Positions 1 through 64,000 of a DNA stretch of 64,000 bases are shown piece after piece. How positions within the stretch are numbered: position 1 is the first letter of the stretch; the number at the start of each line of letters is the position of its first letter. The position numbers and the translations under genes are program-made. The stretch is from the NCBI GenBank assembly GCA_963281255.1, contig OY725495.1:3162001-3226000 (forward strand), in the 5' to 3' direction. The DNA is from Aphrocallistes beatrix. Taxonomy: Eukaryota > Porifera > Hexactinellida > Sceptrulophora > Aphrocallistidae. Below the pieces are notes generated by a model that saw only the letters and a list, made by a program, of their open reading frames with translations, made no database searches and was not told the DNA's origin.

Positions 1-882
1 AGGAAAGAATTATATTTCTTTCTCAATATATATCGTATCTGCCTTCTCAAAATACATATGCCATTCCTATAGAATTAGTCGCATTGATTGAATATCTTAG
101 TATGAATCAGCTGGCAGCAAAGGGTAGGAATGCACTGTATAAAGCCTTTATTAATAATTATGCTATTTATACCATGTCTTGATTCTTGAATAGAAATGTT
201 TGGCTTCCTTGCATACCTATCTATTATACCTACCTACCTTCAGAGATTTCATCTATTGTCAGATGAGCTTTAGTTTTTAAGCAATATTATTTCGGTACTT
301 ATTTGCGAAAGAAAAACATTCTTTGAAGAAAGGCGAAATTACTTTTATAGTCTGGAGTCGCACATGGGTGGAAATCCCTCGCGATGAGGTCGCGGATCCT
401 CAGCTGCAAATCTAAATTAGTTTTGATATTTAATCGATTGCTATTAGTATTTGGAATAGACCCAACGTTTCAAGATGCAGTGAGTTGTGTTTACTGTTTA
501 GAATGTGTTAGAATATTCCAGAATCGTAAAAATATCAAGTAAAAATATTAACAATTTAGCGACCCTTCTCGCGCCGACCCTGCTGGCAGGGAACTTAGTT
601 TCTGACTTTGGCTCTCAATGCTAAGCTTGATTCTATGTTGAGAATTTGAATTACTTCAACGATCAAGTTTGGGTTGCTTAGCTAGTGACGGAAAATTTCA
701 TTTTATTGTAAGTCAAAGGTCCGGCGTTTTGGATAATATTGACATTCAGGATTTCATTTCTCTTGGAAGGTTTAGTCAATGAGAATTTTATTTTACTCAC
801 TAAGATAAGGAAATCAATTTGTGGAATACCTTTGTCTGGTCTTCTTAGTCGTCCTAAACATGAAAATTATTTAAAAACTTGT
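1..882. other. No recognisable gene (upstream of protease exons)
   Basis: No coding exon is recognised here. The expected 5' exons of the aspartic protease, carrying the signal peptide, propeptide and the segment leading into the first catalytic motif, were looked for and not seen. The only open frame of any length lacks similarity to a family I know. The stretch is AT-rich and ordinary. Confidence 0.4.
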
Positions 883-890
883 CTGTGTAT

Positions 891-1201
891 CAGTGCTCGA
901 CAAATCTGGTGTTTGGTGGTAATAGCCACCAAAAAGGAGCGATAAGCCACCTAATTCCTGAGCGTGGTGGTTAACTAAGCCACCAAATTATATCAAGTAT
1001 TGGCTTATTAATAGGGCATGCCTAATTTCCGGGACGGGACGGGTTAAGATACCTAATTTCCGGGATGGGATCCCATCCCATCCCGGAAATTAGGCATGCC
1101 CTTATTAATATAGAATTTAGAATTTTGTGGCTCTTAAGCCACCGAGAAAGTAAAATGGTGGTTAAGATATCCACCACCAAATTTTGAATTTGTCAGCAGT
1201 G
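891..1201. mobile_element. hAT-like MITE, interrupted by a nested MITE
   Basis: Starts CAGTGCTCGACAAATCTGG and ends in an imperfect inverted copy (...TTTGTCAGCAGTG). It is flanked by 8-bp direct repeats, CTGTGTAT (883-890) and CTGTCTAT (1202-1209), 7 of 8 matching. A CAGTG terminus with 8-bp target duplication is typical of hAT elements. The interior is built of GCCACC/GGTGGC inverted motifs. A sister copy without the insertion lies at 8288-8477. A second element (1014-1101) is inserted in the middle. No transposase; non-autonomous. It lies just upstream of a protease splice acceptor. Confidence 0.75.
1014..1101. mobile_element. MULE-like 88-bp MITE nested in hAT MITE
   Basis: A GC-rich, almost wholly palindromic 88-bp element starting GGGCATGCCTAATTTCCGGG and ending in its reverse complement. 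The flanks are perfect 9-bp direct repeats TTATTAATA (1005-1013 and 1102-1110). Target duplications of 9 bp are characteristic of Mutator-like elements. A second copy with its own 9-bp duplication is at 16526-16606. It is younger than the hAT MITE it sits in. Confidence 0.8.
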
Positions 1202-1238
1202 CTGTCTATTGAGACGGCTCCTCTCTCCTTCAACTCAG

Positions 1239-4200
1239 GTGGTGTACGACACTGGCTCTTCAGACTTGTGGGTGTGCTCCGTGAACTGCACTGGTACCGC
1301 TTGCGGGGATAATCGCTACGACCTTACCAAGAGCAGCAGCTACTCGCCGAACGGAGCGCCCTTCTTCATCCAGTACGGGATCGGCAACACGACAGGATAC
1401 AAGGCCTACGAGACCGTGAATATGGGCGGGATACAGGTGACTAATCAGGAGTTTGGAATGGCTACTGAGGTCAACTCGAATTCTAAAATGGAAGGAATTC
1501 AAGGTATCTCCGGAGTAGATTACTACCACTGTAGTGTTCATTAATATGTGTATGTAGAGCATTTCTTTTCTGTTTCTTCAGAAAAGAAATGCTCTTCTAC
1601 ATGCTTTCAAAATCTTAGATACTTGGTGATCATTTTCGAACTACGTATTCTGGACACATTTTGGAATCCTAATTGTAGTATAATCTAAAATAGTTAGAGA
1701 ACATATTGGCCCCGGTTCGCGAAAGGAGCTGTACTCTTTTCTATCTACCTGCACAATCCCGCGAAATTTAACATTCCGGGTCTTTTGATGTAGCAAGGGA
1801 AATTAAAAAGTCAGAGATACTACTACGTATATCCCTGTGATTATCATAATTATATAATTATATAAACATGGCTGGTAAATATTTTTACCAGGGATTCCAG
1901 AAAAAAAGTTTTTTTGACAACCGTTTACTTGCTACTTTTGTTTTTCCTCCATTCTGGCTTTAGTTTTAGTTTTACTCACTACTTTTTTACTTGCTACCTA
2001 TTTTTGACCGGCATTTAGTTGGGGTGGGGTGACTATTGATCGTGTAGTGCAATACCAAAACGGGTGTGCATCGAGCGATTTGAGAAATTTTTCAGTCTTT
2101 CTGAATCATAATTTTTTAATGTTAACCATTTCCAGTTTCTCAAGGTGTCTGGGAAATTTACTGCCATCCAGAATATTACTTACTACCTTTTTTTTTTCCT
2201 AAAAACAAGTATTAAGTAGCAAGTAAATCCCTGATTTTTACAATGCTTAATAATGAGTTTGTGTAATTAAGGTTTGGCCTACAATGCGCTTGCTGTAATC
2301 GGACAGCCAACATTTACTCACGCGGTTAAAGACGGTCTTGTGGCTGATTTGTTCGGAATCTGGACTGGATCTGTGTCTGGGCCAGATGGAGCTGAGATTA
2401 CGTTTGGATATCTTGACAATACAAAATACACCGGCAATTTATCCTGCAGTCCTATCACGAAGGAAGCCTGGTACGTGATTCCCTTCACTGAGGTTGTCGG
2501 GATTGCTTCTTGCAGCGGATGCCATGCTGTCATAGACTCTGGCACCTCTCTGATATACGGGCCTGCAGACAACATCACTGCCATCAGTAAGAAGATTGGT
2601 GAGTTTAGAAAGCTGTCACGAAATATTCAGTTGTCTAACATTTGGCTCCCAGAATATATTTTGATTGAATATAGTTTACCTTTTTTGGTTCGAGGTTATT
2701 CTTTTTCGGGCCAAGTGACTTGCCTCTTTTTCTAAAATACTTCTGAGATTTACTACACTCTTAGTTGTCCATTGTGGACAGTGGACACTCAAAGCTAGCT
2801 CAAATATCGATAATATATGCTTCAAGAAATACAGAGCTATCTTAAACAATCAACGTATGAGCCTAGAGAAACCCCACTAGAAGGAGAGGCGTTGCTCCGT
2901 TTCCCTTCAAAAAATAGATGTATAGTTTTCAATGAGATAAAATTTCAAAGAATATACTCGCACGAATGATTAGATAAATTTAAAAAGGAGTAATTTGCTC
3001 TAAAACTTTATTATAAGTGGTAACCACAAATGTTGCCGATTATTCGAGTATATAAACACCCCTTTAATTATTCCAGAAAATTGCAAATCCTGATTATTTG
3101 AATTCTCTCTCCACACGTTTATGTATGGCACAACCATCAAATCTCTCTTCAATTGTAATAGTCGAGGACCAAGAAATGTGATAAGCCTGCTGAACTTTTT
3201 TGGTGGTTTTAGTGGATATTAATCGAAAAGTAGCCTTCCAAAGAAGATGGTTCATCTATTTCACACCTTCTAGTAATTCAAATAAATCAGACATTTATCT
3301 AGGCAGGGCTGGATTAACAGTGGTGGAGGCCCTGCCCCCTCTACTACAATTGTCTAGCAAAAAAAGTTTCGTTTCGAACAATTTTTTTTCTAGAATGGAA
3401 ATATAGGGAAGTAGGTAATACGAGTAACTAACAGAGTCTACAAAATGACATTCCTTGCTTTTGTATTAGCAAAATCAGTAATAAAACTTGAGAAATCAAT
3501 GTTTCGCAGAGCATCGTGTTCAATTGACATAAGTGTAAGCAGTGGCGTAGCCAGACGTTGATCTCAACCTGGGTACACCTGGGCAGAAATACTGAAGCGG
3601 TGGGGGCCTAGCTTCGCTAACCTGGGCCTGTCCCGGATTGGCCCCCTGGCTACGCCACTGAGTGTAAGTGAATTCAACTATATTCACAACATTGAAGTGC
3701 GCGCAAGCGATTTAAAATCAATTTCAATTTGGAGAATGACTTCCCATTCACAAATATAGTTGTAAACAATTCATTGATTGGTCTTAATGCGGTTTTATTG
3801 TATCCAAGTTGTCGCTTTTGTAATTAGCAGAAATTGACATATAACTGTTGACCAATAAAAATATCTGTCAGCTACTCAGCAATTAGGTAGTGGAGAATTC
3901 GGAACGTAGACAACAAATGTAGCTTAAGGACACCCAGAATTCAAAACCGCCAAAAAGTTACTTATCACATTTCTCGGTTGACCCCGTCCCTAAAATACGA
4001 GATGTGGTCCTCTACTATAATGCAAGTACGCACCGAATATTGAACTTATTGTTTATGTATTATGAGGGTTTTTTATGTAACTTTTTTCTAAAATAGGTGC
4101 TCATTTTGATCCAAGTTCAAACCTTTACATAATAAATAACTGCAATCCCTCCGCACTGCCAGATATCGAAATAGTATTCGCGAGCGGTACTCCTCCATTG

Positions 4201-4380
4201 ACCCTCCCTGGTACCATATACGCTTTCCCACTTGGGAATGGTATGTGTGCTTCTGGGTTTCAAAAACAGATTGGATCCTCTCAATATTTCGAATGGCTCT
4301 TCGGAGATGTTCTGCACAGGGCCTACTACGTAGCTTACTACCGATCTGTGCAGGAAGTCTGTTTTGCTAAATCCGTGTAA
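1239..4380 (+). CDS. Pepsin-family aspartic protease (A1), 5' part not found
   Basis: Three exons are inferred: 1239-1503, 2272-2598 and 4097-4380, all with GT-AG boundaries and matching phases (1 and 1), giving about 291 residues. Exon 1 begins after CTCAG and carries the first active-site motif YDTGSSDLW and the flap YGIG with its tyrosine. Exon 2 carries the second catalytic motif VIDSGTSLIYGP. Exon 3 has the C-terminal lobe, including LPDIEIVF and GDVLHRAYYVAYY, the family's usual end, then a stop at 4378-4380. Family members (cathepsin D, pepsin) have about 380-420 residues, so 90 or so N-terminal residues are missing: signal peptide, propeptide and the strand before the DTG. They may lie upstream of the window; otherwise the gene is 5'-truncated. 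Both catalytic aspartates are present, so the visible part looks functional. A lysosomal or secreted digestive role is the default inference. The introns (768 and 1498 bp) are filled with MITEs. Confidence 0.85.
1557..1594. repeat. Short hairpin in protease intron 1
   Basis: A perfect 14-bp inverted repeat (GAGCATTTCTTTTC and its complement) with a 10-base loop. It lies 53 bases past the exon 1 donor. No function is evident. Confidence 0.6.
3152..4021. mobile_element. TIR element of about 870 bp in protease intron 2
   Basis: The left end (3152-3217, containing GAGGACCAAGAAATGTGATA) is the inverse of the right end (3943-4021), with an extra ~29 bp in the right arm. The arms share AAATGTGATAAG and AACTTTTTGG blocks in inverted order. 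The interior has no transposase and contains a hAT MITE at 3540-3660. I could not define a clean target duplication. Probably a non-autonomous DNA transposon filling most of the intron. Confidence 0.5.
3540..3660. mobile_element. hAT-like MITE, 121 bp, intact termini
   Basis: Perfect 15-bp terminal inverted repeats (CAGTGGCGTAGCCAG / CTGGCTACGCCACTG) flanked by identical 8-bp direct repeats AGTGTAAG (3532-3539 and 3661-3668). This is the textbook hAT signature. It has no coding capacity. It sits within the larger element of protease intron 2. Confidence 0.88.
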
Positions 4381-4753
4381 ATTTATTGTATTTTCTTTAG
4401 AGAATTTGGCTTTGCGAGCATATTGTATTGTAGATTTTATACATATATTTTATATATTTTTGCAGGATTTTAGAGATTCGTTGATTTTATTTGAGTTTGA
4501 AATATTGTATTATTATTATTATTGTCAATTTTGTATGTACTTTCTAATTTACAATCATTTCAGACATTATTTTACATTTTTTTATGTGGAATCGCTTTAT
4601 ATTTATATCAGCGGTTTTCACTTTTTAGCAATACTTCTATATTCTGTGGATCTCCTCTCATCAACCGTAATACAAAATTTGAACCCTGGGATTATATCTT
4701 CCGTAGACCACTAATCCATAGACCCCAGTTTGGGGACCACTGTTGCCTTAATC
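4381..4753. other. 3' flank of protease, no gene
   Basis: AT-rich sequence following the protease stop. Short open frames here have no recognisable content. A degraded hAT-like sequence may span 4609-4742 (CAGCGGTTTTCA ... GGGGACCACTG), but its flanks do not match. Confidence 0.4.
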
Positions 4754-4761
4754 ATCTAATA

Positions 4762-4955
4762 CAGGTGTGTCAAACTCGAATCGGATAGTGGGCCAATTTC
4801 ATAACCCCAGCTCTTCCCCGGGTCATGATAGAAATGAATAAATTTTAATTACTAATTCATTCAATTATTGTATTTTTTCGCAACTGGCTGGCGGGCCACC
4901 TCTGAACAACCTGCGGGCCATAAATGGCCCTCGGGCCACCAATTTGACACGCCTG
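4762..4955. mobile_element. hAT-like MITE, 194 bp, with perfect 8-bp TSD
   Basis: Starts CAGGTGTGTCAAACTC and ends AATTTGACACGCCTG, with inverted termini. It is flanked by identical ATCTAATA repeats (4754-4761 and 4956-4963). The interior carries repeated GGGCCA motifs. Termini of this CAGG.GTGTCAAACT type are widespread in hAT MITEs of animals. Confidence 0.88.
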
Positions 4956-4963
4956 ATCTAATA

Positions 4964-5695
4964 CTACGCTGTTCGTTTTGCCATACTAGCGCTTCATACA
5001 AGCACTTCTACATCATCCTCACTGTAATGGTACACCCCACAGGATTATGTGCCTACACACTGGCTATATGAAGGCGACTTGAGGACAAAACGAGGTGCTG
5101 AGTTTGTATCAAGATGCTCATTACCGCTCATTATCCTTCTACCTCACTGATTTCATCAGCTCATTAAGCGCACCACGACGCTCTAATACGCGGAAGATTA
5201 GGTGAACTCCACTAAGATATTGAGATCAATTCTAATCCACAAGCTTAATACATTTCCCTCATGAAAAGATCCAATTTAGTGCTATTTGTATGGGAAATAA
5301 CTAGTGTACAAATACTTTTGTTTCCTAGTGTCTGTTTTGGGAGACTCCACTGTAGTATACGTAAATACTATTCGGTTAGTAATCATATCGAAAAGTGTGA
5401 GATTTCTCATCTTACACAAAATTGTAAGAATATGATTACAATCCCTGTTCAGTTGACCCATCAAGAAATAGGAATGGTCTGTACCTTTGTACCTTTTCTT
5501 GAAATAAATTGCTTACATTACTCAATAGCTTACTATTGAAAGTGATGTATTACACACAATTAATTAAATGATAATATCAAATATCCCAATAAAAAAACAT
5601 AAAAAATAAAGCCTCTCATTGGCTCTTAGAACAGTATAAATATATTATCACTGATTGAATTCATAAATATTGAATATCAAATATTTTCCCGGGAT
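4964..5695. other. Intergenic, no feature seen
   Basis: About 730 bases between the hAT MITE and the membrane-protein gene. Short open frames show no recognisable domain or homology. A promoter for the downstream gene should lie here, but I see no clear TATA box. Confidence 0.35.
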
Positions 5696-6846
5696 ATGTT
5701 AAGTGTAGGAGAAAGTCTAAAGTCAATTGGAATGATACAAAGTATCATTATTCTGGCAGTTGCTGTTCTTTTCTTATTTACATCCAGCATATGGGACGTC
5801 TATTTTGCTAAGAGGATTATACATTTCGTGAAGTTGTATCGTGAGTGTGTAGAAAAGGGGAAAACTGACTTCACCGTTAATCACTCAGAAGCGCAAGTCA
5901 CCACAAATCGGAAATAATCAAATACACTTTCTTGATAGTCATAAATGTCACTGAGTCCATCACGGTGCTAATATACGCATTGGGGTATGGACTGGCTAAT
6001 ATTCAGCGAGATTTCAACAAAGCTACGGATTTTAATTGTTCGAGTGAACTAGCACATTTTCCACCACTTACTATAGAGGTAATCTTTGCAAATCCTGTTG
6101 TTCCTGTCCTTATCTCTTTGGGAGATTTTGGGTTGGTGCTCACTTTCGCGTTTAGTGTTTGTCTAATGAAGTATCTGGATGTCATTCTCCATAATATTCA
6201 TGGAAAACCGTTTCGGTACATTAAAAAATTCCTCCTGATCACTTTCTTCATTGGAGCATTCATGATAGTATCTGGGTCTATTCCTCAATTGTTGATCATT
6301 GAAAAGTTCTCCGTTCCAATAATAGAGACAATATACTTCATTATTTGGGTTAAATGCATTCGTACATTCTACAATACATTGAGATGGAGAGCACTTGAGT
6401 TTAAGATAAGAGGGGAAAGGAAATCGATTGTCAGAAGAGCAATCATCAACTGCAAGCAGTTCGCATTGGTAATGGGCATACTTGTTATTGCAAAGACCTG
6501 CTGGGTTTTAACCGAATTCAGCTCACAATATTACTTCCTCATTGCAACAGGTCTGCATTATGGTCCCTGTATCTTCCAATACCTCTACCATACTCCTCTC
6601 TACCAGTCACTACTGCTTTCACAGCAGCAAATCAAAGCGCTGAAACTCAGTCATGAAGTCCAAACCTATGTCTCATCAATTCTAATTTTCACAGCGTCTA
6701 TTTTAATCGGATCAGAATACCTATTGGCTACGGTCCTGTTTTTCGGCACTAAAATTGTAAAAAAATTAAAGTATCGATTCGGATGTGTTCACACAAGATT
6801 TACCCCTACAAACCACCTCCATCGTCCACTCCTCATTCCAAAATAG
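5696..6846 (+). CDS. Multi-pass membrane protein, two exons, family unknown
   Basis: Exon 1 is 5696-5840 and exon 2 is 5939-6846. A 98-base intron (GTGAGT ... TTGATAG, phase 1) joins two frames that would otherwise be interrupted, giving a 350-residue protein. Starting at ATG 5696, hydrophobic segments follow closely: SIIILAVAVLFLF near residue 20, one at INVTESITVLIYALGYGL (near 50), then PVLISLGDFGLVL, FLLITFFIGAFMIV, an amphipathic YFIIWVKC stretch, FALVMGILVIAKTCW and YYFLIATGLHYGPCIF, ending in HTPLYQ, and a further one near the C-terminus. About seven or eight passes; the TPLY after the seventh recalls the NPxxY of 7TM receptors, but no other receptor motif is clear. A sequon follows TM2. 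I do not recognise the family. A G-protein-coupled or chemosensory-type receptor is possible but unproven. Confidence 0.65.
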
Positions 6847-6952
6847 AAACTAAATATACCTATGCCTTAATTATACTAATTCCTATGTTATATTATGTTG
6901 TTTGTATTCACAATATTAACTGTTAGATATATGTTAAATTTGAATTAAATAC

Positions 6953-6958
6953 AATAAA
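6953..6958 (+). terminator. Poly-A signal of the membrane-protein gene
   Basis: AATAAA, 107 bases after the stop codon at 6846, in AT-rich sequence. It is the only canonical signal in the first 120 bases of 3' flank. Confidence 0.55.
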
Positions 6959-7020
6959 AAAGTCCCTAAGGATTCCACTTAAATAAGACTGTGAAATGCC
7001 AAATAACTGGCTGTCTTGGA

Positions 7021-7169
7021 CTGTATATTTTGATCAGAAAATATGTAGAATTTTGATCAGAAAACCAGTGTAGAACTTTGATCAGAAATGTGGGATTTGT
7101 ATTAATTAGTATTGAAATTTCACATTTCTGATCAAAATTCTACATTGGTTTTCTGATCAAAATATACAG
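7021..7169. repeat. Foldback MITE of the TTTTGATCAGAAA family, copy 1
   Basis: The ends are inverted: CTGTATATTTTGATCAGAAA at the left and TTTCTGATCAAAATATACAG at the right. The inside repeats TTTGATCAGAAA in both orientations. A related copy is at 8175-8285. Short, palindromic and non-coding, so probably a small DNA-transposon derivative. No target duplication beyond 2 bp could be assigned. Confidence 0.6.
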
Positions 7170-7300
7170 TTTCCTTGCTATATACATAGCATCATTCATT
7201 TCTGAAATGTAGAAATATAGGAATGCTTTCAAAGACTCAGTTTAACCATTATGTTCAGAACACATGCATGATATACTACGTGCTCATACCAAGTCTAGTG

Positions 7301-7492
7301 CAGCCTTTCTCAAGCTGTGGTACACGAGCTCCTAGTGGTGGAGGTATTTCATTTTACGTTACCGTGGAGGTATTTCATTTTACGTTAATAAGATATCAAA
7401 ATTTGATATATTGGTTATTATGGTGGTACGCGGAGACCCTAATATTTACTGAGGTGGTACGTGGTGTAAGAAGTTTGAGAACCACTGCATCG
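7301..7492. mobile_element. hAT-like MITE, 192 bp
   Basis: Starts CAGCCTTTCTCAAGCTGTGG and ends AAGTTTGAGAACCACTGC, the common hAT CAGTGGTTCTCAAACT terminus in inverted form. Direct repeats GTCTAGTG (7293-7300) and GTCTAGTA (7493-7500) flank it, 7 of 8 matching, a few bases beyond the canonical right end. An internal 24-bp GGAGGTATTTCATTTTACG unit is duplicated. Confidence 0.7.
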
Positions 7493-7797
7493 GTCTAGTA
7501 TCTATCCACCATTTAGCTCATTTCTCAGTTATGGTCAACTGTGTTTAATAGGTTACTCCACAGCTCCTAATCAATAGAGACATAACGGTAGGATCAGAGG
7601 GATTCAAAAAAATTAGGAACATTTTTCTACTGCAATCTGCAATCCTTTTATTCGTAATTAAGATGATTACGTAAGAAGTACATACGCGTACTATATATCA
7701 TTTTACAATTGATGAATTGAATGTTTTATTTTTTGTAAAGGGGGGCATATTAAACGGAAAGTCATATTCATTGATGTTTCTCATTTAGACAAATATA

Positions 7798-7933
7798 CAG
7801 TCGACTCTTAATAGGGCCTCCTTTGGCAGGACCGGAATAGCTCTTACACATAGGAGCTAATACAACATATTTTCGATTAATAGGGGAAAATGTCCTCTAA
7901 CCGATGTTGACCCTATTAAGCGGAGTCGACTGC
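7798..7933. mobile_element. pogo/Tigger-like MITE, copy A
   Basis: Starts (TA)CAGTCGACTC and ends GCGGAGTCGACTG(CA), near-perfect inverted termini at TA dinucleotides. The interior includes GAGCTATTCCGGTCCTGCCA-type sequence in inverse orientation, shared with copies at 13990, 15099 and 15802. The length and termini suit a Tc1/mariner-pogo derivative. Confidence 0.72.
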
Positions 7934-8174
7934 ATAAGAATTCTCTTGTGATGTCTAACAACCCCTCGAACGAGCAAGGGGTCTTAAAAAATTTTTGTTT
8001 AAAATTGATTGAAGAAACTGGAAAGTTTCTGATTACCATAAAGTCTAAAGTTACTTGTATAAGCATTTATTTTACTTCAGCGATTCAATGGTTGTCTAAT
8101 AACTTAGTTCAACTCGCAGTAGCAGTTCAACTAAAGCTAGCTAGGCATTCAATGAAACTTTGTTAGATATAACA

Positions 8175-8285
8175 GAGACTATATTTCGATTTAGAAAGCC
8201 AGAAATTTGGAATTTTTATTATCAGTATTGAAATTCCACATTTCTGATCAAAATTCTACATGTTTTCTGATCGAAATATAGTCTC
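8175..8285. repeat. Foldback MITE of the TTTTGATCAGAAA family, copy 2
   Basis: Inverted ends GAGACTATATTTCGATTT / GATCGAAATATAGTCTC. The interior matches the 7021-7169 copy (ATTGAAATTCCACATTTCTG). It abuts the hAT MITE that starts at 8288, whose target duplication overlaps its right end, so the hAT element inserted beside or into it later. Confidence 0.55.
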
Positions 8286-8287
8286 AT

Positions 8288-8477
8288 CAGTGACAAATCT
8301 GGTGGTTTAGCGATAAGCCACCAAATTCCGGAGCATGGTGGCTAACTAAGCCACCAAATTTTATTAAGTGCTGAGTTTATTTATCTCGCGTATTTATAAT
8401 TTTGTGGCTATAAGCCACCAGAAAAAGGAAAATGGTGGAAGATAGCCACCATCAAATTTTGATTTTGTCGAGCACTG
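8288..8477. mobile_element. hAT-like MITE, uninterrupted sister of 891-1201
   Basis: Starts CAGTGACAAATCTGGTGG and ends TTTTGTCGAGCACTG. The flanks AGTCTCAT (8280-8287) and AGTCCCAT (8478-8485) match at 7 of 8. The GCCACC inverted motifs of the interior match the copy near position 900, which shows what that one looked like before its nested insertion. Confidence 0.78.
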
Positions 8478-8485
8478 AGTCCCAT

Positions 8486-9518
8486 ATAACATTCATCCAT
8501 GGTACATTTTATACCAGTCCTTGTATGGAGTCTGCTATGCGTTGTCTTTATTTGTTCGAATCATATCGATATATTTATAAGCATTGTATGCGGTATTTTG
8601 ATATGATTTCATAACTCTTAAATTAATACAGTGCCTAATTCTGCACAATGCACATCATATATGTGTATTTAATTATCATTGAAACTTGCAGATTTTGGAT
8701 GCGTTATTGTAGTTAAAATACTGAAGAACGATGCTCAAAATGTCCTAGATACTTTCGCCGTGTCTAGAAATACTAAAAGTTGAAATCACTGATAATTCCC
8801 GCGTATCAACAATATAACAAAAGTGTAAAAATGGCCTGGAAATCCTTTGGGCAATTCTACTTGTATTTAGCAAGCAATTAATTAGGAAGTACTAGTTAAG
8901 CCCAACCCTGCGCTGATCTTCCGGAAAGCTGGTGTGTCCAGTAAATACCTGTCTACTCCTTAGCTCAAGATTTAGATGTGTCACCGTTACAGAGCATTAA
9001 AGGTGCAGAAGTTGGAGCAGCGCTCCTATTTTTGAGGAGCGCGCTCACTGGAACGCACTCCTTTTAATGAAGTTTGTTTCGACAATTTCCCCTGATATCT
9101 AACAATTTTTCTAAACGTTTCCTACTGAAATTAAATTTAGGGTAAATTTAAATTATAGTGTCTTAAAAAATGAATATATCACATATTAGTATTCAAATCT
9201 TCAATTTTTTCCAATCTTGCTTGTAATTTTGCAATAAATTTCATTGTATAACCCATTATTATCGGCAGCAATTTTTTCGAAAAGGAAAACTGAAAATAAT
9301 ATATTTATATAGGGGTACTATAATACTATTTAACAAAACACTATAAATACTAGTATAAATTACTTTTTGAGGCTCTAATTATTAGAATATGAGCTAGCCA
9401 TATGTATGCATATTCTAAAGAGATGTTTCTAAAATAAAATACAAGTGTACCTAAGTGCATTATCACAATTGAATATTGGAGTGAGGATGAGTAATATAAT
9501 CCTTTGAGAAAGCCAATC
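8486..9518. other. Intergenic, no feature seen
   Basis: About 1 kb of AT-rich sequence on the 3' side of the minus-strand EGF receptor gene. No open frame with recognisable content and no clear repeat was found. Confidence 0.35.
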
Positions 9519-11339
9519 CTAATTGATCGCTTCATAGTAGTTTTGAATATCTGAAAGAGAGGAATTATGAGTCTTAGCTACATTATCTAACTTATTCGTT
9601 TGGAAATATTCTATCTTTTCTGGATCTGGAAGAGAGGTTTTTAAAATCTCGGGTCCATCATCTAACTTTCTCATTTGAAAATTCTTTGTTCTTTTGCATC
9701 GATGTATCTTGTAACAACCAATGGTAATAGATAGGATAACGATAATAAGGAATATAAAGAGTAGTAAAACGACGATTACAGAAATGAGTGCAGTTCGCTC
9801 TGAATGGTTTGGAAATTGACAAATGTATGAATCATTCGTGTTGACACAGATATCTTGACACGATTTCTTATCCGCTTTTAAAATGTGTCTTTGAAAACAG
9901 GAACAGTGGAAAGAACCATTCGTGTTGAAACAGATTTGATCACATCCTCCATTATCAACTTGACACTCGTCTCTGTCTCTGCAGTAACCTGTTGTAGTTA
10001 TGTTGAATCCCTCATAGCAGTCACAACCATAGGAACCGATGGTGTTAAGGCATATTTGTTGGCATGTATTCGCACCTCCACTAGAGCACTCATCAGTATC
10101 CTGACAAGATTTCCCATCGTTTTGAAGAGTGTAACCTGGCATGCATGAGCAATGATAAGATCCATTTGTGTTTGTACATGCATAATCACAGCCTCCATTG
10201 TTGAATAGACACTCATCTATATCCACACAGCTTCCCGTAGCTGTTAAGACAAGCCCCTGTGGACAGTCACAGAGGTAAGAGCCATTCGTGTTAAAGCAAA
10301 TATCATGACATATATGTGTTCCAAGCATACATTCATCCAGATCAATACATGACGTCATATTTGGACTGTACCCTATTGCACATGAACAAGAAAAAGAACC
10401 ATTAGTATTTGTGCATATTTGCTCACAGCCTCCATTGTTAAATAGGCACTCGTCTATGTCTAGACAGCTTCCTGTGGTTGCTGTGTTAAATCCAGGACGA
10501 CAATCGCAACCATAAGAACCGTTAGTGTTGATACAAGTATGTTGACAGTCGTGTAGCTGCTCGATACATTCATTGACATCTAAACACGATCTCTTGTCTC
10601 CATACAAACTGTACCCTTGTGTGCATGCACAGTGGTCAGAGCCATCAGTGTTAGAACACAGCTGATCACAACCTCCGTTATTAACTGTGCAATCTATGTC
10701 TAAGTGACATTCGTTTTCAAACTGGAAATATCCTTTATTGCATTCACAGTACGCACTATCAACTGTGTTAACGCAGGTGCTGTTGTCTGGGCAAATGAAG
10801 GATTTGTTAAAGCACTGAAATGATTGAGTTTGGATACAACCAAAGTAATTTGATTCATCTGTAATTTGCTTTCCAATCAACTCATTCGGAGTGGAGCAAC
10901 TTCCTGTTATTGTCCATTCAAAGATGTCTGACACAATGAAAGTCCATTGCATGTCACAATCACAATGAAAATCTTCAAATGGCGCCCAAATCTGTCGAAG
11001 TTGTGTTTGATGTTGGAACAGCTCAGAATCAAGTTTTGTCAAACCACAGTTAGTAAAGGTTATCAGTTTAATGCCAGGTTGTGTTGTGTTTTTGAATTGT
11101 TCCAATGGAACGGGGGATATCATCCTGGAATATGATCTGGTGCTTGAGTTATCCACGCTGCATTCTTCGATTGAAACACTGACTAGTTTAGTATCGAACG
11201 TTTGTAAGTAACAAGCAATAAAATTAAAGTCAACATTGCACCAAACATCACGAATCGAAGGATTTCCTTCCACAAAAAGAATTGAGAATTGGAACACGAA
11301 AAGGAAAGCGCAGAACGAATTCATTTGTGGTAGAATCAA
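9519..11339 (-). CDS. Type I membrane protein: LRR cap, about 8 EGF modules, TM, short tail
   Basis: A single-exon 606-residue protein. Residues 1-26 are a signal peptide (FCAFLFVFQFSILFVEG). A cysteine-rich LRR C-terminal cap follows near 120-170 (HCDCDMQW ... GSC ... FGC) without clear LRRs before it. Next come a CFNKSFICPDNSTC EGF, about seven calcium-binding EGFs beginning D(I/V/L)(D/N)EC and carrying CxNTNGSYxCxC, and a truncated ninth. That cysteine pattern fits the Asp/Asn beta-hydroxylation consensus, and NGS is an N-glycosylation sequon. A hydrophobic helix at about 517-540 is followed by basic KIHRCKRTK, giving type I topology. The 66-residue tail holds two similar 25-residue repeats, each ending in tyrosine. 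The LRR cap plus CFNKSF EGF pairing is shared with the giant gene at 24460-43473, so the two are paralogues. Likely a surface adhesion or recognition receptor; the ligand is unknown. Confidence 0.9.
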   Translation of the reverse strand: MILPQMNSFCAFLFVFQFSILFVEGNPSIRDVWCNVDFNFIACYLQTFDTKLVSVSIEECSVDNSSTRSYSRMISPVPLEQFKNTTQPGIKLITFTNCGLTKLDSELFQHQTQLRQIWAPFEDFHCDCDMQWTFIVSDIFEWTITGSCSTPNELIGKQITDESNYFGCIQTQSFQCFNKSFICPDNSTCVNTVDSAYCECNKGYFQFENECHLDIDCTVNNGGCDQLCSNTDGSDHCACTQGYSLYGDKRSCLDVNECIEQLHDCQHTCINTNGSYGCDCRPGFNTATTGSCLDIDECLFNNGGCEQICTNTNGSFSCSCAIGYSPNMTSCIDLDECMLGTHICHDICFNTNGSYLCDCPQGLVLTATGSCVDIDECLFNNGGCDYACTNTNGSYHCSCMPGYTLQNDGKSCQDTDECSSGGANTCQQICLNTIGSYGCDCYEGFNITTTGYCRDRDECQVDNGGCDQICFNTNGSFHCSCFQRHILKADKKSCQDICVNTNDSYICQFPNHSERTALISVIVVLLLFIFLIIVILSITIGCYKIHRCKRTKNFQMRKLDDGPEILKTSLPDPEKIEYFQTNKLDNVAKTHNSSLSDIQNYYEAIN

Positions 11340-12320
11340 AATCTATCTGTATCTGTGAACACAAATAATACACTCTAGTATGTGTTTATCAGTTTTTGAT
11401 GTTGTGCAACACAAGCTACAATACGCCTATTGTGATTGCTTATGCAACACTAGTAAGTCTTCAGGGAATTTCTTACTTTTATTTTTGGCTAAAGGTTATT
11501 GACGGTTTTAAATGCTTACTGGTTGGTGACTTTGAGGGATGCGATTGCAATTCTATACATCCATTCTGAGCTTTGGTAAAGTGGGATGCGCCGTTGAATT
11601 TCGTGTAAAAATGGCAGGATTGACTAGAAAATAATTTGTATATAATATAAAAAAGTTTTAGGAAAATTAACACCAAATGTTATTATGATATTAATGACAT
11701 TTTAAATTGATATTTTTTCAAAAGAAATCTGAATACTGTAGAGCCTCAAAAATCTGAACAGTCCAGTGCTATGTGAGACAAGCTATTCCGAATTAGTTCG
11801 GATCAGTGAAGTAGCTCCCAGATAATTATTCAATGTGAAATTACTGATCATAAATTTGCATAATTCATTCATATCAGGGTATTTTAAATGATAACTATTA
11901 TTATACGTATACGTGCAATTGCTTTTTTACGAGGTTTCACAATCATATGCAAAGTTTGGTGGTCAATTCAAATCATTGAAGCGTGAAATAATCTGATTTC
12001 AGTTCGGATAATAGGAACAAAGTTGTCGATTCGATTCTCTATACAATTCTCTGTCTGTTTTACAGATTCGCGAGATTATCCTAAATACGATTTCTGACGA
12101 TAATCAATTCAGATTTTTAACAAGTATACATTGCATATATAATGTTGAATATAAATAAACTTTTATCGTACTCCATATGCAAAATATACAGATAATATTT
12201 AAATTTAGATTTCAACCTTGCACAGATCTAAATTAATACTTAAAATCATTCAAGATAATTCATTCAAAATGTTAATTTAAACAACCAATCAAAAGTGAGA
12301 GTTTGAGAAGAAGCTGAGAG
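11340..12320. other. Divergent intergenic region, no gene
   Basis: Lies between the 5' ends of the minus-strand EGF receptor and the plus-strand RING/TRAF gene, so it should hold both promoters. Apart from the TATA box at 12322 nothing specific is recognised; short frames have no domain content. Confidence 0.4.
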
Positions 12321-12321
12321 C

Positions 12322-12327
12322 TATAAA
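12322..12327 (+). promoter_or_regulatory. Probable TATA box of the RING/TRAF gene
   Basis: CTATAAATAC lies 34-39 bases before the ATG at 12361. A start about 30 bases downstream would leave a very short 5' UTR. A plain match to the TATA consensus at a plausible distance; no transcript data are available. Confidence 0.5.
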
Positions 12328-12360
12328 TACGATAGGCTCTGCGAGATCTTAAATATTCAA

Positions 12361-13416
12361 ATGGCGATTAGAATATACGATCCGCCTCTAAACATTTCTG
12401 AGTCGCTCCTAGTCAGTCTATGTCGCGGGAGCTACGGCGGCTTTGATCCCGATCTGTTCGCGGAAAAGTATGAAGACCATATTTGTGCGATTTGTTTGGG
12501 CATTCTACGCAATCCAGTTTGCACCAGATGCAAGCATTACTTCTGTGAGTCCTGCTTCGATTGTATCCGAGATGAGAAAGACTGCGCTCAGTGTCCAATA
12601 GACAGGAACAAGCTACTTCCACACGACTACTACATGGCCAGGTCTGTGCAGAAAGAGATCGATTCAAAACTGATACTCAAATGCCCTTGGTCGAGTGAGA
12701 GCTGCAAATGGTCCGGGAACCTTAAGCGCCTCGTCGACCATATTGAAGAGGAATGTGAGTATGCGTTTGTAAAGTGCAGAGAATGCTCGAAAGAGATTCG
12801 AAGGAAATTAATGGACAGACACGAGATCGAGCATTGGAGGAGTAGATGTCGTAACCTGCTAAGCTCCATCAAAAACAGGACAGCTCCAGTTCTGAACATC
12901 CAGAAAGCAACCTGGGCTATCCTAAACCAATCACGGAAAGCATACGACAACTTCGTAACACCTTTCTACTGGACACTGTACGGGGTGGATTCGCTCATCA
13001 GTCGAAGAAGCATTCTGTTCTCGCCGCCAATCCTCACGGACTACTACGGATACCGGTATCAGGTCAGATTGAATATGGGAGGGTATGGTGACGGCTATGG
13101 GAGGTATATCTCTGCATATCTGTACATCATGGACGGACCGAATGACAAAAAGCTTCAATGGCCTTTCTCTGGGACATTTCAAGTCAGTCTGATGGACCAG
13201 AGACTGAGAGAGGGGGAGAGAGGAGAACATTTCGCGAAAACTTTGCAATTCCTAACACACCCTTCACTTTTGAACCCTCCAACAGCCGGTGAGTCTAAGA
13301 ACACAGGGCTGGGTTGGGGGAAGCTAGTCTCCTACCTCGTGTTACAGGATAAATACAGTATTGATGACACAGTGGTAATAAGCTTGGAGTTGACCACAAA
13401 GCATCAGCCGTCATAG
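12361..13416 (+). CDS. RING / TRAF-type zinc finger / MATH protein (TRAF-like E3 ligase)
   Basis: A single-exon 351-residue protein. The RING finger uses C42, C45, C57, H59, C62, C65, C75 and C78 (CAICLGILRNPVC ... CKHYFCESC ... CAQC), a C3HC4 spacing. A TRAF-type zinc finger follows (C108, C115, H127, C132, then CRECSKEI near 139). The C-terminal ~150 residues form a MATH/TRAF-C domain: PPILTDYYGYRYQVRLNMGG, then YLYIMDGPNDKKLQWPF, the family's LxLFxxxxxGxxDxxLxWPF strand. This is the TRAF1-6 layout, but shorter, with only one or two zinc fingers and no long coiled coil. RINGs of this kind recruit E2 enzymes for ubiquitin transfer, and MATH domains bind receptor tails. By family it would act in cytoplasmic signalling below surface receptors such as TNFR/TLR-type proteins; the partner here is unknown. 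Confidence 0.9.
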   Translation: MAIRIYDPPLNISESLLVSLCRGSYGGFDPDLFAEKYEDHICAICLGILRNPVCTRCKHYFCESCFDCIRDEKDCAQCPIDRNKLLPHDYYMARSVQKEIDSKLILKCPWSSESCKWSGNLKRLVDHIEEECEYAFVKCRECSKEIRRKLMDRHEIEHWRSRCRNLLSSIKNRTAPVLNIQKATWAILNQSRKAYDNFVTPFYWTLYGVDSLISRRSILFSPPILTDYYGYRYQVRLNMGGYGDGYGRYISAYLYIMDGPNDKKLQWPFSGTFQVSLMDQRLREGERGEHFAKTLQFLTHPSLLNPPTAGESKNTGLGWGKLVSYLVLQDKYSIDDTVVISLELTTKHQPS

Positions 13417-13989
13417 TCGTTATTAATTTGAATGGGTAATGGGGTAGTAGTTCAACTCAGTCGCTTGTAAGATAGAATACGATAACATCGATCGTAGTAA
13501 TTAGTCCATTCTAACTAAAAAGTAATATTGTGTATATTGTGTTATTTAACCATTTAGGATTGCATTAAAATTGTAATATTTGATTTCATGTTAACTTATT
13601 AAAAGTTATATTGATTCAGTAGGTTTAATATATTTAGGTATGTAAAGCTGTGAGTAAATTTATCCGTAGACAAGGTGTTTCTATTTATAGTAACTACGTA
13701 GTTCTATTTTAGTGCGGCTCTTACGTCATGGACGGTGTGTAACTATGGACGTGGCCAGCCACTGATTAATGGTGAGTCATATCGAAAAACGTGGAATTAG
13801 TGTTTGACTGTTAGCCTTCTCTATAAAGGTTAGACAGCTGAAGTCGAGTGTAAATATTCTAATCTTAGACCTTTCCTCAAAGGGAAAATTTTCGAGCAAT
13901 CAGATTACTGGAATTTAGCATTTCAACCATATTTAAATAAAATCGATTATATTCCGCAGTTTCTTAGATTCAATAATGAAATGTAAATT
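13417..13989. other. 3' flank of RING/TRAF gene, no feature seen
   Basis: AT-rich, with no open frame of interest. No strong repeat was seen before the pogo-type fragment at 13990. Confidence 0.35.
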
Positions 13990-14060
13990 ATAGGGTTCTC
14001 CGCTTAATCGGGGCAAAATGTCCTCTGACCGATGTGACCCTATTAAGCGGAGTCAACTGT
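13990..14060. mobile_element. pogo/Tigger-like MITE, copy B (one end only)
   Basis: Carries the CTCCGCTTAATCGGGGCAAA to AAGCGGAGTCAACTG part of the family, with one terminus and the subterminal palindrome. The other half seen in copies C and D is missing, so this is a fragment or internal deletion. Confidence 0.65.
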
Positions 14061-14128
14061 AATTTAAATGATACTTTATACTGTCACAATAATGCAATTC
14101 AATTCGTACTAAATTCTTCTAAAAAGAA

Positions 14129-14322
14129 CTAGAGTAGAGCTCGGTTAGTACGTACTCGGGATAAGACGTACTTCGGCTTAGTACGTACTCATTTCTCTGA
14201 ACCAAAACTCATTTATTATATAGATTCTTTCGTAATATCAATTCGGTTAGTACGTACTTACGGATATACGTATTGTTTTCTGATTCCCGGAGGGGTACGT
14301 CTTATCCGAGTTCTACTGTATA
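14129..14322. mobile_element. Short TIR element (TACAGTAGAACTCGG type)
   Basis: The right end reads AGACGTA-type inverse sequence closing with GAGTTCTACTGTA, which inverts the left GAGTAGAGCTCGG start imperfectly. GTTAGTACGTACT is repeated three times inside. TACAGTAGA...-type termini are common in pogo/Tigger derivatives. Non-coding. It runs directly into the tandem duplication at 14351. Confidence 0.5.
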
Positions 14323-14445
14323 TTCTACCCCTCTAGCTGAGGACACTTGCAATTTAATCGGTGGATCTAGCCTCCCTAATTTGGCTAACTCTACGCCTAT
14401 GGTAGCAGTGCACTCCGCTCCAGAGTCCCGCTACTGCTTGTGTTT

Positions 14446-14624
14446 CCAGTTATAACTCCAGTTATAACTCCAGTTATAACTTCAGTTATAACTCCAGTTA
14501 TAACTCCAGTTATAACTCCAGTTATAACTCCAGTTATAACTTCAGTTATAACTCCAGTTATAACTTCAGTTATAACTCCAGTTATAACTTCAGTTATAAC
14601 TTCAGTTATAACTCCAGTTATAAC
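14446..14624. repeat. 12-bp minisatellite, block 1 (about 15 units)
   Basis: Units are CCAGTTATAACT or TCAGTTATAACT. The AGTTATAACT core is a perfect 10-bp palindrome. The two unit variants are interspersed in the same order in block 2, so the block was copied as a whole. Confidence 0.9.
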
Positions 14625-14775
14625 AACAACTCAACTGGGCCCCGGCCAGGTTCAGGACTTTAAGCCGGGGCCGGGACAGAAATTTAATCGGTGGATCTAG
14701 CCTCCCTAATTTGGCTAACTCTACGCCTATGGTAGCAGTGCACTCCGCTCCAGAGTCCCGCTACTGCTTGTGTTT

Positions 14776-14966
14776 CCAGTTATAACTCCAGTTATAACTC
14801 CAGTTATAACTTCAGTTATAACTCCAGTTATAACTCCAGTTATAACTCCAGTTATAACTCCAGTTATAACTCCAGTTATAACTTCAGTTATAACTCCAGT
14901 TATAACTTCAGTTATAACTCCAGTTATAACTTCAGTTATAACTTCAGTTATAACTCCAGTTATAAC
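14776..14966. repeat. 12-bp minisatellite, block 2 (about 16 units)
   Basis: Same CCAGTTATAACT / TCAGTTATAACT units as block 1, with one added CCAG unit. It lies in the second 330-bp copy. Confidence 0.9.
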
Positions 14967-15098
14967 AACAACTCAACTGGGCCCCGGCCAGGTTCAGGAC
15001 TTTAAGCCGGGGCCGGGACAGAAGTGGCCCGGATTGGCCGGGACCGGGGCCGGGGGACCGGTCGATCCCTACTTGTGACACGATGTTATAATAAAATA

Positions 15099-15285
15099 CA
15101 GTCGACTCCGCTTAATAGGGTCACATCGGTCAGAGGACATTTTGCCCCGATAAAGCGGAGAACCCTGTTAACTGAAAATATTTTGTATTAGCTTCTATGT
15201 GTGAGAGCTATTCCGGTCCTACCAAAAGTGGCCGATTAAGCGGTTGACCAGATCAACCAGTGACCCTATTAAAAGGATTTGACTG
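15099..15285. mobile_element. pogo/Tigger-like MITE, copy C
   Basis: TA CAGTCGACTCCGCTTAATAG at the left and GGATTTGACTG TA at the right. Inner GAGAGCTATTCCGGTCCTAC is shared with copies A and D. TA flanks on both sides fit Tc1/mariner-type insertion. The right end has drifted from the consensus. Confidence 0.75.
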
Positions 15286-15289
15286 TAAT

Positions 15290-15799
15290 ACAGAATGTGA
15301 CCAGTGTATCATACCAGGTTCAATCCTGTGGTTGTCCAACATCTCACAGCAAGCTCTCCACTAGTTCACTCCTTGCTGGAAGGACACGGCTCCGTTTTCG
15401 AACAGCTGATCAGGTGTTAAGCTAGAGGTGTCCACAGCTAGCGTACGAGTGACAGACCCAAAATGAATTGAACGCCAAATAAGTTGGCTGGACCAAGGAC
15501 GAAGTGAATTGATTTCGGTTTAGACTTCTGTTTTCTTTGAAAATAGTTTCCAATTCCGAAGAGAAGAATACAAACAGCTGATGTCCTGAATAGGAGGAAC
15601 CATCTAAATTTAGAACTGTCCAGGATTCTGATTCAAGTGGTTGATAGTTGGGTTGATGACATTGGTTTAAGTTTAGAATTGAAATAGATTAATCCAAGAA
15701 CTATTCTCCATACATAACTACTGTCTACACGTGTAGCTAGGTAAGAATAATTAATCCATAGACAATAGGTCACGTTCTCTAATAATTAATAAAACAAAG
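15290..15799. other. Intergenic, no feature seen
   Basis: About 500 bases between two pogo-type MITEs, with no recognisable gene or repeat. Confidence 0.35.
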
Positions 15800-15801
15800 T
15801 A

Positions 15802-15975
15802 CAGTCGACTCCGCTTAATAGGGCCACATCTGTCAGAGGACATTTTGCACCGATTAAGCGGAGGACCCTATTACCGAAAATATTTTGTATTAGCTTCTAT
15901 GTGTGAGAGCTATTCCGGTCCTGCCAAAAGTGGCCCGATTAAACAGTGGCCCTATTAATTAAGCGGAGTCGACTG
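15802..15975. mobile_element. pogo/Tigger-like MITE, copy D (best preserved)
   Basis: Left end TA CAGTCGACTCCGCTTAATAG and right end AAGCGGAGTCGACTG TA are inverted repeats of 15 bases or more. The copy is 174 bp long and differs from copy C by small changes. It is the best representative of the family in the window. No transposase. Confidence 0.8.
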
Positions 15976-16525
15976 TATATGCATAAACATTTTGAATGAT
16001 CTCCAGTATAATCTCCTATTGAACTGCTCAGTGACTATTCGGTCTATTCGGAATTGATTGGCTAGTGCCATGGCATTGGCTATCCCACATTCCTGACCCT
16101 TCTGGACTTATGCCACTAAGGCGAGAAAACAAAAAAAACTCTAGTACAGATCTGAGGTGACATCTGAAACTAGAATCAGTGTCATGGGGGTACTGATGGA
16201 CACAATCTACATTTCGAGTACATTGATCAATAACTTAGGATTCAGATATCTAGTCATATAATCTGAGTCGTAGAAATAAGTGTAAAAATGTATGTTCGCT
16301 TCACCTTCATTTCAATCGAACCTAAGTTCATTATTAGAAACAATTAAGTTTGATTCAAAAGGTTAAAATCTTACCAATAAATGTACATAACAGGAAGATC
16401 TATCTGAAAAAGCATAAACTGTGTTACAGGCAGATGTTCGTCGAAATAAAATTGAGTTTTGAATTCCCTTCTTTAGTCTAATGTAAATTGTCGTATTTTA
16501 AATTAATTAACTGAATAGATAAAAG

Positions 16526-16606
16526 AGACATGATTAATTTCCGGGACGGGACGGGTTAAGATAGCAATTTCCGGGATGGAATCCCGTCCCGGAAATTAGG
16601 CATGCC
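16526..16606. mobile_element. MULE-like MITE, second copy
   Basis: An 81-bp palindromic element related to 1014-1101 (TTAATTTCCGGGACGGGACG ... CCCGTCCCGGAAATTAGGCA). Perfect 9-bp direct repeats AGATAAAAG flank it (16517-16525 and 16607-16615). The paralogous segment at 23572-23665, in inverted orientation, has the same flanking sequence with only one AGATAAAAG (as CTTTTATCT at 23596-23604) and no element, so this is a true insertion. Confidence 0.9.
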
Positions 16607-16659
16607 AGATAAAAGTCAAATAAACAAAAAATGAATTCATAACTTCTTGTAAAATTACA

Positions 16660-16984
16660 ATACTAATCTAAATTTATCTATTCGTAAGTGTGAATATCCT
16701 GTCGCTACGTCTAAGGTAAAAAAGTGTCACAGGATGGGTTGAGGCGCTGTAGTGACTGACTCCAAGATAGCTGGATACAATATCTCTATCAATACCACGG
16801 ATCCTATAAATAGCAACAGATTTCTCTGATTCGTTTCTGTGTACCAAGTTATCGCAAAGGCTTTGAGGTTCTTGAGGAAATCTCCTAGGTTGCTACCTCC
16901 TATCCGTGAGGGAGACATTCTAGCTAAGTAACAACTAGAATTGGGAAATAAATACGGAGGAGAGTATGCATCAGTTCTATCCAT
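16660..16984 (-). pseudogene. Duplicated fragment, copy 1, with an 85-codon open frame
   Basis: About 320 bases match 23826-24125 closely. The minus-strand frame 16727-16984 ends in a hydrophobic stretch (LLLFIGSVVLIEILYPAIL) and ...TTAPQPIL. Its last ~77 residues agree with the other copy, but the upstream part diverges at a structural difference. It could be the last exon of an unrecognised duplicated membrane-protein gene or a piece of a transposable element. I see no splice partner nearby. Family unknown. Confidence 0.4.
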
Positions 16985-17525
16985 AAAGTTGATAGATTTG
17001 GGAGGTATTGAAAAGTCGAGAGAGCATGCTCATTAAGTCGAGAGAGCATGCTCCTTACATTTCTACCTTCTATATATTCAAAAAAAGGTATTTACTGATT
17101 TGAATATACTACATGCGTCCTAGATACTGTACTTACCGTACGGAGTATCAACTATAAAAATCCTGGTGTAAAATTGGTTTAAATTAGTTCGAGATGTTTC
17201 ATATATGTAATAACTTCCTGCTTTTATAAGTAGGTATGATGCTGGTAACCAATGGATAGCTATTAGCTAGGAAACTTATCAATTATGCTGTAGTTTATAG
17301 AAGCCACTTTTTTGTTACTCATATATGGCGGAGGAATTTACAATCGAGCAATGGATTTCTATCACAATACTTGTATAATGCATATATTATAGATACAAGC
17401 CAAACGCAATTGTAAAATTACAATACTATTGCATGAGTACACAACTAATTCTCTGCTAGTACGATTGGTGTGCATGAGATGGGAAAATATTCATACAATT
17501 AAAAATGTTCTGGATTTGCATTATC

Positions 17526-17640
17526 GTGTTTAAATATGTTTAAACACGTTTAAACATGTTTAAACATGTTTAAACACGTTAAACATGATTTTAAACACGT
17601 TTAAACATGTTTAAACATGTTTAAACATGTTTAACACGTT
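17526..17640. repeat. 10-bp minisatellite of palindromic GTTTAAAC
   Basis: About 11 units of GTTTAAACAT or GTTTAAACAC with a few one-base slips. ATGTTTAAACAT is itself a 12-bp palindrome, so the array can pair with itself in many registers. No gene is near. Confidence 0.88.
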
Positions 17641-18029
17641 CGCTGTATTAAATAGCTGTATTTAACCCACGCTTGCCACAGGAATGTGTTGCGTCATTTC
17701 CGGTTTAAGCCATTTTCAATGGGGAAGCCATATAAGTTTGGGGTTATTACTATAAATAGAAAAATCCCAAATGCTTTCAAGGGTTAATTAATTAATAACC
17801 CCTAAATTACCTGGGGTTATTTCTATTTGTAGCAAATACCGCACATTTGTTTCCCCGAAGGTTTCCCGTCCAAAATGACTTAATCAAAAATGAGTTAGCA
17901 AAAATCTAGCGCCATTTTAATTATCTTATATATTAAAACGCTAGGATTTTTTTGTCCGAATTGATTGAAGAATTGGCAAGTTGTAGAGATATGTAAATTG
18001 GCATGTAAGTGTCAAATGATATGACTACG
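17641..18029. other. Spacer before the foldback element
   Basis: Non-coding. ATATATTAAAACGCTAGG followed by a T-rich run and GTCCGAATTGATTGAAG (17926-17976) may be the outer end of the foldback element, since the strict inverted arms begin only at about 18030. No family was assigned. Confidence 0.35.
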
Positions 18030-19371
18030 ATTAAGTTCTAAGATCTAAGCGAAATTTTCATACCTCTGCAAAAAAAATGGAAAACAATTTTTCATACCTT
18101 TTCTATACAAAATAAATGACTACACTATCCCAATAGAAACCATTGTACGACACTACAATAGATCGTCATTATTATTAATATTTCAAAGCCACAACTTATG
18201 TTTGATATCTTAAATGTATTAAAGTGTTTGGCAATAAAAAAGATAATCTGCATATTTTCACACCTTTATATACATATTTTCACACCATTTGATGAATTTT
18301 GAAAATAATGCTAGAGACCAGCTTCCAACGGTTGACATGGGTTTTTTAGGGGTGTAGATTTCGAATATCATATTTTCAGATCGATATGATCAATTATGTG
18401 TTTACTTTTGTTTACATTAGATACATAAAGTAAACAAATCTCAAAAATATGCTAGAGACTAGCTTCCAACGGATGACATGGGGTTTTCAGGGGTGTAGAT
18501 TTCGAATATCATATTTTCGAGTAAATTTGATAATCGATTTGTTTACTTTTGTTTACAATAGATACATAAAGTAAAAAAGTTACAAAAATGGGCTAGAGAC
18601 TAGCTTCCAACGGTTGACATGGGGTTTTTAGTGCTGTAGATTTCGATTATTATATTTTCGGATCCATATGAGAAATTATTCGTCGACCTTTGTTTACAAT
18701 ATTTATATAAAGGAAAAAATTCCAAAATATGTTAGATTGAGTGACTCCAGGCGCACGCAGGGCGACTCTGCGGACACGCAGTGTCCGCAAGCCCCGCAGC
18801 GCAAGCAAGCGAAGCGTGCTTGTTTATATGAAATAGAATCGTGTGAATCGCATATAATTTATCATATTGATCTGAATATATGATATTTGAACTCTATGCC
18901 CCTGAAAACCCCGTGTCAACCGTTGCAAGCGAGTCTCTATCGGAGTCCAGCCTATTTTTGTAATTTGTTTACTTTATGTATCTATTGTGAACAAAAGTAA
19001 ACAAAGAATTTATCACATATATTCGAAAATACGATTTTCAAAATCTACACCCCTAAAAACCTCATGTCAATAGTTGGAAACCAGCTTCTAGCATATTTTT
19101 CTAAATTCGTCAAATGGTGTGAAAATTTGTATATAAAGTTGTGAAAATATCCACATAACCTTTTTTATTGTTATACACTATCATCAAATTAAGATATCAA
19201 ATAGAAGTTGTGGCTTTGGAGTATCAATAACAATGGCAATCTATTGTAGTGTCGTACAATGATTTCTATTGTGAGAGTGAAGTAATAGATATTGTATTGA
19301 AAAGGTGTGAAAAATTGTTTTCCATTTTTTTTGCAGAGGTGTGAAAATTTCGCTTAGATCTTAGAACTTAA
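18030..19371. mobile_element. 1.34-kb foldback element with internal tandem repeats
   Basis: The outer ends are inverted copies: TTAAGTTCTAAGATCTAAGC near 18031 and GCTTAGATCTTAGAACTTAA near 19352. The left arm includes three tandem ~135-bp units, each starting GCTAGAGACTAGCTTCCAAC (about 18310, 18450, 18590) and ending ATACATAAAGTAAA. The right arm carries the inverse units. The GC-rich middle (18745-18825) has GCGGACACGCAGTGTCCGC, a short palindrome. No coding capacity. A second copy begins near 63495 and runs off the window. The structure suits a foldback (long terminal inverted repeat) DNA element; the superfamily is unresolved. Confidence 0.75.
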
Positions 19372-20071
19372 AATCAACACTGAGGAATAAAACCATAAAA
19401 TGTTCAAAAATGGGAAAAAGAGTCAAACATTCGTAACTAAAAACCCAATACTCTACTTTGTTCTATAATTAGCCCAAGCAAAAACTCCAAACGACACATC
19501 TTTAATTAATTCACAACTTAAACATCATTCTTCCTCTAATTGTCCACAGAGTAATATTAGAAATTTGGATCTCAACAACTCAGGAGTAGAACTAAGTCTA
19601 CAAATAATAATTAGAACTAACGTCTACATAATGAGTAGAACTAATGACGCATCCCATAAATTCGTACTCTAGGAGGATCTATGAATCTTTTAAATCCAAA
19701 TAGACAATATTTTAGTATTTTGTTTGCGTGAGCAGAATGTGATTCAACCTTACTAGCTAAGGTCAACCCATTTCCAGTCAGCATTCTAAATCAAATCATC
19801 TGATCAGAATACTCGACAGAATTGGTCAAGTTCATTGTAATGATACATGTGGTACAGGTGTAAGAACGTGATTACATCTTATGTATTACAACTCTGTACT
19901 TTATCTACACACTTGATTGTCTGACTATACAATACTAAATTGTTGTTATAACAAGTATAAAATGCATACAAGTTATTACTAAACGTATACATAATTCTAA
20001 AACAAGTAAACCTTTTCTGAACATTTAATTTTTCAAACGATTCATAAATCTATTCCTAACAGTATACCATA
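19372..20071. other. Upstream region of the NHL gene
   Basis: AT-rich. Repeated GTAGAACTAA motifs (19580-19650) match inverse motifs at 24140-24200. A TATAAAA is seen at about 19955, too far from the ATG at 20072 to call with confidence. No gene. Confidence 0.35.
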
Positions 20072-21319
20072 ATGGCTACACAATTCCCAGAACCAGCACA
20101 GCCTATAAACACCATCGAAGAAGAAATAAACCAATTCTTCGATAGAATAGTTGCCTGTGTTGATTACAGAAGAAGAACACTCATCGCTGAAGCGAATGAG
20201 AAGAGAGAAGAAAAGAGAGATAAATTGGAGAGAAAGGAACAGAGTGAACAACAGCTACTAGCGTTGAAAGCAGACACAGAACGAAACTTGAAAGAGAACT
20301 TCCTTCAAGAAACTCAGAAAGATATTCTGACTAAAATCGAGGACAAACTATCAGAGGTGCGAATCCGTCAACCAGAGACAAGTATGAAGTTTCAAGGAGA
20401 CTCGAGACACGTGGAACAACTGGTCCTAGGTCTGGGAGGAATTATCGAGGAAGAAGTGCCAGTAGTCCCCCGCTACCAGGATATGAAAGTAACGGTAGCT
20501 GTGGGGAAAAGAGGACTGGGAGATGGAGAGATCTCAGATCCTCATGCTATCGCAATCGACCAGAAGACAGGTAATGTTTACATAACACAAGGAATAGAAA
20601 GCATTGAAAACAGTGGAAGAATATCCATCTTCTCTCAGTCAGGAGAGTTCATAAATAGCTTCGGACAGGAATACACGAGTTCCCCACACGGTATAGCGAT
20701 ATATCGAAACTACGTGTATGTGGCAGATTTTACCACAAAACAAGTGTTCCAATTCAAACAAGAAGCTAACATCAGTCTAGTGAAGAGTGTAGGAGGCCAA
20801 GGATCTGAAGATGGAAAGTTCGGATATCCAAGACAAATATGCGTTTCCAGGAATGGAGATTTGTACGTGACTGATTGGTTGAATAATAGGATACACATCC
20901 TGGATAGTTCTCTCCATTTCCTACGCAAAATATCTCACCAAACATTGAGCAGGCCACGTGACATCAAGCTAACAGAAGATGAAGTGTATGTGCTTAGTAC
21001 TGAAGACAACCACTGTATCCATGTCTTCTCTCACGACGGAGAGAAGATACGTTCTTTGATAACACGAGACCCAAACCAGAGTATTAGTCTGGCTTATTAC
21101 TTCTGTCTTGATGCAAGCAAGAATTTAATAATCAGTAATTGGGGAGATAATTGCATTAAAATCTTTTCTGCTGAAGGAACACTCCTGCACAAGATAGGAG
21201 AAGAAGGTGATGAGAAAGGAATGTTTCAAGATCCTAAAGGAATAGCTTTGACGAAAGATCTCAAACTAGTCGTCGTGTCTTATAATGAGAACTATGGTCT
21301 ACAAATATTTTCTTGTTGA
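20072..21319 (+). CDS. Coiled-coil NHL-repeat protein (TRIM-NHL-like, no RING)
   Basis: A single-exon 415-residue protein. Residues about 35-115 form a charged coiled coil (EANEKREEKRDKLERKEQ). From about 150 to the end five or six NHL beta-propeller blades appear, with motifs such as DPHAIAID, NVYITQ, GEFINSFGQ, YVADF, DGKFGYPRQI, LYVTDWLNNRIHI and FQDPKGIALT. This is the C-terminal half of TRIM2/3/71-like proteins without RING, B-boxes or filamin domain. NHL propellers bind RNA or protein. The family suggests a cytoplasmic adaptor; no catalytic domain is present. A partial tandem copy follows 150 bases later, and relatives lie at 44134-45312 and 51861-52880. A poly-A signal AATAAA is at 21357-21362. 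Confidence 0.88.
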   Translation: MATQFPEPAQPINTIEEEINQFFDRIVACVDYRRRTLIAEANEKREEKRDKLERKEQSEQQLLALKADTERNLKENFLQETQKDILTKIEDKLSEVRIRQPETSMKFQGDSRHVEQLVLGLGGIIEEEVPVVPRYQDMKVTVAVGKRGLGDGEISDPHAIAIDQKTGNVYITQGIESIENSGRISIFSQSGEFINSFGQEYTSSPHGIAIYRNYVYVADFTTKQVFQFKQEANISLVKSVGGQGSEDGKFGYPRQICVSRNGDLYVTDWLNNRIHILDSSLHFLRKISHQTLSRPRDIKLTEDEVYVLSTEDNHCIHVFSHDGEKIRSLITRDPNQSISLAYYFCLDASKNLIISNWGDNCIKIFSAEGTLLHKIGEEGDEKGMFQDPKGIALTKDLKLVVVSYNENYGLQIFSC

Positions 21320-21465
21320 ATTATCTTTATTAAAATACCCTAATCGTCAATGTGTGAATAAAAATATATGTGAAAACGTATTCTGTCTGATTTTGAATAA
21401 GGTAATATTAGGTAAAATGGGTCGACTTTTATAATAATTCAAATTCTCAAATTTTCAAATTACAG

Positions 21466-22507
21466 AAACAGAACGAAACCTGAAAGAGAACTTCCTTCAT
21501 GAAACTCAAGAAAAAAATCTTTTTTAGATTTAGAAGATAGACTGGCAGAGGTGCGACTCCATCAACCAGAGACAAGTCTGAAGTTTCAAGGAGACTCGGG
21601 ACACGTAGAACAACTGATCCTAGGTCTGGGAGAAATTATATAGCAAGAAGTACTAGTAGTCCCCCGCTACCAGGATATGAAAGTAACGGTAGCTGTGGGG
21701 AAGAAAGGACAGGGAGATGGGGAGATATCATCTCCTAATGGTATCGCAATTGACCAGAACACAGGCAATATTTACGTAACACAAGAAATAGGATTCGTTG
21801 AAAACAGTGGAAGAGTATCCATCTTTTCTCAGTCAGGAGAGTTCCTAGATAGCTTCGGACAGAAATACATGAATGTCCCACGCGGCATAGCGATACATGG
21901 AAACTACGTGTATGTGTCAGATGATACTCATAAAGTGTTTGAATTCAAACAAGGAACTAACATCAGTCTAGTCAAGAGTGTAGGAGGCCAGGGAACTGAA
22001 GATGGAATGTTCAATTATCCAGGACAAATATGCGTTTCTACGAATGGAGATGTGTACGTGACTGATTGGTTAAATAATAGGATACAAATCCTGGATAGTT
22101 CTCTCCATTTCCTGCGCAAAATATCTCACCAATCATTGAGCAGTCCATATGACATCAAGCTAACAGAAGATGAAGTGTATGTGCTTAGTACTGCAGACAA
22201 CCCCTGTATCCATGTCTTCTCTCACGACGGAGAGAAGATACGTTCTTTGATAACACGAGGCATAAACCAGTGTACTAATCGGGGTTATTACTTCTGTCAC
22301 GATGGAAACAGAAATATAATAATCAGTGATAAGTCGGATCACTGCATTAAAGTCTTTTCTGCTGAAGGAACACTCCTGCACAGGACAGGAGAACAAGGTG
22401 ATGGGAAAGGAATGTTTCAACATCCTAAAGGAATAGCTTTGACGAAAGATCTCAAACTAGTTGTCGTGTCTAAAAACAAGAATTATGGTCTACAAATATT
22501 TTGTTGA
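21466..22507 (+). pseudogene. Tandem NHL copy with decayed coiled-coil part
   Basis: Sequence similarity to the gene at 20072 begins abruptly at 21466 (ACAGAAACAGAACGAAAC), inside the coiled-coil region. The 5' part (21466-21660) has stops and a frameshift relative to its neighbour. From ATG 21677 a clean 276-codon frame (MKVTVAVGKKGQGDGE) preserves the whole NHL propeller through the stop at 22507, and the 3' UTRs are alike (AATAAA at 22557-22562). So either this is a pseudogene still young in its propeller half, or it encodes a propeller-only protein from the internal ATG. TTTCAAATTACAG just before the homology resembles a splice acceptor, so an upstream exon is also possible. Changes between copies include many that alter residues. 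Confidence 0.7.
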
Positions 22508-22846
22508 ATTAAATATTTGTGTATCTTGATGAAAATAGCCTCATCGTCAATGTGTGAATAAAAATATTTATGAAAACAGTATTTCTATGATTTCTATTAA
22601 TTAAGGTTAATATTCGGTAAAATTGGTGGATTGTAACAATAATTAAAATTCGCATCAGCAAAAAGTTAACGACATCAAATAATAAATTTAATCGCAGAAT
22701 GCCCAACGGGGACACAGTGTCCCCGATATCGCGGATGTCTCACAGCCATTTTATATGCAAGTGAAGCCATGAAAGTGCGAAGCCATATAATTTTTTGACA
22801 CCATAATTAAATAAAATGTTGGTAGGAATATGATCAACTAGCGAGA
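22508..22846. other. 3' flank of NHL copy, no gene
   Basis: Contains a small perfect palindrome GGGGACACAGTGTCCCC near 22708, and otherwise no recognisable element. Confidence 0.4.
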
Positions 22847-22849
22847 TGC

Positions 22850-23545
22850 TAGGAATTAGACCAACGCTTTTTAAATTTAGGAATCAGACCAACGCAGAGG
22901 TAGGAATTAGACCAACACTTTTTCAAAGTTAGGAATTAGACCAATGCAGAGGTAGGAATTAGACCAACGCTTTTTCAAAGTTAGGAATTAGACCAATGCA
23001 GAGGTAGGAATTAGACCAACGCTTTTTCAAAGTTAGGAATTAGACCAATGCAGAGGTAGGAATTAGACCAACGCCTTTTCAAAGTTAGGAATTCGACCAA
23101 CGCAGAAGTAGGAATTAGACCAACGCTTTTTTTATTTAGGAATTAGACCAACACTTTTTCAAAGTTAGAAATCAGACCAACGCAGAGGTAGGAATTAGGA
23201 ATCAGGCAGCGGTAGGAATTAGGCCTAAAACCTGCGAAGTAGGGATTAGACCTAAAATTGGAGGGAGAGCGAAAGTGAGCATTTTGGAGAGTCATATGTA
23301 TAAGAACTTAGTGAAAAGGGACATTTAGTAGATTTTAAATAGTGTCAATTGGGTGTGAAATTTTCATTTTTATTCATGAGGAGGTAATATGTGGCATTTT
23401 AGGTTTTATTCATACTTGGCAGGTTTTAGGTCTTATTTCTACATTTAATGTTTTAGGTCTTATTCCTAACTTTTGAGATGCGTTGGTCTAATTCCTACCT
23501 CAAACGTTGATCAAATTCCTACCTCGGTGTTGGTTTAATTCTGGC
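22850..23545. repeat. Satellite-like array with inverted outer arms
   Basis: Left: about five units of ~52 bp alternating TAGGAATTAGACCAACGC and TAGGAATTAGACCAATGCAG with a CTTTTTCAAAGT spacer. Right (about 23400-23540): inverse motifs GGTCTAATTCCTACCTC and TTAGGTCTTATTCCTAAC. The middle (23240-23395) is unrelated. Tandem subterminal repeats in opposed arms suggest a foldback DNA element expanded by slippage. No coding content. Confidence 0.7.
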
Positions 23546-23567
23546 GTAGCGTTTGTAGTTATCAGAA

Positions 23568-24237
23568 GTTATGAATTCATTTTTTGTTCATTTGACTTTT
23601 ATCTCTTCAGTCAATTAATTTAAAATACGACAATTTACATTAGATTAAAGAAGGGAATTCAAAACTCATTCTGTGACAAGTTTGGGATGATTGAAGAGAG
23701 GACAGTTTCAACATTATGTTTTCAGGTGGACTCGATGCGCCCTTTCTGATCCTGGATACATTAGGAATTATTAGGAAATGTGATTTCGAGAGAAATGCTC
23801 AATGATCTCATTCCGCTGCCCCCTACAACTAATCTAAATTTATCTATTCGTAAGTGTGAATATTCTGTCGCTACGTCTAAGGTGAGAAAGTGTCACAGGA
23901 TGGGTTGAGGCGCTGTAGTGACTGACTCCAAGATAGCTGGATATAATATCTCTATTAATACCACGGATCCTATAAATAGCAACAGATTTCTCTGATTCGT
24001 TTCTGTGTACCAAGTTATCGCAAAGGCTTTGAGGTTCTTGAGGAAATCGCCTAGCTTGCTACCTCCTATCGGTGAGGGAGACATTCCAGCTAAGTAACAA
24101 CTAGAATTGAGAAATAAATACGGAGGCACTTGCATTAATTCTACTCCATGTGTAGACGTTAGTTCTACTTTTGAGGATGTTACGTTAGTTCTAACCTCAT
24201 AAAGTTGAAAGATTTGTACGTGTCTTCTTTTTTTCAA
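23568..24237 (-). pseudogene. Duplicated fragment, copy 2, with a 114-codon open frame
   Basis: 23826-24125 matches 16660-16976 in direct orientation, while 23568-23668 matches 16451-16640 in inverted orientation, so one copy was rearranged. The minus-strand frame 23893-24237 ends with the same LLLFIGSVVLIEILYPAIL membrane-type segment and ...TTAPQPIL as copy 1. No known family and no evident promoter. The non-inserted site for the MULE-like MITE lies at 23596-23604. Likely remnants of a duplicated gene end or transposable element. Confidence 0.4.
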
Positions 24238-24459
24238 AAAATCGACTAAATTAATTGATTTAATAGATTAATAATATAAGTAAATCACATAAATATAATA
24301 TTAAACGAATTTAATAATAGTAATAAAGCCACTAGCCGAGAAGTATGAACTATCGAAGACAAAGTACTAATTATAAAGAATTTAAATTGGGGGTGGGCGA
24401 TTTAATAATTTTTGACTAACTCGAAGACTTGTTTCGAAGATATGACAGCTAATGAGTAG
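24238..24459. other. 3' flank of the giant EGF gene
   Basis: AT-rich, with TTTATT-type inverse poly-A sequences but none clearly placed. No gene. Confidence 0.35.
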
Positions 24460-27400
24460 TTAAGTGGAGAAAAGTTGAATTATTAAGAAGGCAATAAGCG
24501 CTAGCATGGCTGTGAAACTTTCAAAAGAAATGTGGATAGAATTCGATTTATTCGTGCAACCTTCATTCTTCTTACAAGTTTGTGAAATGATGTCCATTTC
24601 ATAGCCGCATTCACACATGCATTCATAAGACCCGAATGTGTTGCTACACAATTGCTCACAACCTCCATTGTTTAAGCCGCACTCATCCATGTCAATACAA
24701 CGAGTCGTGTTGACAAGAGTAAACCCAGGAGTGCAGGAGCAACCGTACGAGCCTAGTGTATTAGTGCAGTTGTGTTGACAGGGATTAAGCACGCATTCAT
24801 CACTATCTACACAGGATGTGTTATCTGCGTCTAGGCTGTATCCAAGTAGGCAGGAGCAGTAGAATGAACCGTTCGTGTTAGAACAGGTCTGGTCACAGCC
24901 TCCATGGTTAGAAATGCACTCGTCTATGTCTGAGCAATTCCCGGATAGAGTTGTGATAAAGCCATGTTGACATTGAGAAATTGAGAAATTTCCAGTTTGC
25001 TGGAGCTGTTCAACACACTCAGTGATGTTTATACAGGATTTTCCATCAGCATTCAAGCTGTTTCCTTCATTACAAGAACAGTAAAATGAGCCATTCGTAT
25101 TGTAACAAGTCTGCTCACATCCTCCATTATCAGGAATACACTCATTTATGTCTAAGCAATTTCCGGTAGTGGTTAGGTTGAAACCAGGGTAGCAGTCACA
25201 GAAGTAAGATCCATTAGTGTTGAGACATATATGCTGACAGTTGTCTGTATTACTAGCACATTCATCTGTATCAAAACAAGACATCCCATCTGTATCAAAA
25301 TAGAACCCTTGAAGGCAAGAACAGAGAAATGATCCGTTTGTGTTGGTACAGGTCTGATCACATCCTCCGTTACTCACAAGACATTCATCCTGATCTAGGC
25401 AGCTGCCTGACATTGTCAAATTGAATCCACTATAACAGAGACAGTCGTAGGAGCCTATAGTATTCGAACATATGTGTTGGCAGTTGTGTATTTCTCCTGA
25501 ACATTCATCTATGTCAAGACAGAAACTCTCTGTTTCATCCAGGATGTATCCTGGAAAGCAAAAACAGACATACGAACCAATAGAATTATAACAGTCCTGA
25601 TCACAACCTCCATTGTTTAACCCGCACTCATCCATGTCAATACAACGAGTCGTGTTGACAAGAGTAAACCCAGGAGTGCAGGAGCAACCGTACGAGCCTA
25701 GTGTATTAGTGCAGTTGTGTTGACAGGGACTAAGCACGCATTCATCACTATCTACACAGGATGTGTTATCTGCGTCTAGGCTGTATCCAAGTAGGCAGGA
25801 GCAGTAGAATGAACCGTTCGTGTTAGAACAGGTCTGGTCACAGCCTCCATGGTTAGAAATGCACTCGTCTATGTCTGAGCAATTCCCGGATAGAGTTGTG
25901 ATAAAGCCATGTCGACATTGAGAAATTGAGAAATTTCCAGTTTGCTGGAGCTGTTCAACACACTCAGTGATGTTTAGACAGGATTTTCCATCAGCATTCA
26001 AGCTATTCCCTGCATTACAAGAACAGTAAAATGAGCCATTCGTATTGTAACAAGTCTGCTCACATCCTCCATTATCAGGAATACACTCATTTATGTCTAA
26101 GCAATTTCCGGTATTTGTAAGGTTGAATCCAGAGTAGCAGTCACAGAAATAAGATCCATTAGTGTTGAGACATATATGCTGACAGTTGTGTGTATTACTA
26201 GTGCACTCATCTGTATCAAAACAAGACATCCCATCTGTATCAAAATAGAACCCTTGAAGGCAAGAACAGAGAAATGATCCGTTTGTGTTGGTACAGGTCT
26301 GATCACATCCTCCGTTACTCACAAGACATTCATCCTGATCTAGGCAGCTGCCTGACATTGCCAAATTGAATCCACTATGACAGAGACAGTCGTAGGAACC
26401 GTTAGTATTCGAACATATGTGTTGGCAGTTGTGTATTTCCTCTGAACATTCATCTATGTCAAGACAGAAACTCTCTGTTTCATCCAGGATGTATCCTTGA
26501 AAGCAATAACAGACGTACGAACCCCTAAAATTATAACAGTTCTGCTCACATCCTCCGTTATTAACAAGACATTCATCCAGATCTAGACAAGACTTGTCGT
26601 CCGTATCCAGATAGTAACCTTGTCTGCATGAACAGTTAAAGGTACCATCAATATTAATGCAAGTGTGCTTACAGTTGCCGTTCCCAAACAAACATTCATT
26701 TATGTCCGTACAACTTCCAGTAGACATTAAGTTAAATCCCTGCATACATTCACAGAGGTAGGAACCATTAGTGTTGGTGCAGAAATGCTGACAAGTATCT
26801 GTCCCATTCAAGCATTCGTTGAAGTCGATACAAGATCTATCATCAGTATCAAGTTCATAGCCCTGTCTGCACGAACAATAGAATGTACCAATAGTGTTGT
26901 TACATGAGTGATCACAACCTCCGTTATTGAACAGACACTCGTCTATGTCGATACAATTTCCTGTTGTAGTTACGTTAAATCCAGTGGGACACTCACAGAG
27001 ATAAGAACCATTCGTGTTTAGACAGATTTCTTCGCATGAATCTGTTCCAATCAGACACTCATTTATGTCATTACATGAAGTACCATCTGAGTCGATATTA
27101 TAGCCTTGTTTGCAAGAACAATAGAAAGATCCATTTCTGTTAGAACAGATCTGACTGCAATTGTCAGAATCAAGGAAACACTCGTCTATGTCTAAGCAAC
27201 TGCCTGTGTTGGTTAAGTTGAATCCTGGAAAACATTCGCAAAAATAAGAACCGTTTGTATTCTGACACACATGCTGACAAGTGTGGTTATTACTCGAACA
27301 TTCATCCACATCTATGCACGATTTTCCATCCGAGTGCAATCTGTAACCTGGACTACAGGAACAGTTGAATGTACCATTAGTGTTGGTGCAGATATGCTCA

Positions 27401-30400
27401 CAACCTCCATCACTGACAAGACACTCGTCTATGTCTACACAGTGTCCTGTTACAGTTAAATTGAATCCTGTCCGGCAGTCACAATTGTAGGAACCATTCG
27501 TGTTCTCACATATCTGTTGACAGATATTTGTATCATCATTCAAACATTCATTCATATCTAAACAGAATTGACCATCTGTACTGAAGTTGAATCCTTGCAG
27601 ACAAGAACAGAGAAATGATCCGTTCAGGTTGGTACAGGTCTGATCACATCCTCCGTTACTCACAAGACATTCATCCTGATCTAGGCAGCTGCCTAACATT
27701 GTCAAATTGAATCCACTTTGACAGTCACAATTGTAGGAACCGTTAGTATTCAAGCATATGTGTTGGCAGTTGTTTGTACCATTCAAACATTCATTTACAT
27801 CTAGACAAGATCTTGCATCCAGATCTAAGATGTATCCCTGGTTACAAGAACAGTTAAAAGAACCATTCGTGTTGTTACATATCTGTTTACAACCTCCGTT
27901 GCTAACAAGACACTCGTCTATGTCAATGCATTTTCCTGTTGCAGTAACGTTAAATCCTGTTTGACACTCGCAGAGGTAGGAACCGTTAGTGTTCTGACAA
28001 GATTCCTGGCATGTGTGTGTTCCATCAGAACATTCATCGATGTCCAGACAGTTTCCGTTTGTAGTTAAGTTATAACCAGATTCACAGTCACAGTTGTATG
28101 AACCATTGTTATTGAGACAGATTTGCTGGCAAATAGATGTATCATTAGAACATTCATCTATATCAAGACACGATTGTTCATCTGCCAGTAAATCATATCC
28201 TTGAAGACACGAACACTGGAATGAACCGAAAGTGTTATTACATTCTTGATCACATCCTCCGTTGCTAACAAGACATTCATCAATATCTGGACAACTTCCA
28301 TTCGTAGTTAAGTTAAATCCACTGAGACATTCACAATGATAAGAACCATTCGTGTTGTTACATATTTGTTGACATGTGTTTGTTCCATTAGCGCATTCGT
28401 CTATATCTAGACAAGATTCTCCGTCCGTATCCAGATAGTAACCTTGTCTGCATGAACAGTTAAAGGTACCATCAATATTAATGCAGGTGTGCTGACAGTT
28501 GCCGTTCCCAAACAAACATTCATCTATGTCTATACAACTTCCAGTATACATTAAGTTAAATCCTTGCATACAATCACAGAGGTAGGAACCATTAGTGTTG
28601 ATGCAGAAGTGTTGACAAGTATCTGTCCCATTCAAACATTCGTTGAAGTCGATACAAGATCTATCATCAGTATTAAGGTCATAGCCCTGTCTGCACGAAC
28701 AATAGAATGTACCATTAGTGTTGTTACATGAGTGATCACAACCTCCGTTATTGAACAGACACTCGTCTATGTCGATACAATTTCCTGTTGTAGTTACGTT
28801 AAATCCAGTGGGACACTCGCAGAGATAAGAACCATTCGTGTTTACACATATTTCCTCGCATGTATCTGTTCCAATCAGACACTCATTTATGTCATTACAA
28901 GAGATCCCATCTGTATCAATACTATAACCTTGCTTGCAAGAACAATAGAAAGATCCATTTCTGTTAGAACAGATCTGACTACAATTGTCGGAATCCAGGA
29001 AGCACTCGTCTATGTCTAAGCAACTGCCTGTGTTAGTTAAGTTGAATCCTGGAAAACATTCGCAAAAATAAGAACCGTTTGTATTCTGACACACATGCTG
29101 ACAAGTGTGGTTATTACTCGAACATTCATCCACATCTATGCAAGATTTTCCATCCGAGTGCAATCTGTAACCTGGACTACAGGAACAGTTGAATGTACCA
29201 TTAGTGTTGGTGCAGATATGCTCACAACCTCCATCACTGACAAGACACTCGTCTATGTCTACACAGTGTCCTGTTACAGTTAAGTTGAATCCTGTACGGC
29301 AGTCACAATTGTAGGAACCATTCGTGTTCTCACATATCTGTTGACAGATATTTGTATCATCATTCGAACATTCATTTATATCTAAACAGAATTGACCATC
29401 TGTGCTGAAGTTGAACCCTTGCAGACAAGAACAGTGGAAAGAGCCATTTGAATTGGTACAGGTCTGATCACATCCTCCATTACTCACAAGACATTCATCC
29501 TGATCTAGGCAGCTGCCGGACATTGTCAAATTGAATCCACTATGACAGTCACAATGGTAGGAACCGTTAGTATTCAAGCATATGTGTTGGCAGTTGTTTG
29601 TACCATTCAAACATTCATTTACATCTAGACAAGATCTTGCATCCAGATCTAAGATGTATCCCTGGATACAAGAACAGTTAAAAGAACCGTTCGTGTTGTT
29701 ACATATCTGTTTACAACCTCCGTTGCTAACAAGACACTCGTCTATGTCAATGCATTTTCCTGTTGCAGTAACGTTAAATCCTGTTTGACACTCGCAGAGG
29801 TAGGAACCGTTAGTGTTCTGACAAGATTCCTGGCAAGTGTGTGTTCCATCAGAACATTCATCGATGTCCAGACAGTTTCCGTTTTTAGTTAAGTTATAGC
29901 CAGATTCACAGTCACAGTTGTATGAACCATTGTTATTGAGACAGATTTGCTGGCAAATAGATGTATCATTAGAACATTCATCTATATCAAGACACGATTG
30001 TTCATCTGCTTGTAAATCATATCCTTGAAGACAGGAACACTGGAATGAACCGACAGTGTTATTACATTCTTGTTCACATCCTCCGTTGCTAACAAAACAT
30101 TCATCAATATCTGGACAACTTCCATTCGCAGATAAGTTAAATCCACTGAGACATTCACAATAATAAGAACCATTCGTGTTGTTACATATTTGTTGACATG
30201 TGTTTGTTCCATTAGTGCATTCGTCTATATCTAGACAGGACTTTGCGTCTGTATCCAGATAGTAACCTTGTCTGCATGAGCAGTTAAAGGTCCCATTAGT
30301 GTTAGAACAGTTATGATCACAGTCTCCATTCATAAACATGCATTCGTCTATGTCAATACAACTCCCATTGGTGGTCTGGTTAAATCCATGGAAGCATTCA

Positions 30401-33400
30401 CAGGTGTAGGAGCCATTCGTGTTAACACAGATTTGCTGACACGAATCCATTCCATTTGTGCACTCGTTTACATCTAGACAAGATCTATCATCAACATTTA
30501 AATAATAACCTTGTGTACATGAACATGAGAAAGAGCCATTCGTATTGTTACATATCTGATCACAATCTCCGTTGTTAGAGAGACACTCGTCTATGTCAAG
30601 ACATTTTCCTGTTGCAGTAACATTAAATCCTGTTTGACACTCGCAGAGATAGGAACCGTTAGTGTTCTGACAAGATTCCTGGCATGTGTGTGTTCCATCA
30701 GAACATTCATCGATGTCCAGACAGTTTCCGTTTGTAGTTAAGTTATAACCAGATTCACAGTCACAGTTGTATGAACCATTGTTATTGAGACAGATTTGCT
30801 GGCAAATAGATGTATCATTAGAACATTCATCTATATCAAGACACGAACGTTCATCTGCCAGTAATTCATACCCTTGAAGACACGAACACTGGAATGAACC
30901 GAAAGTGTTATTACATTCTTGATCACATCCTCCGTTGCTAACAAGACATTCATCAATATCTGGACAACTTCCACTCTCAGTTAAGTTAAATCCGCGGAAG
31001 CATTCACAATGGTTGGAACCATTCGTGTTGCGACATATTTGTTCACATGTGTTTGTTCCATTAGTGCATTCGTCTATATCTAGACAAGACTTCGCGTCTG
31101 TATCCAGATAGTAACCTTGTCTACATGAACAGTGGAAAGAGCCATTAATATTATAACAGTTGTGATCACAGCCTCCATTACTGATGGAGCACTCGTTAAT
31201 GTCCAAACAAACTCCAGGATCAGTCATGTTATTCGTATATCCCTCTCTGCATTCACAGAAGTAAGAACCATTCGTGTTCACACATATCTGTTGGCACACA
31301 TGCATTCCATTTGTACATTCATTTAGGTCTGTACATGATTTCCCATCTGTATCTAAATAGTACCCTGGTGCGCATGAACAGTGGTAGGAACCATTTCTGT
31401 TATTACAAGAATGTTCACAGCCTCCATTCTCCATCAGACACTCATCTATATCTATGCAAAATCCATACGTAGTTATGTTAAATCCAGGATTACAGTCACA
31501 AAGGAAGGAACCATTTGTGTTGACACAAATCTGTTGACAGGAGTGCGATCCATTTGAACATTCATTAATATCTATACAAGACTGGTTATCAGTATTTAGG
31601 TTGTATCCTTGTAAACAAGAACAAGAGAATGTACCATTAGTGTTGTTACATGAGTGATCACAACCTCCGTTATTGAATAGACACTCGTCTATGTCGATAC
31701 AATTTCCTGTTGTAGTTACGTTGAATCCATTGGGACACTCGCAGAGATAAGAACCATTCGTATTCAAACAGATTTCCTCGCATGTATTTGTTCCATTAAT
31801 ACACTCATTTATATCATTACAAGAGATCCCATCCGCATCGATATTATAGCCTTGTTTGCAAGAACAATAGAAAGATCCATTTCTGTTAGAACAGATCTGA
31901 CTGCAATTGTCAGAATCAAGGAAACACTCGTCTATGTCTAAGCAACTGCCTGTGTTGGTTAAGTTGAATCCTGGAAAACATTCGCAAAAATAAGAACCGT
32001 TTGTATTCTGACACACATGCTGACAAGTGTGGTTATTACTCGAACATTCATCCACATCTATGCACGATTTTCCATCCGAGTGCAATCTGTAACCTGGACT
32101 ACAGGAACAGTTGAATGTACCATTAGTGTTGGTGCAGATATGCTCACAACCTCCATCACTGACAAGACACTCGTCTATGTCTAGACAGTGTCCTGTTACA
32201 GTTAAGTTGAATCCTGTACGGCAGTCACAATTGTAGGAACCATTCGTGTTCTCACATATCTGTTGACAGATATTTGTATCATCATTCGAACATTCATTTA
32301 TATCTAAACAGAATCGACCATCTGTACTGAAGTTGAATCCTTGCAGACAAGAACAGTAGAAAGAGCCATTGGTGTTGGTACAGGTCTGATCACAACCTCC
32401 GTTATTAATGAGACACTCGTCTATGTCTACGCAACCTCCAGAAGCTGTCAAGTTAAATCCTTGTTGGCAGTCACAGGAGTAAGATCCATTTGTGTTCTCG
32501 CATATTTGCTGACATAATCGCGTTCCATTTGTACATTCATTTACATCTGCACATGATTTCATATCTGTTCCTAGATTATAACCTGATGCACAAGAGCAAT
32601 AGTAAGAACCATTACTGTTGACACAGTTATGTTCACAGCTGCCATTGTTGAATAGACACTCATCTATATCTAAGCAATCTCCTGTTATCGTTAAGTTGTA
32701 TCCTGAAGAGCAATTACAAAGGTAAGATCCATTAGTATTGAGACATATATGCTGACAGTTGTGTGTATTACTAGTGCATTCATCTGTATCAAAGCAAGAC
32801 ATCCCATCAATATCCAAATAGTACCCTTGCAGACAAGAACAGAGAAATGATCCGTTCAGGTTGGTACAGGTCTGATCACAACCTCCGTTACTCACAAGAC
32901 ATTCATCCTGATCTAGGCAGCTGCCTGATATTGTCAAATTGAATCCACTATGACAGTCACAATTGTAGGAACCGTTAGTATTCAAGCATATGTGTTGGCA
33001 GTTGTTTGTACCATTCAAACATTCGTTTACATCTAGACAAGATCTTGCATCCAGATCTAAGATGTATCCCTGGATACAAGAACAGTTAAAAGAACCGTTC
33101 GTGTTGTTGCATATCTGTTTACAACCTCCGTTGCTAACAAGACACTCGTCTATGTCAAGGCATTTTCCTGTTTCAGTAACGTTAAATCCTGTTTGACACT
33201 CGCAGAGATAGGAACCGTTAGTGTTCTGACAAGATTCCTGGCAAGTGTGAGTTCCATCAGAACATTCATCGATGTCCAGACAGTTTCCGTTTGTAGTTAA
33301 GTTATAACCAGATTCACAGTCACAGTTGTATGAACCATTGTTATTGAGACAGATTTGCTGGCAAATAGATGTATCATTAGAACACTCATCTATATCAAGA

Positions 33401-36400
33401 CACGATTGTTCATCTGCCAGTAAATCATACCCTTGAAGACAGGAACACTGGAATGAACCGACAGTGTTATTACATTCTTGATCACATCCTCCGTTGCTAA
33501 CAAAACATTCATCAATATCTGGACAACTTCCATTCGCAGATAAGTTAAATCCACTGAGACATTCACAATGATACGAGCCATTCGTGTTGTTACATATTTG
33601 TTGACATGTGTTTGTTCCATTAGTGCATTCGTCTATATCTAGACAGGACTTTGCGTCTGTATCCAGATAGTAACCTTGTCTGCATGAGCAGTTAAAGGTC
33701 CCATTAGTGTTAGAACAGTTATGATCACAGCCTCCATTCATAAACATACATTCGTCTATGTCAATACAACTCCCAGTACTCGTCTGGTTAAATCCATGGA
33801 AGCATTCACAGGTGTAGGAGCCATTCGTGTTGACACAGATTTGCTGACACGAATCCATTCCATTTGTACACTCGTTTACATCTAGACAAGATCTATCATC
33901 AACATTTAAATAATAACCTTGTGTACATGAACATGAGAAAGAGCCATTCGTATTGTTACATATCTGATCACAACCTCCGTTGTTAGAGAGACACTCGTCT
34001 ATGTCAAAGCATTTTCCTGTTGCAGTAACGTTAAATCCTGTTTGACACTGGCAGAGATAGGAACCGTTAGTGTTCTGACAAGATTCCTGGCATGTGTGAG
34101 TTCCATCAGAACATTCATCGATGTCCAGACAGTTTCCGTTTGTAGTTAAGTTATAACCAGATTCACAGTCACAGTTGTATGAACCATTCTTATTGAGACA
34201 GATTTGCTGACAATAGTGGTCATTATTTGCACATTCATCTATATCTAAGCAACCTCCTCTCTCTGTTAAGACAAACCCATTTGGGCAGGCGCATTGATAA
34301 GACCCGATCTCGTTAATACACAGATGTTGACAATTTATCCCATTTAAGCATTCATCAATGTCTGTACAAGATGTATTATCAGGTTCTAAATTGAATCCTT
34401 CGGCACATGAACAATAGTATGAACCATTGGTATTAGAACAAAAATCACCGCAGCCTCCAATATTTATAAGACACTCATCAATATCTATACAGCCAAAATC
34501 AGCTGTTAAGGAGAATCCATTAGGACAGGCGCATTGATAAGACCCGATCTCGTTAATGCACAGATGTTGACAATTTGCTCCATTTGAGCATTCATTAATG
34601 TCTGAACAAGATGTATTGTCTGATTCCAAACTGTATCCTGGTGCACATGAACAATAGTATGAACCTCTAGTATTGACACAAATATCTTCACAGCCTCCAT
34701 TATCATCAAGACATTCATCAAAGTCATAACATTTCCCTGAATAAGTTGGAAAATAACCATTTACACAGTCGCATCTGAATGACCCCATTGTGTTTAGGCA
34801 TATTTGATCACAATTGTGTGACCCATTTGAACATTCGTCAAAGTCACAAGATCTGTTATCCGGTTCTAGAGTGTACCCTTCTGGGCAAGAGCAAAAGAAT
34901 GAACCATCACTGTTGTTACACATTTGATCACAACCGCCATTGTTATATAGACACTCGTCAAAATCTCTGCAAGTAGTATCACCTATCAAGTTGAATCCTG
35001 ATAAGCAACTGCAGAAGTACGTGCCATTAGTATTTGTACAATTATGATCACAACCTCCATTGTCAATGAGACACTCATCAATGTCTACACATTCATCAGA
35101 AGCAATTAAGTTGTATCCTGGATAACAGTCACAAACATAGGAGCCAGGAGTGTTGCTACATCTGTAGGGACATGGGTTAGTTGAACATTCATTGATGTCT
35201 AGACAAGATTTTCCATCCGAATCCAAGCGATAGCCTTCAAAGCATGAACAGTGATAAGAACCATTCGTATTTGTACAGTTCTGGTCACAATTTCCATCGA
35301 CAAGACACTCGTCTATGTCTGTGCAGTTACTGGTGTCAGCTAACATGAATCCAGGATTACAGTCACAAAAGTATGAACCTTCAGTGTCAATGCATCTGTG
35401 ATGACACAAATCAGAATCATTGGAACATTCATCTACATTTGTACAAGATGTATTGTCTGATTCTAAACTGAATCCTTCGAGACATGAACAATAGTACGAA
35501 CCATTGGTGTTAAAACAAATGCCGCCACAGCCTCCATAATCCATAAGACATTCATCAATATCTATACAGTCAAAATTAGCTGTCAAGATGAATCCACTAG
35601 GACAGGCGCATTGATAAGACCCGATCTCATTAATACACAGATGCTGACAATTTGCCCCATTTGAGCATTCATCAATGTCTGTACAAGATGTATTATCAGG
35701 TTCTAAACTGAATCCTTCGGTACATAAACAATAGTACGAACCATTGGTATTAGAACAAATGCCGCCGCAGCCTCCATTATTTATAAGACACTCATCACTA
35801 TCTACACAGTCAAAGTCAGCTGTTAAAATGAATCCATTAGGACAGGCGCATTGATAAGATCCATTAGTATTTCTGCATATTTGTTGACAACTGTGCATGC
35901 CGTAGAAACATTCATCAATGTCTGAACAAGATGTATTGTCTGATTCTAAACTGTATCCTGGTGCACATGAACAATAGTATGAACCTCTAGTATTGGAACA
36001 TATATCTTCACAGCCTCCATTACTGATGGAGCACTCGTTAATGTCCAAACAAACTCCAGGATCAGTCATGTTATTCGTATATCCCTCTCGGCATTCACAG
36101 AAGTAAGAACCATTCGTGTTCACACATATCTGTTGGCATACATGCGTTCCATTTGTACATTCATTTAGGTCTGTACATGATTTCCCATCTGTATCTAAAT
36201 AGTACCCTGGTGCACATGAACAGTGGTAAGAACCATTACTATTGATACAATTATGTTCACAGCTTCCATTGTTGAATAGACACTCATCTGTATCGAAGCA
36301 AGACATCCCATCTTCATCTAAATAGAACCCTTGAAGACAAGAACAGAGAAATGACCCGTTTGTGTTGGTACAGGTCTGATCACATCCTCCGTTACTCACA

Positions 36401-39400
36401 AGACATTCATCCTGATCTAGGCAGCTGCCTGACATTGTCAAATTGAATCCACTATAACAGTCACAATTGTAGGAACCGTTAGTATTCAAGCATATGTGTT
36501 GGCAGTTGTTTGTGCCATTCAAACATTCGTTTACATCTAGACAAGATCTTGCATCCAGATCTAAGAAATATCCCTGAATACAAGAACAGTTAAAAGAACC
36601 ATTCGTATTGTTACATATCTGTTTACAACCTCCGTTGCTAACAAGACACTCGTCTATGTCAAGGCATTTCCCTGTTGTAGTCACGTTGAATCCTATTTGA
36701 CACTCGCAGAGATAGGAACCGTTAGTGTTCTGACAAGATTCCTGGCATGTGTGTGTTCCATCAGAACATTCATCGATGTCCAGACAGTTTCCGTTTGTAG
36801 TTAAGTTATAACCAGATTCACAGCCACAGTTGTATGAACCATTGTTATTGAGACATATTTGCTGGCAAATAGATGTATCATTAGAACATTCATCTATATC
36901 AAGACACGATTGTTCATCTGCTTGTAAATCATATCCTTGAAGACAGGAACACTGGAATGAACCGACAGTGTTATTGCATTCTTGATCACAGCCTCCGTTG
37001 TTAATGAGACAGTCATCGATATCTGGACAACTTCCACTCTCAGTTAAGTTAAATCCACTGAGACATTCACAAAGATAAGAGCCATTCGTGTTGTGACATA
37101 TTTGTTCACATGTGTTTGTTCCATTAGTGCATTCGTCTATATCTAGACAAAACTTGTCGTCTGTATCCAGATAGTAGCCTTGTCTGCATGAACAATAGAA
37201 AGATCCATTTCTGTTAAAACAGATCTGACTACAATTGTCAGAATCAAGGAAACACTCGTCTATGTCTAAGCAACTGCCTGTGTTGGTTAAGTTGAATCCT
37301 GGAAAACATTCGCAAAAATAAGAACCGTTTGTATTCTGACACACATGCTGACAAGTGTGGTTATTACTCGAACATTCATCCACATCTATGCACGATTTTC
37401 CATCCGAGTGCAATCTGTAACCTGGACTACAGGAACAGTTGAATGTACCATTAGTGTTGGTACAGATATGCTCACAACCTCCATCACTGACAAGACACTC
37501 GTCTATGTCTAGACAGTGTCCTGTTACAGTTAAGTTGAATCCTGCACGGCAGTCACAATTGTAGGAACCATTCGTGTTCTCACATATCTGTTGACAGATA
37601 TTTGTATCATCATTCAAACATTCATTTACATCTAAACAGAATCGACCATCTGTACTGAAGTTGAATCCTTGCAGACAAGAACAGAGAAATGACCCGTTTG
37701 TGTTGGTACAGGTCTGATCACATCCTCCGTTACTCACAAGACATTCATCTTGATCTAGGCAGCTGCCTGACATTGTCAAATTGAATCCACTATAACAGTC
37801 ACAATAGTAGGAACCGTTAGAATTCAAGCATATGTGTTGGCAGTTGTTTGTACCATTCAAACATTCGTTTACATCTAGACAAGATCTTGCATCCAGATCT
37901 AAGATATATCCCTGGTTACAAGAACAGTTAAAAGAACCGTTTGTGTTGTTACATATCTGTTTACAACCTCCGTTGCTAACAAGACACTCGTCTATGTCAA
38001 GGCATTTCCCTGTTTCAGTCACGTTGAATCCTGTTTGACACTCGCAGAGATAGGAACCGTTAGTGTTCTGACAAGATTCCTGGCATGTGTGAGTTCCATC
38101 AGAACATTCATCGATGTCCAGACAGTTTCCGTTTGTAGTTAAGTTATAACCAGATTCACAGTCACAGTTGTATGAACCATTGTTATTGAGACAGATTTGC
38201 TGACAAATAGATGTATCATTAGAACATTCATCTATATCAAGACACGATTGTTCATCTGCTTGTAAATCATACCCTTGAAGACAGGAACATTTGAATGAAC
38301 CGACAGTGTTATTACATTCTTGATCACATCCTCCGTTGCTAACAAGACATTCATCGATGTCTGGACAACTTCCACTATCAGTTAAATTAAATCCACTGAG
38401 ACATTCACAATAATAAGAACCATTCGTGTTGCGACATATTTGTTGACATGTGTTTGTTCCATTAGTGCATTCGTCTATATCTAGACAGGACTTTGCGTCT
38501 GTATCCAGATAGTAACCTTGTCTGCATGAACAGTAGAAAGAGCCATTAATATTAGAACAATTATGATCACAGCCTCCATTACTGACGGAGCACTCGTTAA
38601 TATCCAAACAAACTCCAGGATCAGTCATGTTCATATTTGTATATCCCTCTCGGCATTCACAGAAGTAAGAACCATTCGTGTTCACACATATCTGTTGGCA
38701 CACATGCGTTCCATTTGTACATTCATTTAGGTCTGTACATGATTTCCCATCTGTATCTAAATAGTACCCTGGTGCACATGAACAGTGGTAGGAACCATTT
38801 CTGTTATTACAAGTATGTTCACAACTTCCATTGTTGAATAGACACTCATCTATATCTAAGCATTTTCTTGTTGAGGTTAAATTGAATCCAGGTTCGCAAT
38901 CACATGAGTATGAACCATTTGTGTTCATACAAATCTGTTGGCAATCGTCGGTTTGAATTTCACACTCATTTATATCGATACAAGATCTTTCATCTGTGCT
39001 TTTATTGTATCCTTGATCGCAAAGGCAATGATAAGAGCCATTAGTATTTACGCATTCTTGTTCACATTCTCCGTTGTTAACCATACACTCATTGATTTCC
39101 TGACAAATCCCTGTCCCATTCATGATGATGTACCCTGTTTGGCAGTCACAATTATAAGATCCTTTTGTATTATTACATATATGTTGACATGTGTGTGATT
39201 CATTGGCGCATTCATTTACATCCAAACAGGATTTCCCATCTAAATCCAAATCATAGCCTTGATAACAGGAACATTTAAATGAATCATTTGAATTTGAACA
39301 ATTTTGTTCACAACCTCCATTGGCATCAAGACATTCATCAATATCTAAGCAACCTCCTCTCTCTGTTAAGACAAACCCATTTGGGCAGGTGCATTGATAA

Positions 39401-42400
39401 TACCCCATCTCATTAACGCACAGATGTTGACAATTTGCCTCATTTGAGCATTCATCAATGTCTGTACAAGATGTATTGTCAAGTTCTAAACTGAATCCTT
39501 CGGCACATGAACAATAGTATGAACCATTGGTATTAGAACAAAGGCCGCCACATCCTCCATTATTCTTGAGACACTCATCAATATCTATACAGTCAAAGTC
39601 AGCTGCTGTTAAGATGAATCCATTAGGGCAAGCGCATTGATAAGACCCGATTTCGTTAATGCACAGATGTTGACAATTTGTATCATTTAAACATTCATTA
39701 ATGTCTGTACAAGATGTATTGTCTGATTCTAAACTGTATCCTGGTGCACATGAACAATAGTATGAACCATTGGTATTCGAACAAATGTCACCACAGCCTC
39801 CATTATTCTTAAGACACTCATCACTATCTACACAGCCAAAATCAGCTGTTAAGATGAATCCACTAGGGCAGGCGCATTGATAAGATCCATTTGTATTTCT
39901 ACATATTTGTTGACAACTGTGCATGCCGTAGAAACATTCATCAATGTCTGAACAAGATGTATTGTCTGATTCTAAACTGTATCCTGGTGCACATGAACAA
40001 TAGTATGAACCTCTAGTATTGACACAAATATCTTCACAGCCTCCATTATCATCAAGACATTCGTCAAAATCATAACACCTCCCTGAATAACTTGGAAAAT
40101 ATCCATTTACACAGTCACATCTGAATGACCCCATTGTGTTTAGGCATATTTGTTCACAATTGTGTGACCCATTTAAACATTCATCAAAGTCACAAGATCT
40201 GTTATCCGGTTCTAGAGTGTATCCCTGTGGACATGAGCAATGGAATGAACCATCGTTGTTATTACACGTCTGCTCACAACCGCCATTGTTAAACAAACAC
40301 TCATCAAAATCTCTGCAAGTTGTATCACCTATCAAGTTGAATCCTGATAAGCAACTGCAGAAGTGCGAACCATTAGTATTTGTACAATTATGATCACAAC
40401 CTCCATTGTCAATGAGACACTCATCAATGTCTACACATTCATCAGAAGCAATTAAGTTGTATCCTGGATAACAGTCACAAACATAGGAGCCAGGAGTGTT
40501 GCTACATCTGTGAGAACATGGGCTAGTAGAACATTCATTGATGTCTTGACAAGATTTTCCATCTGAATCCAAGCGATAGCCTTCAAAGCAAGAACAATAG
40601 TAATAACCATTCGTATTTATACAATTCTGGTCACAGTTTCCATTCACAAGACACTCGTCTATATCTATGCAGTTACTGGTGTCAGTTAACATGAATCCAG
40701 GATTACAGTCACACATGTATGAACCTTCAGTGTCAATGCATCGGTGATGGCACAAATTGGAATCAATGAAACATTCATCTATGTCTGTACAAGATGTCTG
40801 GTCTGATTCTAAACTGTATCCTAGTGCACATGAACAATAGTATGAACCTCTAGTATTGGAACATATATCTTCACAGCCTCCATTACCATCAAGACATTCG
40901 TCAAAGTCATAACATCTCCCTGAATAACTTGGAAAATATCCATTTGCACAGTCACATCTGTAGGACCCCATTGTGTTTAGGCATGTTTGTTCACAGTTGT
41001 TTAACCCAGTTACACATTCGTCAAAGTCATTGCAAGATCTGTTATCCAGTGCTAGAGTGTACCCCTGTTGACATGAGCAATAGAATGAACCATCGCTGTT
41101 GATACACGTCTGTTCACATTCACCATTATCTACAAGGCACTCGTCAATGTCATTACATGCTCCTTCAGCTGTTAAGGTATATCCCTCTTCGCAATTGCAA
41201 AAGTAGGATCCAATCGTGTTTCCACATAGCTGCTCACATGTATGTGTTCCATCTGTACATTCATTTATGTCATAACAGTATGTTCCATTTGAATCAAAAT
41301 TATATCCCTGGTGACAAGAACACTTGAACGAACCTTCGGAATTAAGACACCTTTGATCACAACCGCCATTGTTATATAAACACTCATCAACATCTCTGCA
41401 AGTAGTATCACCTATCAAGTTGAATCCTGATAAGCAACTGCAGAAGTATGTACCATTAGTATTTGTACAATTATGATCACAACCTCCATTGTCAATGAGA
41501 CACTCATCAATGTCTACACATTCATCAGAAGCAATTAAGTTGTATCCTGGATAACAGTCACAAACATAGGAGCCAGGAGTGTTGCTACATCTGTAGGGAC
41601 ATGGGTTAGTTGAACATTCATTGATGTCTAGACAAGATTTTCCATCCGAATCCAAGCGATAGCCTTCAAAGCATGAACAGTGATAAGAACCATTCGTATT
41701 TGTGCAGTTCTGGTCACAATTTCCATCGACAAGACACTCGTCTATGTCTGTGCAGTTACTGGTGTCAGTTAACATGAATCCAGGATTACAGTCACAAAAG
41801 TATGAACCTTCAGTGTCAATGCATCTGTGATGACACAAATCAGAATTATTGAAACATTCATCAATGTTTAGACAAGATTTTCCATCCAAATCCAAGGCAA
41901 ACCCTTCAATGCAATTACAGTCATAAGAACCATTCGTGTTTAAACAGATCTGGCCACAATCATCAGCACCAAGACTACACTCGTCTATGTCTGTGCAGTT
42001 ACTGGCGTCGGTTAACATGAATCCAGGATTGCAGTCACACATGTATGAACCTTCTGTGTCAATGCATATGTGATGGCACAAAAAAGAATTATTGAAACAT
42101 TCATCAATGTTTAGACAAGATTTTTCATCTGAATCCAAGTAATAGCCTTCAAGGCAAGAACAGTCGAATGACCCATTATTGGTAGAGCAATATTCCTCGC
42201 ATTCTCCATTATTTATCGTGCATAGGTCTACTAAACATTCATTCCCACTCATATAGTATCCATAATTACACTCGCAATAAATGCCATCTTCCGAATTAAA
42301 ACAAGAACTGTTCCCTGGGCAAGTAAAGGACTTGTTGAAGCATTGATAGGACACACTTAAAACGCAATACTGGTACATAGAACTGTCTGTGATAGCTCCA

Positions 42401-43473
42401 CCACCTACTCCGTTCGATGTAGCGCAATTACCTTTTATAGCCAAGTTGAAATTCTGAGACACATAATTGGCCCACAGCAAATCGCAGTCACAATTGAAAG
42501 GGTTGTCATACGCCGAAATCACATTCAGTCTGGGCTGTTGCTGAAAGAAAATTGATCCTAATCCTGTCAAATGGCAGGAGTAAAAATTAATAATAATTAA
42601 ACTTGGAAAGACTGTGTATTGGATCCTTTCTATGTTGATTGAAGAGTAAAAATTGAGACTTGTAAGAGCAATCAGTCCCTCAAATGCCCTATCTTCGATT
42701 ACAGTTGTGGGAGTGAGTAGAAGATAGAGAATGACTAGCCTTGTGCACCTTATAAGTTGGTTAGAATATATAATATCAAACGTTCCTATTTGTAGAGAGG
42801 TTAAACTTGGAAAAGGATCAAAAGTGTCACGTGTTAGTGAGTACCAAGGGATGTTAGCTTCTAATTGGAGAGTTTTAACATTCGGGAATTGGTAGGTGGT
42901 GGTGAGTGGGGTGCGCAGGGAGGGTAGGAGAACATCAACACAAAATATTTCTTCTAAGTGAATATGGTAAATTTGAAACAAAAGAAAACTGGTAAATCTC
43001 GGTCTTGTCAACCCAAGATATTTGACATTCGGAAGGTAAGTGAGAAGATTAGACTGAGAGAAAAAAATAGACTGTGAAGAGAAAAAAGAACAAGATAGGA
43101 GAGATATATGGTAACGGCTCCACACAATATTGATTATACTATTATCGCTTGGATTATGGCGAAAAATAACAGTGCTGATATTATCACTAATGTCGAGGGA
43201 TATATCTCCAGATACTGAACGCGTGATATAGAACCGGATGGAGGTAAAGGTGAGGGAGAGGAAGTCGTAAGCACCTCTACTGCACTCCGTGATGGCGTTA
43301 CTGATCAGGGAAGCATCAGTTGAATAGAAATAACAGTCAAGGCAACCAAAAGAAATGCTACATTGAAGCTCACTAGTCGAACAGGGATGCCCGTCGACTA
43401 GATGGGCTGAAAAGCAGAATACAATAATTATAGCACAAAATAGATGCATTACCAAACTGTAGTGAACTGACAT
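24460..43473 (-). CDS. Giant intronless LRR/EGF surface protein, probably GPI-anchored
   Basis: One uninterrupted frame codes for about 6,337 residues from ATG 43473; the frame extends to 43626, but this start best precedes the signal peptide (LFCAIIIVFCFSAHLVDG). ATG 43449 is an alternative. LRR-like strands (LTSLQIGTF, LTSLNFYSS) lead to an LRR C-terminal cap (NPFNCDCDLLWANYV ... YQYCVLS), then the CFNKSFTCPGNSSC EGF shared with the gene at 9519. The remainder is roughly 145 EGF modules, nearly all calcium-binding (DIDEC start) with CxNTNGSYxCxC. N-G-S/T in nearly every module gives over 100 potential N-glycosylation sites, and the pattern also fits Asn beta-hydroxylation. The C-terminus is hydrophobic with no tail after SFTAMLALIAFLIIQLFST, which fits a GPI signal. 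Fibrillin-1 has 47 EGFs, so this is about three times larger. It probably forms a long, calcium-stiffened rod at the cell surface for adhesion or recognition. Repeats at nucleotide level show recent internal duplication. Confidence 0.9.
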   Translation of the reverse strand: MSVHYSLVMHLFCAIIIVFCFSAHLVDGHPCSTSELQCSISFGCLDCYFYSTDASLISNAITECSRGAYDFLSLTFTSIRFYITRSVSGDISLDISDNISTVIFRHNPSDNSIINIVWSRYHISLLSCSFFSSQSIFFSQSNLLTYLPNVKYLGLTRPRFTSFLLFQIYHIHLEEIFCVDVLLPSLRTPLTTTYQFPNVKTLQLEANIPWYSLTRDTFDPFPSLTSLQIGTFDIIYSNQLIRCTRLVILYLLLTPTTVIEDRAFEGLIALTSLNFYSSINIERIQYTVFPSLIIINFYSCHLTGLGSIFFQQQPRLNVISAYDNPFNCDCDLLWANYVSQNFNLAIKGNCATSNGVGGGAITDSSMYQYCVLSVSYQCFNKSFTCPGNSSCFNSEDGIYCECNYGYYMSGNECLVDLCTINNGECEEYCSTNNGSFDCSCLEGYYLDSDEKSCLNIDECFNNSFLCHHICIDTEGSYMCDCNPGFMLTDASNCTDIDECSLGADDCGQICLNTNGSYDCNCIEGFALDLDGKSCLNIDECFNNSDLCHHRCIDTEGSYFCDCNPGFMLTDTSNCTDIDECLVDGNCDQNCTNTNGSYHCSCFEGYRLDSDGKSCLDINECSTNPCPYRCSNTPGSYVCDCYPGYNLIASDECVDIDECLIDNGGCDHNCTNTNGTYFCSCLSGFNLIGDTTCRDVDECLYNNGGCDQRCLNSEGSFKCSCHQGYNFDSNGTYCYDINECTDGTHTCEQLCGNTIGSYFCNCEEGYTLTAEGACNDIDECLVDNGECEQTCINSDGSFYCSCQQGYTLALDNRSCNDFDECVTGLNNCEQTCLNTMGSYRCDCANGYFPSYSGRCYDFDECLDGNGGCEDICSNTRGSYYCSCALGYSLESDQTSCTDIDECFIDSNLCHHRCIDTEGSYMCDCNPGFMLTDTSNCIDIDECLVNGNCDQNCINTNGYYYCSCFEGYRLDSDGKSCQDINECSTSPCSHRCSNTPGSYVCDCYPGYNLIASDECVDIDECLIDNGGCDHNCTNTNGSHFCSCLSGFNLIGDTTCRDFDECLFNNGGCEQTCNNNDGSFHCSCPQGYTLEPDNRSCDFDECLNGSHNCEQICLNTMGSFRCDCVNGYFPSYSGRCYDFDECLDDNGGCEDICVNTRGSYYCSCAPGYSLESDNTSCSDIDECFYGMHSCQQICRNTNGSYQCACPSGFILTADFGCVDSDECLKNNGGCGDICSNTNGSYYCSCAPGYSLESDNTSCTDINECLNDTNCQHLCINEIGSYQCACPNGFILTAADFDCIDIDECLKNNGGCGGLCSNTNGSYYCSCAEGFSLELDNTSCTDIDECSNEANCQHLCVNEMGYYQCTCPNGFVLTERGGCLDIDECLDANGGCEQNCSNSNDSFKCSCYQGYDLDLDGKSCLDVNECANESHTCQHICNNTKGSYNCDCQTGYIIMNGTGICQEINECMVNNGECEQECVNTNGSYHCLCDQGYNKSTDERSCIDINECEIQTDDCQQICMNTNGSYSCDCEPGFNLTSTRKCLDIDECLFNNGSCEHTCNNRNGSYHCSCAPGYYLDTDGKSCTDLNECTNGTHVCQQICVNTNGSYFCECREGYTNMNMTDPGVCLDINECSVSNGGCDHNCSNINGSFYCSCRQGYYLDTDAKSCLDIDECTNGTNTCQQICRNTNGSYYCECLSGFNLTDSGSCPDIDECLVSNGGCDQECNNTVGSFKCSCLQGYDLQADEQSCLDIDECSNDTSICQQICLNNNGSYNCDCESGYNLTTNGNCLDIDECSDGTHTCQESCQNTNGSYLCECQTGFNVTETGKCLDIDECLVSNGGCKQICNNTNGSFNCSCNQGYILDLDARSCLDVNECLNGTNNCQHICLNSNGSYYCDCYSGFNLTMSGSCLDQDECLVSNGGCDQTCTNTNGSFLCSCLQGFNFSTDGRFCLDVNECLNDDTNICQQICENTNGSYNCDCRAGFNLTVTGHCLDIDECLVSDGGCEHICTNTNGTFNCSCSPGYRLHSDGKSCIDVDECSSNNHTCQHVCQNTNGSYFCECFPGFNLTNTGSCLDIDECFLDSDNCSQICFNRNGSFYCSCRQGYYLDTDDKFCLDIDECTNGTNTCEQICHNTNGSYLCECLSGFNLTESGSCPDIDDCLINNGGCDQECNNTVGSFQCSCLQGYDLQADEQSCLDIDECSNDTSICQQICLNNNGSYNCGCESGYNLTTNGNCLDIDECSDGTHTCQESCQNTNGSYLCECQIGFNVTTTGKCLDIDECLVSNGGCKQICNNTNGSFNCSCIQGYFLDLDARSCLDVNECLNGTNNCQHICLNTNGSYNCDCYSGFNLTMSGSCLDQDECLVSNGGCDQTCTNTNGSFLCSCLQGFYLDEDGMSCFDTDECLFNNGSCEHNCINSNGSYHCSCAPGYYLDTDGKSCTDLNECTNGTHVCQQICVNTNGSYFCECREGYTNNMTDPGVCLDINECSISNGGCEDICSNTRGSYYCSCAPGYSLESDNTSCSDIDECFYGMHSCQQICRNTNGSYQCACPNGFILTADFDCVDSDECLINNGGCGGICSNTNGSYYCLCTEGFSLEPDNTSCTDIDECSNGANCQHLCINEIGSYQCACPSGFILTANFDCIDIDECLMDYGGCGGICFNTNGSYYCSCLEGFSLESDNTSCTNVDECSNDSDLCHHRCIDTEGSYFCDCNPGFMLADTSNCTDIDECLVDGNCDQNCTNTNGSYHCSCFEGYRLDSDGKSCLDINECSTNPCPYRCSNTPGSYVCDCYPGYNLIASDECVDIDECLIDNGGCDHNCTNTNGTYFCSCLSGFNLIGDTTCRDFDECLYNNGGCDQMCNNSDGSFFCSCPEGYTLEPDNRSCDFDECSNGSHNCDQICLNTMGSFRCDCVNGYFPTYSGKCYDFDECLDDNGGCEDICVNTRGSYYCSCAPGYSLESDNTSCSDINECSNGANCQHLCINEIGSYQCACPNGFSLTADFGCIDIDECLINIGGCGDFCSNTNGSYYCSCAEGFNLEPDNTSCTDIDECLNGINCQHLCINEIGSYQCACPNGFVLTERGGCLDIDECANNDHYCQQICLNKNGSYNCDCESGYNLTTNGNCLDIDECSDGTHTCQESCQNTNGSYLCQCQTGFNVTATGKCFDIDECLSNNGGCDQICNNTNGSFSCSCTQGYYLNVDDRSCLDVNECTNGMDSCQQICVNTNGSYTCECFHGFNQTSTGSCIDIDECMFMNGGCDHNCSNTNGTFNCSCRQGYYLDTDAKSCLDIDECTNGTNTCQQICNNTNGSYHCECLSGFNLSANGSCPDIDECFVSNGGCDQECNNTVGSFQCSCLQGYDLLADEQSCLDIDECSNDTSICQQICLNNNGSYNCDCESGYNLTTNGNCLDIDECSDGTHTCQESCQNTNGSYLCECQTGFNVTETGKCLDIDECLVSNGGCKQICNNTNGSFNCSCIQGYILDLDARSCLDVNECLNGTNNCQHICLNTNGSYNCDCHSGFNLTISGSCLDQDECLVSNGGCDQTCTNLNGSFLCSCLQGYYLDIDGMSCFDTDECTSNTHNCQHICLNTNGSYLCNCSSGYNLTITGDCLDIDECLFNNGSCEHNCVNSNGSYYCSCASGYNLGTDMKSCADVNECTNGTRLCQQICENTNGSYSCDCQQGFNLTASGGCVDIDECLINNGGCDQTCTNTNGSFYCSCLQGFNFSTDGRFCLDINECSNDDTNICQQICENTNGSYNCDCRTGFNLTVTGHCLDIDECLVSDGGCEHICTNTNGTFNCSCSPGYRLHSDGKSCIDVDECSSNNHTCQHVCQNTNGSYFCECFPGFNLTNTGSCLDIDECFLDSDNCSQICSNRNGSFYCSCKQGYNIDADGISCNDINECINGTNTCEEICLNTNGSYLCECPNGFNVTTTGNCIDIDECLFNNGGCDHSCNNTNGTFSCSCLQGYNLNTDNQSCIDINECSNGSHSCQQICVNTNGSFLCDCNPGFNITTYGFCIDIDECLMENGGCEHSCNNRNGSYHCSCAPGYYLDTDGKSCTDLNECTNGMHVCQQICVNTNGSYFCECREGYTNNMTDPGVCLDINECSISNGGCDHNCYNINGSFHCSCRQGYYLDTDAKSCLDIDECTNGTNTCEQICRNTNGSNHCECFRGFNLTESGSCPDIDECLVSNGGCDQECNNTFGSFQCSCLQGYELLADERSCLDIDECSNDTSICQQICLNNNGSYNCDCESGYNLTTNGNCLDIDECSDGTHTCQESCQNTNGSYLCECQTGFNVTATGKCLDIDECLSNNGDCDQICNNTNGSFSCSCTQGYYLNVDDRSCLDVNECTNGMDSCQQICVNTNGSYTCECFHGFNQTTNGSCIDIDECMFMNGDCDHNCSNTNGTFNCSCRQGYYLDTDAKSCLDIDECTNGTNTCQQICNNTNGSYYCECLSGFNLSANGSCPDIDECFVSNGGCEQECNNTVGSFQCSCLQGYDLQADEQSCLDIDECSNDTSICQQICLNNNGSYNCDCESGYNLTKNGNCLDIDECSDGTHTCQESCQNTNGSYLCECQTGFNVTATGKCIDIDECLVSNGGCKQICNNTNGSFNCSCIQGYILDLDARSCLDVNECLNGTNNCQHICLNTNGSYHCDCHSGFNLTMSGSCLDQDECLVSNGGCDQTCTNSNGSFHCSCLQGFNFSTDGQFCLDINECSNDDTNICQQICENTNGSYNCDCRTGFNLTVTGHCVDIDECLVSDGGCEHICTNTNGTFNCSCSPGYRLHSDGKSCIDVDECSSNNHTCQHVCQNTNGSYFCECFPGFNLTNTGSCLDIDECFLDSDNCSQICSNRNGSFYCSCKQGYSIDTDGISCNDINECLIGTDTCEEICVNTNGSYLCECPTGFNVTTTGNCIDIDECLFNNGGCDHSCNNTNGTFYCSCRQGYDLNTDDRSCIDFNECLNGTDTCQHFCINTNGSYLCDCMQGFNLMYTGSCIDIDECLFGNGNCQHTCINIDGTFNCSCRQGYYLDTDGESCLDIDECANGTNTCQQICNNTNGSYHCECLSGFNLTTNGSCPDIDECLVSNGGCDQECNNTFGSFQCSCLQGYDLLADEQSCLDIDECSNDTSICQQICLNNNGSYNCDCESGYNLTTNGNCLDIDECSDGTHTCQESCQNTNGSYLCECQTGFNVTATGKCIDIDECLVSNGGCKQICNNTNGSFNCSCNQGYILDLDARSCLDVNECLNGTNNCQHICLNTNGSYNCDCQSGFNLTMLGSCLDQDECLVSNGGCDQTCTNLNGSFLCSCLQGFNFSTDGQFCLDMNECLNDDTNICQQICENTNGSYNCDCRTGFNLTVTGHCVDIDECLVSDGGCEHICTNTNGTFNCSCSPGYRLHSDGKSCIDVDECSSNNHTCQHVCQNTNGSYFCECFPGFNLTNTGSCLDIDECFLDSDNCSQICSNRNGSFYCSCKQGYNIDSDGTSCNDINECLIGTDSCEEICLNTNGSYLCECPTGFNVTTTGNCIDIDECLFNNGGCDHSCNNTIGTFYCSCRQGYELDTDDRSCIDFNECLNGTDTCQHFCTNTNGSYLCECMQGFNLMSTGSCTDINECLFGNGNCKHTCINIDGTFNCSCRQGYYLDTDDKSCLDLDECLVNNGGCEQNCYNFRGSYVCYCFQGYILDETESFCLDIDECSEEIHNCQHICSNTNGSYDCLCHSGFNLAMSGSCLDQDECLVSNGGCDQTCTNTNGSFLCSCLQGFYFDTDGMSCFDTDECTSNTHNCQHICLNTNGSYFCDCYSGFNLTNTGNCLDINECIPDNGGCEQTCYNTNGSFYCSCNAGNSLNADGKSCLNITECVEQLQQTGNFSISQCRHGFITTLSGNCSDIDECISNHGGCDQTCSNTNGSFYCSCLLGYSLDADNTSCVDSDECVLSPCQHNCTNTLGSYGCSCTPGFTLVNTTRCIDMDECGLNNGGCDQDCYNSIGSYVCFCFPGYILDETESFCLDIDECSGEIHNCQHICSNTIGSYDCLCYSGFNLTMSGSCLDQDECLVSNGGCDQTCTNTNGSFLCSCLQGFYFDTDGMSCFDTDECASNTDNCQHICLNTNGSYFCDCYPGFNLTTTGNCLDINECIPDNGGCEQTCYNTNGSFYCSCNEGNSLNADGKSCINITECVEQLQQTGNFSISQCQHGFITTLSGNCSDIDECISNHGGCDQTCSNTNGSFYCSCLLGYSLDADNTSCVDSDECVLNPCQHNCTNTLGSYGCSCTPGFTLVNTTRCIDMDECGLNNGGCEQLCSNTFGSYECMCECGYEMDIISQTCKKNEGCTNKSNSIHISFESFTAMLALIAFLIIQLFST
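24970..26430. repeat. 945-bp duplication inside the EGF gene (C-terminal end)
   Basis: Two adjacent segments are offset by exactly 945 bases (315 codons): the GGTCTGATCACATCCTCCGT anchor occurs at 25351 and 26296. Each includes an odd module, NITECVEQLQQTGNFSISQC, that keeps only about three of six EGF cysteines. Since both copies share that defect, it predates the duplication. Confidence 0.8.
26590..30237. repeat. Two tandem 1,824-bp units inside the EGF gene
   Basis: Three separate anchors are offset by exactly 1,824 bases (608 codons, about 15 EGF modules): ATACAATTTCCTGTTGTAGT at 26951/28775, ATGCTGACAAGTGTGG at 27271/29095, and the ATGTGTTGGCAGTTGTTTG anchor at 27758/29582. Identity is very high, so the duplication is recent. 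Related, less regular copies occur further along (anchors at 32017 and 37345). Confidence 0.85.
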
Positions 43474-43860
43474 TCGATATAACATATAAGTATTCAGTAA
43501 CGACATGTCACATGATTTACACCTACTAGATTCTGAATTGCATAATGTGATGAACGTTGTGAGTGTGATGAATTGGAACTTCTCATTTGCTAGTTCCAAT
43601 AGTCTAGCCACCAGGAAGTACGTCAAGATTTAACACTATACTAAATAACTACTGTATGTAAACATGTAGACTGGTTAATAATCACTTGGAGTTCCACCGA
43701 TAAGAAACACTGAACAGTGCTCATTGATTAATTATTCATAACGCTCCCGTTTTACATACAACTGTGGTCAGTTGTTTTACTAACTAAAGAAACTCTCCTG
43801 TCAGTTGATATGATTTGATATTTCAACATAGATAATCCACCAAGACTAAGTAATGCGCAA
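43474..43860. other. 5' flank of the giant EGF gene
   Basis: The reading frame stays open to 43626, but the signal peptide argues that coding begins at 43473 or 43449. No clear TATA box. The promoter should lie here or just beyond the 43861 palindrome. Confidence 0.35.
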
Positions 43861-43972
43861 GTATGTATATGTTGCAGTCAGAATGCGTTTCCAGTCGAGA
43901 CGCGTTTCGACTAGAAAGTCAGTCAAAACGCGTTTCGACTGGAAACGCATTCTGACTGCAACATATACATAC
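43861..43972. repeat. 112-bp near-perfect palindrome (47-bp arms)
   Basis: Arms 43861-43907 and 43926-43972 are inverse copies with one mismatch; the loop is 18 bases. The arms start GTATGTATATGTTGCAGTCA. It sits about 390 bases before the giant EGF gene's start. It could be a small MITE (no target duplication seen) or a structured regulatory site. Confidence 0.85.
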
Positions 43973-44133
43973 GTGTTACCTATGCTAATCTATGAATAAT
44001 ACAGAATGTATAATTGTCATTGTATGGTAACATTCCTTTGTAAACTATTAAAATTAGAAATCACTTGAAGCCCCAAAATTTAATAGATCAACTTAACAAC
44101 AAAATAAAAAAGAGGAAACAGTAATGATAGAAT

Positions 44134-45312
44134 CTAATACAAGTTTATTTTATGATTGAAATAATCAACAGAAATAATAATATTATCCTTAGTCACTGCT
44201 ACTCCTGCAGGATAGTAGTTGCACTTGATCCTGTGAACCAACTGACCTTCTAACGTGCATATTTGGATTACTTTACTAGACCAATCACTAATTATAATAT
44301 TATTAAACTTATCAAAGCATAGAAATATATTACTAGCTCCATCACTTAAGCCTATTATACTTTTCAGTAAATCTCCGTTTTTAGAGTATATATGTATATT
44401 AGGCGTACCATTATCAGCTATAAACACTGTATTTAAATGTACTGTAACATCTCTTGGCTTTACTAGCTTATGATTCCCTAATTCTCTAATGAATTCAAGA
44501 TCTAAACTTAACACAACTATTCTATTATTCTCACAATCTGCTACAAACACTTCATTATCATCTATTGACATGCCTAACGGAGATCTAAGTTCTAACACAC
44601 TCTCACACTTAAATTGATACGTTTGTACTTCATATTTTAGGACTTTATTCAGTTTAAAATCGGTTATAAATAACCACCTTTTGTCTAAAGCTACGTATCG
44701 AGGTTGGTTGAGCTCTCCCTTACCAAACTCGCCAATGTATTGACCTACCGAACTAACTAACTGAATTCTGCTGTTACACGTATCAGCTATGAACATATTT
44801 CCTTTCTCATCCACCACTACACCACTCGGATAGCTTAGCTCCACTCCCCCCTTCCCTGCTCTGCATCTCGACTTAATCGGACTTGATTTCTTGCGATATA
44901 GGTCTAAGAGCGGTAAATTTTGCAAGGTGCCGAACATCTCTATCTTTTGCTTTAGTTCTTTTAAATGAAATGTGAAGTGAATGGATGGAATGAGAGTTGG
45001 TTGCTGGTATTTTTCTTGCTTCTCCTTTAGTTTTTGTAAGTGTTCATAATGCATATCACTAATGGAATTCTGTTCCAGCTCCATCTCTTCATTCTGTCTT
45101 AAAATCGTATCCACTTTTTTGATATTTTTGATTCGCATCTCCTCATCACTACGATAGTCATTTATCAACTTTCGTAGCTGCAGCAGCAGCTGGTCCCTTC
45201 TCTCTATCAGTTTCTGCACAAGAAAGTTAAAGGCTTTTCTGATGGAAATTTCCAATAAGTCGAATATTTCTGATTCGAGCATTGGTACGCTCTCTGGAAA
45301 TTGATACGCCAT
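44134..45312 (-). CDS. Coiled-coil NHL-repeat protein
   Basis: A single-exon 392-residue protein. MAYQFPES recalls MATQFPEP of the gene at 20072, so both belong to one family. A coiled coil at about 35-130 (KLIERRDQLLLQLRKLINDY, QKLKEKQEKY) is followed by NHL blades from about 150: YPSGVVVDEKGNMFIADTCN, NQPRYVALD, LRSPLGMSIDDNEVFVADC, KPRDVTVHLNTVFIADNG, NIIISDWSSK and YPAGVAVTKDNIIISVDYFN. No RING, B-box or filamin domain. It lies on the opposite strand from the other NHL copies and is more diverged, so the family spread earlier than the 20-22 kb tandem event. Probable cytoplasmic adaptor, partners unknown. Confidence 0.87.
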   Translation of the reverse strand: MAYQFPESVPMLESEIFDLLEISIRKAFNFLVQKLIERRDQLLLQLRKLINDYRSDEEMRIKNIKKVDTILRQNEEMELEQNSISDMHYEHLQKLKEKQEKYQQPTLIPSIHFTFHLKELKQKIEMFGTLQNLPLLDLYRKKSSPIKSRCRAGKGGVELSYPSGVVVDEKGNMFIADTCNSRIQLVSSVGQYIGEFGKGELNQPRYVALDKRWLFITDFKLNKVLKYEVQTYQFKCESVLELRSPLGMSIDDNEVFVADCENNRIVVLSLDLEFIRELGNHKLVKPRDVTVHLNTVFIADNGTPNIHIYSKNGDLLKSIIGLSDGASNIFLCFDKFNNIIISDWSSKVIQICTLEGQLVHRIKCNYYPAGVAVTKDNIIISVDYFNHKINLY

Positions 45313-48300
45313 AGTTAGTTAATTGATTTGTGGAATTATAACTTTAGATTTATAGCAGATTAGAAGTACGTATGCTGGTAATATGAGCTGTATTTGCTTG
45401 TGTCGTAATGTGCAAAATACAGATAAGACAGATAAGAGAATGACTAGTAGGTTTGGAGATACTTTCCCGGAAGCAGCATTGTATCATCTTTCTAAAGGAA
45501 ATCTATTTTTATAACTTGCTTTTATACTCAAAATTATGATATACAATATGACCTGCTTGAGTAAATCATTTCGTGACTAGACTAATTATGAATTAATGAA
45601 TTGATTATCAAAATATAATATTTCTTTGATTCAAATTCAGGAAAAAGGTCAGTGGAATGCTAAATTATTCTTCGGGTTACAATGGGTGACATTTGTACAG
45701 TTGGAATTTAGAATACAGATAATACAATGTATATTTGCGCTACATGGATTTTGGATGATTTCTGCCCTTTTAAATTTTTCGCACTCAAAAGGGGGTACAT
45801 AAGTAGTTTCATTTATATGCTATTCCACTTGACTCTAGTTTTCATTGAATTGGCTGTTCAAACTGGACAAACATTTGCACTAGTGTACTTTGTCATGTCC
45901 AATTCTTCAACGTCCCTCGAATTGCATTAATTTTTCCTTAATTTCATTTTTATTAGGAATTATGGCACAATAATTAAACTACGACAAATATTTTCCGAAG
46001 AACGAAAATATTAAATATGAATGTTTGTCGGCAAAAATTTGAAATTTCATCAAAAACTATTTAGGACAAGAAAACTCGAGAATGTTGATTAAAATAGCAA
46101 GTAAATATTTCATATGCAATGAATCAACTAATAATTGATTCGAGATTCAACCATAAATAACCAGGAAAAACGAGTTATATACACAATATATCGACCAAAT
46201 TTTAACTGAGATTTTGAATGTGCTGTAGCAATCACTCACCAAAGAGTACTAGGCCATAGCTATATTATTAATTCATATACAACCATCTAGTAATATTATA
46301 GGTTAGCTACAATGACAATCTAGTTAGGTGGAGTTTAGCTTCACTTATTATAGGGGTGAGGTGCTCCCATATTTTGCCTCAATCTCAAGCCCCCCTTTAA
46401 AACCTTGTCTATATATGCCCCTGTGTACACGTATTTCTATTTACTGCAAGCTATTAAAAGTACTGCTCGCGCCACAAATACAAATACTTGTAGCCAGCTC
46501 TACATGGCGGAAACATGTATCAAGATCCCCGCGTGTAACTGGACGAAAGGCTAGTGACTGCTACCACGTGACTAGTCAATCAGTGACCTTTGATTGGAGG
46601 AAAATATAGAAACATATCACACTGGATATTGAAAGGGAAGCACCGGAGTAACCCAATGAACACGTTCTCCTCAAAAATGAGAAAATGTCAGTTTTCATTT
46701 AAAATGAAAAAACGATGTGAAGCTAAAAGGAATGTGGTACGCAACGACGGAACCAAACCCCCAACTGTCAAATTGATGTCTCAAACAAAGATTTGATAAG
46801 CTTTAATGAGGTTAAATATATTGAAAAGTATCATGATAAAGAGCAGACAAGACATGACGGGATAGTGCTCATAGTAGGGAATATGCTCTTTAGGATCTGA
46901 AACATTCTTAATGGTGTCACGGGATTTTAAAGTTTAGATTAACAACTGACCTGAAATTCTAAGCAGAAATGGTAAAGTGTAATTATTATTTTAATATGAA
47001 AAATTTATGCTATTAAAACACAATTGTTGTTTGTTTGTTTGTTTAAACAAAGGCCGCTTTTGCGGTATTTGTGAATGGGTTTCCGTCGTAAAGTGACCGG
47101 TCCCGTTTGACTCATAAAGAAAATAAAGATACAAACTTCAAAATGCATCACCAAATGTCTACATAGTAGTATTGGGACAAAAGGTAGAACTGGATCTCAT
47201 GGAATGTTCTCCTTTTTAATAATTGAGGAATGGTATACGACTAACTTCCTATTTTAGCATAATATTCTATTGAGCCACCTCAATGGCTTCCACTTCAGAA
47301 TTTATTAGAGTTTGTATTTTAAAAATTACAAGTGTCATCCCAACTGTACAAATCTTGGCTGTTCAAATACTGTCAGCTATTTTGAAGACGAATATTTTCG
47401 AGATTCCGGTGTAAATTAAGAGTTTTTCTCAGAATTTCGTCATAATTTGACCTAAAAAGTAGTCAGTGGTGATTTGTAGCAATCGTTACAGTTCGGTATC
47501 CTTCATTAAAAGCAGCAATATGGAACTGGCCACTAAGATATACTTCAGAAATAAAAATCTGCAGGCTTTATCGTAGCATTTTGAGTTTAGTTATAATGAC
47601 CCCAGTAACCATAAGGTTGTTCCCAAACACATCAATTTTAAATCTTGAAATGCTTAGCCATCTCTTCTGTTACCTGGGGGAAGTTGTCGATATTCATGCA
47701 ACATACACAATTTTTTACATTTTTCAAAAATCGTTTCATGTCAATAGGACATAAGCATTAAAACTAAAAGATTAAAGTATCACTCTATGGAAAAGTTATA
47801 TCGTTTAATAAGAGCAAAAGGGTATAAATGCATATTCTATCTCAATATTTAATGAATCTTAGTTTTATGAATTTCCATTTAGTATAAAATCCACAAAAAG
47901 TGAAAAAAAATTCGGCAAAATCAATTTAGGTATCATAGTATAGCATTCATAGCATAAAAAACATTTTTTCAATGGTTTGTACGGATATTTATACGGATAG
48001 TGTGTTAACTGGAATTTCGAATGTTACACAGTGGAATTTACCCCAAAGCAAGATCAGTCAATTTATGAACATTTGTCAAGTTCCAGGATTCAATCAAGAC
48101 ATGTGAATAACTACGATAGGTCAAAATATCTAGGATTAAGATCTATAATTATCTGTACAGATTTGTGATCATGCACCATCATCAGTCATCATTTTATGTT
48201 AATAATAAAAGGATAAGTGTGATGATGTTCACGTGGGAATTAATAAAATGGAAAATCGTTTAACCCTACTTTGCCGAGGAATGTTGAATTGAAATTGAAA

Positions 48301-48701
48301 GTTAATTCATTTTCAATTGAAATTGAAAATTAAAGTGGGGTCATTTCTATTTATACCTTTGACCCCACGTCAAATTAGGGATAATTATTAAGATGCATTA
48401 TTGGCATTTTTTAATTCTTGATTCCACAGATGTCATGTTATAAATCACTTTTCTTCCCACAGTAAGAATAATAGTTTCAAATTCTCTTAATAAATAAACA
48501 TCTATTTATCAGATGCTTTGTTTCCTAGTATGTGCATATAATGAAACCTATTCATTTATTCTCGTACACATTCCCAATGCAATATGCATATAATATGTAT
48601 AATAACCTTGTATAATAACAAATATATTAATTTACTCTGATACTTGAAGAAACATCAATTAAGATTTAAAATAAAACAGATAATTAACTCAGAGATTTTC
48701 A
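45313..48701. other. 3.4 kb without a recognisable gene
   Basis: AT-rich non-coding sequence between divergent NHL and OATP genes. Short open frames have no domain content. A (GTTT)n run lies near 47030. Near 48290-48340 ATTGAAATTGAAA motifs face each other in inverse order. No clear transposon ends were found. Confidence 0.35.
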
Positions 48702-50656
48702 ATGTCACAAATTGAATTGGAAAAAAAGCGAAATGGAATTGCGATTAGAGAAGGTTCACAAGATAAAGAGGAGGATTCAGTGATATCAAATAATGTTCAA
48801 GAGAAATATTATAATGGAAAGTTCGGATTATTCGGTTTTAACCCAAAATGCCTTCAATTTGTAAACCACCCCATAGCTTTCCTTATCTCTCTTTGTTTCT
48901 TCGCAACCGTTCAAGGATCTGTTGCCACAGGCTATATCTCAGTGGGGCTCTCAAGCATCGAACGTCGTTACAGTCTACCCAGCGCCCTAGCTGCATTCGC
49001 AGCGATCTCGTACGAAATAGGCGTCATTCTAACTCTCCCTATCAGCACCTACTTCGGTGGTCGAAGTCACAAACCGAAAGTTCTAGGCATTTCTCTTCTC
49101 ATAGTGGGAGTAGGATCGCTAGTCTTTGCGTCTCCACATTATTTTAGCAGCCACTACAACATCGACGCTAACTCTTCAAGTGAGATATGTACCAATGCTT
49201 CAAACTTTCAAGCACAATGCAATCCTCCCATCATCCTCTTCTATCCACTCTTCGTCATAGGGAATATACTAATTGGCTGTGGAGCAAGCGCGCTGTATAC
49301 AGTGGGAGTAGGATTTCTAGACGACAGCACCCATCCCAGATACACTCCAATATACCTCAGCATTTTCTACATCGTATCAATCATAGGTCCAGCGATAGGT
49401 TTCGCACTTGGAGGTGTGTTTCTATCCGTCTTCGTAGACCCATTTTCTAGCACCACGCTGACTAGTTCTCACCCTCAATGGATCGGAGGGTGGTGGATCG
49501 GGTTCGTGCTCTCGGGGATAGCATCAGTAATTGGTGCTATCCAATTCTTCCTTTATCCAAGGCGTCTTAAACACTCCAAGGAATACGATGAACTGAGAAA
49601 AACTCAACAACCACTTCAAGACAAAGGCAGATCTTTTGAGAATGACCACAGTGTATCGATTGTCACAATGTTCCAGGAATACCCAAACTATGTATGCAGA
49701 CTCGCTAAAAATCCCACTTATTTATTCACCACATTTGGTCTAACATCAGGTGCATTCGTGATAGCAGGGATTGTCACATTTATGCCCAAATATATCGAAG
49801 TTCAATTCTTTCTTACTCCCAGCTTAGCATCTTACGTGATCGGTGGTGTCAGCATTCCGGCTGCTTCTATTGGTTTCTTAGCTGGCGGGATAATACTATT
49901 CATATTTAAGAAAATATCGGTAGAACATCTAGCTCTGTGTGTTTTTATCCTCACCTTACTTGAAGTCGTTATTCCTCCCCTCTACCTACTCGGGTGCAGC
50001 TCCACTAACATTGCTGGGGTTAGTTCTAATTATCCCAACTCAACCGCTAGAACGAATTTTGTCCCTCGGAATCTCAATGTCAGCTGCTTGTCTTCTTGTA
50101 ATTGCAAACTAAACACCTACCAGCCAATTTGCTCAGAAGGTGTCAACTACTTTTCTCCCTGCCTAGCTGGATGTCCTAACGAGCCTAGTCCAAACGGATC
50201 ATACACTGGCTGCTCCTGTCTCGATCAAGACCTGATCGCCTCTAAAGGCAAATGTCCCAAGAGTTGCATAGTTAAGCTCATCATCGCAATTGTAATGTTT
50301 TTCCTGGCGATTATACTCTCTCCTTCAACCATGTCCCCTTGATCAAACTTACCTTGAGATGTGTAGCTGATACAGATCGTACAGTTGCACTGGGGTTGCA
50401 GTCTTTAATCGTTCGTGCTTTGGGACAGTTACCTGGGCCATTGGTACTCGGAGGAATTTTCGATTTGAACTGTATTCTTTGGGAAGAAACAGAGTGTGGT
50501 GACCGTGGAGCGTGTTTAGAATACAACACCCTTACTCTGAGGTACTCTCTGATTGGGATGAAGGGACTCTCACTTGTGACTTCGAGCATTTTCTTCTTTA
50601 TTGGGTGGGTTACTTGGAAATACAGAAAGCTTAATATTCAAGTACCGCATTATTAA
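48702..50656 (+). CDS. Organic anion transporting polypeptide (OATP/SLCO), apparent frameshift
   Basis: Frame one runs 48702-50342 (546 codons) and frame two continues at 50339-50656. The family's conserved LRCVxxxxRxxALGxQxxxxRxLGxxPGP motif, here LRCVADTDRTVALGLQSLIV followed by RALGQLPGP, lies in the second frame directly after the first ends, so both are one gene of about 650 residues (family 640-720). A cytoplasmic N-terminus, then about 12 transmembrane helices (ALAAFAAISYEIGVILTLPI, GGWWIGFVLSGIASVIGAIQ) and a Kazal-like cysteine-rich loop (CNCKLNTYQPICSEG ... CPKSC) between TM9 and TM10. These carriers move bile salts, steroid conjugates, eicosanoids and other amphipathic anions across the plasma membrane. 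The -1 shift falls in ATGTCCCCTTGATC, a C run, so an assembly error is plausible; a genuine disabling change is the alternative. Confidence 0.88.
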
Positions 50657-51860
50657 TAATATTGCTTAGAATTAACTTAAACAAAAAGTCCTTAATTCTA
50701 TTATGGACATAAGCTTTAAAAATTCTGTTACAATGACATATTTAGCTATACTCGAAAACTCTACTGTTCTTTTTTGTTTGTTTGTACTAAATAGTTATAC
50801 GTTTATCTTTTTCCTCTGTAACCTCATATTATTAAATAATTATATGTTCTGTAGACATATTGTGTATTCATAATTTATAGGGGATCCCATTTGAGTTGTC
50901 ACATGATAGATAGAACTTAGAGTTCTTTCTTTTACTGAATCAAATGTATTGATAAGCATGCAAAGCTATTTCATACTCCATATAAATCAACACAAAAAAT
51001 TTGAGGGTTGACACAAACCTCGGTTGTCAACTGCCTCCGTCGCCACTTCCCCTTAATTCCCTTACAATACACATTTATAGGTTTAGAAAAGCTTAGTTCA
51101 TAGGTCTATATATCTGCTGGTTTCGTGGAAAAAAGAGCTAAGCTATGTCGAACAAAAGTTCAAAACTAATTGACATACCACTTTTGTGCCAAAAATGGGT
51201 CTGGTGGAACGCAACACAATTTACTCTGGGAAACCCCATATGGACTACAGATGAAAAGATGAATGACTCATATTTTTAAAAAAGTCATATCGGGGTTATT
51301 TAGCGTACGAGCAACTTGAAATTCTGGGATAGTGTAATCTTATTAAATTAAAAGATCTACTAAGTTCAAATGAAGTACGTATACATATAATAAGATGTTG
51401 AAACAGTTACATAGTGGTCCGGTCAACCAGACCAAGTGGCCTGATTAGAAATAAAATCAGCACAAGTAGTCAGGATGAAACCGGACAAACCGGACCGGTG
51501 GCAACGGTCCTGGCAGGGAACTGTCGAAATTTGATCGCATTATTCGGAATTCGTATTACCCGGAGTGATTTACATGTATTTTCCTCCCTAGGGGATAAAA
51601 TATCTGTCCGTATTAAAGAGGTCCAACTGTACATAATTTTGATATTGAATATAGTAAAGTAGGTCATTGATCTTTTTTTCAAAATTATAATTATTTTCAA
51701 ATATCTGTTATCTAGAGTAGATGCAATATCCACTGTGATATAAATATAATAAACGAATCTGTAAGGACTAATTTATAAGACAATGTCAGTGATTTTGTAA
51801 TATTTATTTTTTATATCATTAATATTGTAGAATAATAAATAAAACATAAAAAATACCAAA
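50657..51860. other. Intergenic; possible pogo-type end at about 51632
   Basis: No gene. GTCCGTATTAAAGAGGTCCAACTGTA (inverse of a TACAGTTGGACC terminus) ends near 51631 and resembles a Tigger-type end, but the partner end is not recognised; TAGTGGTCCGGTCAACCAGA near 51410 is only loosely similar. The open frames at 51414-51733 are shadows of this repeat. Confidence 0.35.
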
Positions 51861-52880
51861 ATGGCAACAGAGAATATTGAATTAAATGAATCAGTTTTTG
51901 ATCTCATAGCTTCAGAAATAGTAGCTTTCGCTCTCATCATAGCAAACTACAAAGCGAAGAGACCAGCTACTCACTCAACTAAATGAGCTCAGAATTCAGT
52001 TTCAAGAAAAGATAACACAAATATCTGGATTGAAAGAACTGAAACAGATGCGAGCACAATTAATGGTAATGAGTATCAAAGAGAACACCATGTTGAACTT
52101 AGATGGACACTAGGAGCTATCATGTGAGCAGGTGAATTGTGTGAAATTCTCGAATGAACAGTGAATTGACTACTCCAAAAAGACTTCAGCAAAGAAAATG
52201 ATTGGGAAGTAAGGAACTGGAGATGGTGAGTTTAAAATTATCCAATGTGATGATGCATATAAGTGATAGCAGACAACTCCATGTTGTAGATAGAGATAAT
52301 GAACGTGTTCAAGTATTTGATGCAGAGAGTGGAAGTTTCTTCTTGAAATTTGGTCAATCACAATTCAGTAATCCTAATGGAATTACAACCAATAAAAAGT
52401 TCTGTTATGTAACATATGAAGTCAAAACAAAATATTCCAATTTCGTATTGGAGATTTTACTTTATTTAAGAAAAGTAAGGGAAGTGGTGGCTCTGTTAAG
52501 AATCTGAATAAGGGATTGCAATAGATGGGAATTACTGTATGTAGCTGACAATGGTAATAACAGTGTGTTTGTACGATACAATCAATACTCAGCTATGTGA
52601 GTGAGATGGAGTTGGAACGTTGACGGAGTCAATTGATGTCAAGATCTATTATATTGAGATATTGATACTAGAATGTAGTCCTCACTGCCAAATATATTTT
52701 GATAATTTTGGAAGGAAAAATACGATCTATTCTTTCTCGTAGGAGAGGGGGCAAGTTCTTGGTGCGAGTTCATTCTGTCTGGCTGTAGATAGGAATATCC
52801 TCATCTTTGACTTTGAATCTCAAAGCTTTCAAAAGTTTTATCTGCAAAATGAGAGATATTAATGTATACTGCTATTGGCA
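51861..52880 (+). pseudogene. Decayed coiled-coil NHL gene
   Basis: ATG 51861 starts MATENIELNESVFDLIASEI, alike in layout to the NHL genes' N-termini, but the frame closes after 41 codons. Later pieces in other frames read as coiled coil (ISGLKELKQMRAQLMVMS) and as NHL blades: LHVVDRDNERVQVFDAES, FSNPNGITT and LYVADNGNNS. Several stops and frameshifts separate them. This is a host-gene relic, older than the copy at 21466. No single frame covers even one complete propeller. Confidence 0.75.
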
Positions 52881-53516
52881 AAAAGATTCTCAAGACAGAA
52901 AATGTGAAAAAATGTTTTGGAATTGTTCTCTTTAGGAAAAAATGTTTTTCTATATCGCCTTTCGACTGTATAAATTATTTTGTTAATTTTAATTTCTAAA
53001 TATGACTACTACTTGTAGTATATTCTTATTAGATTACACATATTACAATATCTAGTTAGTAACTAATATCAATTATATATAATAATATTATTAGTTGTAG
53101 ACCTATATACCCATTTCCGTGCAAATCTCGTGCTTGCTAGTGTTGATACATTTTGGCAGTGTAAGGATCGTGTTTGTACTAAGAGCGAGATATTCGAGTG
53201 AAAATTTAATATCATTATCTTGGTAAAGCTACAATCATATGATGATTCTTTCAAAACCAATATTATTTTCGATACAGACATATATACATGCATACATACG
53301 GGCGGACGTTGTACGCCATCCATGTCATAAGGGCATCTCCTTACAGGAGCTGCACTAAAAATGTATTATAACTTTTCACGGTTCAATTATTTGTAAAAGA
53401 GTAGTATATAAATATACATGGGCAACTGGGAGATCAATTGATTGTAAAAGTTTAGCAAGCAAATTCCTTTTGAAATGATTTATATCATATAATTATATTA
53501 TACACGTAATTATATA
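52881..53516. other. Intergenic, no feature seen
   Basis: AT-rich and non-coding, with short ATAT microsatellite-like runs. No gene or clear repeat. Confidence 0.35.
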
Positions 53517-53668
53517 TACCGTATTGCTTCGAATAAGCGCCCGGGCGCTTATTTATTTCGTGCACCCTTTAGACCAGGCACTTATTCAAACCGGCGCTTA
53601 TTCAAGCCCCGGCGCTTATTTATTTCGCTCACCCTTTAGACCCGGCGCTTATTCAGGGAAATACGGTA
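53517..53668. mobile_element. MITE with TACCGTATT ends, 152 bp
   Basis: Starts TACCGTATTGCTTCGAATAA and ends CTTATTCAGGGAAATACGGTA, with inverted termini at TA sites. GGCGCTTATT is repeated four or five times in alternating orientation and CACCCTTTAGAC twice, so it appears internally duplicated. Termini of this kind (ACCGTATT..., GCGCTTATT) are widespread in invertebrate MITEs. It sits 420 bases before the giant GTPase gene. Confidence 0.8.
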
Positions 53669-54088
53669 TATATATATATATATACGTATACTATAACGTA
53701 CAACAACGTAAATTCTACATAGAGTCTCTACTTGATAGATCTCTTTTTATCTAACCACAATTGTTTACTAAACATACAATTACATCAGAATCTGATTACA
53801 TACTTTAATTTTTGATATTATTAATAGTAAATAAATTGTAGTGGTAATCGTATAAGTACAAGTATGTACGGTATGTGTTTTTTAATTAATCTCCAAATTT
53901 CGATTTGTTAAAATATACAGCTTGTTAAATAGTATCTATTTTGAATTATTTGCACAATCAGTCACATTTCCACGAGGTGTATAACATCATTTGGCACCTA
54001 CTTTGTGATTTTCAGATTTTAAATTTGTACTTGACACTTCTTCATTCGCTTTAACATTTTGAGTTTTTAATTTGTTAATTAGCAATAT
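53669..54088. other. Upstream region of the VLIG-like gene
   Basis: A TA microsatellite (53667-53684) borders the MITE. The rest is AT-rich, without a clear TATA box or other site. No gene. Confidence 0.35.
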
Positions 54089-57000
54089 TTGTATACAACA
54101 GATGCAGAAATGTTTTCAAGTTTGTACAACTTTGCAAAAAGATATCTTAAAACCTCAGATAATGTCACTCACTCATCTAATCACTCAACATCACCAGATC
54201 CTGAAATCGAGGATGTAGAGTCTTTACAAGATAGACTTTTTCATCTGGATCTGAACGAAAAAAGTGTAGAATTTATAAGTGAACATGGGGACGAATTTGT
54301 GGATTATCCAGAAGCTTTGGCAGAAAGATTATCAATCAAAGTAAGCGTTGCCAAAGAAGCGTTGGACGAATTAAAGGCTTATAAGATCGATCAAATTTCG
54401 AAAGAAGAAATTCAAAGATTCGAACTGTTAGTCAAAGAAAACCCACAGAAAGATCCAAAGGAGATTGCTCTATCGCGTGGCATTGGTGGAGATGTCTTGT
54501 CAGCATATTTAGCGTCTTCAGAAACAAATCTATTGACTGATTCTGCAAAGGCAACAATAACAGAAAAATATAATAATGGATTCTCAATAACAGAAATCGC
54601 AAAACAATTGAATGTAGTATCCCAAGTGAAGATAAAAGACTATGTTGAATGCACTTTTATTACATTTAATGGAGAAGAAGGGAATATCATTTTGGAAATC
54701 ATTACCAGAAACTTTGAAACTTATCCAATAACTAAACTAAAAGAAATGATTTTAACTAAAAGCGTTAAACTTCAGGAACAAATATGCTGTCAACTACTAG
54801 AAAGGAATGAAGAAGAATATAAACAGCTAGAAAATTACTTCATGAAATTCGAAGGATCGAGAAAATTCCTTGAAATCGATGCCACGTTAAGCATTGAAGC
54901 CAAGAATGATATCAGAACAAGTAGCCTCGAAGATATAGGAGAACTCAGCCTAAAACTGAATAAAATGGAGAGTGTAATCAGAGACTACATACTACGGTAT
55001 TCTCAAGACGAAGAACTCATGCTTGATTGTGCACAAAGACAATTGAAGCAAATTCAAGAAATAAAGGCGAGCTTCGGGACTGACAGAGAAATATCACACA
55101 CTACATACAGAATGATAATATCTGATTCTAACGAAAACTTAATTCAGAATGCAAAACATTTGAATGGATCACCAAAAAGAATACTTGACGAACTCCTTCC
55201 TCTCGCATTCTATTATATTAAGTGCAGTTTGCCGTTAGACGAATTTACTCAGATAATCACTAGCATAACTAACATATCACTAACTACCTTGGACATCTTC
55301 CATTTAATCTTTCAAATGTCGGATCCTGTAGTCAGAGGTCTCTGCATAGAACACTATTCATTCAGTAATCCGGTTCCATTATACTATCCAATACTCGAAT
55401 CGCACACTCCAGAACTAAAATGTAGTCAATTTGAAATATGTAAAGAACTCTGGTATTCTCTGCAACAGTTCAGTGGTTTAGTTTCTTTTGGGTTAGGATG
55501 GGCTTCTTGGAATCCGATTGGAAAATCCCATCTCCTGGATTTAATTTTTAAGACAGATTTTGAGAAGGGAAGTCCTCACAGCAGTCCATTCCACATGAAT
55601 TCTATCGATATACAGATGACAAAAAATCTATTTGGAAAAAAGGGCAGAAATACCCAGGAATCAACAGAATGGGCATATATAGACTGCCACGGATGCCCAG
55701 ATATTAATTTCATTGGAGAAATTTGTCAGAATTTGGATATAGCGTTAATTCATGTCAGTTATTCTGACTATAGAGAGAACTATTCTCGATTGACTGAAGA
55801 CTTAATTAAAATCACAGCCAACACTAAGGATGTCTATGTATTGGTTCGAGATTGCATGGAAAGTGATGTAAATACTAAACAAGTGATATTGGAGGGTAAA
55901 ACATTTCTTTTAATCTTTATTCCGAATCTAATCCAACATAATGCAAGTATTAACATTGTTTCAGAATTAAAAAAGATCGGATACACAATCTTGCATTCTC
56001 TGATTGAAGTTCCAAAATTGGTTGGAAGCAATTTCCTCGAAAATCTGATCACTCGAAATGATAATTGGGCTAATTTAAAGGAAGAGAAAGAATTGATCGA
56101 ATGGATGAAGAGTAATTGTACATACAGCCAGGATACAGACCAAGAATTTTCATTCCTCAGTTATTATCCTCATTTTGTAGAGTATATGCGTTGTTTCTAT
56201 AAAGCTTCTACTGAAACAGACCAAAAGAATATCGATCAGTTGAATAAAAAAAGTGAACTTCTTGAAGAACATCTCAAAAATGCTGAAATGAGTGCAATTG
56301 TTTGGCAGTTCAACGAAATTCTAGCACAGCAAAATTCAACATTAATTTTATGGAAATTGTCACAAGAACTCAACATGCTCTCCAAACAGCAAAGTACTGC
56401 AAATAATAAAACGCCTTTCACTTTAGAAATTCTCTGGAGAGAAGCATTGCTTTCAAATAAATATAATGTCAACCCTGATGGAGGAAAACCAGAAAGTAAA
56501 TATTTTGAAATATTTTCATCAAACTTCAGTAACCACGTGGAGAGAGGAGAGCCATTCGAGTTGATTGATGGAGATAACCTCAGATTCTTTAATCAAGACA
56601 TCGACGTCTTATTGTCCAAACTATATGAGCAACAATTTTGCAATATAACCAAAAATAAAAATAAAACACGAGCACCAATAGTTGTCAGCATATTCGGACC
56701 TCAGAGTTCTGGAAAGTCTACGCTACTGAACTATTGTTTCGGGTGCAAGTTCCTAACTAGTGCTGGCAGGTGTACCAAAGGAGTCTATGCGTCTCTTTCT
56801 AAGCTAAGTCAACCAATCAACCATTCTGATCATTTCCTTATCCTTGATACAGAAGGATTAGATGCCATTGAGAAAGGAAAGACTCTTCAAGATACTTCAT
56901 GCATTCACTTTGACAGGACAATGGTACTGTTTTGTTTAGCGGTGTCAGAAGTAGTTATCATTAATGTGAAAGGTGACATCGGAGAAGAAATGAGGAATCT

Positions 57001-58252
57001 TTTACAAATATGTGCTTACTCTCTGAACAAATTGAAAGTAAGCAAGGTAGCAACTCCAAAAATATTCTTTGTTCTCAATCAACAAGCAGATCCGGATCCA
57101 GATAAACATTTAAATTCAATTAACACCCTTTTGGAAAAACTTAATAAAGAGTCATATCTTTTGGACACGGAAGGATTGAAAATTTCTCATTTAATACAAG
57201 TGTCAAAAGAAAACTTGTTTGTCCTTCCATCAGCTTTCAATTCAGAATCTCTGAATTCTCAAGTAGCCAATTTATTTGATTCACATGTATGCAAGTTATC
57301 CCCAACCGTCGATTTCGTGAATAAATGTGCTGACATACGAGTGTCCATCATCCTCCAACTGAAAAACGACAGCTATGATGCAACGGATTCCAACAATACA
57401 AATCATAATTACACAGTACCATTTGACACAATGAGTGAATGGCTGGAGATGTCTGGAGTTATTTGGGACACTATCGTTAAATATCAAGATATTGTTAAGT
57501 ACAGTAATACTGAGGAAATTAAGTGTAGCAACAAACTTGGTATCATATTGAATGATATAATGAGATGTAGAATTTATTTGAATGAAGAAGAATATCGAGA
57601 AATTACAAAAAAATTAATTTCAGAGATTAAGGGCATTGCCAGATTCAGTCCGCCCAATGTAATCCTAGAAAAAGTGAAGGAAAAGTTGAACGATGCATTC
57701 GAAAAATACCAAGAAAAGGCTTTGACAGATTTTGCTTCACAATGCGAAGCTGATCCATTACTAATGAAACTGTCTTATATGTGTGAAGAAGCTAAATCGA
57801 ACTTATGCAGACTGATCTATGTCGAAAAAAAGATTTATGAAGATAAACTAAAGTTACAAATCAAGGCTAGGCTAACTGAAATAAAGCATGAAGATAATAT
57901 GGTGAAATTTCAACAGATTATTGAAAAGAATGCTGACAAATACTTAGAGCTAACCATTACAGAGCAAGATAAAGAATTTGAGGAGGTTTGGGTCCACTGC
58001 TTTGGTAGTTTTGATAAGGAAGAAGAAGAAGCTGAGTTTTATGAGAAGTTTGAAGATTTATTCTCTGTATTCAGGATGGAATCAAAACAATGGAGAACAG
58101 ACATACACTTTATTCTCAATTTTGTGATCACAACTTTGATATGGAATCCAAAATTCAATTACTTTCTAAAACAATGCTCTCAAAGTTTTCCGAAAATAAT
58201 TCAGGAACAGATCAATTCATATATCCTTGGAAAGAGAACAAAACACCCTTAA
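54089..58252 (+). CDS. VLIG/GVIN-like giant GTPase, N-terminal and GTPase part
   Basis: A 1,387-codon uninterrupted frame. The listed start is the upstream end of the open frame; ATG 54110 (MFSSLYNFAKRYLKTSDN) is the likelier initiator. Residues about 40-200 hold repeated helical segments with helix-turn-helix-like spacing (YNNGFSITEIAKQLNVVSQV). A degenerate GTPase-like region is near 460-640, with IGKS at 477-480 and EWAYIDCHG, comparable to the first pseudo-GTPase of URGCP/VLIG proteins. The real G domain starts at 870: GPQSSGKST (P-loop, 870-878), GRCTKGVY (switch I), DTEGL at 920-924 (G3), then VLNQQADPD as a possible G4. Very large inducible GTPases are interferon-induced in vertebrates and act in the cytosol; members here need not be. 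The frame overlaps the next by 163 bases, and the two together match one ~2,250-residue protein, close to the family's ~2,400. Confidence 0.85.
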   Translation: MYTTDAEMFSSLYNFAKRYLKTSDNVTHSSNHSTSPDPEIEDVESLQDRLFHLDLNEKSVEFISEHGDEFVDYPEALAERLSIKVSVAKEALDELKAYKIDQISKEEIQRFELLVKENPQKDPKEIALSRGIGGDVLSAYLASSETNLLTDSAKATITEKYNNGFSITEIAKQLNVVSQVKIKDYVECTFITFNGEEGNIILEIITRNFETYPITKLKEMILTKSVKLQEQICCQLLERNEEEYKQLENYFMKFEGSRKFLEIDATLSIEAKNDIRTSSLEDIGELSLKLNKMESVIRDYILRYSQDEELMLDCAQRQLKQIQEIKASFGTDREISHTTYRMIISDSNENLIQNAKHLNGSPKRILDELLPLAFYYIKCSLPLDEFTQIITSITNISLTTLDIFHLIFQMSDPVVRGLCIEHYSFSNPVPLYYPILESHTPELKCSQFEICKELWYSLQQFSGLVSFGLGWASWNPIGKSHLLDLIFKTDFEKGSPHSSPFHMNSIDIQMTKNLFGKKGRNTQESTEWAYIDCHGCPDINFIGEICQNLDIALIHVSYSDYRENYSRLTEDLIKITANTKDVYVLVRDCMESDVNTKQVILEGKTFLLIFIPNLIQHNASINIVSELKKIGYTILHSLIEVPKLVGSNFLENLITRNDNWANLKEEKELIEWMKSNCTYSQDTDQEFSFLSYYPHFVEYMRCFYKASTETDQKNIDQLNKKSELLEEHLKNAEMSAIVWQFNEILAQQNSTLILWKLSQELNMLSKQQSTANNKTPFTLEILWREALLSNKYNVNPDGGKPESKYFEIFSSNFSNHVERGEPFELIDGDNLRFFNQDIDVLLSKLYEQQFCNITKNKNKTRAPIVVSIFGPQSSGKSTLLNYCFGCKFLTSAGRCTKGVYASLSKLSQPINHSDHFLILDTEGLDAIEKGKTLQDTSCIHFDRTMVLFCLAVSEVVIINVKGDIGEEMRNLLQICAYSLNKLKVSKVATPKIFFVLNQQADPDPDKHLNSINTLLEKLNKESYLLDTEGLKISHLIQVSKENLFVLPSAFNSESLNSQVANLFDSHVCKLSPTVDFVNKCADIRVSIILQLKNDSYDATDSNNTNHNYTVPFDTMSEWLEMSGVIWDTIVKYQDIVKYSNTEEIKCSNKLGIILNDIMRCRIYLNEEEYREITKKLISEIKGIARFSPPNVILEKVKEKLNDAFEKYQEKALTDFASQCEADPLLMKLSYMCEEAKSNLCRLIYVEKKIYEDKLKLQIKARLTEIKHEDNMVKFQQIIEKNADKYLELTITEQDKEFEEVWVHCFGSFDKEEEEAEFYEKFEDLFSVFRMESKQWRTDIHFILNFVITTLIWNPKFNYFLKQCSQSFPKIIQEQINSYILGKRTKHP

Positions 58253-60795
58253 AAGAAATGACACCCTACACAGGAAAGTTCAATTGTGAGTACTTGACTA
58301 GTGAGTCATTGTTTTTTAAGAAAGAAAAGAAGAGAACATCTAGTAAAACAAAATCTAAGATAGGCTTTAAAAGATGGGTTCCACGAAGCTGTACTCCACT
58401 AATCGAATATTGTTCAGGTTATTACAACCATCCTGATATCATTTGGAAACTTGAGAAGAAAAAACAAATACTCTTGCTAGCTTCTCGATTAAGAGATCCG
58501 AACAATTTGAAGAGGAGTACTTGGGAAAAATTTCTCCACGACATATCAGAACGCATTCAAGAAATAACAGAGAAAGATCCAGACATTTCTCACTCAACAG
58601 TGAAGGAGATCGTAGATATCTTATGTCACATCTGCAGAGTAGTGAACTATGAAATTAATTTTATCGAAGCTAAATTGACAAACGCAGCGGAGAGAACACT
58701 ATCGACTTATGCATTTGGCCTTGCATTCAAGTCGAGTTTAAAACTTAAAAAAGATAAATTAAGGGAGAATATACTTATTGAAAGAGAGAAGAGAGAAACT
58801 AATCTGGATTATTTCTTACAAAAAGTTGAAAATAGAAAATTGGCGAAAGGTAATTGGGACCGGAAAAAAATGAGGGATGGTGACAAGACAATTGCGAACA
58901 AATTTGCTCGGGATTTTCTAGCTGCTGTTTGGAGAAAAGTCAGCACAGAGTGCGAACATAATGTCAATGAGAGATATTTTGTTTCACACAGAGGTAAACT
59001 TTCACACAAAACTATCTTACTCCTAGCAAATGAAAATATTACAGAAGAGGTAAACAGATGTCATGAAGATTCAATTAATGAGGAAAATGTCATAATCCAG
59101 CACACATGTAATCGAACTCAAAACCTGAAACAGTTATTCAGAGAAGAATGGATAAAGCTTGCGAATGAACTCCATGACAAAATAGTGGGAACTATGAGAG
59201 AGTCTTTTTCTGAACAGATAGCAAAAATCAAGTATGTCCTGACAGAATTCTTAAATGATCTAGTCGCTAACTGTGAAAAGTTAGATCGTGTCGTGGATAT
59301 AGGATCAGACTCAGATAGCAACTTTGAAGTCACTAATAAAACAATAGAACTAACTGGCAATTCAGATTCCAGATCAGGAGTAATTCCTTTTAAAGCAATG
59401 GTATCATTCCTAGAGCTGTACCTCGATCCAAAAGTGTGTACAGAAGAATTTGAAAAACATTTCAAAGATGAATTTGTGGTGGATGGAGTGGCAGTAAAAA
59501 AACATCATGATACCTATGTGTTATTTGAAAAACCACTTTATGCAACACAAGTCTTGGAAGAGGATTTGTTTAAAAGCTTAACGGAAACAACCATGTTCAG
59601 GAGCACTGAAACTATATTCAACATCAAAGTGTACGTACAGGAATTCTTGCGTGTGTTAAACTGCTATGAATATCAAGTAAGCGAGGCTGAATACGGAAAG
59701 ATTTTAAAATCTACGAAGGAAGAATTCGAAGCACGTGTCATTAACTGCCTCCGACAATGTCCTAGTTGCGGTAAATTCTGTGAGAAAGAAATTCATCCCC
59801 ATGGGGGGAGGTGTCAAATAATGACAGGTCATCAGATATGTTCAATGGGAGGAAACGTCTGGAATACCAACGAAGATCGAACTGCAATTTTGCTAATGTG
59901 TGAAGACTACCGAGATGACACACCAGTGCTGATACCAGGACAGTGCATGAAGTGGTGGCAGTTCAAAGAGAAGTGCGGGGACCAGTGGGACTGGAGTCTT
60001 CCTACTGATGAAGAATACGTAGCTTTACGAAATAAGAATCGAGAACAAATGAAAGAGATTTGGAATAAATTCGGAAGAGAAATACTGAAATACTACGCTA
60101 ATAAAGGCACACAGATTACCTACATTCCTTACACTACTCATGAAGAGATATACGAATCTTTATTCTTACGCTACTTTATCTGTTTCGTTATTGATGGTAC
60201 TGATCTAATGGGTGGAACAATAAACTTCTTTAAAACATGGATTTCCGATATTATGAAAGATGCTCCACGAGGAACTTCATGTTTTAAAGTTATTGTCTAT
60301 CATGGCCATGCAGTTAACAGACAAAAATGTGTGGAAAAATTTCCAAATAATTCTCAATTCACTACAGATGCCACAAGCATACAGCATTTCCTTCAAACCA
60401 TTTCTACTTATGGCAGCGAGGGAAATGAAATACCGATGCTGCATGGTCTTGCTACAGCCACGACTGAATGTGATTGGAAATCGGGATTGGGTGTAGAAAA
60501 TGTTATTTTCCACTTTTATATCGAACCCACCAAAGGGCATTTCGATGCTTCTAGAGCTAGAGGGAGATGTAACCAAGGTGTGTGTTTATTTGATTGGGAA
60601 AGAGACATCAAAGATAAAATCGATAATTTGAAGATTGATTATAAGTATGAACGTTATATTAACAAGTCCCATCCCTCATACGCAGATTGCACTGGATTTG
60701 TTAGTCACCAAGTTCCTTCTAGACTCATTAGGGACTTGAGGAAGGAATCTGATCCCAAACCAAGCATTCTCATCAATTACGAAACTGACAATTGA
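58090..60795 (+). CDS. VLIG/GVIN-like C-terminal part ending in a vWA-like domain
   Basis: A 901-codon frame in +1 frame relative to the preceding one. It contains the VLIG C-terminal cysteine region from residue 557 (CPSCGKFCEKEIHPHGGRCQ), then ILLMCEDYRDDTPV and WDWSLPTDEEYVALRNKNRE, as in family members. After that comes an added von Willebrand A-like domain at about 695-870: FVIDGTDLMGG (MIDAS-like, D702, T704, with L706 where S is usual), SIQHFLQTISTYGSEGNEIP, and VIFHFYIEPTKGHFDASRAR followed by LKIDYKYERY. The last blocks resemble vWA domains of the alpha-kinase type. It most likely continues the same gene as 54089-58252, because neither part is complete alone. The frames switch somewhere in 58090-58252 by frameshift, assembly error or an unrecognised tiny intron. 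Two separate adjacent genes are less likely. Confidence 0.82.
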   Translation: MENRHTLYSQFCDHNFDMESKIQLLSKTMLSKFSENNSGTDQFIYPWKENKTPLKEMTPYTGKFNCEYLTSESLFFKKEKKRTSSKTKSKIGFKRWVPRSCTPLIEYCSGYYNHPDIIWKLEKKKQILLLASRLRDPNNLKRSTWEKFLHDISERIQEITEKDPDISHSTVKEIVDILCHICRVVNYEINFIEAKLTNAAERTLSTYAFGLAFKSSLKLKKDKLRENILIEREKRETNLDYFLQKVENRKLAKGNWDRKKMRDGDKTIANKFARDFLAAVWRKVSTECEHNVNERYFVSHRGKLSHKTILLLANENITEEVNRCHEDSINEENVIIQHTCNRTQNLKQLFREEWIKLANELHDKIVGTMRESFSEQIAKIKYVLTEFLNDLVANCEKLDRVVDIGSDSDSNFEVTNKTIELTGNSDSRSGVIPFKAMVSFLELYLDPKVCTEEFEKHFKDEFVVDGVAVKKHHDTYVLFEKPLYATQVLEEDLFKSLTETTMFRSTETIFNIKVYVQEFLRVLNCYEYQVSEAEYGKILKSTKEEFEARVINCLRQCPSCGKFCEKEIHPHGGRCQIMTGHQICSMGGNVWNTNEDRTAILLMCEDYRDDTPVLIPGQCMKWWQFKEKCGDQWDWSLPTDEEYVALRNKNREQMKEIWNKFGREILKYYANKGTQITYIPYTTHEEIYESLFLRYFICFVIDGTDLMGGTINFFKTWISDIMKDAPRGTSCFKVIVYHGHAVNRQKCVEKFPNNSQFTTDATSIQHFLQTISTYGSEGNEIPMLHGLATATTECDWKSGLGVENVIFHFYIEPTKGHFDASRARGRCNQGVCLFDWERDIKDKIDNLKIDYKYERYINKSHPSYADCTGFVSHQVPSRLIRDLRKESDPKPSILINYETDN

Positions 60796-61430
60796 ATTTC
60801 TTACTTTTTAACATAATATTATATAATTAGTGTCTCTAGGTGTAGTAGTAGGTTCTTAACTTTACATATCCTTGAATTTTTTGGATACCTCCCTCTGTTA
60901 GTTTAGGCCGATAAGTTTATTAGTGTGAAAGTAATTATTAGTTTATGCGATAGTCAGTATTAATTCATTTCATTTAAAGTCTATTTTATTGGATTACTTC
61001 GATATGACATCACATGTACACCAACCGGACAAAAGTATTTCAACACTTGATTCTTTCCCATACAAATAATACTAAATGGGTCTATTCATGAAGAGGGTTA
61101 CTTCTAAACGAGATGGGATACAGCTAATCGGATTCCAGATTCGAATAATACGCATTCAAATTAGTCACAGGCATAGCATTCTAATACACTGTGTATTAGA
61201 ATGCTATGTCACAGGTTAATTTTTCTAATTAATCTTTCATTCCTAACTTTTCCCGTTCCAACTGTTTTCTTCATATTCTCAGAATCATCAATTTGTTAAA
61301 ATATAAAATCTCGTCTGACCACTGGAACAGGTTCACAATTTACACGATCTGGGGAAAGTTACTCTACATCTGGAAAAAGAAGTGGATATCATGAAAATAG
61401 ATAGTGAAGCAGCTAGTAATAAATGAAAAG
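60796..61430. other. 3' flank of the VLIG-like gene
   Basis: No gene. A small palindrome ATAGCATTCTAATACAC near 61176-61209 and the 31-bp direct repeat at 61204-61234 lie here. The repeat recurs at 62504. Confidence 0.4.
61204..61234. repeat. 31-bp direct repeat, left copy
   Basis: Identical to 62504-62534 (CTATGTCACAGGTTAATTTT and 11 more bases), exactly 1,300 bases apart, with looser similarity continuing ~17 bases further. The pair brackets the long inverted repeat. Confidence 0.8.
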
Positions 61431-62508
61431 CATAGCCTACTGTATATAAGGCCTCACAGTAACTTGCGGATTTGGGACTAGGGATACGGTAGAAGATGGT
61501 TGAACTAATACACGAGCTGCCTTAAATAATTAACAAAGCACAATAGAGATTAGGAATGTATTACCAGCATATATAAATATGGTGTCAAAGTACTCATATC
61601 CGTTGTAAAATTTAGATTAGTCACCATGTGGTTGCGCAATAGGAAATATTTGTGACAAATTTGGTGATTTTCAGTCGTTTAAGGACGCTTCTAAGTGCTT
61701 TTATTATAAAATTTTTCGCATAGAACTGAGTGTGAATGGGTTTAATACGAAAAATTTACAAAAATTCATTGAATGTTGCTACATTCCAGTGTTGCTATGG
61801 AAACGTGTTTTGGTCAGTTGGGATCATAGTTTGAAAGTCGCAAGAGCTAGACATTCAAATGTAATTCCATTTGATAGCGAATAGACTATATCCTATTAAG
61901 CGATAATATAATTTATTTGTCTAAATTCAATGGTTTACGAGTTATTAGACAATCTAGCATATTGGTCACATTTGGTAATTTGTCGAATATCTCGTAAACC
62001 ATTGAATTTAGACGTCGAAATTATATTATCGCTTAATAGGAAGCAGTCTATTTTCTATCAAATGGAATTACATTTGAATGTCTAGCTATCGTGGTTTTCA
62101 AGATATAACCCCAACTGACCAAAACACGTTTCCATAGCAACATTCTATGAAAAAGATCCAAATTTTTCGTATTAACCCACTCACATCTCAGTTCTATGAT
62201 TAAAATTTCCTAATAAAAACACTTAGAAGTGCCCTTAAACGACCAAATTTGTCACAAATATAACCTAAAATCACCAAATTTGTCACAAATATAACCTAAT
62301 GCGCAACCATATGTTGACTAATCTAAATTTTGACAACGGATATGGGTACTTTAACACCATATTTATATATGCTGGTAATACATTCCTAATCTCTATTGTG
62401 CTTTGTTAATTATTTAAGGCAGCTCATGTATTAGTTCAACCATCTTCTACCGCATCCCTAGTCTCAAATCCGCAAGTTACTGTGAGGCTTAATATACAGT
62501 AGGCTATG
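61431..62508. repeat. 1.08-kb long inverted repeat
   Basis: Starts CATAGCCTACTGTATATAAG and ends with the inverse. Two arms of about 500 bases meet at a ~60-base centre near 61965. Arm pairs agree closely, with scattered substitutions and small indels. No coding potential. A DNA-level foldback, transposon-derived or a large hairpin; no terminal target duplication was found apart from the 31-bp direct repeats outside. Confidence 0.85.
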
Positions 62509-62534
62509 TCACAGGTTAATTTTTCTAATTAATC

Positions 62535-63470
62535 ATTAATTCCTAACTTTTTATAATTATCAATCAGTGCCACCGTATGTCACATACACACATTTTGGCC
62601 ACTATACATGATGGCAATGAATTACCTATGGTGACTCAGGCTGATAAGATTGAAGGTTAGTAGTTAAGGACTGAAGAGGAGGAGGCATTCACTTCAGATG
62701 TGCATGCGGCATTGAAACTATGCAAGTTCTATATTTTTTGTTGACCAAATTTTATCTGTACTTTAGACCCGGGAAACCAGCATGAGAGTCGCGACCATAG
62801 GACAACAATGTCCACGACTCCTGACCTCTAAGGTTGATTGATTATAATGTTAAATCTACTGATTGACCTGTGTGTTTTAATAAGAGCTCTGTCCACCAAC
62901 AAAATGTTGCGTCATGAATGCCAAAGCAGAGTTTGAACCGGGTCCACTTTTCAGAACCCGAACGTGAATCTGAACCTATATTTGAACCCAAACTTGACTG
63001 TGTATATTATATACGTACTTCCTATATCCTATTGGCTGTTGCATACCTATATAACTAAAAATCCAAAAGAAAAATTATTTAGTTATTGTCACTCACTAAA
63101 ACTGAACAGTAAGATACCAAGGCCGTAGGCACCAGAGGTCTGAAGGGGTCAGGTTGAAACCGATTTTCCAATTCCTCATTCATAGTTTTCTGAAGTGAGC
63201 CAGGGTTTTTGATTTCTTCCTCTCGTCAACACCAGCATTTTTGATTGTTGAATTTTAGAATGAAAACATAGGATACTATATGAAAAAGTAAAAGAACAAT
63301 CCTAAATAATTATTTAATTTAAATTTTCTATACCATTTAGATCTAATGGGAACAATTTCTGACTGTTTGCGGTAGCCGTTGAGGTGCATACTCAATCTAA
63401 CAATCTAACGAGCATGCTCTAAGTACCTCTCAGTATTGATAAACCATTCAATATTGACGACTACGATCTT
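62535..63470. other. Intergenic; possible SINE-like fragment
   Basis: No gene. AGTTTGAACCGGGTCCAC near 62930 resembles a B box (GGTTCGAATCC) of an RNA polymerase III promoter, but no matching A box at the right distance was seen, so a tRNA or SINE is not called. GAGCATGCTC near 63410 also occurs near 17020. Confidence 0.35.
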
Positions 63471-63494
63471 ATTAATACTGCATAAAATATAATT

Positions 63495-64000
63495 AAATAC
63501 AAGCGCGCTTCGCTTGCTTGCGCTGCGCGGCTTGCGGACACTGCGTGTCCACAGAGTCGCCCTGCGGCGCCTAGACAGACTCAATCTAACCTATTCTGGG
63601 ATTTTTTTTACTTCATATAAATATTTTAAACAAAGGTTAACAAAAAATTTCTCATATCGATCCGAAAAAATCTAGCATATTTTTTTAATTTGTTTACTTT
63701 ATGTATCTATCGTGAACAAAAGTAAACAAATTAATCATCAAATCTACTCGAAAATAGGATATTCGAAATCTACACTCCTGAAAACCCCATATCAACCGTT
63801 GGAAGCTAGTCTTTAGCATTATTTTCAAAATTCATCAAATGGTGTGAAAATATGTATATATAAGTGTGAAAATATACACATAATTTTTTTATTTCTATAC
63901 ACTATAATACATTTAAGATATTAAACATAAGTTGTAGCTCTGAAGTATTATTAATAATGACGATGTATTGGAGTGTCGTACAATAATTTCCATTGTGATA
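63495..64000. mobile_element. Foldback element, second copy, cut by the window end
   Basis: The GC-rich centre (GCTTGCGGACACTGCGTGTC near 63530) is the inverse of 18765-18830, and the following sequence matches the right arm of 18880-19290 (GTGTGAAAATATG, TACACTATAATACATTTAAG). It continues off the window. This shows that the 18-19 kb element is a dispersed family. Confidence 0.75.

Follow-up and report, generated by a model that had tools for sequence, protein, structure and literature searches.

VLIG-type giant GTPases with a C-terminal von Willebrand A domain in the hexactinellid sponge Aphrocallistes beatrix, including a lineage without a complete MIDAS

VLIG proteins are giant immune GTPases, and only recently was a human member, GVIN1, shown to coat bacteria inside cells (PMC11974893, PMC12133148). 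Human GVIN1 has been modelled as a pair of large GTPase domains plus a C-terminal one (PMC11974893). We analysed a gene of this type in a window of 64,000 nucleotides from the sponge Aphrocallistes beatrix, in which the reading frame continues beyond the cysteine region into a domain of the von Willebrand A (vWA) type. No paper describing a VLIG-vWA fusion was found among the best hits of a literature search in open-licence papers. The main texts of the Oopsacas genome paper (PMC10280926) and of an Aphrocallistes paper (PMC10282587) contain neither 'GTPase' nor 'von Willebrand', and neither VLIG nor URGCP occurs in PMC8195603. Both Pfam domains concerned are already present in protein records of Oopsacas minuta, a member of the class Hexactinellida.

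Layout of the gene and its domains

A sequence-only reading of the window had described the ORF at 58090–60795 as a VLIG-type GTPase ending in a vWA domain. This ORF (ORF2) is present exactly in that form; it overlaps with a second ORF (ORF1) in a different frame, and the following features were located.

54089–58252, plus strand: ORF1, 1387 aa, N-terminal portion of the VLIG-type gene including the GTPase, listed mechanically with a TTG start
54218–55288, plus strand: N-terminal region modelled as entirely helical (residues 44–400), with bundles that resemble helix-turn-helix units by eye
55490–55549, plus strand: GLGWASWNPIGKSHLLDLIF, P-loop-like by eye (residues 468–487), ahead of the main GTPase domain
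56495–57148, plus strand: URGCP-like GTPase domain, PF25683 (ORF1 residues 803–1020, E 1.8e-29)
56696–56722, plus strand: G1 P-loop GPQSSGKST within this GTPase domain
58084–58087, plus strand: meeting place of the two reading frames, uninterrupted in the database copy P0102
58090–60795, plus strand: ORF2, C-terminal half with helical stalk, cysteine region, vWA domain and tail, 901 aa
59746–59835, plus strand: C-terminal cysteine/histidine region (ORF2 residues 553–582)
60160–60765, plus strand: vWA-fold domain (ORF2 residues 691–892)

The start of ORF1 is uncertain, the earliest in-frame ATG being located at 54110. The database protein P0102 (2235 aa) covers both ORFs in one uninterrupted frame, with 99.6% identity to 54089–58087 over 1333 residues and 99.8% identity to 58084–60792 over 903 residues. 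Since this near-identical protein has a single frame, ORF1 and ORF2 are halves of one gene (54089–60795), which is predicted to encode a giant VLIG-type GTPase. The coding region is nevertheless broken in the window copy. The break at 58084–58087, absent from P0102, may stem from the assembly, from a haplotype difference or from a genuine lesion of this copy. An intron at the join was ruled out, since both P0102 matches meet there without a gap.

URGCP_GTPase scores 103.1 bits in ORF1, well above the curated Pfam cut-off of 55. The assignment to the VLIG type was therefore correct, but the GTPase motifs lie in the ORF at 54089–58252 and not in the one at 58090–60795. The upstream stretch GLGWASWNPIGKSHLLDLIF is a candidate for a first large-GTPase domain as in GVIN1. 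In the cysteine region C553, C557, C560, C564, C575 and H581 are invariant (alignment A1, 25 rows), and we take this region to be comparable to the C-terminal cysteine region of vertebrate VLIGs.

The N-terminus was modelled at 54218–54650 as a chain of helix-turn-helix-like bundles. A fold search with the N-terminal region gave 41 matches, several of them helix-turn-helix proteins, none significant (best E 1.3). In the relative P0053 one N-terminal unit is repeated six times in tandem and several helix-turn-helix Pfam models match repeatedly; P0057 was noted alongside P0053 in connection with this N-terminus.

Elsewhere in the window a single open frame of 6388 aa at 24460–43626 (minus strand) consists, by eye, largely of EGF-like repeats of the calcium-binding type, and a smaller EGF_CA gene with five matched stretches lies at 9519–11339 (minus strand). 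NHL-repeat proteins are found at 20072–21319 (plus) and 44134–45312 (minus) by domain scan and at 21677–22507 (plus) by eye. At 12361–13416 (plus) lies a TRAF-like protein with a MATH domain and a weak match to RING, and at 48702–50342 (plus) an OATP-family transporter.

The vWA domain and its MIDAS

AlphaFold2 gives a vWA fold at residues 691–892 of ORF2, so the fold proposed for this part held in structure prediction. In blocks of ten residues pLDDT ranges from 66 to 87 up to about residue 860 and is below 50 from residue 865 on. The motifs quoted for the domain indeed lie after the cysteine region: FVIDGTDLM at 699–707 (with L at 706), GSEGNEIPMLHGL at 775–787 and GRCNQG... at 825–839. The roughly 200 residues following the cysteine region align with the vWA portion of P0010 at E 5e-30 and are 35% identical to it over 171 residues; P0010 itself matches VWA_4 at 2.6e-11. 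As judged from this alignment, the C-terminal domain of ORF2 is homologous to recognised vWA domains.

The window copy's vWA domain is detectable through its kin or its fold only. A Pfam search with the ORF alone gave nothing above cut-off in ORF2, the best VWA-type model being Med25_VWA with E 0.043. VWA_4 (PF25106) did not match the window copy at E <= 1 nor P0102 at E <= 0.1; a related protein of the same clade, P0004, reaches 23.2 bits at a cut-off of 27, and one clade locus of the sponge's own genome attains the cut-off with its neighbours. Searches of PDB sequences, run with the ORF by itself, with alignment A1 and with P0010, returned no vWA match above threshold, and Foldseek alone no match at E <= 1e-3 for the domain. 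The structural matches of highest Z are integrin beta I-like domains.

Four motif positions differ between the window copy and its MIDAS-intact relatives.

60184–60210, plus strand: strand 1 and MIDAS remnant FVIDGTDLM, with D702 and T704 kept and Ser replaced by L706
60298–60309, plus strand: YHGH in place of YRDH, specific to the clade (Arg to His in 32/32 clade rows)
60412–60450, plus strand: GSEGNEIPMLHGL in place of GGGDxPEAVLDGL, MIDAS Asp lost
60508–60537, plus strand: FHFYIEPTKG in place of IHIYDAPPHG, MIDAS Asp lost and a new Glu one residue on

A complete MIDAS (DxTxS, GGGD, DAPPHG) is thus absent from the window copy, with one Ser and two Asp lost. The earlier suggestion of an incomplete MIDAS with Ser replaced by L706 was borne out, but the damage is larger, as both Asp are also lost clade-wide. 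The vWA domain had also been called alpha-kinase-type, and we take GGGDxPEA and DAPPHG to be the motifs behind this label; they are present in the MIDAS-intact relatives but lost in the window copy.

In an alignment of 138 rows, which leaves aside 19 P rows that were too short or whose cysteine motif was not readable, most rows outside the window's clade carry DxTxSM, YRDHCD, GGGDxPEAVLDGL and (Y/F)DAPPHG, whereas the clade mostly carries DGTDLM, YHGHAV, GxxGxExxMLHGL and xEPTxG. Residues were counted in 32 clade rows versus 87 others, with 19 duplicate rows left out; clade membership of L024, L030, P0006 and P0007 was assigned by hand from identity. The Asp of GGGD is found in 0/30 clade rows with a letter at this position versus 82 others, that of YDAPPHG in 0/29 versus 82 others, and the Ser of DxTxS in 1/31 (P0007) versus 86 others, or 0/27 among the 28 clade rows of the tree. 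The first Asp is retained in 30/32 clade rows and the Thr in 29/32. The replacements are themselves conserved: His for Arg occurs in every clade row, Asp is replaced by Gly (31) or Ser (1), the new Glu is found in 29/29 rows with a letter and a replacing Thr in 28 of these 29. A CCCC cluster is present in 80/87 other rows versus 0/32 clade rows. Outside the clade single losses within the MIDAS are seen in P0080, P0082 and P0089; an altered GGGDxPEA with the Asp kept is seen in P0079, P0085 and P0086.

In a FastTree phylogeny from the columns before the vWA domain (126 rows, without 20 database rows duplicating own-genome loci, without L024 and L030 and without short or motif-less rows) the clade comprises 28 rows with a support of 100. 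The clade is nested among MIDAS-intact rows, and the tree therefore indicates that the MIDAS loss is derived in the window's clade, while other members of the same genome keep a full MIDAS. No clade row attributable to another species was found, most database rows being without a species name. That a giant GTPase with a C-terminal vWA domain coincides here with a MIDAS loss we regard as nearly certain.

A gene family with exchanged C-termini

We searched the genome (100.5 Mb, 28 contigs) with ORF2 and obtained 60 matches. URGCP_GTPase gave 81 matches: 18 canonical loci scored 289–405 bits, and the other 63, which are of the window gene's kind, scored lower, with some genes counted twice among them. 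An ORF2-type match lies downstream of 48 of the 63 (using 50 of the 60 ORF2-type places), and 25 are followed on the same strand by a VWA_4 hit at 3.2–5.5 kb, mostly 3.6–3.9 kb. The genome holds 28 VWA_4 hits altogether; four are not downstream of a GTPase hit, one of these four lying inside an ORF2-type match. The 18 canonical loci are free of VWA and VWA_4 hits within 15 kb, a control that covers recognisable vWA domains only, because the Pfam models miss most vWA domains of the clade. The window gene belongs to a large multigene family in its genome. The proposed fusion of GTPase and vWA domain is present in a single frame in P0102, but it is family-wide and not peculiar to one gene.

PF25683 and PF25106 occur together in 66 of the best 120 (of 131) relatives of a MIDAS-intact member. 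Among the same best 120, four carry an organism name, all of them Oopsacas minuta, with the record names 'Interferon-induced very large GTPase 1', 'P-loop containing nucleoside triphosphate hydrolase' and 'hypothetical protein'. Using the most diverged member as query, a further search listed 79 proteins. One of these, P0129 (1725 aa), comes from a MAG labelled Candidatus Pacebacteria, on a contig of 5.4 kb that is probably eukaryotic contamination; a bacterial source was considered, and a scan of genome contigs gave 27 pattern matches, none of which was confirmed. P0129 has the GTPase, the cysteine region and VWA_4 in unchanged order and MIDAS motifs by eye, but aligns with 41% of the query piece at 34% identity. 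Because of its domain order the fusion seems not to be confined to these sponges.

Some members lack the vWA domain and keep the last segment: P0122 and P0124 on contigs and P0014 in a transcriptome. P0014, the single clear transcript among the hits, retains the tail that follows the vWA domain; it is a different gene from the window's and probably derives from another species. The domain is missing in separate lineages with similar boundaries (P0014, P0122 and also P0124). Its absence in P0014 and P0122 reflects either exitron-like splicing or a DNA deletion. The existence of these three proteins implies that the vWA domain is dispensable in some members.

Selection was assessed as dN/dS by Nei-Gojobori. 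In the clade pairs with dS <1 (85/276) dN/dS is 0.29 and 0.30 in the stalk and 0.33 in the vWA domain; residues 551–690, including the cysteine region, are the lowest stretch of the C-terminal half at 0.17, and the last 40 residues reach 0.59 (60 pairs). A stricter limit of dS <0.5 (20/276 pairs) left the values nearly unchanged. Own-genome MIDAS-intact pairs (4/15) gave 0.30 by medians or 0.19 by ratio of means for the vWA domain and 0.24–0.25 and 0.20–0.22 for the stalk. Median dN of vWA versus stalk is 0.310/0.225 in the clade and 0.090/0.194 in only four MIDAS-intact pairs. These ratios indicate that purifying selection acts on the MIDAS-less vWA domain about as strongly as on the stalk of the same proteins, an argument against decay as the sole explanation. 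Relative to the stalk it is less constrained than the MIDAS-intact domain, which fits some relaxation. No sign of positive selection was seen on the vWA domain as a whole; a recognition head might show some.

The nearest paralogue by stalk differs from the nearest by vWA domain in 12 of 24 clade loci, close calls included and with one of the twelve (L021) lacking vWA data. Identity between L017 and L012 rises from 0.58–0.74 (residues 1–480) to 0.86–0.91 (601–840). Between L038 and L015 it falls from 0.87–0.95 to 0.51–0.77 past residue 660, with a dip of 0.68–0.74 at 301–420. We read these shifts as exchange of the C-terminal module, which on the aligned sequences appears to have passed among paralogues by recombination or gene conversion.

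Possible function and relation to known systems

The protein would be ordered as a helical N-terminus, the large GTPase domain or domains, a long helical stalk, a cysteine-rich module and the C-terminal vWA domain. Like human GVIN1 it may act inside cells, where GTP could control its assembly on a target, for instance a microbe entering the cell, and the cysteine-vWA end may form a head that docks on the target or a partner. Docking would be metal-dependent in the MIDAS-intact paralogues, while the window's clade would carry a pseudo-vWA head, metal-independent or with a rebuilt site, that offers a new conserved surface. As a whole, a VLIG-vWA gene family with intracellular assembly and a docking head is the best explanation, with a probability of about 0.6. 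The part of it that makes the vWA domain the head of a coat GTPase, by analogy with GVIN1, is tentative and falls somewhat short of even odds.

The window copy could instead be a decaying pseudogene, its MIDAS loss being simple decay of an unneeded domain. Besides the frame break between ORF1 and ORF2, the reading frame changes within 9 of 30 loci inspected at DNA level (from the 60 ORF2-type matches, window locus included), so that either pseudogenes are common or assembly errors are; vWA-less relatives and the weaker constraint on the clade's vWA domain relative to the stalk point the same way. However, P0102 is near-identical and uninterrupted, and L021, broken at its locus, has a 98.9% match in P0006 that carries the vWA motifs through. 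Together with a vWA dN/dS of about 0.33 and the invariance of the new His and Glu, this makes decay quite improbable. The domain might also serve self-assembly or partner binding, for instance by pairing of MIDAS-intact and MIDAS-less proteins, and not target recognition. Both types are numerous in one genome and selection is purifying rather than diversifying, as such a module would allow, but a variable head would explain the C-terminal exchange no less well, and we hold this possibility to be open to considerable doubt. Domains of the vWA type are common in adhesion proteins, and an extracellular adhesion or scaffold role had been proposed from the sequence. The integrin beta I-like matches agree with it but mirror the fold only; the MIDAS is lost in the window copy, and the human relative of known role, GVIN1, acts on bacteria inside cells (PMC12133148). 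An adhesion role is left unsupported and is the least probable reading.

If the docking-head reading applies, these sponges may possess a set of giant GTPases that form coats inside cells and have their C-terminal cysteine-vWA heads swapped among paralogues by recombination, with the MIDAS of one lineage rebuilt from D702, T704, His 738/740 and Glu 812 into a new metal or ligand chemistry. We consider this extension unlikely; if true, it would mean that head swapping serves innate immunity in an animal phylum that branched off very early. The many sponge vWA heads, with the metal site intact in some and lost in others, provide a natural experiment on the C-terminal end of these proteins, and bear on the ways in which an animal that diverged early might diversify its repertoire of intracellular defences.

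Among known systems, the Pactolus I domain (PDB 2iue) belongs to an integrin-like protein of unrelated architecture. VWA_4 (PF25106) is related by fold and, through the MIDAS-intact paralogues, by sequence homology, whereas the window copy has replaced MIDAS motifs and lies below Pfam detection. The Oopsacas minuta proteins P0051 and P0066 share the GTPase, the cysteine region and a C-terminal VWA_4, and P0040 represents the C-terminal part; these VLIG-type proteins differ in that their MIDAS is intact. The resemblance to GVIN1 with its two large GTPase domains perhaps extends to the second P-loop-like stretch seen by eye upstream in the sponge gene. With the VLIG/GVIN1/URGCP proteins (PF25683) the gene shares a GTPase domain above cut-off, a long helical region, the cysteine region and, as judged from the uninterrupted copy P0102, a giant frame, to which the sponge gene adds a C-terminal vWA domain.
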